Below are positions 1 to 64,000 of a stretch of 64,000 nucleotides of DNA, piece by piece. The translations under genes and the position numbers were made by a program. Source of the DNA: Lineolata rhizophorae (taxonomy: Eukaryota > Ascomycota > Dothideomycetes > Lineolatales > Lineolataceae); contig MU001676.1 in the NCBI GenBank assembly GCA_010093515.1, forward strand, positions 473,186 through 537,185, read 5' to 3'. The first letter of the stretch is position 1. Each line of letters starts with the position of its first letter. The notes under the pieces are model-generated. The model worked only from the letters and a program-made list of their open reading frames with translations, was not told where the DNA came from and did not search any database.

Positions 1-1005
1 CGTGTCAAACCTGCCTCCTCTTCTCAAAGCAGGATCAAGAGCATCCGGGCGATTGGTAGCTGCAAGAACAATAACTGGCTTGTTGTCGTTCGCTTCCATG
101 GCGATGCTATCCATAGAAATGAGCAACTGGGCAACGATTCGCTTCTCCATCTGGCTCTGAGCGCTGTCTCGCTTCGGCGCAATTACGTCGATCTCGTCAA
201 TGAAGATGAGGCAAGGCGCAAGTTTTCGCGCCTCTTCGAAATGTTCCCGGATCTGCTTCTCGGATTCACCCGACATTCCTGAAACAACTGACGGACCCAG
301 GATCTCAATGAACGGCACTCCGAGTTCGGCCGCAAATGCCCTTGAGATGACCGTCTTTCCGCAGCCAGGGGGTCCGTGTAGAAGAATACCCCTAGGTATT
401 GGTATTCGTCGCTTGACGTATTCTTCAGGACACAGCAATTGAAGCACTAGGTGTTCCTTCAACTCGCGCTTGATGTTGTCGACTCCTCCAATGTCCTCCA
501 GACGAACGTGACTTGGTGGTGACCTATCCACTTCTTCCGTCGCAGGTCTCCTTTTCTTCTTCATCGGCTCACCATTGGCCTGCCTCTGACCTTCCCTTTT
601 CTTTGACTCCTTCCTGTCCGCCATCGGGGTCGACGTGCCCGCTGATGTCCACCCGCCCACGATAGCCCTATTCATCGCATTCGCTGACAATGCCTCCCGT
701 TCCTCCCGCTCACGGTCCCCAAAGTCTCCTTCCAATGCGTTCATCGAGTCCCCCTCGTCCCCCCCGTCGCTCTGCTCGTCCTGCTGGATGACTGCCAAGG
801 CGCGCTCGATGCTGTCCTGAAGCTGCCTTTGCGGCCGTCGCTTAAGGCTCGAGTTTGAGGTTTTGATCCAATCGTAGACGGCGTACGCCGACGCCTGGGA
901 TGCCTCCATGGAATTCCTCTCCAGGAGACTGCGGGTCACTTGGTGAACTTGGCGGTCGAGGCCTTGTTGGAGGGTGACCCGCCCGCGGCCACTTGTTGGG
1001 GGCAT
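1..1005 (-). CDS. RIX7: RIX7-like AAA ATPase (ribosome biogenesis), C-terminus outside window
   Basis: This is the N-terminal 335 residues of a type II AAA ATPase of the Rix7/NVL family, which extracts Nsa1 from pre-60S particles in the nucleolus and nucleus. The ATG at 1005 opens an uninterrupted frame to the window edge. Residues about 1-60 are the small N-terminal domain with the family pattern LDRQVHQV, then YAVYDWIKTSNSSLKRR. A charged basic linker with KKKRR, a likely nuclear signal, follows. The D1 AAA module begins near residue 180 with LEDIGGVDNIKREL; Walker A is GPPGCGKT (about 209-216), Walker B is LIFIDEID, and sensor 1 plus arginine-finger region is AATNRPDALDPALRRGGRFD. D2 would lie to the left of position 1. 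The family assignment rests on the N-terminal domain together with D1; Cdc48-type ATPases lack this N-terminus. No intron is seen in this part. Confidence 0.92.
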   Translation of the reverse strand, partial: MPPTSGRGRVTLQQGLDRQVHQVTRSLLERNSMEASQASAYAVYDWIKTSNSSLKRRPQRQLQDSIERALAVIQQDEQSDGGDEGDSMNALEGDFGDREREEREALSANAMNRAIVGGWTSAGTSTPMADRKESKKREGQRQANGEPMKKKRRPATEEVDRSPPSHVRLEDIGGVDNIKRELKEHLVLQLLCPEEYVKRRIPIPRGILLHGPPGCGKTVISRAFAAELGVPFIEILGPSVVSGMSGESEKQIREHFEEARKLAPCLIFIDEIDVIAPKRDSAQSQMEKRIVAQLLISMDSIAMEANDNKPVIVLAATNRPDALDPALRRGGRFDT

Positions 1006-1582
1006 CGCGCACAGTCCGCCACTGTTCCAGTCGCAGCAACGTAGGGCGCAGAGGCAGCAAGCGTGCGTGTGGCGGAAATAAAGAAGTGAAGAGCCAAATG
1101 AAATCGCCTTCCAAAGTTGTCGCCAACGTCCGGGAGCTCATCACGGTGAGCTCCCAGACCGGTATCGCGACTATGTGGAATCTCTGTCGTGCTAGAGCAA
1201 CCGTTCCATAGAAGACTAGAGAGGGTGAGGTAATGCCACGACACTTCTGGAGGTTAGTGCGAGAACTTTACGAGCTGTAATGTTGATGCACGTGTCGATG
1301 TCAGCCCTGGCAATTGGGGGAGATGTGGAGTCGTAGTTGGACGACCTTTTTCATACCCAGGAAGCACGCGTGGCCCGGAGGCCTTCCTGTCGACCCTACG
1401 TGACCGTAGTTGCCCACCAGCGGTTTGCTTAGTTTGTCCCGCACATCCCGTGAAGAGCAGCCGCCCAGCGAGTCCGAGTTATCCTGCGGCAGGCGTTGGG
1501 CGCCGTGATGGCCGGCGCTTCAGGCACGGCTTAGCTCTCCCAGACAGATAAAGTAGGTACCTACCAACGCAACGACGGCAAG
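1006..1582. promoter_or_regulatory. Divergent intergenic region RIX7/VPS20
   Basis: This is non-coding sequence between the two divergent starts. It holds a near-palindromic TAGGTACCTACC at about 1553-1564, directly before the upstream copy of the VPS20 first exon. Short open frames here overlap one another and show no conserved protein. Confidence 0.5.
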
Positions 1583-1629
1583 ATGGGCAATACTGGGAGC
1601 TCGTCTCAGAAGATCTCCGGTCAGGACCG
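1583..1629 (+). other. Duplicated (possibly alternative) first coding exon of VPS20
   Basis: A 47-nt stretch has the same length as VPS20 exon 1 (1798-1844) and encodes MGNTGSSSQKISGQD plus two bases of an Arg codon, against MGNTGSSSKKISAQD plus two bases in the annotated exon. It ends at a GT (1630, gtgcac) in the same phase, so splicing to the exon at 1935 would restore CGG (Arg) and a full-length protein. Seven bases differ: five are synonymous (counting the split Arg codon) and two are conservative (K to Q, A to G). Similarity extends upstream to about 1552 and weakly into the intron. Gly2 and Ser6 of the N-myristoylation motif are kept in both copies. It may be a working alternative first exon or a recent duplicate; RNA data would decide. 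Confidence 0.6.
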
Positions 1630-1797
1630 GTGCACTTTTGGCCTGGCCGCCCTCAACCGCTGGGTTGCTTGGCTCTGTCTCGCTTATCGATAGCGCCGGC
1701 CTGGCGAGTCCTGCGGCAACCAGCGTCCTGGCCCGCTCCAAGCACGCGCCACAAGACCCGCCTCCCCCCAGATGGATACCAACACTACGACGACAGG

Positions 1798-2612
1798 ATG
1801 GGCAACACCGGGAGCTCGTCCAAGAAGATCTCCGCTCAAGACAGGTACAATTTTCGCCCTTGGCCCTCGCCACCGCCCCTTCTCTCCCTCAACAAGCAAA
1901 TCTAACGCCTACCGGCTTCGGCACCCACCCGCAGGGCCATCTTGGACATGAAGAACCAGCGCGACAAGCTGCACCAGTACCAGAAGCGCATCACGGTGAT
2001 AACGGACCGGGAGACGGCTGTGGCGCGCGAGTGCCTGCGCAAGGGCGACAAGAAGCGGGCGCTGCTGGCGCTGCGCCGCAAGAAGTACCAGGAGTCGCTG
2101 CTGGCCAAGACGGACGCCCAGCTCGCCCAGCTCGAGATCCTCACCGCCGACGTCGAGTTCGCCCTCGTGCAGAAGGACGTCCTGTTCGGCCTGCAGCAGG
2201 GTACCGCCGTGCTCAAGGAGATCCACCGCGAGATGGGCGGCGTCGAGAACGTGGAGAAGCTGATGGGCGAGAGCGACGAGGCCCAGGCGTACCAGAAGGT
2301 CTGTGACGTCCGCGCCCTCCCCTTCTCGGGCGCGCCCCTTCTCCCTGGCTCTGAAATGGCTTTTTTTGCTGACTGCCGCCGAAGGAAATCAACGAGATGC
2401 TCAGCGGTCGCATGTCGAACCAAGACGAGGACGAAGTCGAGGACGAGCTCGAGGCTCTCGAGGCCCAGATGTCCGGCCCCGTCAAGCTGCCCAGCGCTCC
2501 CAGCGCGGAGCCCGAGAGCCCCGCGGACAAGAGAGAGGTCCAGCGCGAACGAGCACGAAGACGGGCTCGCGAGCAGGCACCCGCCGAAGCGCAGCAGCCA
2601 ATGTTGGCATGA
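1798..2612 (+). CDS. VPS20: ESCRT-III subunit Vps20 (CHMP6/Snf7 family)
   Basis: Exons are 1798-1844, 1935-2298 and 2385-2612, giving 212 residues, close to the family's usual 200-220. Vps20 bridges ESCRT-II to Snf7 and nucleates ESCRT-III filaments on endosomes during multivesicular body formation. The protein starts MGNTGSS, a myristoylation-type N-terminus as known for this family. The Snf7 core follows (RAILDMKNQRDKLHQYQKRI at about 16-35, then basic alpha1-alpha2 helices) and GGVENVEKLM. The acidic C-terminal half has DEDEVEDELEALEAQM (about 150-165), the MIM-like region, and an Arg/Glu-rich tail. Splice sites are GT-AG, and the first intron (90 nt) splits Arg16. An upstream exon copy at 1583 could supply an alternative N-terminus. 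Confidence 0.93.
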
Positions 2613-3474
2613 TGTGTCGTGTGTCCTGCGTACAAATTATACCCTGGTGGTCTCGGCTGCTATTGCATCTTTAGCGCTGGCGTTGGTGCTTTTGGTGGAC
2701 TAATTATTTAGGGCTCAGGACAAGCCCTGGGGTTGGTGATCCTGAATTGGATGTGCAATAATTCGTCGGAATGCCTTGTTCGTTGGTGTTAGTAATGCAT
2801 TAGATTGGGTACAAACATTCGTGAGTGCACAAAAATGCTTGATCCGAGTGATCACTCGTCCAGTTCGGAGTGGCCCATTGTTCCATGGTAACTTAGAAAT
2901 CAATGCTCGAAAAGGTTTCGTGCGGTACTTGCTAGGACCATTGTGTAGGGGGCAACTCAAATCTAGTACTCCGTATGATTATGATCAATGAGGGGTACAC
3001 CACTGTTTGCGTCAGTTTGCCCCGGGCACGAATATGCAGCGTGCTAACGTTGCAATTGTCCGTGGAAACAACTCACGGGAGAAAATTCCCGTAGGCCTCG
3101 CTCTTAGCGGCTGCAAGTATGACGTCGCCCACGGAATATGCAGCAGCATATTCGGTGCTGTGGATTGGGGCTACGTTTGTGCCCGCGCACGAGGAGGCAG
3201 CTGACCCTTGGAGACATGCATTTCCTGATGCGACAGGGATTGCAGCCGCAGGTACATGCGGCCAGGGCCGTTGGCCGCGCGTGGGGCAGGATCGTCACGG
3301 TCTCCCTTTGGCTCGCGGCTCTATGTAATCCAATCCGCTGTTCCCCGTCCACTCATCCCTCCGTCATGTCGTGACTCCTACACTCTCGCTGTGCTCCGCA
3401 CAGCTCTGACTTTCTCAAAGCCACGGCCTTTCAACCTCATAGTCAGGCCGGCAGATTCGAAATCTACCATCGCC
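2613..3474. other. Intergenic region, VPS20 3' side to PITH gene
   Basis: No conserved coding sequence was found. The left part is comparatively AT-rich. A perfect 8-bp inverted repeat with a 4-nt loop lies at 3134-3153. The last few hundred bases are the likely promoter of the PITH-domain gene. Confidence 0.5.
3134..3153. repeat. Short perfect inverted repeat (8-bp arms, 4-nt loop)
   Basis: GAATATGC at 3134-3141 is mirrored by GCATATTC at 3146-3153. It could be a dimeric binding site or chance. No copy was noticed elsewhere in the window. Confidence 0.55.
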
Positions 3475-4249
3475 ATGTCGCACTGCCATGCGGGGCACGA
3501 CCATGCGGGGCACAATCATGGCGACGGCCACGACCACTCGGACGACCTGACGCCCGCGCTGCAGACTCTGCTGTACGAGCAGATCGACTTCGGCGCCGTG
3601 ACGACGCTGAACGAAGCGACGCCGCGCTCCGGCGCCGCCGTCGTGCAGAAGACGTGGGCGCAGCGGCTGGAGCCGCAGCCGGAGCTCGAGAGCGACGCCG
3701 ACGAGCAGTTGCTGATGATGGTGCCGTGAGTATCCAAACGCCAACGCTCCAAGTCATCCAACGCAGCGCTGCGCGCCCAGCATCCAGCTTGGCGACACCC
3801 GTCCTGATTCCCTGCCTAGGTTCACGGGCCAAGTCCGCCTCCACAGCATCCTCCTCCGCACCTCGCCGACGGCGTCGGCCCCCCGAACCCTCAAGGTGTT
3901 CCTCAACCGCGACGACCTCGACTTCGGCACGGCGACGGAGCTGGCGCCCACCCAGGCCGTCGAGCTCGCGCAGACGGCCGACGTCCAGGAGCACCCCGTC
4001 AAGCGCGCCCGCTTCAACGCGACGCGCTGCCTCGCGCTCTTCTTCGAGGACAACTTCGGCCGTGGCGACGAGGACGTCACGCGCCTCAGCTACTTGGCCT
4101 TCAAGGGCGACTTCATGAGCCTGAGCAAGGAGCCCGTCAACTTCCTGTACGAGGCCGCCGCGAATCCGGGCGATCACCAGGCCATTGCGGGAACGAAGCA
4201 GGGAATGGGTAGTCAGCTGGGCGGGCCTGGTGGGAGAGACGGGATGTAG
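3475..4249 (+). CDS. PITH-domain protein (PITHD1-like)
   Basis: Exons 3475-3725 and 3820-4249 encode 226 residues. The N-terminus is His/Gly/Asp-rich (MSHCHAGHDHAGHNHGDGHD), as in animal and fungal PITHD1 proteins. The PITH (DUF1000) domain follows: QIDFGAVTTLNEA, then LESDADEQLLMMVPFTGQVR across the intron, ILLRTSP, APRTLKVFLNRDDLDF, and the C-terminal RLSYLAFKGDF strand. PITH domains interact with the 26S proteasome and thioredoxin-like proteins; a standalone PITH protein probably binds the proteasome, though this is inferred from relatives. The 94-nt intron splits a Pro codon. The His-rich stretch could bind metal but is not proven to. Downstream PEX12 is convergent, 397 bp away. Confidence 0.88.
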
Positions 4250-4646
4250 GACGACGGCGGTCACTGCTATTGCCCCTGCTTTGGTAGCATTTATACTCGG
4301 CGTACGCTGTCATGCATTGCCTTTTTTGGGGACTTCAGTAGAGCTGAGCTCGTGGTGCTGAGGGTTCCTAGGAGTCCACGATACCTGAACGGAAATACTC
4401 GGTATTTTAGCTCATTTCAGGATCTAGTGCAAGCATTGTAAGGTGTTGTAGGCTAGTCTTACGTCGAGTAGCTAGGGATATCCAAACAAGTCCGTTCAAT
4501 CATGCATAACCTATTTACATAGAAATACTCCATCCTGAAAATGCAATGAGTACGGTTCTCTACACATTGAATGGACTGAACTCAGTCCTTCCCCAATCCA
4601 GAATACAGGTTAATCAGCATCACCTCCTTCTTCGTTGCTCCGCATA
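4250..4646. other. Intergenic region between convergent genes
   Basis: This contains the 3' flanks of the PITH gene and PEX12. It is AT-richer than the genes, and nothing else was recognised. Confidence 0.5.
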
Positions 4647-6174
4647 TTAAACAACAACCCTCCTCAACCCTTCCACTCCGCCCAGTATCCGCCTCCCAGT
4701 AACCGGCTCCCTCCCAACCCCGCTCTCCCATCTTCCCTCCCTGCTCCTAGTCCCATCTTCCTCCACTCCCCACCCCTCTTCATCGTTTCCACCCCTGCCC
4801 TCCATAAAGGCTGCCTGCCGCTCATGGGTGCCCGCCACCCAGCGGTGCACACATCCGTAACAGTAGACGAGCCCGGCGGGCGTAGCCGTCGGAGTAACGA
4901 CCGGAGAAAGACAGATTGGGCAAAGCTCTGGCGACGGCGGCGGATAAGGAACGGTGAAAATAGGGAGAAGGGTGTTAGACGCGATGGGAGGAGTCGCGGG
5001 AGGGGTAGGTGGGAGGTTATCCGGGGCAGGTATTTTCTCAGCGGAAGCGAAGCTGTCGTCGGCCTTCCCCTTGCCCTTCTCCTCATCCGCCGCTTCTTCG
5101 CCGGACTTGGCCCGCTTCCTAGCAGCTAGCCGCTCCAGCCCGGATACTATCGGCGGCGGCAATTCAAGCCCCTCTGCAGCCTTGCGTGACAGCTGCCGCG
5201 CAAAGTCGGACGCGTGCCACCACTCGAGGAACTTGAGAGCGAAAATAGCCGTCGGCAGGACAAACTTCAAGCTAGACAACATCCGGGGGTACACCGCGTC
5301 TACCATCGTCCTCGGGTGGAGCAAAGACATATTCTGGCCGGGCCTTGCCGCAGGCCTCTTCCTGAGAGCCGCCGACGACGCCGCCGCCATCTCCTCGATA
5401 GCGCGGTAGTCAGCGGGGCCCATGCGCCGTATGCGCGTTCCGACCAGCCACAACAGCGGCGAGGCGTACTTTGTCTCGTCGAACAGGTACGCGAGCTGGA
5501 AGGCGAGGTGGGAGAAGTAGTACGCCGCGTTGACGGACGGGTATATCCTGCGCAGGAACCACTTGTAAAACGCGAGGACGCGCTCGCGGAGCGAGGAGCC
5601 GGCGTCCGCTCCACGGCCGCGGCGAAGCCCCGGGCCCCCGTCGTCCAGCAGCCCCGCGTGCGCCGCGTGCACCTCCCACCCCTCGTCCAGCTTGCGCTTC
5701 AGGTAGGGCACGCCGACCATGACGGCGAGGTTGGCCCAGACGTCGCGGTCGCGCAGGCGGAGGGCGTCGCGGACGGGGGCCGGCGCGGCCAGCTGCGCGC
5801 GCGGCAGCTCGCCGCCGCGCACGCGCAGCACGCGCTCGCGCTTGAGCCCGTAGAAGTGCTCGGTGAAGCCGCCGCCGTGGGTGCGCAGGTAGTGCCGCTC
5901 CACCAGCAGCGACAGCAGCGCGTACGCCTCGTCGAACGAGTTGAGCACCCGGATCAGGTACCGCGGGCGCCGGTGCGTCGCGAGCGCGAGCAGGTAGCGG
6001 AGCGATGGCGGGAGGAGCGCCGAGAGCTGCTGCTCGGAGAGGACCTCTGGACCAGCGGATTAGTTTGCGAGGGGCGGTTGGGCCTAGGGAGAGCGCGCGG
6101 AGGGAGGCCGACTTACCGAACAGGGAGGGCTTCAGCTCATCGAAGCCATTCTGGAGGTTGGTCATGAACTCCAT
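4647..6174 (-). CDS. PEX12: Peroxin 12, RING component of the peroxisomal import machinery
   Basis: Exons on the minus strand are 6174-6117 and 6046-4647 (70-nt intron), giving 485 residues. Pex12 forms, with Pex2 and Pex10, the peroxisomal membrane ubiquitin ligase that recycles the receptor Pex5. The N-terminus [20 protein letters not shown] is the family pattern and supports the spliced start. The Pex2/Pex12 membrane domain follows, with [28 protein letters not shown], then [20 protein letters not shown] and [12 protein letters not shown]. The C-terminal RING is degenerate ([15 protein letters not shown] at about 395-425), typical of Pex12, where only part of the zinc ligands remain. The tail after the RING is longer and more acidic than in yeast. 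Confidence 0.93.
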
Positions 6175-6917
6175 GGCGAATGGAGTCCTTGGCCGGCGCT
6201 AGAGTGACCATCGCTGCTGGTTGAAGGCAACGCACCAGCAGTGACGACGCTTCTGGCTCAAGCTTGAGCCGAGGTCCGCGAGAGTGCCAAGTACAATCAT
6301 GTGATCTCGCTGCTATTTGGTCACGAAGCATGCAGAACTTATTGAAGTCCTCAACTGTTTCTAGTGCATTTGGGAGATAATAAGCCCTTCCTATACTTTT
6401 TTGTAGCACTCGTTTCAGAGCATTACGTTCGTCTGATAAGGTCCATTCCAAGGTCACCACCTACGATCTGTGCTCGTTCCGTAGTTTTCAATCACCCATC
6501 TCCTATCTCTTATATACTAGACGTATTAGGTCTCCTATTTAGGCTTTGTTTACCAACCCCTGACAGGGTTGATACCTATGTATTTATGCAGCTCCGGAGC
6601 ACCATTTTCCAATATCAACGGACTGGCCTACCCATTCCCAGCCTCATAGTGTGGTGTATCACGTGATTAGTATCTGCGTCGGCGGCGGATCCCAGCCAGT
6701 TTGATGACACTCGTTCGTTCGGCAGACCAAGGCCACATGCAGGTTTATATGAATCGATCTCTCTACGCTCTGCTTTCTAATCGCCTAAGTTACGACTATC
6801 GTAGTCGACCTCGAGTCAGAGCGCCGCGACCGCCTGGCGCTTCCCTGGTCCGCCTTTCACATTCGTTTGGCTTTTCAGTCGATGCCATGGTCTCGTATCC
6901 CCTGAAGCATCATCAGC
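6175..6917. other. Intergenic region, PEX12 promoter side
   Basis: No conserved coding sequence was recognised. The right part grades into the degraded accessory block beginning near 6918. Confidence 0.45.
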
Positions 6918-7640
6918 ATGGACTAGGACGAACCAGCAACGTAGAAAATCCGACGAGTTATTTGCTGCTTGGCTTAAATCTCTGAGTAAGCGGCCCAAAT
7001 TGCGACGCGAGCTTGCAACTCGGCACTTTAGCGGACGCGTCACCGATGTCTCGAGTCCTCCTGCTGGCTCTTCCTACATTTGCTAGACTGTCACCTTCGA
7101 CGATGGTTTCAAAGTCGTTGTTCGGCTGCCCACACTAGGTCGGAGTATCTTCCGCCGCGAAGAGACTCAAGACGAGGTACCGGTTCTAAATTACCTCCTA
7201 CGCACGAGAATTCCCGGGCCACATCTCCTTGGCGCCGGAGATTGGGCAGGTTGTGCATATACCGCCTCAACATTGGTCGAAGGAACCTTACTATCTAAAC
7301 GCCTCGGTGAGCCAACTCGCCAGTTACCTGGCTTGAATTCCAGTCTTGAAGAAGCAGTATTAGGTGTACATTAGGAAGATGACAAACTATTTCCCAAAGA
7401 ATTAGGTTAACAGCTTTGGCACTATTACCCGCGAAGTTATGAGTCTAATATTCGACGGTGAAATCGGACCATCAGAAACGGCCCTAGCTTTGATGCCAAG
7501 CCAATCCATGCCTTGTCCATCCTCTCTACTCTATTCGCTTACATCCACGGTTGAACGATGATCGACCCTTAAGCACCGACTGATGAGTCCGGTTACCAGT
7601 AGAAAGCATGATTACAGCGTTTTCTTGCGGGCTTAGACTA
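6918..7640 (+). pseudogene. Relic of an APH-family (aminoglycoside phosphotransferase-like) gene
   Basis: From 6937 one frame reads DELFAAWLKSLSKRPKLRRE and then GSSYIC, a TAG stop (7084-7086) and TVTFDDGFKVVVRLP. It continues TQDEVPVLNYLLRTRIPGPH and GDWAGCAYTASTLVEGTLLS, ending at TAG 7372. This is the N-lobe of the fungal phosphotransferase-enzyme family (PF01636 type): glycine-rich strand, VRLP strand, helix C and the hinge. A second block around 7530-7640, in another frame, has SLTSTVER, an internal TGA, then STLKHRLM and HDYSVFLRA, resembling the C-lobe part before the catalytic loop. No HxD catalytic loop can be read. Stops plus frame changes make it a pseudogene. Several stops could be explained by C-to-T change, consistent with RIP, but that is inference. 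Confidence 0.55.
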
Positions 7641-7869
7641 AGGTAGTAATAGCTATAGATCTCAATAATTACTCTTTTAGGTAGATTTCGGGCTGCTCTC
7701 TCAATTCTTGTATTTAGAGCAAGGAAGCGACTCCGGGTTTAGGCTTTTATAATACTACTTTAATCAGAGTCCACCGCAAAATGCGCATTTTTGTATTTGG
7801 CTTCGACAACTAAGGGAGTACCGTGGAGATGCCGAACTTACATTAAGCATTTAGACCTGTCGCTTAAGT

Positions 7870-8620
7870 AAATGACAAATGAGGAATCGGACCTAAAAAG
7901 CCAGGTACATCTTACTAACTACACTGATTGCAACGCAGATCCTACTGTTGAGACACCCACGACTATCCGTGGTGTTGTTGAGGGTGGGTACATCAAGAAC
8001 GGTGGATGGCGGCTCGGACGGCATAGTTTGGAAAACCGATGCTTCATCACAACTGCAACAAACACCGGTACTCCGAAAACCGATTTAACGATCAAGTCGG
8101 CTTCCATGCGACATGGCCCGAGGAGCTCTTTGGTATGTTCGACGGTAGAAAGTCACTCTATTCTAGATACGGAAAATGGTACGCAATGGTCATGGTATAC
8201 TCTGCAACCGAACTGACGTATCGGAACGACAGGCTTCCATCATTGTCCAGGCTTGCCACGGGGCTTAATCGTACTTGACCAGTTTGCGGTGAGGCGATTT
8301 GTGTCGCGGTCTACTATTCTTCATTCTAAACCCAAAGTCCGTCCGGGTCTCAGAGCATTTCGAGCTCCTAGAATCGGGCGAAGTCATCGCTCCGTCGTGG
8401 TCCTGGGCCGCACATTGCACCTATGCTGGATGGTTCCTGTCTTCTCGGTTCAGGGACAGGAACTACGAGCCAATTTGGGAGGTAGTCAACGCTCAGGTCG
8501 TTGTTGACGGCCTCAACCCGTTCGGAAAAGCGTCCGGCACTTTCCTGATGATTTGGGGAGGTCGCAAGTCGACTACGGCGCTCAGAGCAAGCAGCGAACC
8601 CAGAGGATTACCAATATGAA
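7870..8620 (+). pseudogene. Relic of a HET-domain (heterokaryon incompatibility) gene, C-terminal part
   Basis: Two frames together resemble the second half of fungal HET proteins. Frame one (8039-8278) contains ATWPEELFGMF, then KWYAMVMVYSATELTY and RNDRLPSLSRLATGL, matching the pattern W..IV..YS.R.LT...DRLPALSGLA. After a frame change near 8278-8299, the other frame has LCRGLLFFIL, then ELLESGEVIAPSWSWAA (the PSWSWA signature), followed by YEPIWEVVNAQVVVDGLNPF and GKASGTFLMIWG. Further upstream, GGWRLGRHSLENR may correspond to the GW-x-QE box. The conserved N-terminal HET core is not recognisable. The frameshift and the missing N-terminus indicate a dead gene; introns cannot fully explain the break. 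Confidence 0.6.
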
Positions 8621-9398
8621 TTGGGATATGGTAAGCGCAGGATCAGGGCCAATTGCGGATGCGTCTATCGATTGGCACGAGCGTCAAGCTCCGAGTCACG
8701 ACTCCAAATATGAAGTCCATTGCGGCCTTTCCTTCGCCCGACCGGCCACCCTGATGAATATCGACTCGCGGGAACTCTAGCCATACCTACACTTGAGGAA
8801 AAGGAACGGAAAGTGTTCGAGGCATTTGAGAGGAGGACTGCAACGACTATTTAATTTTTCGCCTAAGCCTACTTTCATATGTATGCGCACACCACACATG
8901 GGATAGACTTCAGGTCCAAACTCATGGCAGACGTTGCAAAACGTGTAGAGAGAAGAAAAGGAATAGGAGCTTACGCCAAGAAGAGCGTCCGCGCCCGCTT
9001 TGAAATAAGGCATGGAGACTACAAAACCCTAGCCACTAACCTCCGGTATATCCGAACTTAATGCCGCTTGCAGCCCCTCGTGCCCCTCAAACTCGTTTTC
9101 CTACAACTCCGTACTGCCGAAACCAGGGCTAGCACGCTACCGAGCCGGTATGCGGGCGCTGGCGACAGCCGTGATCTCACACTTCATCCCCCAAGCGAAA
9201 TGACGCGTTGCGTCGCGTACGGAGTTGCCGTGAGCATAAATAGGACGGCAATAGCCATGTACTTGGTCAAGCTTGAGCTGCAGCTCTCTTGCATGGTCCA
9301 CGGCTGAAGCCTGCAACGAGTTCACTGCTACTCGCGGTCGACTGCATAATTGATTGTTGTACAAACCGAACCACGCATCACCGACTGAGCATTCCGCC
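8621..9398. other. Intergenic region upstream of the aldo/keto reductase
   Basis: No gene was recognised. A TATA-like CATAAATAGG lies at about 9235-9244, some 160 bp before the reductase ATG, and is a plausible core promoter. Confidence 0.5.
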
Positions 9399-10837
9399 AT
9401 GGCGTCCACGACCGACGACCCCGTCTATAAGTCCATCGCAGAGACCAAGGCCAAATACGTGCGCCTCGGCAAGAGCGGGCTGCGCATCTCTGTGCCCATC
9501 CTTGGCGCCATGTCCCTCGGAGCCAAAAATTGGGCGCAGTGGACCGAGGAAGAAGGTGTGGTCAGTAGTCCACCAGTCCAGCGCCGCCGCTCGATCTCCA
9601 TCAAGCGCTTCAAAAGGGCGGAGAAAAGAAGATAAATGAGAAAGAAAATGACAAAAAAAAGAGGTTTGCTAAGATACACCACAACCAGGCGCTCCCGCTC
9701 CTCAAGGCGGCCTTCGACCGCGGCCTCAACACCTGGGACACGGCCAACGTGTACAGCAATGGCGTCTCGGAGCGCCTCATCGCCAAGGCGATCAAAAAGT
9801 ACGACATCCCGCGGCACAAGGTGGTCATCATGACGAAGTGCTACGGGTACGTGGGCGAGGACGTGACGGTGCTGGGCCTCAAGTACGGGCAGAAGATCGC
9901 CGATTCCAAGGACTACGTCAACCAGGGCGGCCTGTCGCGGCAGGCCATCTTCACGGCCGTCGAGCGGAGCTTGGAGAGGCTTGAGACGAGCTATATCGAC
10001 GTGCTGCAGATCCATCGCTTCGATTCCTTCACGCCGATCGAGGAGACGATGGAGGCGTTGAATGATTTGGTCAGGGCGGGCAAAGTCCGGTATCTGGGGG
10101 CCAGCTCCATGTGGACGTATCAGGTGCGTTTGAACGTGCCGGACCGGACCCGGCGGCCAAGCCTAAAACCGGGTTTGAGCGGCGTGCTCGGGGCTTGCAA
10201 ACGAGAGCTAACGAGGAATTCGCGCCGGCGCCGCTTGTAGTTCGCCATGATGCAGTTCTGCGCCGAGAAGAACGGCTGGACCAAGTTTGTCTCGATGCAG
10301 AACTTCTACAACCTGCTGTACCGCGAGGAGGAGCGCGAGATGAACAAGTTCTGCAACGAGACGGGCGTCGGCTTGGTTCCGGTAAGCTGTCCACCCCGAT
10401 ACGCCGTCCCTGCAAAGCCGCGTCTGCAGCTCGATTCCCCCGTCTGGGGAAAACGCAGGTCATCAAAGCTAACGACCCATACACCCAACTAGTGGGGCCC
10501 CCTCTGCCGCGGCCACCTCGCCCGGCCCCCGTCCGACTTCGGCAAAACGACCCGCTCCGCGGGCGAGATGGGCAATTCCATGTTCGAGTCGGGCCACCGG
10601 CCGGAGCACAAGGAGATCGCGCGGCGGGTGCACGAGCTGGCGGGGAAGAAAGGCTGGCCCATGAGCCACGTGACGCTCGCGTGGACGAACAAGCGCGTCA
10701 CGGCGCCCATCATCGGCTTCAGCAGCGTCGAGCGCATGGACGAGGCCCTGGCCGCGAATGGGCTCGAGCTGAGCGAGGAGGAGGAGAAGTACCTTGAGGA
10801 GCCGTACTTGCCGCAGAAGGTGCAGGGTCATTCGTAG
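9399..10837 (+). CDS. Aldo/keto reductase
   Basis: Exons 9399-9560, 9689-10123, 10241-10381 and 10493-10837 encode 360 residues of an NADPH-dependent aldo/keto reductase of the fungal YakC/voltage-gated-potassium-beta-like group. The barrel starts [20 protein letters not shown]. The catalytic tetrad is visible: Asp and Tyr in [10 protein letters not shown], Lys in [10 protein letters not shown], and His in VLQIHRF. The sheet and helix with [34 protein letters not shown] and the C-terminal NADP-binding segment [15 protein letters not shown] follow. All introns are phase 0. The first uses an unusual gtcagt donor; the gtgtgg six bases earlier would break the frame. Substrate is unknown. A TATA-like element lies about 160 bp upstream. 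Confidence 0.9.
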
Positions 10838-12315
10838 GGGTTGGGAAGCGTGGGCATAGATGGGGCTCTAGGAGCCTGTGATGTTGAGAGAAAGGCGGCT
10901 AGATAGAAATTATCTACGCAGTCCATAGACCCATGGGCCTGTGTGGAGCATAATGTTTGAAGTGCCACCTGAGTGAATTGTAGGAGACACTAAGAGCAGC
11001 GGACTTGACGCTATAAATAGAGTCCCGACCGCGTCGAAGTAAGTGTGTAGACTATGTTGAACTCTATGGGACTAGCGTGATCGTATGGAAGAAGCGCCTA
11101 AACATACACTCGGCTAGCGTATGTCACGGCGCAAGCGCGGACACCAGTATGTAGCTAGGAGGCTTGAGCAGCTTAGTCGGGTTTCCCTGTAACAAGATGT
11201 ATGTAGATTGTAACGAGTAGGAGGGGCCAAACCGCATCCGTAAGACTGGGTATGGAGTCAAAGACCATCGATGAATCTCCAGATTTACTAGGAATGCTCT
11301 TGCAACACCGTTTGGTTGGGGAATTCAATTGCTGGCGATGTTTCTATAGCGAGACAACCTTCACCGAACAGACTAGTGTTCCAACCAGACAGTACCAGGG
11401 ATATTCACGTCTCCTTAATCGAAGAAACTGACACCAACGCACCGTAAGTCGTACAAACTATCTCCAGAGACAAGGGTGCTCAGTCGCGCGCCTGGCACGG
11501 ACGTGGACCAACTCCGCAGAGCCATAAACTCAAAACGTGCGGCTCAATGGACTTCGACCCTGCTCCAGGCAGCTATTCAAAGACTAGCATCCTCCTTCGA
11601 CAGCAACAAGGCGCGCACGCCCGGCCCCCAGCGGCAGGGCTGGTACAATGTTCCCAGACTACGGAGTGCTGCCGGCCGAGCTGCAGGAAAGCTAGGGTGG
11701 CCCAAGCTCCCGCCTAGTGCGCTCTCCCCGCATTTCAGACCCCGGACAGGCCGGGACGCGCCAAACCGGATCGGGCACCGGCGGCCGCGCGTGGTTCGAC
11801 CGTCACGGAACAAGCAGCAGGAGCAGCAGGAGCAGCAGGAGCGGCAGGGAGCAGCTGACCCCTCCGGCTGGGCCCCGCTTTCCTGAGGCCGGCGCGGACG
11901 CGCCAGCAGGTGCGCCCTTCCTCCCCCACCTCTCGCTCTCTCCAGACGGGATGGAGTGATGCCGTGACCCCGCCAAGTCCCCGGCACTCTCGGAGCACCC
12001 TTTGTTCCTGGCGTTCCTGGATCTCTCTCCCTTTCCCCCTCTTCTCTCCGTCTCCGCTCTCGCCTCTTCCTCCTTCCCCTCTTCACTCTCGCACGCTGCA
12101 AGAGCTTCCCGGCCCCTCTCACACCAATCACTCGGCTTCGCACACCCACCTTACGCTTCGCCTTGCCTGCAAGGCACACAACAGCCCTCCATCCGGACTC
12201 GTCCGCATCCCTTCGACTGATTGTTGAAAGCTCTCCCCTTCATCCGCCGTCTCTACCTGCGTCCTCGCTCTCCGCCTCGCGTGAAAGGGCCCGTCGCCAG
12301 CAAGTAGCCACCATC
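10838..12315. other. Intergenic region, about 1.5 kb
   Basis: No conserved protein was found. It contains an isolated CTATAAATAG at 11011-11020 without a following recognisable gene, a CAG-rich stretch near 11812-11860, and long pyrimidine-rich tracts at about 12010-12260 that are probably the 5' leader/promoter of the next gene. Confidence 0.5.
11812..11860. repeat. AGCAGG-type short tandem repeat
   Basis: Consecutive imperfect units of AGCAGCAGG/AGCAGGAGC. It is not in a supported coding frame. Confidence 0.6.
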
Positions 12316-13461
12316 ATGTCCGCCGACACGGTAGAAGCCCTCGCCAAGGTCGACTCCGTCACCGAAACCCCCGAGTCCCCCACGTCCCCGAAGGAATCCA
12401 AGATCAAGCACCGCCGTGCGAGCAGCAGTGCCACCGGCGTTGCCAACATCGCCGACCTAGGTGAGTTTCCTTTCGCCGCCCTGGGCCCGCTGCTTCCGGG
12501 GGACCCCGCTCCCCCGCTCCTGGCCAGACCGCAGAGCCCCCGGGCTTGCTGGTTACCACGACGCAAGTGACTGACGAGTGCAATCGAATGCGACAGAGAA
12601 GGAGGGGGTGGAGATCAAGATCGCGCCTGAGACGCAGAAGCTGAACTGGTACGTTGCCGATTGCCCTTTTCCCGTCACTCGCAGGGCACCCGCTGCGGCG
12701 CCTCGCCCTCGTTCGCGATGGGGAGGTCCGTGCCTGGCTTACCCCGCACCGCTCCCGGCCTGGCCTGCCATCTGTCATCACAGGCCGTCACGAGCATTTG
12801 GCGCTTCCCAGCCGCCACGCGTCATCTTCCTCGCGTGCAATTGCCAGGCAGACGATGGCTGACGTCGCTTCTCCGACCGCAGGAAATTGAACACGTCGCC
12901 GTCGACGCTGGATGAGAAGGATGTGCTCAAGAAGCCCCTGTGCACCCCGCTGGTGAAGAAGATCGACCTGCACTTCCCGCTGGGGCTGGAAGTCACGGCG
13001 AGGAACCTCAAGGGTGTGACTATCAAGGATGCGCTGGACGCGATATACAAGCAGTTCAAGAAGAAGGTACGGACGACTCCCTTTCCTCAAAGTTTCTCCT
13101 CGTAGACTGCATTCCATTTTGCCCCTTGTCGTGGTTCTTTTCGTCGTCGTGGACCGGAGATCTTGTCCATCTTGCCTGAGTGTATCGTGTCCATCTATGA
13201 CAATGGGGCACGGATTGCATCGGGATAGTCGGATCGCGTTTCGCGTGTGTTCCGTTGTCGTCGCCGCGCGGTATCCGAAAGGCAACGCTAATCCATTCTC
13301 CCGCGATTTCCCAGGCCGACGACGAGCTCGAGAATCCCATCCTGGCCGGGTTCGAGTGGGACAAGGAGGAATGCTACACGCGGTTCATCGTGCACCAGAA
13401 GAAGGAAGGCGCGGCGCCCATGAGCAAGAAGGCCAAGAAGAAGGCCGAGGCCGCGGAATAA
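12316..13461 (+). CDS. Conserved fungal protein of unknown function, 175 aa
   Basis: Exons 12316-12460, 12597-12648, 12883-13066 and 13315-13461 join in frame (phases 1, 2, 0). The start MSADTVEALAKVDSVTETPE is followed by a Ser/Pro/Lys-rich, probably disordered region. A compact domain then runs from KPLCTPLVKKIDLHFPLGLE through LKGVTIKDALDAIYKQFKKK and ADDELENPILAGFEWDKEEC to YTRFIVHQKK. The tail is lysine-rich (SKKAKKKAEAAE), compatible with nuclear or nucleic-acid contact. The layout recalls small fungal DUF6699-type proteins, but I cannot confirm the family. Retention of frame through three introns and the dense middle domain support a real gene. A pyrimidine-rich leader precedes the ATG, which has a good context (CATCATG). 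Confidence 0.75.
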
Positions 13462-14710
13462 TAAGCTCGCGCCCCACAAGAAGAAGGAAGGCCTCGCGGG
13501 CGAATTTCTGAAGCTTGTCGCCAACCAATCTACCGGATCGTGTCAACTCTCTTCTACCTATCGCACACTGCCAACTACTAATCCGGGAAACGTCAGGTGG
13601 ATGCTGCACTTTTCCTCTTTTGCGTGCCTTTGCGTCTTTGCGGGTTCAAAGGGGAGGGAGGGAGCGATCCCTCAGCGCGGATATTCGTCTTGGCGAAGAG
13701 CTTTTTCTTTTCTTTCCTTGCTTTGAGCTAGGCTGGAGCTGGCGCAAGTCGTGGTTTTCGGCCGGGCGCCATTGTACTATCGCCAACCGGGAGTTTTCTT
13801 GCAAAGGGGACAACCGGTTGTGAGACTGAAAGAAATTAAATGCAGACACTTTCATTGAGAAGAATTTTGCTGGTGTGCGGAGTGCCACGGAAGCGAAAGA
13901 AGTGAAGGAAGAGGGGAGAGGGGAGTAGGTGGCTTTGGCATTCGAGAAGTAGCGGTGGAAATGGAGCCGGGACTTTTTGTGTTGGTGCCGGCCGAATTTT
14001 TTTTTTGGTGGCTTCTTGGCGCGTCGGGGGACCGCGCCGGGTTACTGTGGACCCGGGGCGCCCACGTCAGTCAACCCCCGCTAGACCCCCACCCTTCCGA
14101 CCAGGACGCCGTATGGCGGGGCAATGGGGTAGCTTCACACGCACAACTGAAAGTTTCGTTCTAGAGTACGCAGTCACTGTTCCTGCGATTGTATTCTTGC
14201 GGAGAATCCAATCATTATACCCCGTTTACATCAATCGATGACACAGCGAGTCGAAGAGAGCTGACTGTTTTCCGACTCCCAGCCCGACTATTCGACCTCC
14301 AATCGCCCACTCTATGACAGCCATTGCTGTGTGCAGCTGATCACACAGCTGAGTCGGCTCGAGTATACTGACTAGTGACTAGAGACGTGTTCAGTTGCTT
14401 GGCTCGAGCCTTGATACCTGAGCTGTTTGGGTCGTTTTGCATTTCGCAGGTATTACAGCAGCTCAGCTTAGACTGACTTCACATCAAGCTTGAGCGCACA
14501 ACTCACGAAAGACAACCCAACCACTTTAACCTTATCCTCTGAGGAACACTCGGCCTCAACTTCGCCTTCCCCTCGCACCTTCGGACCCTTTTCCACCACC
14601 AACACCGCCGAGCAATCATGGAAGAAAAAGCCCGCGGGGTGCCCTGAATGGGTGGGGTGCCGGGCTGGGACGGGTGCTGGGTTTGCGCGGGGTTTGATGG
14701 GCATGGTAAG

Positions 14711-14733
14711 TTTTTTTTTTTTTTTTTTTTTTT
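14711..14733. repeat. Poly(T) tract, 23 nt
   Basis: Uninterrupted T run seen directly in the sequence. Confidence 0.95.
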
Positions 14734-14776
14734 GGTGGGCCCGACGCGGGTCGATTCTTCTTTTTTTGGAGTGCGG

Positions 14777-14807
14777 TTTTTATTTTATTTTATTTTATTT
14801 TATTTTT
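14777..14807. repeat. (TTTTA)n microsatellite
   Basis: About five to six consecutive TTTTA/ATTTT units. Confidence 0.95.
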
Positions 14808-15243
14808 GGGCTGACTTCGAAACGCGGGCAGGGATGGTGCTGGCTCTGAAGTGCACGCGCCGAGGCGTTGACGAGCGTCATGAAGGGGGCGAGCAAAGAG
14901 CGACCTCGACTGGTTCCCGGAGTGCTTTTGGGCCTCGGAGGAGAGGCTGAAGAAGGCGGTCTTCAAGGGGAGGACGGACCTGGGAAGCGGGGGAGAGTCG
15001 GGTTGTGAAGGATGATGATTTGCAGTATAAAAACCTCTTCCTCCCCCACTCTCCCGGCTTGGACCTCAATTCATGGCATTTGCGCGTCGACTCCGTCATC
15101 AAATTAGTATTCCATGCTCTCTATATTTACATGTAAACCGATGTGCTTGTGCGTGAGAACGCTAAAAGTGTACGGAAATGGGACAGGAGAACGCCATGTT
15201 GCAATGCGCCGCGAGCGTGCCACGTACGCTTCGTTTCCACTCG

Positions 15244-16674
15244 TCAACTGGAGTCGATGTCCATGGCCAGGCGAGGAACGTAGAAGGTGACGTTCTCGAA
15301 GGAATAGAGCGCCTCGGACCCGAAGGCGACGTAGCCAAGGTGGTCGGACGCGTCGGGGCCGGTGTGATGCTTGAGCTCGTGGATCAGCGGCCCGATGTCG
15401 CCGATAAAGTCGGTGGTGTTGCGGTCGGCCAGCCAGGTGAGCACCGTCTGGCCGAGGGCGTTGTCGCCGTAGTAGAGATCGCTGCGAGGGGGATCAGCTG
15501 GCCGGGACAGTAGCAACAGGAAAAAAAGAAAAAGAAACATGTGAAGAGGTGAAGGGCTTACAAGCGGGTGCCGTTGATGGTGTGGTTGGCCTGCGAGCCG
15601 GCGGGCAGGCCGATGGGGTCGGTGGCGTCGCCCCAGGCGGCGAGCCACACCATGACCTCGTAGCGGGCCCGGGTCGGGTCGGCGGCGTCGGCGGCGTCGG
15701 CGGCCAGGAACATGTCGACGCAGACGTTGGCGTTGACCTTGGCGGCGCCGAGCACGGCCGAGTCGGTGTCGGCGTGCACGTAGCTGCCCAGGCCGTACGA
15801 CCACGACACGTCGAGCCGGAGGCCGTCGAGCCCGGCCAGCCGCACCGGGCCGTCGCCCGGCAGCAGCAGCTTCGCGTTCGGGAACGCGTGCACCGGCTCG
15901 TCGACCGGGCCCACCGGGTACTGCCAGGTCGCCGAGAAGCCGGCCGCGAACAGCGTGTCCTCGGACACGCCGCTGTCCGTCGTTATCTGCGTGCGGCGCG
16001 GCGGCCGCATGTCGTTAGCCGTCGGGCTGGCTGAGTCGCGGGCCCGGGGCCTTGAAATGAGGCTCCGCGCAGAGACGACCCCGGCCGGGCGCGGCGCTGT
16101 GTATGGATCGATGGTTTCGGGAAAGGAGGGAGGGGAGCGAGACAAACATTCATGCAGAGATCGCCCAGGTCGTCCGGGTCGCCCCACTGGTTGGGATTGA
16201 CTGCGGCGCGACGAAAACCGGGTTAGCCAAGGGCGGCGATAAGAGCTGCGGGCGAGGAAGCGCTAGGAAGCGCAGGGCAGACGCCGGCCAGGGGCTCCCT
16301 GGGCGTGGCGCGCGCGCCGTCGCCAATCGAAACGGCGCCCGGGCCGCGGGTCGCAGCCATCGCCGGCCGACTTCTTTTCCTGCCCGCGCGCGCGTGCGCC
16401 ACAACATGCTGCCGGCAGGGGGTTGGGGAGGTTCCCGCTCACAAACATATCGCCCCGGGAACGGCGTGATGCCGAAGGACTTCTGGCACCAGGTGTTCGT
16501 CTCGATGATCCGCCCGTCGCCGTCCGGGCCCGGGCCCAGCGGGTTGTTGGTCCCCGGCGCCGGCCGCCCTTCGCCGTGGAACACCTTCTGGTACTCGATC
16601 CCGATGTAGCCGCCCACCGTGATGGCCGCCGGCAGCACGAAGAGCCCGGCGCTGAACAGGGTCAGCAGCCACAT
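15244..16674 (-). CDS. Membrane-anchored GH12 family beta-glucanase
   Basis: Minus-strand exons 16674-16443, 16200-16148, 15986-15562 and 15481-15244 encode 315 residues. The N-terminus is a single hydrophobic segment (MWLLTLFSAGLFVLPAAITV, residues 1-20) followed by GGYIGIEY; it looks like an uncleaved anchor rather than a plain signal peptide. The GH12 jelly-roll follows: CQKSFGITPFPGRYVFNPNQ with WG, LCMN, FSATWQYPVGP, and LRLDVSWSYGLG. The nucleophile Glu is in YEVMVW (E205) and the acid/base Glu in FGSEAL (E293). GH12 enzymes cut beta-1,4-glucan, xyloglucan or beta-1,3/1,4-glucan by a retaining mechanism. The gene is divergent from the GT2 synthase at 17500, suggesting a joint role in wall glucan. 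The gtgagc donor at 16442 was chosen because it restores the VFNPNQWG join. Confidence 0.87.
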
Positions 16675-17499
16675 GGCTGCCGTTTCACGGACGGAGAGGA
16701 CGAGGAGACGAGGACGAGGACGAGGACGAGGAAGAGGAGCGGCAGCCGGTGAACGAACGAAATGATAAGCGGAGCTCGTCCGTCTGCCAAGTTCCGCGAG
16801 CGGCGAAAACGAGCGTGTGAATGCGGAGTGAGTGACAAGACGGTGCAGGCGCGGACAAACAGTGGGAGAACCGAGGGGACCCACCGGCGGGCTCGCGTGC
16901 CAGCCAGCACACGGCCAGCGCTGGACGGAAGCCCTCAATTATATCTCGTTGCGAGCCCGACCTACGGCGCCGAGCGCCGGCGCTGGACCACGACGACGAC
17001 GGCAACCTGCGTCACTCCCAATCTTAATCCCCTTTCCGGCCCTAGGCGGACCCGGCGGACCCGTCCCATCCCATGTTCCAGTTTTTCTTGTTGTGGCAAG
17101 CCGCCCAGTCCTGCTCGCCTGTCTCACCCTGTTCTTATCGCTGCAGCTCCGGCGCCATGTTGGCGCGCCAGAGATATGCAAGACCCGCATCCCCAGCCAG
17201 CCAGCCAGCCCGTCGTGCTCGCTGGCCTGGCATGATCCCATCCGAAAGTCCTACGGGCGCTTGCCTGCCTCCCCCTCAACCCAACCTCTTTTCCAGCCAT
17301 TCCCAAGGTCCAGTGTTTCGCTCGTTCGCTCCCATAACGTCCACGGTCGCTTCTCAGTAATCCGATACTGTGCTTTCGTGTCTGTTTGTTTGTTTTTCCG
17401 GCATCGTCATTCGTTTCTTGTTAATGCATCTGAACTCGTTATCATCGTCTTGGTTTTGACTTCAAAGATACCGCTGCTGTGGGCTATTCGTTCTGCCCA
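16675..17499. promoter_or_regulatory. Shared divergent promoter, GH12 glucanase / GT2 synthase
   Basis: 825 bp separate the two start codons. A TATAAT-like element in minus orientation lies near 16937-16949, toward the GH12 gene. The GT2 side is pyrimidine-rich with repeated CCAG units around 17195-17220. Open frames here overlap on both strands and show no conserved protein. Confidence 0.55.
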
Positions 17500-20057
17500 A
17501 TGGCGAGCATCCGACAAGTCGACGAGGATCCGAACCTCTCCGTCGAGGGGGAAGGTGACTCTATACAGGCAACCCGAAGGAGAGCTTCGACCGAAGACTC
17601 TTCTTCGGATTCAAAAAATCATTCCTTGGCATGGACAGAAGATACCGCCGTTGCTACAGAGCAATTGGATGCCATTGAAAAGGTGGAGCCGTTGGCAAAC
17701 ACCCGGCCAGAGAGTTACTCGGATGTCTACCGACCAACGGGGAGGCCTCCTCTTCGTAGCAACGGGGGCCACACCTCACTTCAAGATCTCTACGCCGAGA
17801 GTCCCGAAGCAACCCCTCTAGCCACTCCATCAGCTCCATGGCTCTCGGGTAGAGGCCATTCACCATCGTCCTCTGGGTTCACACCTACTCCTGCTGTATG
17901 TATATTGTCGTCAACCAGCCCCCCCCCCCCCTTTCCCCTTTTGTTCGGAAGCTCGTACTAACATACGTCGTTATTCCAGCGGAGTCAAGAATGCCTCAAG
18001 CCGCTGTTTCCGACCAGGCTGTCGTCCTATTTCGACCGGGATTGGGTGAAGGAGGGATACATTTCCCAAATCCACGACCGCGACGACCATGGCCAGTTAC
18101 CCAGCTGGAAACGATACTGCTACTACCTCGCGCCGTTCCTGGCCGTCGCCACCCTCGCGACCTACTGGATCTACTTCGCGCTTCGTATTCGTTTCGTGCT
18201 CGCCGCCCAGGCGAAATATGGCACGACGTACCCAATGGCGTGGGTGTTCATCGCAGTGGAAATCACCGTCGCTGTGCCCGTCTTCCTTCAAATGATCTGG
18301 GCGGTGTTCATCCTGAAACGGCGACACCGCCCTAAGCTTCGGCTCCTCGGAGACGATGTCCCCACCGTCGATGTGCTAATTACTTGTTGCGGCGAAGACG
18401 TGGACGTTGTCCTCGACACCACCCGGGCCACGTGCCACGTCGACTATCCCAGGGACAAGTTCCGGGTGGTCGTCTTGGACGACGGAAACGATGCGGAGCT
18501 CCGGCAGGCTGTGGAGAATATGCGCGAGATTTACGAGAACCTGCACTACCGGTGTCGGCCCAAGTACCCCGGCGTCCCGCACCACTTCAAGGCGGGCAAT
18601 CTTAATTACGGTCTCGAAGAGGTGCAGTCGATGCCGGGCGGTGCGTCGCAGTTCGTTGCGGCCCTCGACGCCGACATGATTCCGGAGTCGGAGTGGCTGA
18701 GGGCGATCATGCCTCACTTGCTGAAGGATTCGAAAATGGCGCTCGCGTGCCCGCCTCAGGTACGTGTATTTCGTTTAATTGGTTCGTCCAGGATGGCCTT
18801 CATGACTGACCGAAACTTCACAGCTGTTCTACAATGTCCCTCCTAGTGATCCCCTTTGCCAGAGCTTGGACTTCTTCGTTCACATTTCGGAGCCCATCAA
18901 AGACGCCCTGGGTGTGGCATGGTGCACCGGCTCGGGCTATATTGTCCGGAGAGACTATCTACAGGAGATTGGAAACTTTCCGACTGGATCTCTCGCCGAG
19001 GATGTGGCCACGTCCACTAAGCTCCTTGGAAAGGGATACAAAACGGCGTATATCCACGAGCCCTTGCAGTATGGCACGGTTCCTGACAGCTACGGGAGCC
19101 ACCTCAAGCAGAGGACTCGATGGGTAAGTGTCCCATTATTCAATCGGTCGGGACGAAAACCCGCTAACTTTCATTTGATAGGCTATTGGAACGGTGGAAA
19201 CATCCTTCAAACTCAAGTTCTGCTTGTACGGCGAGGATGTTCGCAAAATGACCGTGTTCCAGCGGTTCTCGAGCTTCACATATGCCGTCCTCAGCCTCTT
19301 CAACATCTTCCTCCTGCTCTCCCTCTTCGCGCTCCCCGTCGTGCTCATCTCGGGCAACGCCCTCGTCGCCTACGCCAACGAGGAGCAGCTCTTCTGGCTC
19401 ATCCGCGCCTGCTTCGCCACCCTCGTCACCAACCGCCTGTGCGAGCTCGTCCTCTTCCTGCCCGCCGGCTACGCCACCGGCCAGCGCGGCAGCCGCGCCC
19501 AGCTCTGGATGAGCCCGTACATCGCCTTCAGCATCATCCGCTCCTTCGTGCTGCCCAGCTGGCTCGGCGGCCAGAAGCAGGCCTTCAAGCCCTCGGGCTC
19601 GCTCAAGTCGGAGCTCAACGAGCGCGACGCGTCGGCCCGGGCGCCGCTCTTCCGCCGCCTCCGCGTCGTCGTCTGGAACTACATGGCCGGCTTCCACATC
19701 GCGTACGTGTACTTCGTGCTGGCGGCGGTGGCGCTGTCGACGATGCGCTGCGCCGCCGACGGCTGGAGCGTGCGCGAGCGCCTCGTCTGCCTGCTCACCC
19801 ACGCCTACTGGCCGCCCGCCGCCTGGATCGTCGTCGTCTCCGCCTTCTGGATCCCCGTCGCCTACGCCGTCGACCCGCCCGCCATGCCCGCCCGCGAGGC
19901 CCTGCTCGTCCGCGACGGCAAGACGGCCGTCGCCCGCCCCACGCCCGCCAGCAAGACGACCGCCTTCAGGCCCCAGACGGCGCTGTTCGAGCTCGAGTAC
20001 TTTGTCTCGACGGCGCTGACGGCGCTTGTGTTCGCGGCGTCGTTGTTTTGGTTGTAG
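17500..20057 (+). CDS. Cellulose-synthase-like GT2 glycosyltransferase
   Basis: Exons 17500-17895, 17980-18759, 18824-19123 and 19182-20057 encode 783 residues. This is a processive family 2 glycosyltransferase of the cellulose/mixed-linkage glucan synthase type, acting at the plasma membrane with UDP-glucose as likely donor. Residues 1-150 are a Ser/Thr-rich cytosolic tail; two membrane spans (about 176-203 and 215-243) precede the catalytic domain. The four synthase motifs are present: DDG (299-301), DAD (362-364), the catalytic Asp in LAED (449-452) and QRTRW (488-492), the last cut by an intron. At least five or six C-terminal spans follow. Known fungal relatives include Aspergillus fumigatus Tft1, needed for beta-1,3;1,4-glucan; orthology is inferred, not tested. 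There is no PilZ domain. Divergent GH12 partner upstream. Confidence 0.9.
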
Positions 20058-21754
20058 GGCTTGCTCTTTTTTTTTCCTTTTTTTGGCCGTGTCGGCTGAA
20101 AGCTGTATTTTTCGTACACACACAATTGTTGTAATGGGCATGTTTTCGGGTATACGGAACCTATTATTAATATTCTACATGGCCTAGTCGAAGGCGAGAA
20201 CTACATATGCGATACGTAATGTATATTTGTTGCCGCACATGGTTATCGCGTATGGGGGCCTGCATAGCGGAGTTACGTTTGCTTTCTTTTTGAGTATCTT
20301 GGTTGATGGAATGATAGGGTACGTCGTACAACGAAGGCGTAGCTAATACGTGTGATAGAAATTGGGCTCTGGGGCTGTATATAGGATAGAATATTAAGTG
20401 TCCGCGTTTCTGGATTGTTCTCTGGGGGGGTAGAGTGCTGTATACTTCGCCTGCTAGTACCTAGGGTCATAATGACGCAACAAAGGCATGCAAAGATCCT
20501 ATGGGTCCATCATTGATTCGAGATTATTAGCTTCGGTCAGTCTGTAGTCGTGAGTTGGTACTAAATATGGCGCATAGAGATATAAAATCAGTTGCCTAGC
20601 CATTGATCGTTACACGCCATGATGCAAATAACATGTATGCGTACTAACACCACGATCTTCAGCTGGGGCTTGATTTACATGAAAAGCCGACCAACAAACG
20701 ATAAGTGTACAGCCATGTTTTCTGTCGGCTACACGGATAGCCCCGCATATGCAAGTTTAGGAGCCTCAGCCTGACTTCTCGTACGAAGTACGTTTGAAAC
20801 AACAATGCAATGATCGATCCACCACGGCGAACTTGTGTGATACTTGTGGGCTGTAAGTCCATCATGTTCATTGGTACCTGCTTCAGCAATGATAGTCCGC
20901 AAAAGCAATGTATCCTCTAACCACGCAGTGTCATCACATCTATATGGACCAGCTCGCATGTAAACTCGGAAGAACAGTTACGCCTCACACTTGTATCCTA
21001 TACTTTTGTACAGTCGTAGCTAGAACTATTCGTTCCTTGTATTGTATATAGCGCTTCCAAAAGAGTCCTCGGTTCGACCCGCTTTCAGGATCATAGTGAG
21101 AGCCTATATGTAGTTTCTTCAGTTAGTCTCCGCCTTATGATCCGGCATACTTATACTAAGACGACACTGGGCGTGGCATTATGTCTACTAAGTTGTTCCA
21201 AGATTAAGACCCTCTTCCGTAGTATACTATTTGAACCAAGTCTCAGCCCGTGTGAGAACATCAAAGCGTATCTCAGAATTCGAACACAACACACAAATTA
21301 AAAACGGGCTTAGACCTTACGTGGACTTACTAGCGCCTTGTAACTAGCATTTAGTCTTGGTTGCTGATTTTAACTTGCGTTTCGATCCTCCATATCGAGT
21401 GTTGAAGGCTCACTTGTGAAGTCTTAACGATTCCGTACTCCCAAGGACTTCTAGGACTGCCATATGCACGATGAAAGGACAGAAGAAATTAGAGAGCGCA
21501 TTACTTGTGACGGCACAAAATAATCTACAACTACCGAAGCGCAAAAAAGGTATCAGAACTCCCACATGTATGCCGCTCAAAAGCCCAGGTACACGCGTCC
21601 ATTACAAATATCGAAGGTCTAGACCATCCTTCCGCAATGCCACCAAATCACAACAGTGAGTCTATATCTACAAATCCGCATTAAAAGCCACAACCCCCTT
21701 CCACGCATCCGAAACTCTATCGTACAAACCACCCCACCAGAAGCCCACCGCCTC
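20058..21754. other. Intergenic region, about 1.7 kb
   Basis: Comparatively AT-rich DNA between convergent genes. No conserved coding sequence, repeat family or RNA gene was recognised. Confidence 0.5.
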
Positions 21755-24465
21755 CTAATCAACCTCCTCGCCCTTCCCCTCACTCTGCTCCTCCCCTCCA
21801 ATCTCCAACCCCTTCATCCCACCCTCAGCCCCTTTACCGGGGTCCGCCACCGCCGCAGCGGCCTTCTTCTTCTTCTTCCTCCCCTTCTTCTTCCCCGCCG
21901 CGTCCTCGGCGCCCACCGGCGGCGCCTGCACCACCCAGCGCGCCACCGCGCGCGCCCGCTCCGACGAGACCAGATAGTCCGCGCCCTCGACATCCGCGGC
22001 GCCGCTCTCGACGAGCTCGTACCTCCGCGGCGCCGTCGTCGCGGTGCCGTTGCCCTGCGGCTCGGCGGCAGCAGCGGCCGCCCCATCACCCCGCGCCGCG
22101 CCGCGCGTCCCGGCCCGCTCCTCACCCTGGCCCTTGTCCTTTTCCGCGCCCTCCGGCCTACACAGGTCATCCCAGCGCCTCTCGAGGCCCAGGAAGTCGC
22201 CGGCGCGACGCAGGACGTCGACCCAATCGGCGCGGGCGCCGGACCGGGCCTCGACAAAGGCCGGGTAGCCGTCCACGAGGCGGGCGCAGCGCGCCGCGTT
22301 GAGGGCGTGGCGGCGCAGCTCCGCAAGCGACGTCTGCAACAGGCAGTGGGCGAGCAAGAGGGCGTGCAGCGCGTCCGTCAGGAGCGGGTGGTAGGTGACG
22401 GACTCGTGGACCCAGGGCGGCAGGGGCGGCTGCCGCTGCTGGCGCTCGTGCTGCTGGCCGGACTGATGGGCCGGGTCGAAGAGCGGGGTCGGGTGGTTGG
22501 GGAAGGCGAGCTCGTTGGCACCGACCGCTGGAGAGGGAGGGGAAGAGGAGGAGTGGGTGGAGGCGGTGATGGAGGCGGTGGCGAGGCGGGAGGTGGGGCG
22601 GTCGGGAAGGTTTGGAGGTGGTGATGGGGCGAAGAGCGCGGACACGTCGTGGACAACGGCCGGAGGAAGCTTCAACTTCTCATCTCGCATTATGCTGTCG
22701 AGATCGTTCTTGTGATGCGTAACCAGCGCGCCGGCGCTTGACGAGGTCGTGCCGTTATGAGGCGGTAGAGGCGCCTTGACTTTCTTGTCATTCGGAGCGC
22801 TAGACATGGCGCCAGCGACGGCGATTTCGTGCACCTGACGCAAGAATGTCTTGATGACCTCCTCAGGTTGACCGGGCGAATAGTCCAAGTGCGAGAGGAA
22901 GGCCATATAGTCCCGCACCGCACGCCTCGCGTTCATCTTGACCGCTTTGCGGGCCTCCAACTTTACGTGGCCAGCCTCGCGTGCGCTAGCGGTCATCGGA
23001 GGGTGACCGCTGACGGAGTCCGTCATCTGATCTTCTTGCTGGGAAGATTGTTCTTCGTGCGGTCCGTCCAACGACGCGTGGACATGCTCACATGCCATGT
23101 TGAGGTACACGTTTCCGCGTTGGAACAGCATCTGGGCCTCCATGCTAGTCGGCTGCTTCTCGTCCGGAATGGGACCGCTATCGTCCTGGTGGAACTTCCA
23201 AGCGTAGAACGGGTCGTGGTCGCCTTTGTAGCGGGCCAAAACTAGCTGGCCGGTCTCTGCCGGCGTTTTGATGTTATTATGCTGCTGTGACGCTAGATAG
23301 CGACACGCAGCCAGACCATCCGTGAGGTCTTTCGCCGCTCCGGCGTAGTCCCCCTTGAAAATTCGTGTTAGGGCGCGAGTTCGATATGGCGCCGGATCTC
23401 CGGGCCGATCCGCGATGAGGTCGTTGAGGGAAGTAAGAGGCGTGCATTGCGCCGTCATGCGGGAGGGTATCTTTTCGTGAAAGAAGTGAACGTAGCGTGC
23501 ATCGCGCACCGAAGAATCCGAACTGCCGCTGCCGCTTCGTTGCAGCACCAGGGCCGCCACGTCCTCGAGGGCCGACGCGCCCTGCATCGTCGCCACGCTC
23601 GCAATCACCTCGTCGACGTGGTACGCCGTGCTCAGCTTCTGGGCTGCCAGCTCGCGCATGCGCAGCTTTCTCTCCCGGCTCAGCTTCGCGCCACCACCGG
23701 CGCCGCCCGCACTGCCTCCGGCGCCCATGCTAGGCCCGCCGCTGGGTCCGCCTCCGGCGGACCAGTAGCCCAGGCCGAGGGCCTGGGCCGCCGCGTTGCT
23801 GCTGCTACTCCAGCGGCCATTGTAGGCGGACGGCGGGCTGGCGACGCCCGAGGCGGCGCGCACGGCGAGGTTAGTCGCGTCGTCGACGGCGCGGCGGATC
23901 TTGACGAGGTCGTAAAAAACGGCCGGGTCGATGGGGCGCGGACGCGGCGAGTAGTAGTTCGCGTTCGCGAGCGACTCGAGGATCTCGAGCGGAAGTTGCA
24001 GCCAGGGTCCGTGGAAAGCCGAGATGTAGCGCCAATGCCTAACGTCGCCGCTGTGTTAACCGAGTAGGTACCGTGCGAAAACCAGGGGGCGTGTGTACGG
24101 TGAAGGCGAGGGAAAGAGGAGGATATCGGGGCACGACTCGAGCGGTGCCGGTGCACCGCTGATGAAACGTCGAGGGGTTCTCTTTTCTCTTTTGGTTTTC
24201 TTGAAAGAACATACTTGTTTCGTGCAATTATGAGTTGAGTTGAATGCACGTCCGGCTCGAACGGCACCGCTTTGAGCCTGTCCGGGCAGCTCGAATCGGG
24301 CGTCGCCTTCGTTGGACCTGAAGGCGTCGTATCGGCGGGCACTAGCGGCGAACGTACCGCGTCTTGAGTCGCGATGGGCGGATGAGGCGGCGCCGTGGTT
24401 GTAGATGGGCGGCTACCCTCGTCGGTTCCGTCTTGCTGCTTGGCAGCCTTCTTCTTGTTGGCCAT
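21755..24465 (-). CDS. Large TPR-like fungal protein of unknown function
   Basis: Minus-strand exons 24465-24215 and 24038-21755 encode 844 residues. The start MANKKKAAKQQD begins a basic, Thr/Pro-rich N-terminus. After the intron comes KHWRYISAFHGPWLQLPLEI with LESLANANYYSPRPRPIDP, strongly conserved-looking, then a Gly/Ala/Ser-rich linker and helical segments with ALTRIFKGDYAGAAKDLTDG (TPR-like), MLFQRGNVYLNMAC, and RRAVRDYMAFLSHLDYSP. Near residue 700, HPLLTDALHALLLAHCLLQT and LRRHALNAARCARLVDGYPA form more helical repeats. The C-terminus is lysine-rich (KKKGRKKKKK). Such proteins are sometimes labelled histidine kinase group in fungal annotation, but no kinase motif is visible here. Another ATG seven codons upstream (24486) is possible. 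Confidence 0.82.
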
Positions 24466-25896
24466 GACGCCAATTGGGAGGGGCAATGTTGAGCTTGCCG
24501 GGAAGAATCACACGATGGGGAGGGTGGTGAGGTCTTTGGCAACAACGGCCGAGCTCGGCAAAGGTTATAGGCCGGCGTGCGGACTTTCGGGCCAATCACG
24601 TTGTTCCGATGCTGCAGCCTCGCGGGCCTCGCAGCTGTCGTTCGCGCTTTCCTCAAACTGAAACCCATTTCACATTCTTCTTCGTTCCAGCCATTGCTTC
24701 GATGCAGCCTTTTGATCAGCTCTGCCGTCCTAATGGACGACCTGAATTCAGTCCCCCCCCCGCCCCAGTGGCGCAGGGCGTGTTGGCGGGAACAGAAGAA
24801 GAGGGCCAGCTGAAACTCGGCGGTGCGGACCTGCAGCTGCACCAATAGCTGCTAATCCTCATGCGGTATAACCACACCTCGGCCAAGACTTCAGAGCGCG
24901 TCTGGCGCTGCACGCTCGGTTTGAGACCAAGCTTACTACATATGTAGTATTCTGATTTCTCTGCATGCAGAGTACGTCGTTGATCGATCTACGTACTTCT
25001 TATTCACTTGGCACTATTGACGTTACTTGCGAGAATGTGCTCGTGCAAAGAGGCGTACATCTATCTATGTGTGTATTCGCACGAGGAGTTCTTACTCCCC
25101 TGCGCCTTTCTCGCAGCCCATGGGATATCTCCCGGTACATCTACCCCAGCAAGTCCCTCTCATACTCTCCCCTGGCCGCTAACACAAACAGTGCCTCACG
25201 GGACCCGTCCAGTCTCATCTTGGCGGGTCTCCTAAACTTTTAGACAAGGCCATTTACGTAGTAAATAGCATGTGTTCGGGACGAGAATTAACTTTTCGAT
25301 TTGAGCACGCTTGCCCGCATCCCACCTAGCTCGTCGGCCTTCAAGCCCTTTCTTGACCCGGCCAGGTCTCAGCCTCTGCTTGCCGCACCGCATTGGCCAC
25401 GTGACTCTGGCCTTCCTCTGCAGATCGACTACCGGTCGAAACCGCCGGAGTGCCGCTAAGGCGCCTGACAGACTGTTGAGAGCATCTGCTATGGTTACAC
25501 TAACGGCCATAAGGGGCATTGAAGCGTCCTCCTTGTAACAGAGTGTTAGCAGATTAATTCGCGCTCTCCAGTTGAACACCTTTGGTTGCGTAATAGCTCA
25601 ATAAGGCCCAAGTAGATGGGGAATACCACATACACGTACTACGTATGCCACTGGCATATAAGATCGCCCCCATAACCCGCATGGCAGACCAGCATTACCT
25701 CCGCAGTTCTCTGCATTCGTTCATTGCCCATCTTGGCGTTTCCTTCCATTCGTTCTCTTTGGCAGCTGGTTCTGCATTCTTTCGCTTGACTTGTCATTGG
25801 ACCTTCGTTTCATCCCCCATAACACCTTTTATTTTATTTTTTATTTTTTTTTTTTACGGGCAACATAACAGTCCTTTCTGCCACGACAGCGCAGCC
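24466..25896. other. Intergenic region, about 1.4 kb
   Basis: No gene was recognised. A TATA-type GCATATAAG lies at about 25655-25663, some 240 bp before the next ATG, and a T-rich leader at 25825-25856 precedes it. Confidence 0.5.
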
Positions 25897-26495
25897 ATGA
25901 AGTGCGCTCATTTCACCCTCCTCCTCGGCCTAGCCGCCGCCGTGACTTCCCTCCCCCACGCCCATCGGAAGCGCGCCCTCGAGGAGCGCCCCTACTCCGA
26001 ATTCCAAATCTCGGACGGCGTCGCCGGCAACGCCCAGGCCGAAGTCTTCGAGCAATTCCCCGTAAGCCCATCCCCCTCCGACACCCCCTCCTCACGGCCC
26101 CCCCAATGACGGCGAAAGCTAGCGCTAACCCGCAACGCTCCTCCTAGATCGACACGTCGGACCTCGCCTCCGTCTCCGCGTCCGACCTCGACATCATCAA
26201 GTCGGCGCGCGAGACGGCCGAGGCGGCCGAGGTCGACGCGGGCGGCTTCAACGAGGCCATCGACGCGGCCGGCGGCGCCGACTCGGCCGAGGGCGCCCCG
26301 CTCCAGACCGGCAAGATCAAGAACAAGGTGCTCAAGCTGCAGCTCGAGGTGCTGGCGCTGCAGATCGAGCAGGCCCAAGGCGACGACGGCGTCGCCGAGA
26401 AGCTGGACGAGGAGCAGGCCAAGCTGGATACGAATGTCGCGCTCGACGAGGAGGCTGCCGGCCAGCCGAGCCAGAGCGTCGATTTCGACGGGTAG
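25897..26495 (+). CDS. Small secreted protein of a conserved fungal family
   Basis: Exons 25897-26061 and 26148-26495 encode 170 residues. A signal peptide is clear (MKCAHFTLLLGLAAAVTS, residues 1-18). HRKR at 23-26 is a Kex2-type dibasic site, so the mature protein would start ALEERPYSEF. The body is acidic, Ala-rich and helical: ISDGVAGNAQAEVFEQFP, then SASDLDIIKSARETAEAAE, and the most conserved-looking block GKIKNKVLKLQLEVLALQIE, ending AGQPSQSVDFDG. The mature part has no Cys, unlike typical cysteine-rich effectors. The pattern fits a widespread but uncharacterised Pezizomycotina secreted family. The 86-nt intron is phase 0. A TATA-type element lies about 240 bp upstream. Confidence 0.85.
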
Positions 26496-27040
26496 ATGAT
26501 GGGTGGAGCTGTAAGGCGCTGTACCTGCTCGGTGCTTGTAATATTTATCAGCTTTCTATCCTGTACATTCAAGAAGCTGAAATAAGAAATTCTTTGGCCA
26601 ATCCCGGCTTTTATCCGGATTTGACGCACCCTCGAGTTCTAGTTCTGAGGGCGGTTACGTTATCAGTATGTCTTGAAAACTCTAAGGACGAGGCAATGAC
26701 CCGCCCCCCCTGTCCCGTAGACCGAACGATGCGCTGCAGAGCCGTATCTTCAATTGGATACCGAAAATAGCGGCCCACGGCAAGCTAGAGAATAGGGTAG
26801 CACGTCCTGGCAAAAAGCAACCAGCTTTTGAGAGTTGAATAAAAGCCGGCAAAAGCCGGCCACGAAACTCGTACATTTGATCAGCACACCAAAGGGCAAG
26901 AACGAACCAGGGAATATAGGTTGGTCAATCGGAATTTGGATTTCTACTCCTAGCAATCCCGACCCACATGCAGAATCGAGTCATAGAACCACAAGGAAAA
27001 TGATCCCCTCCGAGCACGCCCTCCCATCCACTATTCTTGC
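26496..27040. other. Intergenic region between convergent genes
   Basis: 3' flanks of the secreted-protein gene and RPL9. No gene was recognised. Confidence 0.5.
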
Positions 27041-28091
27041 TTACTCCTCGACGATGTTGCCGCGCTCCGAGACGTACAAACCATCCAAAAACTAAAAAAG
27101 GCACGCCAAGTTAGGTAAGGAGTGCATGTAGACAGTAGGGTTGTAAGGACGAACCTTCCGAATATCCTTGTTCCTCACCCGGCAGGACTGCTGGATGTCG
27201 GCGGCGCTCTGGGAAACGTCCTCGAGATTGTTGCCCGAAACGACGATCTCGTCCTTCTGCGTCTTGGAGGTCTCGACGTTGACGTCCGGGCGCATCGTGA
27301 CGCGGCGCACGATCTTCTCGCCAATGAAGTTCCTTTTACCCAAAAATGGTGCCAGTGTCAGCCTATCTTGTCCACGCGCACATAACACGCAGCCCGAACC
27401 CCTCTCTAATGGATCCATCGAACGCCCTACCCCCTAAAAAGACTACTGCACCAGCTCTTCTTTGTCCCGTCCATATAGCACACCCGTATCCCACGCCAAA
27501 CCACCAGCTACCGCGAAAAGCTAACGTACCGAATCTCAACCTCAAACAGGTCCGTCTCCTTGTTCTTATCGATGTTGACGTTAATTGGGAAATGGGCGTA
27601 GACGTAGCGCATCTTGTACTTGAAGCCCTTGGTGACGCCGATGATGAGGTTGTTGATTATGGTGCGCACGGTCCGTAGCGCCGCCACGCTCTTGCGCGCG
27701 CCGTGGTGCATCTCGATGTTGATGACATTCTTCTTCGGGTGCGAGAACGACACGGCCAGGTGGCCGAGGTTCTTGGATAGCTTGCCTACACAAGTCCGGC
27801 GGGATTGGGCACAGGGCCCACGACGAAAAGGTCAGAATGCTGGTTCCGCTGGTCTCCGGCTTGGAATTGTAATATTTTTTTTCTTTTTTTTTTTTTTTTG
27901 GTGCTGGAAGTTGGCGCATACCTCGCGGGCCTTCAACCGTCACTATCCGCGTCTTGATGTTGACCTTGACTAGATCCGCGCAAGACCATCCGTCAGCGAA
28001 CCCAAACCGTTCTCTGCCAAAATTGCCGTCGCATGCGAGACGTACCGCCCTCCGGGATGGTCAGCGACTCCTGCTGGTGGATGTACTTCAT
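27041..28091 (-). CDS. RPL9: 60S ribosomal protein L9 (uL6)
   Basis: Minus-strand exons 28091-28046, 27969-27922, 27785-27530, 27332-27155 and 27091-27041 give 192 residues, the usual length. uL6 sits at the base of the P stalk near the sarcin-ricin loop. Visible signatures are [92 protein letters not shown], and [20 protein letters not shown] with the end RGNIVEE. Four introns of 63-197 nt are typical of ribosomal protein genes. The second intron (27786-27921) contains an 18-T run (27882-27899). A possible hallmark of high expression is the early phase-1 intron after codon 15. Confidence 0.96.
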
Positions 28092-29011
28092 GGTGGGCGG
28101 CCGAGAGGCGGAGTCGCTCGGGTGAGGAAGGCGGAAAGGAAGGTGGTGAGCTCGTCGAAAGTCAACGCGGGCACCGGTTTCACTGTGCGATGCTCGAAAA
28201 TCGCTTCGCGTGTGGGGCTTGGCGTTCGGCAAAATCGTTCGCCCGGCGAGCGCGCGATCAAGTCTCCTCGCGCGGATACTTGCCTGTTCCGGCCACTAAC
28301 TCCCTGATTGGCCGAGCACCCATCGTTCTGTCACTACTTGGTGGGAATCACGAATGGGACTTCAAATTAGGCGAATATTCTGAAGCTTGAATAGTTCAAG
28401 CTAGTCAGTCCTTATTCTTACACTGTATAGCTCACTTTATAAAGTTCATGAGATATGCTTGTAACAGTATTCTTCTTTCATTTGCCACAGATGTAAGAGT
28501 AACTCCTATCCAACAAAGCTTCTCGGCCCAGCACACCGGAGAATGGGACGGTAATTGGGCCCAAATCTGCTCCATGAGCCCACAATTGTAACCACGGAAT
28601 AGAATGCATCCGGGCCACAATAGGTAGTACACTTGCACCTCCCCATTATCTTAATTAGGTGCGCTCCGTGGATACATACGCCGTCCGGTCCACGTTCCCC
28701 ACTTCCCAAACCCATTAGAAAACAAATTATCAAGGCAACAAGGGGTACACGAAGTAAAGTCCCTCAAGATGCGTGGGGAGAAAGAAAAAAAAAGGCATGA
28801 AAAGTACATGAGAAATTTCCTAGGAATCTAGGGAGTAGTCGCCGGGATCCCAATTAAAAGAAGAGGCCAAGGTCCCTCTCCATTCCAACTCCGGCCGATG
28901 AACTGGGCATCAAAAGCACGTGACGAGAATACAGCAGCAAGGAAACATTTCCGGATCGGAAACGAGGAAAGAGGTAGGCGGACGAGGCAACCAAAGCAAG
29001 AGGAAAATGGA
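28092..29011. promoter_or_regulatory. RPL9 promoter / GRX 3' region
   Basis: 920 bp upstream of RPL9 and downstream of the glutaredoxin gene, with no coding sequence recognised. RPL9 regulatory sites probably lie in the first 300 bp. Confidence 0.45.
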
Positions 29012-29951
29012 CTAGCGCGGCAGATTCCTCCGCACCTTCTGAGAGACAAGCCTGGCCTCGACGATGCGCTTGCCGCCCATGCCAGTAATAGTCGACACGA
29101 GCTCGCCGCCCTCGTGCAGGGCCTCGACGTCGTCGCCGCCGCCGATGCTCTTGCCGTTGATGAGCACGTTGGGAACGGTCCGGCGGCCGGTGCCCTTCGC
29201 GAGCGCGGCCTGCAGCTGCGTGCCGAGCGGGTGCGTGTCTAGCTCGACGACGTACGGCGCCGGCGTGATCTTGTACTGCTCGGTCAGGATGGCTTTCGCC
29301 TTCTTGGAGAAGGGGCAGAAGGTCTTGGAGAAGATGATGACTGCGGCGGGCGAGACGCGGACGATGTTAGCCGGAAAAGTTCATCTAGATCGAGGAAGCG
29401 GGGAGGGTGGGATAAGCGCGTGGCCAGGACGTACTCGGACTCTTCTTCAAAATCGCATTCAACTCCAGCTCCGCCTCCCTCTCCTCCTCCGTCATCGGCC
29501 CCTGCTCCTCCTCCTCGGCCGCCGGTCCAGCCGCCTGCGACGGCCTCGTCCCCACCACGACGCCGTCCCCCACATTCCCCACCTTCGCGACGCCGTCGTC
29601 CTTATCCTTCATCATCACTCTTCCCGCCACCGCCTTCTCCCCCGTAATCTCATCGTGCTCCGGCCCCATGACCTCCTGCTGAAACTTGCGATCCTTCTTG
29701 TCCGCGGCCTCTTTGGCCTTGCTCTCCGCCTCCCGGAGCCGCGCCCGCACCGCCGCGTCCTCGTCCGCCGCGGCCCGCTGCTCCGAGCCTTGCTGCTGCT
29801 GCTGCTGCTGCGTCGTCGCCAGCGCGTCCTGCGTCCGCGTGTAGAAGGCCGAGTCGCGCGTCTGCCGCGCCGCCGAGGTGACGTAGAGCAGCGCGATGAC
29901 GGCGACGATGGCGAGCAGCAGCGCGAGCTTGGCGCGGCGTGGGGTCGGCAT
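29012..29951 (-). CDS. Membrane-anchored monothiol glutaredoxin (Grx6/Grx7-like)
   Basis: Minus-strand exons 29951-29435 and 29340-29012 encode 281 residues. MPTPRRAKLALLLAIVAVIA with LLY is a short cytosolic basic stretch plus one membrane anchor (about residues 8-24), as in yeast ER/Golgi Grx6 and Grx7. A long charged, partly coiled linker with Q7 (encoded at 29791-29811) leads to the glutaredoxin domain, spliced in at SPIIIFSKTFCPFSKKAKAI. The active site is monothiol CPFS (Cys about 181). TVPNVLINGKSIGGGDDVEA supplies the cis-Pro and glutathione-binding GG. The predicted place is the lumen of the early secretory pathway. The in-frame extension to 30032 would need a GTG start, so the ATG at 29951 is preferred. 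Confidence 0.88.
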
Positions 29952-32549
29952 CGCGCTCGAGGTGCCCTTCGCGGTCGGGTAGGCCGGCTTGGGCGAGCCG
30001 GGCCGCGCGTAGTAGGGCGAGATGCGAGCCACGGTGGGCGATATTTGCGCGTGCAGTTTGCGGAAGGGTTCGGGGAGAGCGCGATAGACGTCGTGTGGGT
30101 TGCGTTCGCGGACAGGTCCAAGGACGAATGAGAGGGGCGTGCGGGTGTTATGCGCTCAGGATTGGTCGGGGAATCGTATGGCTGGCTAGTGGCGGGTGGG
30201 AGGTTGAAAGCAGAACATAGATGTAAAAGAGCGAGCGAAGAGAGAAAATGAATCGCAGGAGCGCACTGTTATCGTGACGAAGTGCCTGATCAGCCTGCCC
30301 CGAAGGAAAACGGTTCCGGTTGGCGGTGCTCTCGAACCAAGCCGCGATCGGCGCGAAACTGGCGTCACCGGCTTGTCGCGCAGCCGATGGCAGCTGGAGC
30401 GTCGATCGCCTTCTCGCGTGCCGAGCAGCAGTGCCACCAAGGCAGACGGAGGCTCTTTCCAAGCGAACGGGATCTCGTGGGAGGCGGCTCACAGCAAATG
30501 CTCCTCTTGCGGGGCGAGCTCGAGCTTTCTTGTACCGATCTCAAGCCGAAGGCGAAGGTGGAATACGAGAATGTGAGGAGACGCTAATGTAGGTACATGT
30601 TTCGCGCACACGAGACGGGGGCTGCCGGCGGGCGTTCGCAGTGCGGAGAAAGCCTCCTTCGACGGTTCGAGGGGCGCTATGTGCGAAAGATGCGGATTCT
30701 GCGACAGAAACGGGCGTGCGGCTGCGCCGCGAAAGGAAATGCGGCGCACGGCTTCTGATAACGGGAGGCAACGCCGTGCGGAGCGCAGCAAGTGCGTCTT
30801 GCGGCAGCGATGATGGTCGGCGGTCGCAAGTCTCGCAACGCCTCGCGTGGGCAGCGGACGGTCCCGGAGTCTTATACCGCAGAGAGCCTTTCTCGACCAA
30901 AATTACCTAAAAACGAGCACCACGGGAGGGGCCGACGCCCATCCGGGCGCCTCCACGCGGGCCCAGATGAGCCCAAGCTTTGGAGCCAATATTTGGCGCG
31001 CAAAAGCAGCCATAATATGTACACAGCAAGCATCCGCAGCGTAAACGCAACCAGCCTAGCATCAGGAGAGCTCCCGCCCGTCCACCGTTCCCTGAGTAAG
31101 GGGCCCACGAGCGCGTTTCCGTTTCGCGTTGCGCGAAACTGTTTCTATTCTTTGCGGCGTCCGTGCTATCAACGCGACACGCGTGAACATAGACGTGCCC
31201 CGGCCGCCGAAGCAATCTAGAAGATATCGAAGCGCTCGGGTTGCTTTTGACTTCTGTGCATCTCATCCCAACTCCCACCGGTACAACTAAGAGCAGGGAA
31301 AATGACGCGGGCCGACTCTGTATGGGTGGCGAGAGCGAGCTTACGCGGCATCGCGGCCCCCCAACCTTCGCCTCGAATTGCACGCCCCAAGCTTCCATGG
31401 CTGGACCTACCTCCTACGAACGCGCTTGGCATTCGGTCCCCTGGCTTTCCGGTGGGAGCTTCAATGTGCGCCACGTGCAGCTGTGCCTCGTTCCTATCAG
31501 GTGGCTTTCGACGGCGTCGGCAGGGCATCGACGGACTGTACTTGTTCACCCCTTTCTATGGCTAGAATGCTTTGGTTTGAAAAAGGCATTGAGACAATTC
31601 CTCTGCGGAAGGACGATTCAACAACCAACATTCAGATCTGTGCCGATGGCGCCGGAGTTCTGAGAAACTCAAATGTCCCACGGAATTCTCATTATATAGC
31701 TAGCCATGAGTATAAGATCAACTGCAATCGTAAGCAACGGATGCTTCAATCTATCCATCGTCCTTTGTCCCCTCTCTTAGCCATTCAATTTTTTTCGCCC
31801 TCAAATTTGTTCTCAAAACTTTCGTCGCATCCACGGTCATATAATGGAACGGGATCCACTCGATCCCCATAACTCATCTTCACCTCATCCGTGTCAATAT
31901 CAGCTCCCATCACTGTCGGGAAGCTCCAATCCTCATTATACTTCCCTAATAATGGAACCGGAGACACCTCCCTCAAATTATCCGCGACAGCTCGCTTCTC
32001 CCCGCAAAAGCCACAACAATGGCAATAAACAATAGCCGTATAACATCACAAAACAAAAGCCACGTTGTGTTAAAATCAACAATAACCTTCAGCCTCATCT
32101 TTACTCTGAGCAGTCGTGGGCAGGGCGGTTATCGGGAGCGGACACGCATCCGCGGCAGTCTGCATCTATGGGCCTTTTTAGGCGCATCAATAGCCTTGGG
32201 TAAATTGTATCAATCCGTCCAGATGGTGCTGAGCAACATTGGCCCTTGAAGTTCGTGATTCAACTTGGGAGTTCACAAGTCATATGATTGACTCGCCCTG
32301 CCACCTATTCTAGAAAGTCTGCGCCACACCCACTAGTAGCCGTGCAAACTACCCCTCGCCACCGCCACAAACCCCTGCGCGGAGCATATAAAAACCGCCA
32401 CTGTTCCCTTCTCATAGCGAGTGAACCACCCATCGAGCAAGTCAAACAAGCGTCTTGATCTCTTCCCGATAAACAACCTTTGCCCATAAATTCCTTTCTT
32501 GACCAGGCTTCCCTTGTCCGAACAAAGAAACACAAACCTGGCCGCAAAA
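29952..32549. other. Intergenic region, about 2.6 kb, with TATA box near its right end
   Basis: Open frames occur on both strands at 30150-31660 but overlap each other and show no conserved protein. 31560-32100 is AT-richer. The GRX promoter is at the left edge. A strong TATA box sits at 32387 before the small gene at 32550. Confidence 0.5.
32387..32394 (+). promoter_or_regulatory. TATA box upstream of small-protein gene
   Basis: TATAAAAA lies 163 bp before the ATG at 32550, within a GC-rich setting, which makes it stand out. Confidence 0.6.
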
Positions 32550-32777
32550 ATGCCGATCCCCGTACCCAGCACCGGCGCCATCGAGAAACCCTCGGCCACG
32601 GACCTGAACAAGCCTGACGAAGGCGCCGCCGCAGCTGAGGCGAAGCCCGAGCAGCAGCAGCAGCAGCAGGCTGGAGCTGCCCCCGGGGCCGCGAAGTCGG
32701 AGGCGGAGCTCGCGGCCGAGAAGCTGTATGAGGAGCGCATGGAAGAGGAGTATGCGAAGAGGGAGGGCGGGGCTTGA
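32550..32777 (+). CDS. Small acidic protein, 75 aa, unknown function
   Basis: A single exon encodes MPIPVPSTGAIEKPSATDLN and continues with an Ala/Glu/Gln-rich stretch (six Gln encoded by CAG) and a charged helical C-terminus KLYEERMEEEYAKREGGA. There are no Cys, no signal peptide and no membrane segment; it is probably disordered or a single helix. The ATG context is good (GCAAAAATGCC). A TATA box lies 163 bp upstream, which argues for a transcribed gene. The first 20 residues look more constrained than the rest. I do not recognise a characterised family. Confidence 0.6.
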   Translation: MPIPVPSTGAIEKPSATDLNKPDEGAAAAEAKPEQQQQQQAGAAPGAAKSEAELAAEKLYEERMEEEYAKREGGA

Positions 32778-33053
32778 GATAAAGGGATGTGCTGTTGATG
32801 CCGGCAGGCAGGCAGGCAGGCAAGCGGGCTGGGGGTTTAGGCCATTTATGGTGGATTCGAGGTAGAGAGCCTGAGGAGGGCCGTTACGACTTATGATGGC
32901 CTATACAATCGGTGAGGTCAATAATGTTGTCATGCAGGGAGCACGATTGTATTTGTAGATGGTTCAACCCGAAAGTAAAACGGGTTTTGCTCCGCTTCGC
33001 TACCCTCCTCGATGCCTAGATACATATCCAACGCAGAGGTGTCCAAAGATTCC
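32778..33053. other. Short intergenic region with GGCA repeat
   Basis: It contains about five GGCA units at 32801-32822 (ggcaggcaggcaggcaggca) in the 3' flank of the small gene. Nothing else was seen. Confidence 0.6.
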
Positions 33054-33592
33054 TCACTCTTCCGCCAACGCCTTCCCCACCATCTTCCTCGCCTCCTCCC
33101 CCAGCTCCATCTCCAACGCCAACTCCCTCCCCCTCGGCGACATCTTCGGCCACGTCTTGCGCAGAATCCTCACCAACTTCTCCTCCCCACCCTCCTCCTC
33201 CCTCCCCTCCCCACCCCCCAACCCCTCCTTCCTAACCAACCCCTCCACCCTCCCCCGCCCCCCCGCACGCCCTCCCCGCCACCTCCGCCGCACGCCGCGC
33301 CGCCCCCCGCCGCCACGCCAGATACCCCGCGCGCGTCGCCGCGAACCCGTCGCGCTGCACCTGCCACCGGCGCAGGTGCTGCGCGCGCGCCGCCAGCCGC
33401 AGCGCCGGCGCCGCGGGCGCGCCTCCAGCCGCGCCGTCATGCGCCGCGCGTAGTGCAGCTCCGCGGGCAGCGTCGTCGGCGGCGTGGGGCCGAGCTGGTC
33501 GTGGTGGGGTCGGCGGCGTGGGCGGGGTCGAGGGCGGCGAGGGCGCGCGCGACGGCCGGGCGCGGCGGCGGGTCGGTGGTGGTGGTGGGCAT
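33054..33592 (-). pseudogene. DUF4202-like gene broken by frameshifts
   Basis: An ATG at 33592 starts MPTTTTDPPPRPAVARALAA, with LDPAHAADPT. The homologous continuation TLPAELHYARRMTARLEA lies in a second frame. RLAARAQHLRRWQVQRDGFA with ATRAGYLAW lies in a third, and VEGLVRKEGL then EEKLVRILRKTWPKMSPRGR with ELALEM returns to the second frame, ending at TGA 33054. The order matches DUF4202 proteins of fungi and bacteria, but the usual acidic core between the KEG and EEKL segments (a LEDVACLVFL-type stretch) is missing. At least three frame changes and this deletion suggest a decayed gene. Indel errors in very GC-rich runs are the main alternative. No splice sites fit the frame changes. Confidence 0.6.
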
Positions 33593-35561
33593 GGTTGGTG
33601 TCGGAGGGGGGCCCCGCGGGGCGTGTGTGGTGGAGGAGTGGTGGGCGTGGAGGGATTTTTGATCTGGGGTAGAGGAGTTGTTGTGTTCGGACGCTATATC
33701 GCGCTAGATGGCGGGGAGGGAGACTGTCGCGGGGCGGTTCGAGGGTTTTGCCGCGTCGAGATATTCGAACTGTTCGAGCTGTCACGTCGAAGGAATGTGC
33801 GATTAGGCGTTTCCGAGCTTTATGTTGCCGGGCTAGGACGGAGGGGTTGGCGCTAGGAGCGTTGAGACGAGTCCGCGGAGATGGTGTTTATCTATCGCTT
33901 CGCACGAACGCCACGGAATTACATGTACAATGAATGCATCCCAAATAACCGACGAAGAGTACCAGTCGATCTAATTCGCGGCCAACTGTGGAAGCATAAC
34001 TGACTTTTCAATATTAAGTGTAGCCACATGATCTCTCAATAAACTTAACCTGAGTCCTTGCTCCAGAGCTTCCGTCATCGCGCAGCCAGATCTTATCAGC
34101 TGGCCAGCTGCAGCCGACGCTAGCCAACCACGCACAAGGCAGTGGTTTGTACATACGACTTGCATCCAGTTCTTCCACCTCCGCACAGTCCCGCCCAACT
34201 GGACTTCCAACCGGTGCCGTACCACCTTCCTCACAACTACGAATGGAACGTGCCACATGTATCTGGGCACGACCCAACCAGACAGAGCGCGCGCCGGGCA
34301 TTTCCTCATCCGAGCGGCCGCTTTGAAACGAAAAGCGCGCGCACTTCTAGGCCAACCAATCCTCGTCCACGCTTATAATACGCAGATACAGCTCGAGCAA
34401 GCTGCTTCGGAACAAAGCTTGCCAAGCGGCTCCAAAACAACGGGCCGCAACCTCTAAATCCCTCCCATTCCTTTAGGAACCCAGAAAGACAAGCGCCAAA
34501 CTCTAACTAGCGCTCCATTCCCAGTGCGACACGCGCCGCAAGGCAGAGCCACTAAGCTACTTACGGAGACGTCACGTAGCCCATATAGGACATCTGTCCG
34601 CGTATACCGAACCGGATATGGGTAGAACGGCAGAACAATCGGGCGCTGTTTGCCGTGGTAAGACAACAAGCCCACAATCGCTGAAAGGAGCGGCCGGGCC
34701 TTGGGAGTCCTAGGTATTTGCGCTGTGCGGTACAAGAACGAGGGCGCAACCACTGTAGACGAACAGCGCAATGCACCGCAAACGATAGCAAGAGCTCGAT
34801 ATAATATCTCCGTGGCAAACACTTCCGAAGAAAGACTGTCGGATTTGTGACCAGCGAGAGCGGACAACAGAAATATATATTTTTCTAGCACCGCAAGTAG
34901 AAGAACCAGGAAGACGGAAAGAAAAGAAAGGAAGGAAGAAATAGGGTATTAAACGACATAAAAAGGTGCCACCAATTACACCGGATACTGGGAGTTGTGG
35001 TTGTAGTAGTTGAAGGTTTTCAAGCCATCGAGCTGTCCTTCTTTAGCTCGCTACCGCATACAGTCCCAAGGAGAAGCGACGGAATAAAGTGATGAAAATA
35101 AGTGACTGAAGCAAAAGGGCGCCCGCTATGCAGTAAATCGTACAAAGAAGTGAAGGTGGAAAAAAAAAAAAAAGAGGAGAGAGAAAGAAACAAAACCCAG
35201 AGAGGAAAAGCAGAAGCAAAATTGAGAAATAAGAATAGTCCATGCCTTGCACCCTTGCTGACACCAGCAGCAACATCTATATCCGGACCCCTAATCAAGG
35301 GAAAAAAAAAAAAAAAGAAAGAAGAAGAAAGGAAGAAGATAAAGAAAAAGCGCCCCTAGAACCTCCACGGTCCTAACCATATATTGCATTTCCATCAATC
35401 GTGTCCTTCGTTTCCCATGCATAACCCGCATGCTCCACCTATTTTCCGATCCCCTAGCCATCCCCCCTCACCCTCCACTCTCCCCGGCAAAATTAAACCC
35501 CAATAAGATGTGCCAAAAGGTGGAGGGAAAAAAAGAAAAAAAAAACAAAAAGGCCCAACCC
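33593..35561. other. Intergenic region, about 2.0 kb
   Basis: No conserved protein was found. Purine-rich and poly(A) runs occur at 35160-35350 and 35520-35550, near the 3' end of the downstream transcription factor gene. Confidence 0.5.
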
Positions 35562-38500
35562 TCACCCCGCCTGCCCCCTCCAAAACGCCCACGAATCATC
35601 CACCATACTCCGCATGAGATCCTTCGTCGCATCCGCCTCCAAGCTCTGCATCAGCTCATCCTGCTGCGCCTGGTTGAGCCCCCACCCCATATCCGTGCCC
35701 GCGAAGCCGCCCGCCCCCCCGGCGTACCCGCCGCCCACGCCGCCAACCGCCCCGCCGTACCCGCCCGCCCCGCCCGCCCCGCCGTTCATGCTCCACGCCG
35801 TCGGGTACAGGTAGTCCGGCGGCGCGCCGAAGCCGGGCGGCGCGAGCGCCGCGTCGCCGTCCGGGCTGAAGGCGCGCGGCGCGGCCGTCGTCGCCGCCGC
35901 CGCCGCCAGCGTCGCCGCAATCGACGTCGGCGTCGGGCTCGCCTGGACCGGCGGCGCGGCCGCAGCGGCAGCGGCAGCGGCAGCGGCAGCGCCACCCGAC
36001 GACGGTACGCCACCGCCGCCTCCCGCGCCGGGGCTGCCACCACCGCAACCGCCGCCGCCGCCGCCGAACGAAAACGCCGGGTTCCAAATGTCCGGGAAGT
36101 TGGTCGGGAGGCGGTTGAAGTGGGAGTCCGGGTCGAAGGCGGCCCCGGGACCGGCGCCGCCGGGGGCCCCGCCGTCGGCAAACGTGACTCCACGGGGTGG
36201 CGGCGGCATGTCGAGGTTGAAGGCGCCGCCGGCCGCCGTCTGGGCCGAGGGCGGCGCGTGCGGCGGGACGGACATGGCGGCGGCGGCGGAGGACTGGTCG
36301 ACGGGCACCGCCTGCGACGCCGGCGGCGAGTACTGCACGTGCGAGTGCGCGGGCGAGTGCTGTGCTTGCTGCGACGTGGGCGTCGGATAAGCGGCGGCGG
36401 CGGCGGCGGCCGAGGAGGGCGACGTGGTCGAGTAAGCGGGGGAGCGGGACGCGAAACCGGGCGACGATTGTTGCGGCTGCGGCTGTTGCTGTTGCTGGTG
36501 GCCGCTGCCGGCGCCGCCGAACGGCATCATGTTCAAGTGCGGCTTGTCGGGCGGCGTGGCGAGCGAGGCGGAGCTGACGGTGGCCGGGCTCGTGGTGCGC
36601 GAGCGGGACCCCTCGCGCACGTACGACGACGACGCGACCGAGGCGTCCGAGGGCGAGTTGGCCGAGATGGGTATGTCGCCGTCCTTGTCGTAGCTCTTGA
36701 GGCAGGCCTCGATGAGGTTGTCGTACAGCTCGAGCGCCGACGTGACGCCCGGCCACCGCTCCGACGCCAGCTGGATGGCTTCGAGGGCCGTCCGTAGGTA
36801 GCCGTAGACCTCGTCGCGCGGGTGCTTCTGGCGGATTTCCGAGTACGACAGCGTCCACAGCAGGGTGTTGATGGCCATGAAGATCGACTGAGTGAAGATC
36901 CACGTGAGATCGACGGTGCGCTCCTTGATCTGGCGCAGATGCATGCCGACGTTGAACTTGCATGCGTCGAAGCAGCGAAACGCGGCCTGCAACGAGGGCC
37001 TAGGCACTTGCGGGGATGGCCTGTAGAGGAACACAATCATAGTGTTGTACCTTCCCATAAACCTAGAATGACCCCCTGAATTAACAACCTCGGCAACAAG
37101 GAGAGTCTAGATACTGGCAGAGTGCTACATACCACATCTTGTTGAGGCCCGAATCTGCATCTCCCGTGGGAGTCTCGTTGAGCCAATTGTCGAGCTTGGA
37201 TTGCATCTGCCGGAACCACGGGTGCTGGTCGTCGTTCGGTTCCGGCCGCTTCCTCTGGTAGAGGGTCCGGCGGATCTCCAGCTGCAGCAGCCGCATCTGG
37301 AAAAAGTGGATCGAGATCCACTTGCGCAGGGACAGCGGCGCCGAGTGCACGATGCCATTGGGGGTGATGTACGTATCCTCGCAAGCGTGGTAGAACTGGA
37401 CGTCGATGGTAGCAAGTCCGGTCGCGAAGAGGCTCGGGCGTCCCAGGGAATGCGCGAGGCCGAAATCCATGGTGAGGATGCACCAGAATAACCGCCGGCG
37501 CATGTCCACCTCGAGCGCGTTCAACGGCTGTCCGTCCGGGCCCTTTGTGATCGTGTCCTCCCTGTGCATGCCTAACGACTGCAAGAGGCGCACCGCCAAG
37601 CCGATGATGTAGTATATCGCCGTCCGAGTCGGCGTCAGTAATGAGTAGCCTGCAATGAGGGCGAAACATTGCAGCGTCCTGAGATCCATTGATTGGACCG
37701 CTGGTTCCATATATGCAAGGGCCGCAAGATAGAAGCTGTCGGCCAAACCGGCAAACTGGGTGTCCATCTTCTGCATGCTTATGGCGATGACCATGCGGAC
37801 CATGAAATTCTTATGAGGGTCATCGTCGCCGTTGTAAATGTCTTCGACGACTTGATCAAATGAAGGTTCGTGTAGGATAGGGTACATGGCTTGACCTGGT
37901 AATTGGTCAGGGGGCGGGGGTACGGGATTAGTCGCAAAGCACTCATGCAGATTTGTTTTTGGCGGGGGGTTCAAGTCCAAGCGTACCTTTGGTGTAGAAT
38001 AGGGACACGAGCATCTTGGTGATGCCTTTATCCGGGAGGGTCGCCGCCGCCACGTTGCTGATCAAGGGGTAGATCTTGGACGTGGGCTTGGCCTCCTCGC
38101 GGGCAAACTGCTCCTTGATCCTCCTCTGCCGGGCGTCTGGCACGATCTCCGAGATGCTCTTGGAGTCGGTGAACTCCTTGGCGAGCTGCATGACGAGCCT
38201 GGTCATGGCGATGCCGCTCGACGGGCCGAGGAACTTGGACTCGTCGCTCTCGTTCATGCGCACGGCGGCGGCGCCGCGAAGCGACTCCTCCGGGTCCGGC
38301 TCCACCTCCTCCTTCTCCTCCTCCTCGATCTGCTTCTGCAGCCGCGCCACCTTGTGCTGCAGCTGCACCACATAGTGGCGCGGTATCTTGCGGTTCCGCG
38401 CCGGATCGAAGTACTCGCAGTGCGAGTTTGTCCGCTCGCACGGGCCGCATCGCGGCAGGTTGGGATCGCATCGTGTCTTGCGCTGTTTGCGAAGCGCGTC

Positions 38501-38809
38501 GAGTGAGCAAAGAGCAATTAAAAAAAAAAGATAAATGGTCGAGTCAATGAGGCGCGAAGGAGATAAACTCCGACACACGGAAGAAGGCACCGCGGCGTCT
38601 AGTCCTGGAGACGGACGAGACCGGCTCGCATGGGGAAAATTGTTGCTTGGGTCAATGGCTAATAGGGGTTTACGTACAGTGCGGCACCGAGTGCACGCCG
38701 TCAGCGTGTGGGCGATGCGGGACGACGACGACTCGTCGCTGGCGCGAGTGCTCCCGTCTCGCCTGGCGTGGGTTTGCGAGCGCGAGGGACTGGTGGCGGG
38801 GTGGTCCAT
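35562..38809 (-). CDS. Zn2Cys6 transcription factor with fungal-specific TF domain (963 aa)
   Basis: Minus-strand exons 38809-38678, 38482-37987, 37895-37133 and 37062-35562 join in frame. The binuclear zinc cluster is CTRCRT, intron, RKTRC then CGPCERTNSHC, giving C-x2-C-x6-C-x6-C-x2-C-x6-C; the first intron (195 nt) cuts the cluster after the second Cys. A linker and coiled coil follow (YVVQLQHKVARLQKQIEEEE). The middle homology region (Fungal_trans, PF04082 type) spans about residues 205-480, with MYPILHEPSF, RTLQCFALIAGYSLLTPTRT and MRRRLFWCILTMDFGLAHSL. The C-terminal half is low complexity: Gln, Ala, Gly and Pro runs, probably an activation region. Target genes are unknown. The gene is divergent from a second Zn2Cys6 factor 3.3 kb away. 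Confidence 0.9.
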
Positions 38810-39774
38810 GATGGGCGCCGGAAAGGACGGAAGGAAAGAAGGGGAAATTTTTAGAAAGAAGCCCAGCTTCTCGACTAGGTACCAGGTATCTACTATGCTG
38901 GTGTGTGGAGGGGGTGGTTCTTTTTTTTTTGGTGGTGTTTTCGCGGCGGCTATTGGGCGAGGGGAAGAGGCCCGGGGGAAGCAGCTGGACGCAGGAGGGC
39001 CCTCGGCCTGTGGTGGTGGTCGTGGTTGTTTCGGGTCTTTTCTGTTCGAGGCCCGGGGTGTTGGTCGGGAGCGGTGCAAGGCCGCGAATCGCGGTCGAGG
39101 GACGGGCTGCTTGCCTGCTTGCTCTGCGGGCAATCAGCAGCAGCAGCAGTAGCGGCGGCGGCAGCGGCAGCTCTGCGCGGAGACGGCGGCGGAGGCGACG
39201 GCGGAGAAGGAGGCGGCGGCGGCAGCGGCGGCGGGCGACGGGCGACGGGCAGCGATCATGATGGGCCGGCGGGGGCAGGGCAACACAGCGAGGCACGGGA
39301 GCGCGGCGAAGAAAAAGGGGAGCGCGAGCAGGGCCTTTTGAGCGACGCGACAGACGACGACGATTTGGCCGTTGGGTTTTAGCATGTAGTTCCAGGGCGG
39401 GCAGCGTGTGTGACACGGCAGCGGGCGAGAAGATGGGGAGCGGTAAAGGGACGACGACGGCCAGCACCAAGCCCGCCCCCCCATGTAGCACCCTCCCCCC
39501 TCCCCCCGTCCTTCCCCACCGCGAAAGGGCGAGGAGCACACCCGGGCAGGGCAGGGCACACGGACTGCGCGCCTGTTGGCCGCCCGCCGCGATGCGGCGC
39601 AAGCCGGGCGCAAGGCGGCGCAGAATTGGACCACTGGCGGGCTACGAAGTGCGCGACCTGCACCGCTTGGCGGCGGAGAGGAGGGGAGCGGGGGGGTGTG
39701 TGTGAGATGCGGGCCAGGGGGTCCTCCTCTCCCTTCGCACACGGCGACGACGACGCGGCAAGGCCCTCGGAGTC

Positions 39775-39845
39775 ACTCCCTCCCCTCTCCCTCTCTCTCC
39801 CCTCTCTCTCTTTCTCTCTCTGCCTCCCTCTGACTCCCCTCCAGC
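39775..39845. repeat. CT-rich (polypyrimidine) tract
   Basis: An almost pure C/T run on the + strand of about 70 nt. Confidence 0.9.
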
Positions 39846-41999
39846 GGAGCCTTGTCAACAGCATTGGCGCCATTCTCGGCGCTGTTCCACCGGCGCTGGC
39901 TGCGGGCTCCAGCCAAGAGTGCCGAGCGAACGCCCACGCACCGGTGGCCGCCTACCACTGAGTCTACCCGGCAGCCTTAACAGGCCTATCTATAGCTAGA
40001 TGTGTACACTCGGTACCCATTGGCTCTCGCCCTCGGACCTGGGGTGGTCCCAATCCATCGGCGGGCCGGCGCTGTTGAGAGCTCGAGCGCGACAATTTTT
40101 TGGCCGGGGGGAGGGGGGTGGCTGGTCGGGCCCTCCCACTTCTACCCTGAAGAGCACCCGCGCGTAGGTTCTGCGCCGCACTGCAATGCATCGTATGTAC
40201 GTGTTCTGCACGGCGAGCCCTGTAGGCATGTACCTAGGTAGGTACGAGGTCTGCTCCTCGTACACATATCCGCCCTATGATCTGAGGCACCGCTTGAACC
40301 TGACCGGGGCAGGTGTACAGTACGAGGCCCGCAGCCTTTCGTCTGTGCACATATGGGCTCTGGTGAACGGGGGCTCCCGGGCGAGGAGTTGTGTACCCGG
40401 AGGCGTGCGCATGCTGCCGCCGCGGAAGCGCGGGAAGTTTCTCGCTTACTTCCCCGAAGCGGCTCTAGCGATGCCGTCGTCCGCTTCCAGCCAGCCTCCG
40501 GACAGGACTAGCAGAACGGACGGCACGCGCCGTCTGGCCCACACGTTTTAGTATGTACATACATGTGTATTTGCATGTTGCGGGAGCGGGAGCTCGCGCG
40601 CGCGCGGCAGAAGCCGAGTAGAATCTCCCGTGGAAAAGAAAACGCCATGGGCAAAAAAAAAAAATCCCACGGGCCAAACTCGATTGCCCGATTCGGCGTA
40701 CCGGCCGCGCAGTGCAGTGCAGTCAGGTCCAGTCCGCTCTTCCCGACCCGACCGACGCCAGAACCTCCCCCTCCCCCCCCATCATTTGCGGGCTCGTAGG
40801 GCGGCTGCAGGCCCGGAAGGACGGTCGCGCAGCCCTGCAGCAGCTGGCCCGGGGGCTGGGCTCTTTCCCCCCACCGTGAGGGCCGAGCCAGACGGACCGC
40901 GCTCACCGCCATGACGTCGCGACTCCGCGGGCCTGGACCGGTGCCGTGGCCGGCGCGAGGAGGTGTGGAGGGGTGAGGGGCACGCGGGAGGGGTGTGCGC
41001 GTCCGGGCGGTAAGCGGGCGGTGGGCGGGCGGTGGAGACGGCGAGAGGTATGGACGGGAGTGGAGGGAGCAGGGCGGGTTCGTGGCGGTGCTGTTCCGCC
41101 CATGCGCAAGCCACCGATAGCCTTGCGAGGCGTTGAGGCGCAGCGGCGGCAGGTCAGAGGTCGAGACGCGCTCGCTGCATTGATGCACGCCATTTGGTCG
41201 AACCCCCGGCTGTTGCCTGGGCGGGCGTGCGGGCAGGCGGCGGGCAGGCGGCGGGCAGCGAGCAGCGGCCAGCGATCTGATCCTTCCGCCTGCTTCACGT
41301 CCGTACATACTTCCTTCCAGCCCTGCCAGCCTTGGCTTCTCTCTTCGTCGTCAATCAGTCCGGGTCAATCGCCTCGTTGGCCGTCTCGTCCGGCCGCTCC
41401 TGCCCGCCCGCCCGCCGACGCCCCGTTACTGCCGTCGTTGCACTGCACCCCGCCCCGTCCTGCTCCTGGCTCTCCCAGGTTCGTGTGCTCCCTCCCTCCC
41501 CCCTGCGCCTGCTTGCTGGCTGCCGCCGGCCAGTCTCCGCCCTACGTCTCCCCCCTCCCTTCCCACAGCCCATCCACCCCCAATTCCCTCAATCTGCCCA
41601 CCATGCCTGCCTCGTCTGGGCCGACCGGCGTCATCTGCAGCCGCGGCTGCCTTGGGACCGGAGGCGCGGGGCGGCGGGCATTCACCGCTCGTGCTCGCGC
41701 TTGCCGAACCGTGGGGTGCGCTAGGTTGTCGCCGACGCCGTGACACAGCCCGGCCCAGGGTTCCGTAGAGAGAGAAAGACGGAGAAAGAGAAGGGGAGAC
41801 CTTGGGCGTGTGCGCTGCGCCTTCCGTTGTCCCATGTGGCCATTTCGTTGTTTGTGCCCCTTCTTCGGCGACGCACCTCCCCACCCGCTCTGCCTGCCTA
41901 CCTGCCTCCTTCAGTACCTACCTTCGTGGCCAGGTACCTTCTTTGCGCCCTCCGGGTCGCCTGCTCTCATCTCATCTCCAGTCTTCTTTGTCTCCCTTC

Positions 42000-42060
42000 C
42001 TTTCGTTTCCTCCCTCTCCCTCCCTCCCTCTCTCTCTCCATCTCTCTCTCGCTTGCCCGC
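42000..42060 (+). promoter_or_regulatory. Polypyrimidine tract before TF start
   Basis: An almost continuous C/T run ends about 40 nt before the ATG at 42100. Such tracts are common around transcription starts of filamentous fungal genes. Confidence 0.6.
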
Positions 42061-42099
42061 CCAATTCTGCCACCCCCTTCCCGGACGTGCCTCCGCGCA

Positions 42100-44486
42100 A
42101 TGATCACCGCCATGGACGACATCATCATGAACGGTTACTCACCGACCCTCTCGCCAGACCTGATGCCCCTCGAGACGCCCCTGCTGCGCGTCAGCCGGCC
42201 CGTGGCCGCGTGCTCGCGCTGCCGCTCGGCCAAGGTCAAGTGCGATGGCAAGCTGCCGGCGTGCACGGCGTGCGAGCGGGCCGGCCGGGCCGCCAGCTGC
42301 TCGAGCGCCAACGACCAGTTCGCCCGCGGCAAGGAGCGCTCCTACGTCGTGACGCTCGAGGCCCAGGTCGAGAAGCTCGAGCGCCGCCTGCGCGAGGCCC
42401 AGGCCCGCCGCAAGAGCTCCGTCACCATGACGGACGCCAACCAGGCCGCCCTCAGGGCCCGCCAGCAGAGCATCGCCGCCGGCGGCCGCGCCGCCCGCAG
42501 GAAGGAGGCGTCGAACATTGACGATTTGGTGTCGGATTTTGGCTACCTGTAAGCTTTCTGCTGTAATTGTACAAGCCTTCCCTTTTCCGTTGGACCATGT
42601 GGATTGACACCAACCCTCTTTTCTCTCCACCAATAGGTCCGTCAACGCCACGGCACGAGACTTCTACGGCTTCACGTCGGCTATGTCGTATGCGCGGCTC
42701 ATTCTAGCCTCATCCTCCAAAGAAGCCCTCCCGAGCGGAATGGCAAAGGTGCTCCCACAACGCTTCATCGCCACGCCGCTCATCCAGCATTATCTCAACA
42801 ACATCTTCGTCTTCCTGCCCCTCTTCGACGAGACGTCCTTCTACCGCTCCGTGGACCTGGTCTACCACACGGACCCACAGTTGGCCCAGCCCTTCGACCA
42901 CTGGACCGTGCGCATGGTCCTCGCCATCGCCTCGGCGTCCATGTCGCGTCAGCGCGGCGACACCGAATCCCTGGATGCGGTGGGCCACGTGAACGCGGCC
43001 ATGGAGTTCGCCGAGGATGTGATCAGGCCCGGGTCCATAGCCGGGATCCAGGCGCTGATACTGCTCGTCGAATACGCCCGCCTTGCGCCGCATCACTTTG
43101 ACAGCTGGATCCTTATCGGGGCGGCTTCGCGAGCAATGGTCGACTTTGGCTTGCATCAGGACCCCAAAACGTCTTCTATAAAGAAGGATAAGCTGGAGTT
43201 GCGAAGGCGAGTGTTTTACTGCGTCTATGTGTTGGACAGGTAAGGATTGAAGTATTTTGTTTCTTTTGTTTTCCATTGGTTCTAACGCATATAGGGATAT
43301 TTCTTTTGTCGAGCAACGAGCGTTGTCATTCTCGGATGATTCTGCCAAAGTGGCCCTACCTTTCGGCGGCTCAGGAGGAGCCTTCGCATCGTTCCAGCAG
43401 ACCTCGCCCAGCCCCTTCCTCCAAACCACCCAGGCAGCCAAGGACTGTTTCCGCTTCTACGAGCTCAAATCGCAATGCTACACGGAGCTCTTTCAGCGGG
43501 GGCCCTACCCGCTCAAACGGCCCAACGTGCACGTGTGGGGTTGGTATAACCGATTCCAGCGGTGGTTCGCGAACCTTTCGCCGGAGCACCCGGCGCTCAC
43601 GCGCATGACGTTCGAGCTCGAGCTGCTGCACATGTACGTGGCGGTGCTGTTCGCGACGCCCGCGAGCCCGCGCGTGACGCAGTACGCGCACTTCGTGCTC
43701 GTCGAGCACGCGGCCGCGTACGCGCAGAAGTGGCTGCGCGTCGTGTCGGAGCGCTCGGCCCAGCTGCTGGTCCAGGACGCCATCGCCGTCCGCAAAGCGT
43801 CGGCCACGGCCCTGCGCCTCCTGCAGTCCGTCTACGACTTCGACGTGCTGATCCGGTCGTCGTCGGGGGCCGCGGGAGGCGCTGCGCCGGGCGCGGCGTC
43901 AACCGCCGCCGCCGCCGCCGGAGCCGCCGTCGGAGCGGTCGACGCGGCCGCCTTCTACTCGCGCCAGAGCGTCGAGAACGCCCGTTCCGCCATGATGCAC
44001 ACGCTGCGCGCCGAGTCGATGGACGAGTCCCTCGCGGACCCCGAGGGCCTCCTCGAGCCGCTGGCCTCGGGCCCCAACCCGGCGCCCCCCGTCGAGGTGC
44101 CGCCCTTCCCGGCCGTGGTGCCCGCGCTCGCCGCGTCGCCCGCCGCCGCCGCCGCCGCCGCCGCCCCGTCGGCCGCGTCCCCCCCCGCCGCCACCCCGAG
44201 CCGCATCCTCGACGTCGTCAACCAGTTCAAGGCCGTGGTGGCGCACCTGGCGCAGCGCCTGGGGTGCAGCCGCGAGGTGCTGGGCGAGTTCGAGGCTAGG
44301 ACGGAGCCCTTGCTGCGGGCGCTGGGGGCGATTGGGGCCGTGGTGGGGCCGGTGAGGCCGGTGGGGGGGCCCGGGCTGGGTCTGGGTCACGGTGTGCAGG
44401 GCGGGGTGCAGGTGTTTGGGGGTGGGGGGCCGTTGGTGGAGGTGGAGTTGGGCCATGTGATGGGGGGGCTGCCATTTGTGAGATGA
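42100..44486 (+). CDS. Zn2Cys6 transcription factor with fungal-specific TF domain (747 aa)
   Basis: Exons 42100-42548, 42637-43239 and 43295-44486. The zinc cluster at about residues 38-66 is CSRCRSAKVKCDG, then CTACERAGRAASC, followed by RGKERSYVVTLEAQVEKLER (basic linker and coiled coil). The middle homology region starts after SVNATARDFYGFTSAMSYAR and includes HYLNNIFVFLPLFDETSFYR, FDHWTVRMVLAIASASMSRQ, DSWILIGAASRAMVDFGLHQ and RRRVFYCVYVLDRDISFVEQ. The C-terminal third has Ala runs (44140-44167) and a Gly-rich tail. Two in-frame ATGs (42100, 42112) are possible starts. The regulated pathway is unknown. Its divergent partner is the regulator ending at 38809, but the two are not close paralogues by eye. 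Confidence 0.9.
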
Positions 44487-45420
44487 GGGAGGAGAGGTTC
44501 TAAGGAGGAAGAGGAGAAGAGGTTTGCGACGAGTAATGACAGTGATGTTTGATGGGCATGGTTTCATGAGTGGATGTCGGAATGAGAAGATCACCTGAAT
44601 TACGGTATTTGCGCACCTTGTATGGAATGGATGGAACGGATGGATGAGTTGTGCATGGATGGCTGCATGCACGCACGTACGCACGCACGCACGCACGCAT
44701 GTATTTATGGGTTCTCCTTTGTAATTTCTCTGCTTCTGAACGTTTTCTTCTTCTTTCATTCCCTGTTTTCCTTTCTAAGCTGGAGAGCGGGGGCAAGGAC
44801 CGCGGTAAACGGAGTATATCTATTTTACCTTGGCTGGGTAATCGGCGGCGGCGGCGGCGCCAAAAAGAGAAAGGGTCTATTATTACAAAGGTGGAAAGTC
44901 TTTGAGGGGCGGTAGAGTCGATACCCGTAAGCTTGACGATTAGATGGGAGTAATGATGATGACAGAACCTCTTTATGGGCGGCTTCTTCCCGTGTAAACC
45001 AACCCCAGTGACGCGAGGCTCCTAGCCTTCGAACGGCAAACCGATTCGGCCATCTACAAGCCCTGTAAGACTGTAAAAGTGATTTCGGAGTTCGGGAGCA
45101 CTGCAGAGCCCATAGCGAAAGGCGCGTCGACGCGTCGGGTCAAGCACACCGGCAACGACCAGATCAATTAGCCGCCCCTATATTGGAAGGGCAGGAAGAC
45201 ATTCACGTCGATTCGTCAAACTGTCTGTCTCACGCTCTCTACACTGGCAGGCCGCTCGCGAAAGCTTATCCGCTCCCCATCTTATCCGAGAACGCCACGG
45301 CAGAAGGCCACTCGGCGGCCAGCACACCCCCTCCCCCCCACCCCCTCTGCCGCACCATCGCCATCACCACACCAGCACGAAAGCACGCGCCGCCACAGCA
45401 ACGGAACAGACAAGCATCCC
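44487..45420. other. Intergenic region between convergent genes
   Basis: It contains an ACGC microsatellite at 44669-44700; nothing else was recognised. 45421 is the stop codon of VPS9. Confidence 0.5.
44669..44700. repeat. (ACGC)n microsatellite
   Basis: About seven tandem ACGC units with one GTAC interruption. Confidence 0.9.
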
Positions 45421-45816
45421 TCACGACCCGGAACTCAGCGCCAGACACGCATCGACCGCCAACCCGACGCTGATAAGACGGAGTTAGCAAACGGCGCTTC
45501 TCACGACCAATACAACAGAACAGAACAGAACAGAGTTAAGCTAAGACCACCAGACCAAAAAAAAAAAAAATATGGAGCCGAGGGTGTCGGAACTCACCGC
45601 CCATCCTTCATCCTCACCACATCGCTAATGACCTCGCGGTCCAAGCCCGGAAACATGCCCGCCAGCGTCTCCACCACGACGTGGTGCTCCTGGCGCTGGA
45701 TGCGCGCCGCCTCCTCCGCCTCGGCGCTCGCCTGCCGCGCCGCCGCGTCCTGCTCGCTGTTCCACCGGTCCACCTGCCGCTGCTGCTCCTCGGCCGAGCG
45801 GGGCACCTGCTGCTGC

Positions 45817-45848
<32 letters not shown>

Positions 45849-48485
45849 CTGGCGAGCCGCCGCGCCCGGCGCTACGCTGGGTCCGAGCCGCGCGGGCGTT
45901 CCCGGCGGCGGGGCGCCCGGCGGCTGCGGCGTGCGCGGCGGCTGGCCCGGCGGCTGCTGCTGGGCCCCTGGCTGGGGGCTCTGCGCTTGGTCGTCGGAGA
46001 AGATGCGGCCGATGGTGGAGAGGGGCCGCTGGATGGAGCGCAGCAGGCCGGCCGCGACGTTGCCGTCGTCCGAAGCGGCCGACGCGTCGTCGGCCGACCG
46101 GTCCACGTCCGATGACAACCGGCCGTTGACCGGGCGCGTCGATAGCGAGCGCCGCGGCGTCGAGCGCTCGGCCTCGAGGCTGTTGCGCGGCGTCACTTCG
46201 GGGCGGGAGATGGAGGATTTCTCGGGGATGCGGTGCGGGGATGCGGTGCGGGTCTGGAAGGTGCCGGGTGGGAAGGGCGAGGAGGACGAGGAAGCTTCGG
46301 ACGCGTATTGTTGTTGTTGCCGCGCGGTGGTAGGGTAAGGTTCTTCAACCTGGGGCGGATGGCGCTCGGCGAAGGCGGATACGGCGGCTTCGACGTTCTT
46401 CTCGAAGTCTGCGTCGGATATTGTTAAGCTGGTGCGGTCGAGGTTCTCGATGAACTGGATGGCGGCCATCTGAATCAGAGAATAAATATGGTCAACGGAG
46501 AACATTATCTAACACCTAGCAGACTACTCCGACTACAAAAAGTTAAAGCGGCAGAGCCGTACCAAAGATGAAATGTAATACCCTGCCTCGCCGCCGAGCT
46601 TGTCTTGGTTGCGGAAGCGTAGGATGTACTGAACATTGGAAACCAGGTGGTCCGGATTCGCCTGAAGAACAGTGTAGATCAACAGAGGGACAAAAGAATC
46701 GGCGGACTGATCATGCTGTGCGTGCCGGAGAAACCCTGAGACGATGGTTAGCAGAAGGTCTCACACTAACCAAGAGCACAATCGTACATACCAAATATGA
46801 CTTTACAGCAGTTCAGAACGCAGATGACCTTGTCCCTGGGTGCTCGATAGCTTCTGATTTTGAGGAGTTCTGTGGCTGCGGTCAGCATTCGTCATGCGTG
46901 AATATCTTCACGCGAACAACATGCCTTGCTGAGCAAGCTTCAAAAACTTCCGTCCCTTGTCTCCAACGGCCCTGATATCCAAATGCTCTTCCTTAACCCA
47001 ACCATAAATCCGAACCTTTTGCGCCAAAACCTCATCGCGTTCGACATCCTCCTGATGCTGCCCTCGTCGGCCCGGACCTAGAGGAGAATGCGCACCCTTC
47101 CGTCGTCCCTTTCCAGGCAGAGGTTCCGGCGGCGGAATTGCGGGTGAAAATGTCTGCGTATACAATCGATTCATGACGAGTTTTTCCATGCCTTCCCTAG
47201 CATTATCGAACTCGGCGTCCGAGACCGTGCGCCAAACTTCGCATTGCGCCATCTTCTTGCTGATGAATTCCAGAAAGTCGCTGATAATCTTGACCTGCTC
47301 GTGAACCATCCATTGCTTCTTTCCAAATTCGAGCAGAAAAGACCTTAAAAACTTGGCAACCGGATCGGCCGTGCGATGCCGTAGTTGCTCTAAGAAGCGG
47401 TGGAAGTCGAAGGGCAAATCTGGTTCGGGGTCTGGTTCTGGCGGCGGAGGTTTGAAGATGGAAGATGGCGGTTTAGGAGAAGAAGTCGGCTCGGGTTGTT
47501 GACCTTGGGATTGTGGTGGCAATGAAGATGTTCTCGGGGGTGGGGATCGCATGGGTTCTCTCTCCGACTTCGTAGAACCGTCAAGACCGGTGGGGGAAGC
47601 CAGACCAGACAGACCGGCAGAAGATGAGATAGGTTCTAAACTTGACTTTCGAGGCGGGTGACTGTGTGGTGATCCTACCATAGGCCCTGCCATTTCCAGT
47701 CGCGGAGACATGATCTCGTCCATGCCCATACCACTTCTACCGTCTTCGAATTGGCCCATGATACTTTGGATTTCTGATCGAGAATCACCATCTTCAACGG
47801 CACCATCGTCTTCTTGGCCGCCCATCTTTTCGTTGAATTCGACTTCATTTGGTGTCGATGGGCCGCTACTGCGCGATATGAACTGCTTCCCAGGGCTGGG
47901 TGATCGAGGGGGAAACTGCTGGTCCGAACCGGTTGCTCCAAGGTACTTTTCGTCTTTAGGCGGTGGCGGTGGTGGAGAAGGGGATTTTTCGGGATAAGAG
48001 GGCGCAGGTGTCGGGTTGGAGGAGCTCTTCTCGTCGATAGAAAGATTTGTCGTCTGCTCCACAGCCTCTGCAAGGCCCTCGCCCTCCGCCGTGGCCCGCG
48101 TCTCTCCCTCCCTAGCGGGCTGGGACGGCGACTCGTCTAGTCGTCGTCGGCGTAGCAGCGAATCGCCATGAACAGCCACTGGTCCGGCGAGATCAGACCC
48201 TTCTTGACCATCTTGTTGGGGCCCATCTCCCGGGCTTTGGCCAGAAACAGGCGCTCCGTCACCAGACGGTCCAACCTCGGTGCCACGCGCCTGCGCATCT
48301 TGTCCTGCCGTCTGGATTTCTGGTTGGTTCCGCTGGTGGTGGTCCGCCGAGGTCTCCTTCTGCTGCTTTGTCTCCTCGAACACCCACTTCGACGTCTCCG
48401 CCGCTCCCTCCTCGCCCCTCACCTGCTCCCCCTCCACCGGCGTCGGATCCTGCACGGAACGCGGCACTTCGGATGAAGAAGTCAT
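45421..48485 (-). CDS. VPS9: Vps9-type Rab5 guanine nucleotide exchange factor with CUE domain
   Basis: Minus-strand exons 48485-46925, 46869-46792, 46735-46563, 46469-45598 and 45469-45421 encode 910 residues. Vps9 activates Vps21/Rab5 on endosomes and binds ubiquitin through CUE. Residues 1-350 are disordered and Pro/Ser-rich. The VPS9 domain (about 355-640) shows FHRFLEQLRHRTADPVAKFL, EGMEKLVMNRLYTQTFSP, KFLKLAQQELLKIRSYRAPR with DKVICVLNCCKVIF, and YYISSLMAAIQFIENLD. A linker with Q15 (45807-45851) leads to the CUE domain, HHVVVETLAGMFPGLDREVI then MKDGRVGLAVDACLAL, whose end is supplied by the last small exon. The first intron begins GC rather than GT; any GT nearby would break the conserved reading. 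Confidence 0.92.
45514..45534. repeat. (AACAG)n microsatellite in last VPS9 intron
   Basis: Four tandem AACAG units; on the gene strand this lies in the pyrimidine-rich part of the last intron, upstream of the acceptor. Confidence 0.85.
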
Positions 48486-49192
48486 AAGCCGGCGTACGCA
48501 GATCGGGGCGGTGTCGGCGGTCGGAAAGCGACTAGCTCCGGCGTCTTAGTTGCGGGGCGCAGTGGGCGCGGTGACCATGTGCCGACGACTTGGACGAAAC
48601 GGGACGGTACGAGGGGAGAGGCAGAGGGTGAGCGCGAAGCGTTCTCCGCGCGGGAGTTGAAGCGGAGTACGAAGGTGAGAAAGAGAGGTGTGAGAGCGGA
48701 AGAGTTGAGGAAGGAGGGCGGCGGGTCGAGCGTTGGGTTCGACCATCCGCTTCCGGGCATGACGATGTCACGGGCCACTAGCGTGCCTTCCCGCCCCGGA
48801 GGTGCTCACCGAGCTGCAACTACCTCGGGGGCGTGCACCACTCCACCCCGTCGCTGATTTCTCCGCACAGCCCGCCAGCGTTGATTTTACCTCAAGCCTC
48901 CTCCGACATTGCCTTTGTCGAATCTCTCTCGCTAATTTGCCAGATTTCTCGACCACGACTTGTCGGCCGGCGACCGGTCGGTGCTGTATTTTGAAGCCCG
49001 CCCAGCGCTTGCCCGGCCGGCCCAACAACCTGACCTTCAGGCAGCTCCTTCCCCGCCAGAGCCCCTGTTTAGCTGCGGCAGCTGCGCCTTCCGCAACCCC
49101 TCGCCCCTCGCCTCTCGCCCCTTCCTCGCCTCGCGCACCTACGTCATGCGTCGTGACGGAATGCGGAAAGCGCTGCAGCCTCAACTCTCGCC
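48486..49192. promoter_or_regulatory. Divergent promoter VPS9 / asparagine-synthetase-domain gene
   Basis: 707 bp between the two starts. No conserved coding sequence was recognised. GC-rich, with a pyrimidine-rich stretch near 48890-48960. Confidence 0.5.
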
Positions 49193-50970
49193 ATGTGCGG
49201 CATCTACGCCGCCATAAGCAAGCATCGTTATGCTCACCCCACCGATGCTGTTCGCGAACTGCTCGACAAGCGCGGGCCTGATACACAGACCCAACACGTC
49301 GACATTGAATCAACGAGTGCTGCCGGAACCGTGCACTACCTGTCGTTCCAGGCTTCCGTGCTCGCCTTAAGAGGCGACCATGTCGCCCGCCAGCCTCTTA
49401 GACACCCGGAGACCGGATCCGTGCTTTGCTGGAATGGCGAGGCCTGGGCCGCGTCCAACGTTCCCCTCCGAGGAAACGATTCCGAACACATCTTGAAGCT
49501 CTTTTCAGATGCTTGTAGTGCACCTTTCGATGAAGGGCAAGGACAATTTAACCAACGTATTCTACAAGCTATTGCGAGCATTCGAGGACCGTATGCGTTT
49601 GCGTACTATGACGTGCCTAATGGCAAGCTGTACTATTCTAGGGATTGCCTCGGGCGACGTTCCTTGTTGATCAACCGCTCAGACGACACCGGGGACCTAA
49701 TCCTGTCTAGTGTTGCGAATGGCAGCGACGCCACTAGTTGGTTAGAAGTTGAAGCTGCCGGTGTATACATGGTTGATTTGTCTGAAGCCAGTAATCAGTA
49801 TATAGTTCATTACGCGCCTTACAGCTACGAGGCCGATCGTGTCAGAGAGGTGACCGAAACTGCTGAAGGCTTAGTAAGTTTTCCGAAACATGGTCATCCA
49901 AAACTTGCTAACGGGTTCTGTAGGTCCTCCCTTACCCAAAACTAAACAAAAATTTGCCTAGCCATAGCAGCTTCAAGCTCAATCTCACGTCACCACACGT
50001 TGCCTCATTGGAAAGTCATCTCAGGGAGTCGATAGTGCTCCGTCTCCAGCCTTCTAGTCTTGGCGACCTTCAGACCGGCAACGTCGCCTCACCCAAACCT
50101 CGAATCGCCATCCTCTTCTCGGGCGGTTTAGACTGCAGCCTCCTTGCGCGTCTCGCTCACGACATCGTCCCTATCGCCGAGTCCATCGACCTCCTTAATG
50201 TCGCCTTCGAAAACCCACGCATTCAGAGATCGGCCCCCTGTTCCTCTGCACCCTACGAGACCTGTCCTGACCGCATCACGGCCCGTACCTCCCTTGCGGA
50301 GCTCCAGCGCATGTGTCCAGAGCGTCAATGGCGTCTCGTAGAAATCGATGTGCCCTACGCCGAAACGCTGGCCCACCGCCCCATAGTCATCGGCCTCATT
50401 CACCCTCACAACACCGAGATGGACCTTTCCATTTCACTAGCGCTTTACTTCGCCGCGCGTGGTGTCGGTACCATCACCACCGCCACGGACGCCGCATCCT
50501 CCACGCGTAATCCATACGCCACGCCTGCCCGTGTACTTCTCTCCGGGCTCGGTGCTGACGAACTTTTCGGTGGGTACCAGCGGCACGCGCTCGCTTTCGC
50601 GCACGGCGGATTTGCTGCCTTGGCGGATGAGCTCGACCTCGACATCTCCCGCCTCGGGAAGCGCAACTTGGGCCGCGACGATCGCGTGCTGAGCCATTGG
50701 GGCAAGGAGGTGCGGTATCCGTACTTAGACGAGGGCGTGGTGGGCTGGGCGATGCGTGCGAGGGTGTGGGAGAAGTGCGGGTTTGGCGCTGAGACGAGCG
50801 GCGAAGATGGTGATCTGTCGTTGGGGCCGGAGAAGAAGGTTCTGAGGCTGGTGGCGAAGCGGTGCGGCTTGCAGATTGTGGCAGCTGAGAGGAAGAGGGC
50901 GATTCAGTTTGGAGCTAGGACGGCGAAGATGGAAACGGGGAGGATGAAGGGAACACAGATCCTGAGTTGA
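49193..50970 (+). CDS. Asparagine synthetase domain protein (ASNSD1-like)
   Basis: Exons 49193-49873 and 49924-50970 encode 575 residues. The N-terminal class II glutamine amidotransferase domain starts MCGIYAAI with the nucleophile Cys2, and includes RGPD, WNGEAW, and IRGPYAFAYYD with DCLGRRSLL. The C-terminal synthetase-like domain has the PP-loop IAILFSGGLDCSLLA, NVAFENPR, ALYFAARGVGT, VLLSGLGADELFGGYQRH and VRYPYLDEGVVGW. Overall length and layout match ASNSD1 rather than bona fide asparagine synthetase, which is shorter in the first domain and has SGGLDSS. The reaction is unproven in this family. The 50-nt intron is phase 0. The gene is divergent from VPS9. Confidence 0.9.
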
Positions 50971-51785
50971 GCGCGCCGGAAGAAGGAGAGATCATGGTAG
51001 GTAAGCCACTTCTTTTCACGTTTGTTTAGGCGGCGATGATGAAGTGGGGCTTCGTGCTTCGCGATCAGATACTTGTGAGGCTCTTCCGCGCATGTGCTTC
51101 CCTGCCAGGCAACTCTGGTTACCAGGTCCTTTAGGCTTAGCGAAACCGAGGCTTGGTGCGGAGGTAGGTGGATGATGGCCGATGAACGAGTGAAGGCAAG
51201 TCTGAGCCGCCGGATGGTATATACATCCTTTTTGAAAATACATTACTTGTGTCTAGTACACCAGGCTAATGACTGAGATATGATCTCGTTTAACTGGTAC
51301 AGGCGGCATATATGAGCCATGAAAACTTAAGGCGGACAACAATATATTATAGGAAGTGCTCAATTCATCATTATCTACGCGATACATAATGGCCGCCCCA
51401 GGGTATACTAGTGTACTATCAAATAGTCGCCTTATCCAGTCTTGAATTACTACGTTCGTGGTCGGTTCTCGTCAATTGGCATGGCCAGGGCGGATTCGGA
51501 TTTAGGTCTAGAAAACTCGAGGATCTCATATCGTTACAAATGGGTATCTTATAGGAACAAGCTTCCCCAGGTCAAACACTTGAGCTCATCGACTTCATTC
51601 GAGAGCGGTAGCATAGCGCCGGTGCGTACGGCTCCCCATGTGCCGCGGGGCTAGTGGGGGTGGACAATCCCGGACGGCATAGACTGCCGCCAGTGCTCCA
51701 ACGAGGGACGGGATTTTAACCGGAATGGTAGACCGACGCTTGTTCTTCCGAAAAGGAGGTATTTCCAACAGTAACTCTCGCCCTT
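50971..51785. other. Intergenic region between convergent genes
   Basis: AT-richer 3' flanks; no gene or repeat was recognised. Confidence 0.5.
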
Positions 51786-54437
51786 TCATCCCCCACTATG
51801 CCGTCTTGAATTCCGCGAAAATATCCTCGACAGCTTCCGTCCCGACTCGTTGCCCCCATTCGCCGACGTCCCAGACGTGCTGCTGCTATCCCTCCGTTTA
51901 TGCGAGGTGAAGCTGTCCTTCCGCGGGCTGCCCGGCAACAGCGGCGAATGCTGCTGCGCTCCGCCGCTCCCGCCGGCCAGCGGCAAATTGTCGTAGTCCC
52001 TCGCGCGCCTTGGGAGCGGGGCCCCCCGCGGCGCGGCGCCGTACTCGAGCAGCAGCGCGACGAAGCGGCGCCGCTCGCGGTCGCACGGCTTGCTGACGGC
52101 GAACCAGAGCGGGGTGCGGTTCGCGATGTCGAGCTTGTTCGGGTCGGCGCCGTGCTGGAGGAGGACTTTGGCGCTGTCGTAGAGTGTGAGGTCGGCGCAG
52201 TGGTGCAGGGCCGTCTTCTTGGCCGGACAGGTGGCGTCGACGTCGGGCGCGGCGAGGTCGGCGCTCACGCCGCTGCCGTCGCCGCCGCTGATCTCGCTGC
52301 TCCCGCTGCCGCTGCCGCCGCCCCCGCCGCTGCCGTTGGCGTTGTTGTTCGCGTACGTGTAGAGCAGCTGCTCGAGGATGTCGGTGGCGTTGTTGTGCGC
52401 TGCGTGGTGCAGCAACGTCCAGCCGGCGTAGTCGCGCACGCGCGGGTTCGCGCCGTACCGTAGCAGCAGGCTCACGACGGTAGGCCGGTTGCGCTCGACA
52501 GCCAGCAGGAGCGGCGTCGCCTTGTTCTTGTCGGTGGCCTCGATGCGCGCGTCCAAGCCCAGCAGCGCCTGGCAGAGGCGGTAGTTGCCCTCGGCGGCGG
52601 CGCCGTGCAGAAAGGTGCCGCCGGCGAGGGCGGAGCCCTGCGCGGCGTGCGCGTTGATGTCGGCGCCACCCGCGACCAGCTTGCCGACGGTGGCCTCGTC
52701 GCGCGAGTACATGAGCGGCGTCCTGCCCTCGGCGCTGAGGCGGTTGACGTCGTCCACCTTGGGCAGCAGGTTGCCGATCTCGTCCTGGTCGCCCGACTCG
52801 ACGGCCAGCAGGAACACGTCGAACGGGTCCACTGGCACGGGCTCCTCGACGCTGCTCGTGTCGCCGTCGGGCCCCGCGTGGAAGAACTGCCGCCGGTACC
52901 CATCCGCCAGCACGTGCCGCCCGCGCTGCTCGTAGATCTGGATCAGCGTCCGCACCGACTCGACGAGCGAGTCGTCCGGCCGCCGGCTCTGGGGACCCGA
53001 GGCCCCGCCGAGCAGCCGGTAGCGGATGTTGAAGGCACGTTTGGCGTAGCGCTCCGCCTCGACGAGGTCGCGGTCCTCGTGCGCGGAGCCGCCGCCCTTA
53101 GCGCCGTCGCCCATGCGCGTGACGAAGTGGTCGTGGTGGATCTTGGCCAGCAGGAGGTTGTGCGTTGAGCGTTCAAGGTTGCGCGCTGCGTCGGAGTCGT
53201 CGAGAGCGGCACTGCTGGCGCCGGCACCGCCGTCTTGGGTTGTCGCTGTCGGCGGCGTCGTCTGGAGTAACTCGTGCAGGATCTTCTTAGCCTCGGACCA
53301 GTGCTTCAGCCTCCAGTACGTCTCGGCGAGCATCTGCTGCAGCCTCGTTTTGCCCTCGTACGGCGTCCCGTGCAATTCTTCGCGCTCCTTCACATGGTTG
53401 AGCGCCTCGATCAGGCTCTTCTCGGCGCGGACGAAGTTCTCGGCCTTGAACTCGCTCTCAGCATGGTGGATAAAGTCGCGGATCAGCCTGTCGAGGATCT
53501 CGGGTGGTGTGGGTTCTTCGAAGTCGATGTTGGGGTTCGTCGGCGGGTCGAGGGGGTCCTTGTGTCCCAAGATTGGGACCGTAGCGTTGCTGGTATTTCT
53601 TTGATTTTCGTCCTCGCTGTCGCCGTGGTCCTCCTCGTCGCCGCTGAACTGCTCGATATTGTTGCCGCCCTCCAGCAGCGTCTGCCCGTCGGGGTCGAAC
53701 TCCGATCCGTACGTCGTCCGCACCGTTTGTGCCGTCCTGATGGCGAGCTCGAGAGCCTCAAGACCTTCCGAGCCATCCTCGACGTCTCCTTCCGCGGTCA
53801 AGTTTCCCAATTGACTTGGGTCGAAGCGAGCAAGAGCATCGAGTCTTTCATTGGCCCGCACGATCCTCCGGTCCAACCGAACTAGGTACCGCAAAACCTC
53901 CGAGTGGTTTACGCTGAGGACTCTTCGCGTTTCCGCCTGCTCGACGCTATGACGATTAGTATGTGTTGCTCTCACTCTAGTCATGAAGTCCACTTACAGT
54001 TGTAATGCCCCCAGTGATGTTTGCAACGCGGATATCTGGGCATCCAGATCGCCAAGCAACCTGTTGAAGATAGGCTCCCGCAAAACCAACTTGACCCTCT
54101 CCGTAACGTTCTGCGAGAATGGCGCCGTTGAAAGATCGCGCGTGCCCCAAAGCCTCTTATCGATCTTCAAGAGGATCTGGCTACTGGCCTCGACTGACTC
54201 CTTAATGCGAGCCTCAATGTCTGTCTCAACTCTCGACGGCCCATCGCCTTGACGGTGATGCTGGCGACGATGAATGACGCTCTGAACGTCTTGCAATATG
54301 TTATGCAGATTGCGAATCCGCCGATACAGCTTCTGCGCAGTCTCATGGGCGTGTCGTACATTGCGGAAGAACTCAACGGCTCGTATGGCCAGGTCTCCCA
54401 GCTGTATGGCGGCGCCAATGGTTTGTAGCTCCGCCAT
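51786..54437 (-). CDS. Ankyrin-repeat protein with N-terminal helical domain (866 aa)
   Basis: Minus-strand exons 54437-53998 and 53946-51786 (51-nt intron). The N-terminal MAELQTIGAAIQLGDLAIRA region is the helical domain found at the start of many fungal ankyrin/NLR-like proteins. An acidic linker and TPR-like helices follow (EFKAENFVRAEKSLIEALNH, then LQQMLAETYWRLKHWSEAKK and ERYAKRAFNIRYRLLG). Ankyrin repeats occupy about residues 500-770: EGRTPLMYSRDEATVGKLVA, GGTFLHGAAAEGNYRLCQAL, NKATPLLLAVERNRPTVVSL, AGWTLLHHAAHNNATDILEQ, KTALHHCADLTLYDSAKVLL and NRTPLWFAVSKP. A Gly/Ser-rich insert splits the last repeats. The C-terminus is basic and Ser-rich. No NB-ARC or NACHT ATPase motif is visible. 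It is probably a scaffold or signalling protein; function unknown. Confidence 0.88.
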
Positions 54438-56976
54438 CTTCTTTGCTTAGCGGGACCGCACTTATGACGAAACTATATTGTCGGTGTACACGTTGCTGGA
54501 AGGATGGCTGGATCATTTCCAAAGTCTGGTCAAAAGGATTATAAAAACAGGAGAAAATGGTGTATATCTGGATTAAAGGTTTAAGTGGCAAAGACATGAA
54601 GAGGCTTAGAAACTGAGAAGTAGGAAAATCATAGGGCGAGAGGACTGTCTGTCATGTGCCCGAGCGCACCTACGCATTTCCCACCGGATGGCTCACCTCA
54701 GAAACCTCGTTCTAAATCAAAGTGGCTATGCGGCAGCCTCATATTGCGGAGCTCTGAGCGCGTGCCAGGATGCGCCACACAAGTGGCCACTATCTTAGTA
54801 CTTGCAAAATTGCGCGTTGTCTAGAGTTCGGAGTCTGAACTTGTCAATTAAAGGTTTGCGGACGGGATTCGGGAGCTCTCATACGCAATTCTATAGTCGT
54901 GACGGACAAGGCGGTCAAGTCCAAACGGTTACCGATCTGACTTTATCTACCCCGCGCGGGACACCGTTCCAACTATCCCCTCAACAACCAAAACGTATTG
55001 GGCGAAAGTGATGCTGGAGAAGAATCGGAAGGGCCACTAGCAAGGCCAGATGGATCGTTTAAGGTACGATTTAGGAAGGAGTTCAGCCGATACTGAGGAT
55101 GGCCCGGCGGCACGAAAGGGGAGAAGCTTCGCCAGGCAACACAGGGCTGAGAACAGGCTGAAGGATTGCAGATTGACTGGGAACGGGGCAGTGCCGGGTT
55201 CGTCCGGCGCAGCGGGCCTTGAAGAGGAAGACGTCTTGCGACGACCCTGCCACATTCTCGAACCCACTGACGGGGGCGGGAAGCGGAGACTAAGTGCGCA
55301 TCCCCCCGCACGAGCCGTTCGCTGCTCGACTGTTGGTTGCCACCCGGCCGGACAATACTGTTCTGCAGGCCTGGGATGCGGCCCTGCGGCATGAGGTTGA
55401 CGAGCAGGGCTCCAGGGTGGACGAGGCACCCAATCAAATGAAGCCGGCGCAGGCAGTGCACCTTTACGTGGCCGCTGGCGCTGCATAGCCCCACGCATAC
55501 CCATGCGGTTTCTGGCCCGGGTTTCTGTGACTGTTCCTTGAGCGGAAGACATCGGACTCGACCTTCGCATTCGCGCCCGCGGTGGCGCTTTTGGCGCACC
55601 TCGATGCTGGTGTATAGGACCACTTTGCCGGGCGCGGAAGACTGCGATTGTCAAGCCATCGTTGCAGGGGGTGGGGTGAGGGATTAAGTTCCTCTGCGCG
55701 GGCGACTCGCCCGGTCGATAGGTAGTAACTCCACTTCCCCGCCTTTACTCCAGAATACCGGAGTCGGGGCGCTAGGGGATGCACGATTCGTTTAGATACC
55801 GCTCGGGGCCAGGCGGTCCAGCTAGCCTGCCTTCTAGTGGAGGGTTGCAGAACTGATAGACAAGTGGGACGCGATGGTTCGGAGGATTCGCGCGAAGCCA
55901 ACCGCTTTAGTCGTACATTTCGTAATGTACGATGCCAGGTGTCCCATATTTCAGCCGCAGTCAGTGTACCGAGGGTACATTCCGGGCGTTTCGTACTTCG
56001 CTGAACGGGCGAGAAGAGAAGAGGGAAAAAGAAAAGAAACTGAAAAGGCTGGCCCGCAGTCGATGCTACCGGCGCGGAAGGGCTTGCACGGCACCGCCTT
56101 CCCAATGGCGTCTCGCGCGGGACGCCACCGTCGGAAGTTTAACGAAGATATGTAGATACCTACATACCAGGTAGGCACAAGGCTCCACGCCGTTGAGACC
56201 CGCCCTAAGATTTATCTCTATCCAGTGTACTACTCAAGCGCCTCCCGTTGACGCCTGGTTAGGGCATTTTCGCTAGGCCTTCGCAGCTGGAGACTACCTA
56301 CAGGTATGAGGCCACGACACCTTTCTCACCGGGAACGTGAGAAACGGGTCCTCGAAGTTCAAGGCACCAACGGCGCGGGAGGTGGCTCGGATCGGACCTG
56401 TCCGTGCGGGAAATATCAAAGGATTACCGCAAGATTTACACAGCTGTTCGCCCCGACGGGACTAGCGGGGGACGCAATTGCGCTTCGCGCTAGACCAGGC
56501 CGCAAGGGTGCGCTTGAGTCGCAAGACGTCGTGCCACGACGCCATCGCGGAAGCGGCCCAATGATGGCATCACGGGCCGGTTGCACGTGGATTCTTGCTC
56601 TCGCCCGTATCCCGCCAGGGTGGGAAGACAGACCGGTGCGCGGTCAGCCTGCCAAGAGGAGACGAAGGACGAGGGTCAGCGAGAACGAAGGAGGCTCAGC
56701 CCCCACCCCCCTGGCGCACGGCTTCGCCTGGTACATCGCGGCTGCCAAGCACCTGCACATTAGCTTTGACAGCCCTGCTTTTTTAAATTCACGTTGAAAT
56801 GTGAGACGTCGAACTTCATACTTTATGGTTTTGTGTGCCCATGGAAATGATTCGAACGGCTTTCCTAGTTTGACCAATCCTCTTAGGAGTGCATCGATCT
56901 GTTTCAGTTACTCGTCTTCGCCGTGGGCAACCGCTTGGAGCTGTCCTAGTGACTTTTGGGCCCAATTCCGTCCACC
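54438..56976. other. Intergenic region, about 2.5 kb
   Basis: Several open frames of 60-215 codons lie on both strands at 54973-56800, overlapping each other, and none resembles a protein I know. The part near 56800-56976 should hold the promoter of the MFS gene. Confidence 0.45.
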
Positions 56977-59900
56977 ATGGCTCGCTCCAACCTTGACCCG
57001 GCGGAGATTCTCGAGGATAACATCGGACGTCTCATTGACAACCCGCTTCTCAAGTACAGCAATACAGAGGCCGATCGCAAGGCAGTGGAGTTTGCGATTG
57101 AGTATGGCTTCGGGCACATGCGAGAGCTTTTTGTCAAAGTAAGTCTATTCTTACATGTCGAAAATTGTTTCGGCGACATGAATACTCACTTCTTCTAGGC
57201 CAGTCGAATCCTAAGAGATCCTCCCGCATGGAGAGGAGTCCCTGATCTCACCTGTGAAGAGTACAATGCGCAGCGGCGTGAGGAAAGCCGTCCGGGATTC
57301 TGGCAGCAGCCCAAAGCTCTTCGTGTAACAATTATCACTCTTTGCATCGCCGCAGTTATCCAGTAAGTTGCGCTTAAAAAGGCATCAGTTAGATTGCCGC
57401 TAACCATACCTACAGAGGATGGAATCAGGTACGACAATACTACGTTCTGAACCGCAAAGGATTGACTGAAATGTGTACTGACACGACCTCAACGACGCTC
57501 CACTTAGACAGGAAGCAATGGTACGTTCTCATTCGCACTACCGCCGGTTTTGAGAACATTTCTCTAGAAGCAATAGTTCTCAGTATGATCAACTAACAAT
57601 TTGTTCAGGGGCCAATCTAAACTGGCCGGAAGAATTCGGTCTTCACGTCGACCCCAGTGATCCAAGAAGCACAACGAGTGACATTGCAATTTTTGCCCTA
57701 GTGAACAGTATCACATACTTTGCTGCCAGTCTGATCGGTTGCTGGTTCAGCGACAGCCTAAACGAGTACTTCTACGGAAGACGTGCGGCAATATGCATTT
57801 CCGGCGTTTTCATTTTTGCTAGCGTCATCGGCGGTGCCTGCACGCATAGCTGGGGCGCTTTGCTCGCGACTCGCATACTGCTAGGTTAGCGATTATTTCA
57901 TTCCAGTTTAGGGCCTGCCTCGATGCTAACGCACGATAGGTATTGGGATGGGTTCGAAAGCAAGTGTTGGTGAGTTATTTAAATGCTGTTAAACGCCAAG
58001 TATCTCCATTGTAGCTAACCGAGACATCCACTCAAGTACCCGTGTACGCCGCTGAAGTGGCACCTGTACACATCAGAGGTGAGTCAATATTTGTGCCTTT
58101 TTTTTTTTTTTTTGAAACTCGTACCGGAGCTGCGATGGAACTTGAACTAACAGCATTCAGGTTCACTCGTCATGAACTGGTAAGTACCCACAACCAACTC
58201 CAGACAAATAGTTAGTTTGTTTATAACGTTCGTATTTCTCGTCAAGGCAACTGTTTGATGCCTTTGGTATTTTTTGGTAAGCTCCTCTTAAAGCGTCAAG
58301 GTACCGAGATTCTTACTAACACTTCAAAAAGTGGCTTTACTGCGAACCTCGCCGTATCCCAAATTGGTATGGGCTCCAGAGTTGACTGTCTAATGAGGTT
58401 GTGTCAGACATTATGCTAACGATGTATTAGGTCCGCTGGCATGGAGATTTCAGACAGCCTCCAGTTTCCTACCCGCACTCATACTGCTAGCCCTTATTTT
58501 TGTGTGCCCTGAGGTATGATATCATGTACGCACTAAAGCCCGAGCGAATACTAAAAAGCTTCGTAGAGCCCACGCTATTTAATGAAGCGCGGTCGCAGTA
58601 GGTGAGTAAGACAAAACTAGAATACTAAGTTTACTTGGCCTAGATAGCTAACTCAACATAAAGTTATGTGGACGCGTTCGATGCCCTCGTAGCACTTCGT
58701 GGTTCACCCATCCTCGCCGCCAAAGAACTCTACTACGTGCACTCCCAGATCGGAGTTGAGCAGACGCTGCTATCCCACTACCGCCGAGGGGTCTCCGACA
58801 CCGACAGCGAGGCCGGCAGCAGATCTCGCAGAGTTGGCTACTCGACGGCCACTTCAGAGAAGCGAAGCCAGAAAGAACAGTCGCCGGCGCAGGGAGCTGC
58901 AGAACCTAGCCGACGGAGTTTCGTGAGCGGGATTGCGCTCCAGTTGGGACTCGTCCAGCTCGGTCAACCAGATATATACGAAGAACATCCGAACTGCGTG
59001 GATAGTGATTGTCATCCGGAGTGGCGAGAGAAGACGTGGAAGGATAGGCTCGAGGCGTTGAAGCCGCCTCCGGATAGGCCGATCAATTACTGGCAGAAGT
59101 TAGGCCAGCTTTTTACCGAGCGTCGTATTCGCCGAGTACGTTACTTATCATTTCGACTCAGTTCAAGTTCCTAGGTAGACATCGTGGACGAAGCCGTTGC
59201 GCTAACAGATTTATCATTTAGGCCACTGTCTCCGCCGTTGTAGTCATGATCTCTCAGCAGCTCTGTGGTGTCAACATTGTCGCGTTCTGTACGTCAAAGA
59301 TTCGCATCCGATATTTAACTTTCCAAGTTCTAACGGAACAGACTCGAGCACGCTGTTCAGAGATGCCAATGCTGATCGCATGGGCGCCCTGTGGCTATCA
59401 TGGGGAATTGGGCTCGCCAACTTCCTTTTCGCCTTCCCGGCTTACTGGCTCATTGATCCAAGTAAGTCACTATCACGAAAGTTTCTAGTGTATTACTGCT
59501 GACCCAAAATTTTCAACAGAGGGAAGGAGATTTCTCCTCTTGATAACTAGTAAGCCCTTTGAGATTTCTCTCGGACAGGCGCAGATTTATACTCATATCT
59601 CATAGCACCCGCTCTGGGCCTTACCATGCTTGCAGCTGGCTTGAGCTTCCTTATAGACGAGGAGAATCCTGCACACGTTCCAGTGATTAGCTTGTTCTTT
59701 TTCATATTCTTTGCTTTTTACTCCGTAAGTAAAAGTATCCCCTTCGCTCCCACGTGCGACATGCTAATCCAAGTAGTGGGGTATGGGTCCGGTCCCATTC
59801 ACTCTTTCTGCAGAGGTCTTTCCTCTCGAGAACCGCGTCGTTGGCATGTCTTTTGCTGGTATGATTATATAACCCTGGATTATTTCTTAACGAAATGGGC

Positions 59901-60537
59901 TAATTATTTCAAAGTGTTCGTCAATCTTTTTGGGGCCGGAGTCCTCGCCCTCATCGTACCGTTGCTTACTTCAGCCCTCGGCCATATTTTGATTTTCTGT
60001 ATCTTTGCGAGTAAGTTGAACCCTTTAACGTAGCATGATAGCACATTGAGCCATAGGAAATTTAACAAATTTTAGTTCTCAATGCTGTCGCATTCTTTCT
60101 AATATTTTTCTTCGGTGAGTCAATTATTATCCAACGAGCGAGTCTCGTAATCCAATCGGATAGCTAACATCAAATAGTTCGAGAGACTGCCGGCGCTGTC
60201 CTAGGTGGAACTCCAGAGGAAGGCTCTATCAATTACGTCTCCCTCGAAGAACTTAACTACATATGTAGGTGTTGGACTGTATCTCGTCATTTCACGTAAC
60301 TGACTTAACGAAATAGTTGGTGTTTCGACGAAAATGCATTCGGCATTCCAGATCGAGAAGTTCAAGAGCTACTTCACCGGGGATGTGAGCAAGAGGCGCA
60401 CTCAGTTGTATGTTTGGGCTCTTGATAGGAGGCGAACCCAGGAGGAGCAGCACGCTGAAGCAGAGGGCCAAGGAGAGACCACTGAAGATGGAATGAGTAG
60501 CGATGGCCTGGGAATTACTGGGTACCAGTCGACATGA
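56977..60537 (+). CDS. Sugar-porter type MFS transporter, 22 exons
   Basis: Exons: 56977-57138, 57199-57362, 57416-57428, 57508-57520, 57609-57884, 57940-57969, 58037-58078, 58161-58179, 58247-58276, 58332-58366, 58431-58513, 58567-58601, 58664-59135, 59222-59288, 59342-59461, 59520-59549, 59606-59724, 59777-59858, 59915-60010, 60076-60114, 60178-60264, 60317-60537; total 744 residues. All introns are GT-AG. Family signatures appear in order: [69 protein letters not shown] and [20 protein letters not shown] with ENR. The N-terminal 100 residues and the loop at about 305-455 are long and cytosolic. The SP family imports sugars, polyols or similar; substrate unknown. It differs from its neighbours in exon structure and in AT-richer sequence. 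Confidence 0.9.
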
Positions 60538-61485
60538 ATGATATCTTAATGGGAATTTTACGGCCGCAATATATGGTATTATTTTCGTTGATATAGATAA
60601 TCCAAAACTTAATGTGCTCACAACTGTCAGGATTTGATGTTTACCGTGTATGAAGGCAATTTGAGTGTCGCTCCTTGTCCCGAATCCTCGGGGTCATTAA
60701 ACTGGTAAGAGGCCTTGCTCGACACGCTTCGGATCGGGTTGCCTTGTGTCTGAAGATCGTACGAGCCAGACTTAGAAAATGGAGCCGCATAGAATATTCG
60801 ATTCCTTTTGCATTTCGCTGACCTTAGTATCTAATGCCCGCAACGCCAGAGTGGTCACTATTTTAAATCAACGAATGAAGCTACAATGATAGAAATGTCA
60901 GCGGATATCCTATTATCGTAGTATGAAAAATCGCGTTTACTAGCCGGAAAAAAGGTTTAAGAGAGATCATACCCAGAGACAATCCCACGCTGGAGCTGAA
61001 GCGGTCCTACAAAGTCACAATCTGGAAAACTTTGTGTCGACATAGGGCTGGGTGAAGAAGACTAGTCATTCTAGTTTCCTGCTTATACAACATAGCTCAC
61101 TTAAGAGAGAGTTTGATGCAAAGGCTTTAATCTCGACATTCTAAATCATGCGTAGAAAATATATAAAACTCGTTGGTGTTCGGCGTCGAAGAATCGAAAA
61201 TCATAGAAAAGTACAAAATGCGATGAGACTACTAAGGTAGCTTGGAGCGCTTCAGCAGCAATAAGTGATAATGGTGGCATTAGCGCTTGGGTATTACTAA
61301 CTTCTGTCTGCTGCCGATTTAATCGGTCGAAAGCTTGCGGCTACAAGCAGAAGTTCGAATATAAACTAGGGAAAAGAACTAAGAGTTTTGCCCCGGCTAA
61401 TGCAATTTTAATTGAGACTAGAGCTCGCGAAGTGGTTGAATTGGCTTTCTTTGGATGGGACTCTCCCGATGGAGCCCCATCAATT
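60538..61485. other. Intergenic region between two convergent MFS genes
   Basis: AT-rich, with no coding sequence recognised. Confidence 0.5.
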
Positions 61486-63435
61486 TCAAAGAATAAACTC
61501 AAAATGTCCTCCCACTTCAGACTGAAGCTCGTCTCCTCGGTCCGTCATCCTCCAAGCCCTCCGCCCCCGACTCATTCTATTCTTTCTAACTAACACCCAC
61601 CTTAGTCCCAGTGCAAGTATTCCTACAGCAAGCATGAAGATGGCGCACACAGTCATACCCGGAACATAATATGGTCCATCCTTGTCCGGGTACAATCGTG
61701 TGCCGACAAGCGGCCCACATTGCCCAATGACGTTCAGCATGGCCATACCGGTGCCCCTCTTGGAGTCGGAGTCCTGGTTGTTGATGGTCCATGTGATGAT
61801 GAGAGTTATGGCAGAGAAGAACCCAGCGGTGGCAGGGTAGATGCCGATGTAGCGCCAGACGGGATTGGACCATCGTTGCCATCCGGCAAAGGCGATGAGA
61901 GCGTAGCCAGTAGCGGCGAGAATAGAGTGAACTACTATGACGGTACTGCGGGAGCGCAAACGGTCCGAAATGTAAGCGGATAGTAGGACTACTACGAAGG
62001 ACACCAGGTACGGAGGCGCGGAGAGGGCCTGTGAGGTGATGGGCGAGTGACCCATTCTAGAGCAGGAAGCTTTAGTAACTTTGTGGTCGCTTTAGGTCAG
62101 TCTCAGACTGGTTTTGCACTTACTCTCTGATGATCGTGGGTAGGAAGACAGGCATAGAGCTGAAAGAGACATTGCAACTGAAGAACATCAACTAGATTTT
62201 AGCTCGTTAGCAGCGTCCCCGAAAAGACACTCGAAACTCGGGAGGGCCTACCGCTGTTAGGTAACACTTCGGATCAAGTAATGTGCCCACAATTTCCTTC
62301 AGATTCAGCCTTTGGGATGATGCTTCTTTCTCGGCATCTTGCGCGCTTGCGAGTTCTCTTTCTTTTCTTAGCCGTTGCACTGCGACTATTTTCTGCCTCG
62401 AGGTGAAGAATGACGCAGTATCCGGACCGTCAGGAATGAAGGACCACGCGACCACAGCTACGAAAATGCTCGGAAAGCCTTCCAGAAGGAAGAGAAGTCT
62501 CCATGGGGCGAGAGGGCCTCCTTCACCCCATTTAGTAATAGCCCAAGCCAAAGAGCTGGCGAAAGACGTGGCGAGAGGAGCGGCCGATATGAATAGCCCG
62601 GTGCGGAAGGCAAGTTCATCTCTGCGGAAGAAGAACGAAAGATAAAAGGGTACTCCAGGTCCGAATGCGGCCTCGCTGATTCCTAGCAGTGCTCGGAGAA
62701 ATAACAATGAGCCAAAGGAAATCGACAATGACTGCAAAGATGCGAGAAGACCCCACGAAGCTACGCAAAGAGATATGTAGATATGAGGCGGAACTAAACG
62801 GTACCTATTTTCAACGTTAATCGGAGAATTCAAGCCGTATTGGAAGGCTGAGCAAGATAGCAAGTTAGTAAGCGCACATCAATAGAAACTCTCACTTACA
62901 TTAGCGTCATCCATTCAAACACGATATATGTAATATAAAAAGCCGTAAGAAGCCAATCATATTGGTAAGACGAGAGGTTGAGATCGCGTTCGAGACCAGC
63001 GATGCGCGCGTTTCCGATGTCTGTACTGTCAATTAGCCACTTACCGCAATACCTATTTCGACTAGCGTGAGGCTTACTGGACCTGTCAAGGAAGGAAAGC
63101 ATGTACAACAACGCCATGAAAGGTACAAGGCGCCAATCCAGTTTTCGTAAAACAGTTCGGTCTTCGTCCGGCGTATAAAGCTCGAAGCTTTGTATAGATG
63201 ACTCGGACTCGGATGGCGTACGGGAAGGAGGGAGGAATCGTTCCTTTTCCTCATCGTCATCATCGTCGCCCAGTTCGACACCTTCAAGCGACCGGCCACG
63301 GTACTCTCCCCGAGATGCGGTCAGAGCATTAACTTCTTCTCCTTGGGCCTTGACCCTTAGACGCCTCATCTCAAAGCTCTGGGTATGGGCTGGCGAGCCA
63401 TCCCTGGTTGACGGCGTGCCCGGATCCGGCTCCAT
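61486..63435 (-). CDS. MFS permease of the anion:cation symporter (Dal5-like) family
   Basis: Minus-strand exons 63435-63078, 63020-62900, 62804-62252, 62191-62124 and 62056-61486 encode 556 residues. The N-terminal 100 residues are polar with an acidic run (LGDDDDDEEKE). The transporter core shows LDWRLVPFMALLYMLSFLDR joined to SNIGNARIAGLERDLNLSSY, YDWLLTAFYITYIVFEW, LLFLRALLGISEAAFGPGVP, FFFRRDELAFRTGLFISAAP and PWRLLFLLEGFPSIFVAVVA; twelve spans are expected. C-terminal spans include VSFVVVLLSAYISDRLRSRS and IGIYPATAGFFSAITLIITW. The Dal5/TNA1 group moves allantoate, nicotinate, vitamins and other organic anions; substrate unknown. The first in-frame ATG is at 63435. Confidence 0.9.
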
Positions 63436-64000
63436 GGTGGCATGCCTGGCACCCTCCACCGCAGGGGAAACTGTCGGGATCTTGGTTACAAAGTAATACC
63501 TGTAACAAGAACTTAACAGCACGATTCCGTATCCCCCATGATAAGGCACTTGGATTGAAGATGGACCTCAATCGCTGGAGCACGCGGTTACCTTGGAGTC
63601 TAGGCCGCGGCAGCTGGCTAGCGTGCCAAGACGCAATGCTGATCGGACTTGGCGCTAATGCTTCCCGCCATTGGCTAGGATGTCGTATACGGCGGTGCGC
63701 TCCCACGACAGAGTGGCTAGATATTAAGAACAAAACGAAGCGAATCTACTTGCTAGGGTTGGCGAAAGGCTCGAGTTATGCTAGATAGATTGAAGCCTCG
63801 GAATTGGCGTGAAGGCCGAAATACTTGAGTTCAACAATTAAAGCTCTGAATTTTGGCCTCAGGTCTGCCGAACAAAACTTAGAGCGTTCTGCATTAGTCT
63901 ACGTATCTAGCGATAAGACCATACCATCGTGAGCCGACTTTTCAATTAACGTGGTCCACCCCCTGGCTGCGTTGACCCCCTGGCTGCGTTGGTTTCGCCA
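63436..64000. other. Right edge, upstream of the Dal5-like gene
   Basis: Promoter side of the permease gene; no other gene was recognised. A 17-bp direct repeat lies at the end. Confidence 0.5.
63958..63991. repeat. Tandem 17-bp direct repeat (2 copies)
   Basis: ACCCCCTGGCTGCGTTG occurs twice in direct tandem, 63958-63974 and 63975-63991, without mismatch, nine bases from the window edge. Confidence 0.9.

Follow-up and report, generated by a model that had tools for sequence, protein, structure and literature searches.

A conserved gene pair of Lineolata rhizophorae and other Pezizomycotina may encode a glucan synthase and a membrane-held GH12 enzyme

In the ascomycete Lineolata rhizophorae (class Dothideomycetes), a gene for a GH12 protein and a gene for a Tft1/CelA-type GT2 protein are arranged head-to-head, and this adjacency is kept in Dothideomycetes, Eurotiomycetes and Sordariomycetes. 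The presence of these neighbours in three distant classes suggests joint building and editing of a single wall polymer by the two proteins. We consider it fairly probable that the two genes form a glucan module conserved in Pezizomycotina, in which a membrane-held GH12 enzyme would edit the product of the GT2 synthase. The positions below are those of the window, which is the whole stretch of 64,000 nucleotides that was analyzed.

The gene pair and its two proteins

The GH12 gene lies on the minus strand and the GT2 gene on the plus strand. The features of the pair are as follows.

15244..16674, minus strand: GH12 gene (exons 16674-16443, 16200-16148, 15986-15562 and 15481-15244), 315 aa, product probably membrane-anchored
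16579..16674, minus strand: codons 1-32 of the GH12 gene, N-terminal hydrophobic helix with P15, T19, G21xxxG25 and the R/K30 of the family (K30 here)
15657..15659, minus strand: codon of GH12 E205 in RYEVMVW, catalytic nucleophile position, invariant in 108/108 sequences; GH12 structures align there
15313..15315, minus strand: codon of GH12 E293 in FGSEA, acid/base position, invariant in 108/108 sequences; GH12 structures align there
16675..17499, no strand: gap of 825 bp between the GH12 and GT2 start codons
17500..20057, plus strand: GT2 gene, Tft1/CelA-type (exons 17500-17895, 17980-18759, 18824-19123 and 19182-20057), 783 aa
18478..18486, plus strand: GT2 DDG, residues 299-301; DD[GA][KRGND] in 112/120 relatives listed
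18667..18675, plus strand: GT2 DAD, residues 362-364; DADM in 120/120 relatives listed
18995..19003, plus strand: GT2 AED, residues 450-452; AEDVATS in 118/120 relatives listed
19109..19123, plus strand: GT2 QRTRW, residues 488-492; QRTRWA in 119/120 relatives listed

Both spliced models are identical to NCBI proteins of L. rhizophorae (GH12 to P0001 and GT2 to P0095, each 100% identity over 100%). The models bear out what the sequence-only reading had claimed for this locus, namely divergent starts 825 bp apart, the motifs of a processive synthase in GT2 and both catalytic glutamates in GH12. The hydrophobic N-terminus that it had described in the GH12 protein is also real: the Kyte-Doolittle mean is 2.02 across residues 3-21, the predicted structure has a helix spanning residues 2-32, and the segment is conserved throughout the family.

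The GT2 protein matches the Glyco_trans_2_3 Pfam family with 68.9 bits (cut-off 27) and has about six hydrophobic passes. It is 58% identical over 87% to the A. fumigatus protein P0135, so that its kinship to Tft1, previously only proposed, is supported. We equate P0135 with Tft1, since only one such protein was found in A. fumigatus in the Tft1 study. Thus, homology over most of the length, the D, DAD, ED and QxxRW motifs and the membrane passes place GT2 in the same family as Tft1 of A. fumigatus and CelA of A. nidulans. Deletion evidence shows that Tft1 is needed for beta-1,3;1,4-glucan in Aspergillus fumigatus (PMC4344333). Neither "GH12" nor "endoglucanase" occurs in the main texts of the Tft1 and CelA papers. 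The sole neighbor of A. nidulans celA described is a DUF3431 gene, on one side, and a literature search for the neighboring locus tag in A. fumigatus returned the Tft1 paper only.

The GH12 protein matches Glyco_hydro_12 (PF01670) at residues 75-309 with 60.9 bits (cut-off 27), and GH12 is the only Pfam family in it at E values up to 0.001. Its two catalytic glutamates lie on a GH12 beta-jelly roll, as expected for a member of the family. For conservation counts, 168 sequences were gathered and the 108 of 295-400 aa were retained; P0005, whose model is without the NPNQ segment, was excluded by hand, and 59 others were excluded by length, including Trichodelitschia P0020, an annotated model without the N-terminus. 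H128 is kept in all 108 sequences of this subfamily, VHA in 107 and the PVHAF stretch in 104. The subfamily also has an extra loop at approximately residues 164-178, which is absent from the aligned GH12 structures (two and five in the alignments shown). The fold and the catalytic pair are common to other fungal and oomycete GH12 enzymes (Cel12A and XEG); in contrast, the N-terminal hydrophobic helix, the linker, the PVHAF stretch and this loop distinguish the present protein from them. The 21 top structure matches share 22-28% identity with the GH12 protein. GH12 xyloglucanases are found among both the sequence and the structure matches, and many of the public names of homologs say "xyloglucan-specific". 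A literature search for a motif that tells xyloglucanases from glucanases found no paper.

Conservation of the pair

The names of homologs in the public databases were used to ask how widely the two genes are neighbors. GT2 and GH12 carry consecutive locus tags in 10 of the 11 assemblies whose prefix occurs in both homolog lists, among the matches listed. In Venturia effusa, they are 12 tags apart. In six further species, the two genes lie on contigs of equal size. The comparison covered 52 GH12 prefixes and 44 GT2 prefixes, drawn from 120 of 581 GT2 matches and 120 of 188 matches of the GH12 profile, so that little can be read into a missing species. A Cosmosporella GH12 name of another format, the second names of a row and a second Penicillium longicatenatum tag were left out, and Penicillium angulare was counted once, via N7456. 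Verticillium albo-atrum, Exophiala dermatitidis, Exophiala viscosa, Fusarium nematophilum and Trichoderma asperellum are in both lists with different assemblies or mixed clusters and were not counted. In Paecilomyces lecythidis, the tags are consecutive and the longest-contig values are unequal (764,635 and 687,211).

If neighbors are assumed to occur at a rate of 2 in 10,000, the chance probability of 10 consecutive cases in 11 is about 1e-36, a value to be read with the relatedness of these species in mind. A purely local coincidence was considered and rejected on the 10 of 11 consecutive tags among the matches listed. The sequence-only reading had named adjacency in no relative as an outcome that would refute it. 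This was checked, and the adjacency is kept in these 10 assemblies and six species of three classes. Its suggestion of a make-and-trim module has gained support, since the adjacency is conserved, the helix is a subfamily feature and GT2 is in the Tft1 family. The GT2-GH12 observation is stronger than the sequence alone could show.

Trees were made from 18 paired species, and for GH12 also with 51 rows picked by hand. The GT2 data reject Chaetothyriales and Eurotiales as one clade (p-AU 1.2e-145, 18 paired species), a group that was named after the trees had been seen. For GH12, the tendency is similar (p 0.06 with 18 rows and 0.029 with the 51 hand-chosen rows). Because the group was chosen after the fact, the result is no more than a hint: the two genes may have moved together in Eurotiales, or old paralogs may be mixed. 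The patristic distances of GT2 and GH12 correlate with r 0.76, which could come from shared descent alone.

In the L. rhizophorae genome, a single GH12 gene was detected, and it is the one beside the sole detected Tft1-type gene. Further GH12 or Tft1-type genes were not found there; the GT2 match that follows has 25% identity (E 3.3e-7). The broader profile PF13632 has 13 matches in the genome, one of them in the GT2 described here, and therefore other genes of the GT2 superfamily exist. Possible third members of the pair were sought with Pfam in 20 of the nearby open frames with 180 codons or more. Eleven of the 20 have no Pfam family, and the remaining frames matched Pex2/Pex12, AAA, DUF4202, Zn-cluster (two), DUF5601, asparagine synthase, ankyrin and, below its cut-off, MacB (one); no further carbohydrate enzyme was seen among these frames.

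The N-terminal helix and competing explanations

The N-terminal helix of the GH12 protein is about as well conserved across the 108 sequences as the enzyme domain. Proline 15 is present in all of them; in 107, residues 9-26 (at least 18) are free of charged or strongly polar side chains, and a small-xxx-small pattern lies in the helix, also in 107. The N flank is the more positive one in 95 of 108, and a sequon at position 95 is present in 95 of 108; together with the predicted helix, these signs agree with a single-pass anchor and an enzyme domain outside the cell. When the helix was examined for preferential conservation of a single face, the result was borderline at best. Judged from these alignments, the conserved helix fits a permanent anchor as a feature of the subfamily, and it argues against cleavage of the kind seen in secreted plant-wall GH12 enzymes. 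It is nevertheless conceivable that the N-terminus acts as a standard signal peptide of unusual make-up, so that GH12 would be secreted and the pair tied by co-regulation only: the helix begins at residue 2, and the cytosolic tail is almost nil. We regard this as improbable, because signal peptides as a rule diverge, whereas here the invariant proline, the apolar core and the catalytic-domain level of conservation are maintained.

An anchored GH12 enzyme might also serve nutrition, acting as a xyloglucanase or endoglucanase for plant walls on the fungal surface, while the adjacency would be a relic of chance gene order, preserved through a promoter region common to both genes. The xyloglucanases among the matches, the many xyloglucan-specific names and the life of Lineolata on mangrove wood speak for such a role. 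However, the adjacency is kept in three classes, including insect-associated Niveomyces, rock-inhabiting Meristemomyces and black yeasts such as Exophiala and Rhinocladiella, which are not known as plant-wall eaters. A genome in which only one GH12 was detected also counts against nutrition, and a conserved anchor would be odd for a foraging enzyme. Thus, we think this explanation unlikely. The GH12 protein might instead act on the GT2 product as a transglycosylase that grafts newly made mixed-linkage glucan onto further glucans of the wall. Such grafting could occur because GH12 enzymes are retaining; the two invariant glutamates are in keeping with this, as are the conserved H128 and VHA, and the extra loop could alter acceptor use. 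We give this variant a rather small chance.

A proposed glucan module and its relation to known systems

In the reading that we prefer, the conserved two-gene glucan module, GT2 would be a processive synthase of the Tft1/CelA type that sits in the plasma membrane, where it builds a beta-glucan and passes it out of the cell; the polymer would most likely be the wall's beta-1,3;1,4-glucan. The GH12 protein would be a type II membrane enzyme, tethered by one N-terminal helix that stays uncleaved, and a flexible linker (about 25 residues) would join this helix to the GH12 domain outside the cell. Held in the membrane beside the synthase, the enzyme may cleave beta-1,4 linkages in the glucan as it emerges and thereby trim or release the chain, or clear stalled chains, as is thought for KORRIGAN and BcsZ with cellulose. 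A bolder version, which we put forward tentatively, is that the common ancestor of filamentous ascomycetes had a physical GT2-GH12 complex for mixed-linkage glucan, in which the synthase would bind GH12 through the conserved transmembrane helix and GH12 would cut or graft the emerging chain.

By analogy, the GH12 protein most likely works like KORRIGAN or BcsZ, from another enzyme family. KORRIGAN (KOR1) of plants resembles the proposed module as a single-pass anchored endoglucanase that accompanies a cellulose-synthase-type GT2 (CESA). Contact with the synthase through the transmembrane domain is a further mark of KORRIGAN, and KOR1 and CESA have been examined in split-ubiquitin tests. However, KOR1 belongs to GH9, whereas the present enzyme is GH12, with no GH9 domain among its Pfam matches, and its gene adjoins that of the synthase. 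The cytosolic tail of KOR1 is about 69 residues by the construct boundaries, and that of the GH12 protein would be only a few residues. In the bacterial cellulose operons with BcsZ (family GH8), and likewise for CcsZ, synthase and endoglucanase are encoded together, as they are here. CcsZ, a GH5 enzyme, is reportedly the cognate hydrolase of a clostridial cellulose synthase. The GH12 protein has neither a GH8 nor a GH5 domain by Pfam and is probably anchored, whereas BcsZ is bacterial and putatively periplasmic. In Salmonella, BcsZ reduces cellulose output (PMC5070118).

A literature search, with most subscription journals outside its reach, found no paper whose title or opening lines of the abstract describe the GT2-GH12 pair. 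The closest, a survey of human-pathogenic fungi (PMC5872309), places GH12 among the glucanases that remodel wall glucan, names CelA as a mixed glucan synthase and reports two Cryptococcus species without GH12 and CelA; the portion of it available does not mention adjacency of the two genes, an anchor or a working link.

For plants and bacteria alike, it has long been asked why synthases of the cellulose type depend on an endoglucanase. Fungi, in which Tft1 is the mixed-linkage glucan synthase backed here by deletion evidence (PMC4344333), would add a genetically simple third case if the two-gene system is conserved. The GH12 subfamily, many members of which are labelled xyloglucan-specific, would then move to wall building. 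If the ancestral complex existed, it would represent an independent origin of the KORRIGAN principle in another enzyme family, and in some lineages the whole complex would have been transferred or lost together.

GH12 and GT2 genes in the Lineolata rhizophorae genome

Lineolata rhizophorae is classified as a Dothideomycete in database taxonomy, and the window sits in contig C7 of its 31-Mb genome. Spliced gene models gave a putative membrane-anchored glucanase gene (GH12) and a Tft1/CelA-type synthase gene (GT2). As the sequence-only reading had claimed, the two genes are divergent, with 825 bp between their start codons. Other frames listed here were assigned by Pfam match.

16674 to 15244, minus strand, GH12 gene (4 exons, 315 aa)
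17500 to 20057, plus strand, GT2 gene (4 exons, 783 aa)
4650-6059, Pex2/Pex12-type peroxin frame
33057-33887, DUF4202 frame
46911-48545, DUF5601 frame
49924-50967, asparagine synthase frame
51789-53993, ankyrin repeats frame

Both proteins exceeded the curated Pfam cut-offs, and each matched an NCBI Lineolata rhizophorae entry at 100% in the homologue search. The glutamates E205 and E293 of GH12 and the GT2 motifs named in the earlier reading were located in the gene models, the latter as DDG299, DAD362, AED450 and QRTRW488. A 766-codon open frame without a Pfam match (21755-24055, minus strand) lies tail to tail with GT2 and contains TPR-like stretches, as judged by eye. Past the 3' end of GH12, at about 14710-14810, there are T-rich simple repeats (a T run and then TTTTA units).

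Family and protein searches detected no second GH12 genome-wide. Likewise, no second close Tft1-type GT2 was detected genome-wide, and the next GT2 match had 25% identity. These searches were performed exon by exon and the best candidates alone were scored; a very divergent copy could escape them. The broad profile PF13632 had 13 matches in the genome, one of which is this GT2. Thus, other GT2-superfamily genes exist.

GT2 shares 58% identity over 87% with the Aspergillus fumigatus member. Samar et al. reported that A. fumigatus has only one relative of plant CSLF/CSLH, Tft1, with seven predicted membrane passes, and that beta-1,3;1,4-glucan was completely lost in the deletion strain (PMC4344333). 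Because one such protein is reported in this species, we took the listed member as Tft1 on that ground rather than by accession. Among the 120 GT2 relatives listed (of 581 matches), DADM was found in 120, AEDVATS in 118, QRTRWA in 119 and the tested DD[G/A] pattern in 112. For the A. nidulans orthologue celA, one side of the gene is described: the neighbour, ANIA_08443, encodes a predicted membrane protein with a DUF3431 domain and an outside C-terminus, and was up about 429-fold in the celA deletion, for which the authors allowed marker insertion as a cause (PMC5519750). Neurospora candidates named in a review are CPS-1 and NCU03240 (PMC7997180).

Neighbourhood of the two genes in other fungi

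The sequence-only reading had proposed checking GT2-GH12 adjacency in relatives, and the two genes appeared to be neighbours in several of them. Adjacency was judged from locus tags and contig sizes in the two homologue lists. Consecutive locus tags usually denote neighbouring genes, and this convention was assumed here. Among the matches listed, 52 GH12 and 44 GT2 tag prefixes were compared and at least 11 were common to both. The tag numbers were consecutive in 10 of these 11, namely in Meristemomyces frigidus, Rhinocladiella mackenziei, Thermomyces dupontii, Exophiala oligosperma, Phialemonium thermophilum, Paecilomyces lecythidis, Stylonectria norvegica, Cladophialophora psammophila, Penicillium taxi and Penicillium angulare. 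The exception was Venturia effusa, in which the tags were 12 apart on contigs of equal size. In Phialemonium, both genes lie on 15,790 bp. Six further, untagged species had both genes on contigs of identical size.

Untagged species with same-size contigs for both genes, among the matches listed (contig size, bp)
Aulographum hederae, 964,120
Rhizodiscina lignyota, 4,063,048
Trichodelitschia bisporula, 2,035,263
Niveomyces insectorum, 451,724
Colletotrichum chlorophyti, 236,250
Sodiomyces alcalophilus, 11,072,988

Same-size contigs are weak evidence of adjacency where they are long, but not at 236 kb and 452 kb. Verticillium albo-atrum, Exophiala dermatitidis, Exophiala viscosa, Fusarium nematophilum and Trichoderma asperellum also occurred in both lists, but were not counted (different assemblies or mixed clusters). 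The head-to-head orientation was read in Lineolata rhizophorae alone; the relatives show neighbouring tags or equal contig sizes. Penicillium longicatenatum has two GH12 proteins of the anchored subfamily (our handles P0227 and P0256; tags N7484_004469 and N7484_010042) under one prefix, so not every member can adjoin a single GT2 copy.

The pair-bearing species fall in Dothideomycetes, Eurotiomycetes and Sordariomycetes. Because carriers occur in all three classes, the pair probably dates back to the ancestor that these classes share, barring movement from one lineage to another. Trees were built separately for GH12 and GT2 from 18 paired species. In both trees, Dothideomycetes were set apart (support 100/99), and Eurotiales grouped with Sordariomycetes and not with Chaetothyriales. 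The alternative, Eurotiales with Chaetothyriales, was strongly rejected by GT2 and marginally by GH12, for a clade picked after the trees had been seen. This placement is a hint either that the two genes were transferred together or that paralogues lie hidden in the data.

Conservation of the probable GH12 N-terminal anchor

From 168 sequences, we analysed 108 GH12 relatives of 295-400 aa, a length filter that favours complete proteins. An N-terminal hydrophobic stretch and proline 15 were present in all 108. Glycine 25 was found in 100, leucine 23 in 95 and glycine 21 in 93; residue 19 was threonine in 94 and serine in 13, and a small-xxx-small pair at 21/25 occurred in 107. Only one protein had K, R, D, E, H, N or Q anywhere in positions 9-26. 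The N flank of the anchor carried more positive charge than the C flank in 95 relatives, equal charge in 11 and less in 2, and a glycosylation sequon at residue 95 was present in 95/108. The pattern stayed in a subset of 56 proteins with pairwise identity below 70% (P15, 56/56; G25, 53/56). By region, mean entropy was 1.47 bits (anchor), 2.42 bits (linker) and 1.59 bits (catalytic domain). Such conservation would be expected of a functional type II anchor that stays uncleaved. The motifs suggest that the anchor may make a protein-protein contact. In a test for conservation along one face of the helix, 854, 1737 and 1887 of 20,000 shuffles reached the observed value for the three stretches tried, and a 180-degree period outscored the one-face pattern.

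Proposed working of the pair

In a survey of human-pathogenic fungi, GH12 is listed among wall-glucan-remodelling glucanases, and two Cryptococcus species are without GH12 and without the mixed glucan synthase CelA (PMC5872309). Therefore, a possible role of GH12 in the fungal wall is not new. In the portions of the literature searched, we met no prior description of a conserved GT2-GH12 pair or of a conserved GH12 anchor. Many public names for this GH12 subfamily (15244-16674) say xyloglucan-specific endoglucanase or endoglucanase cel12A. Such labels may be misleading; the gene stays beside GT2 in several species so named.

The most likely working is that GT2 would polymerise and export a beta-glucan, and that GH12, tethered at the outer membrane face, would cut the chain as it emerges from the synthase. 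The two nearest working analogues are KORRIGAN, a GH9 enzyme, and BcsZ. The transmembrane domain of KORRIGAN is needed for interaction with cellulose synthase (PMC4226561); BcsZ, a family 8 cellulase whereas the fungal enzyme is GH12, reduces cellulose output in Salmonella (PMC5070118). Since GH12 was the sole Pfam family matched by the fungal glucanase, membership of either analogue's family was ruled out. GH12 enzymes retain the anomeric configuration, and therefore grafting the chain onto a different glucan would be chemically as possible as hydrolysis.
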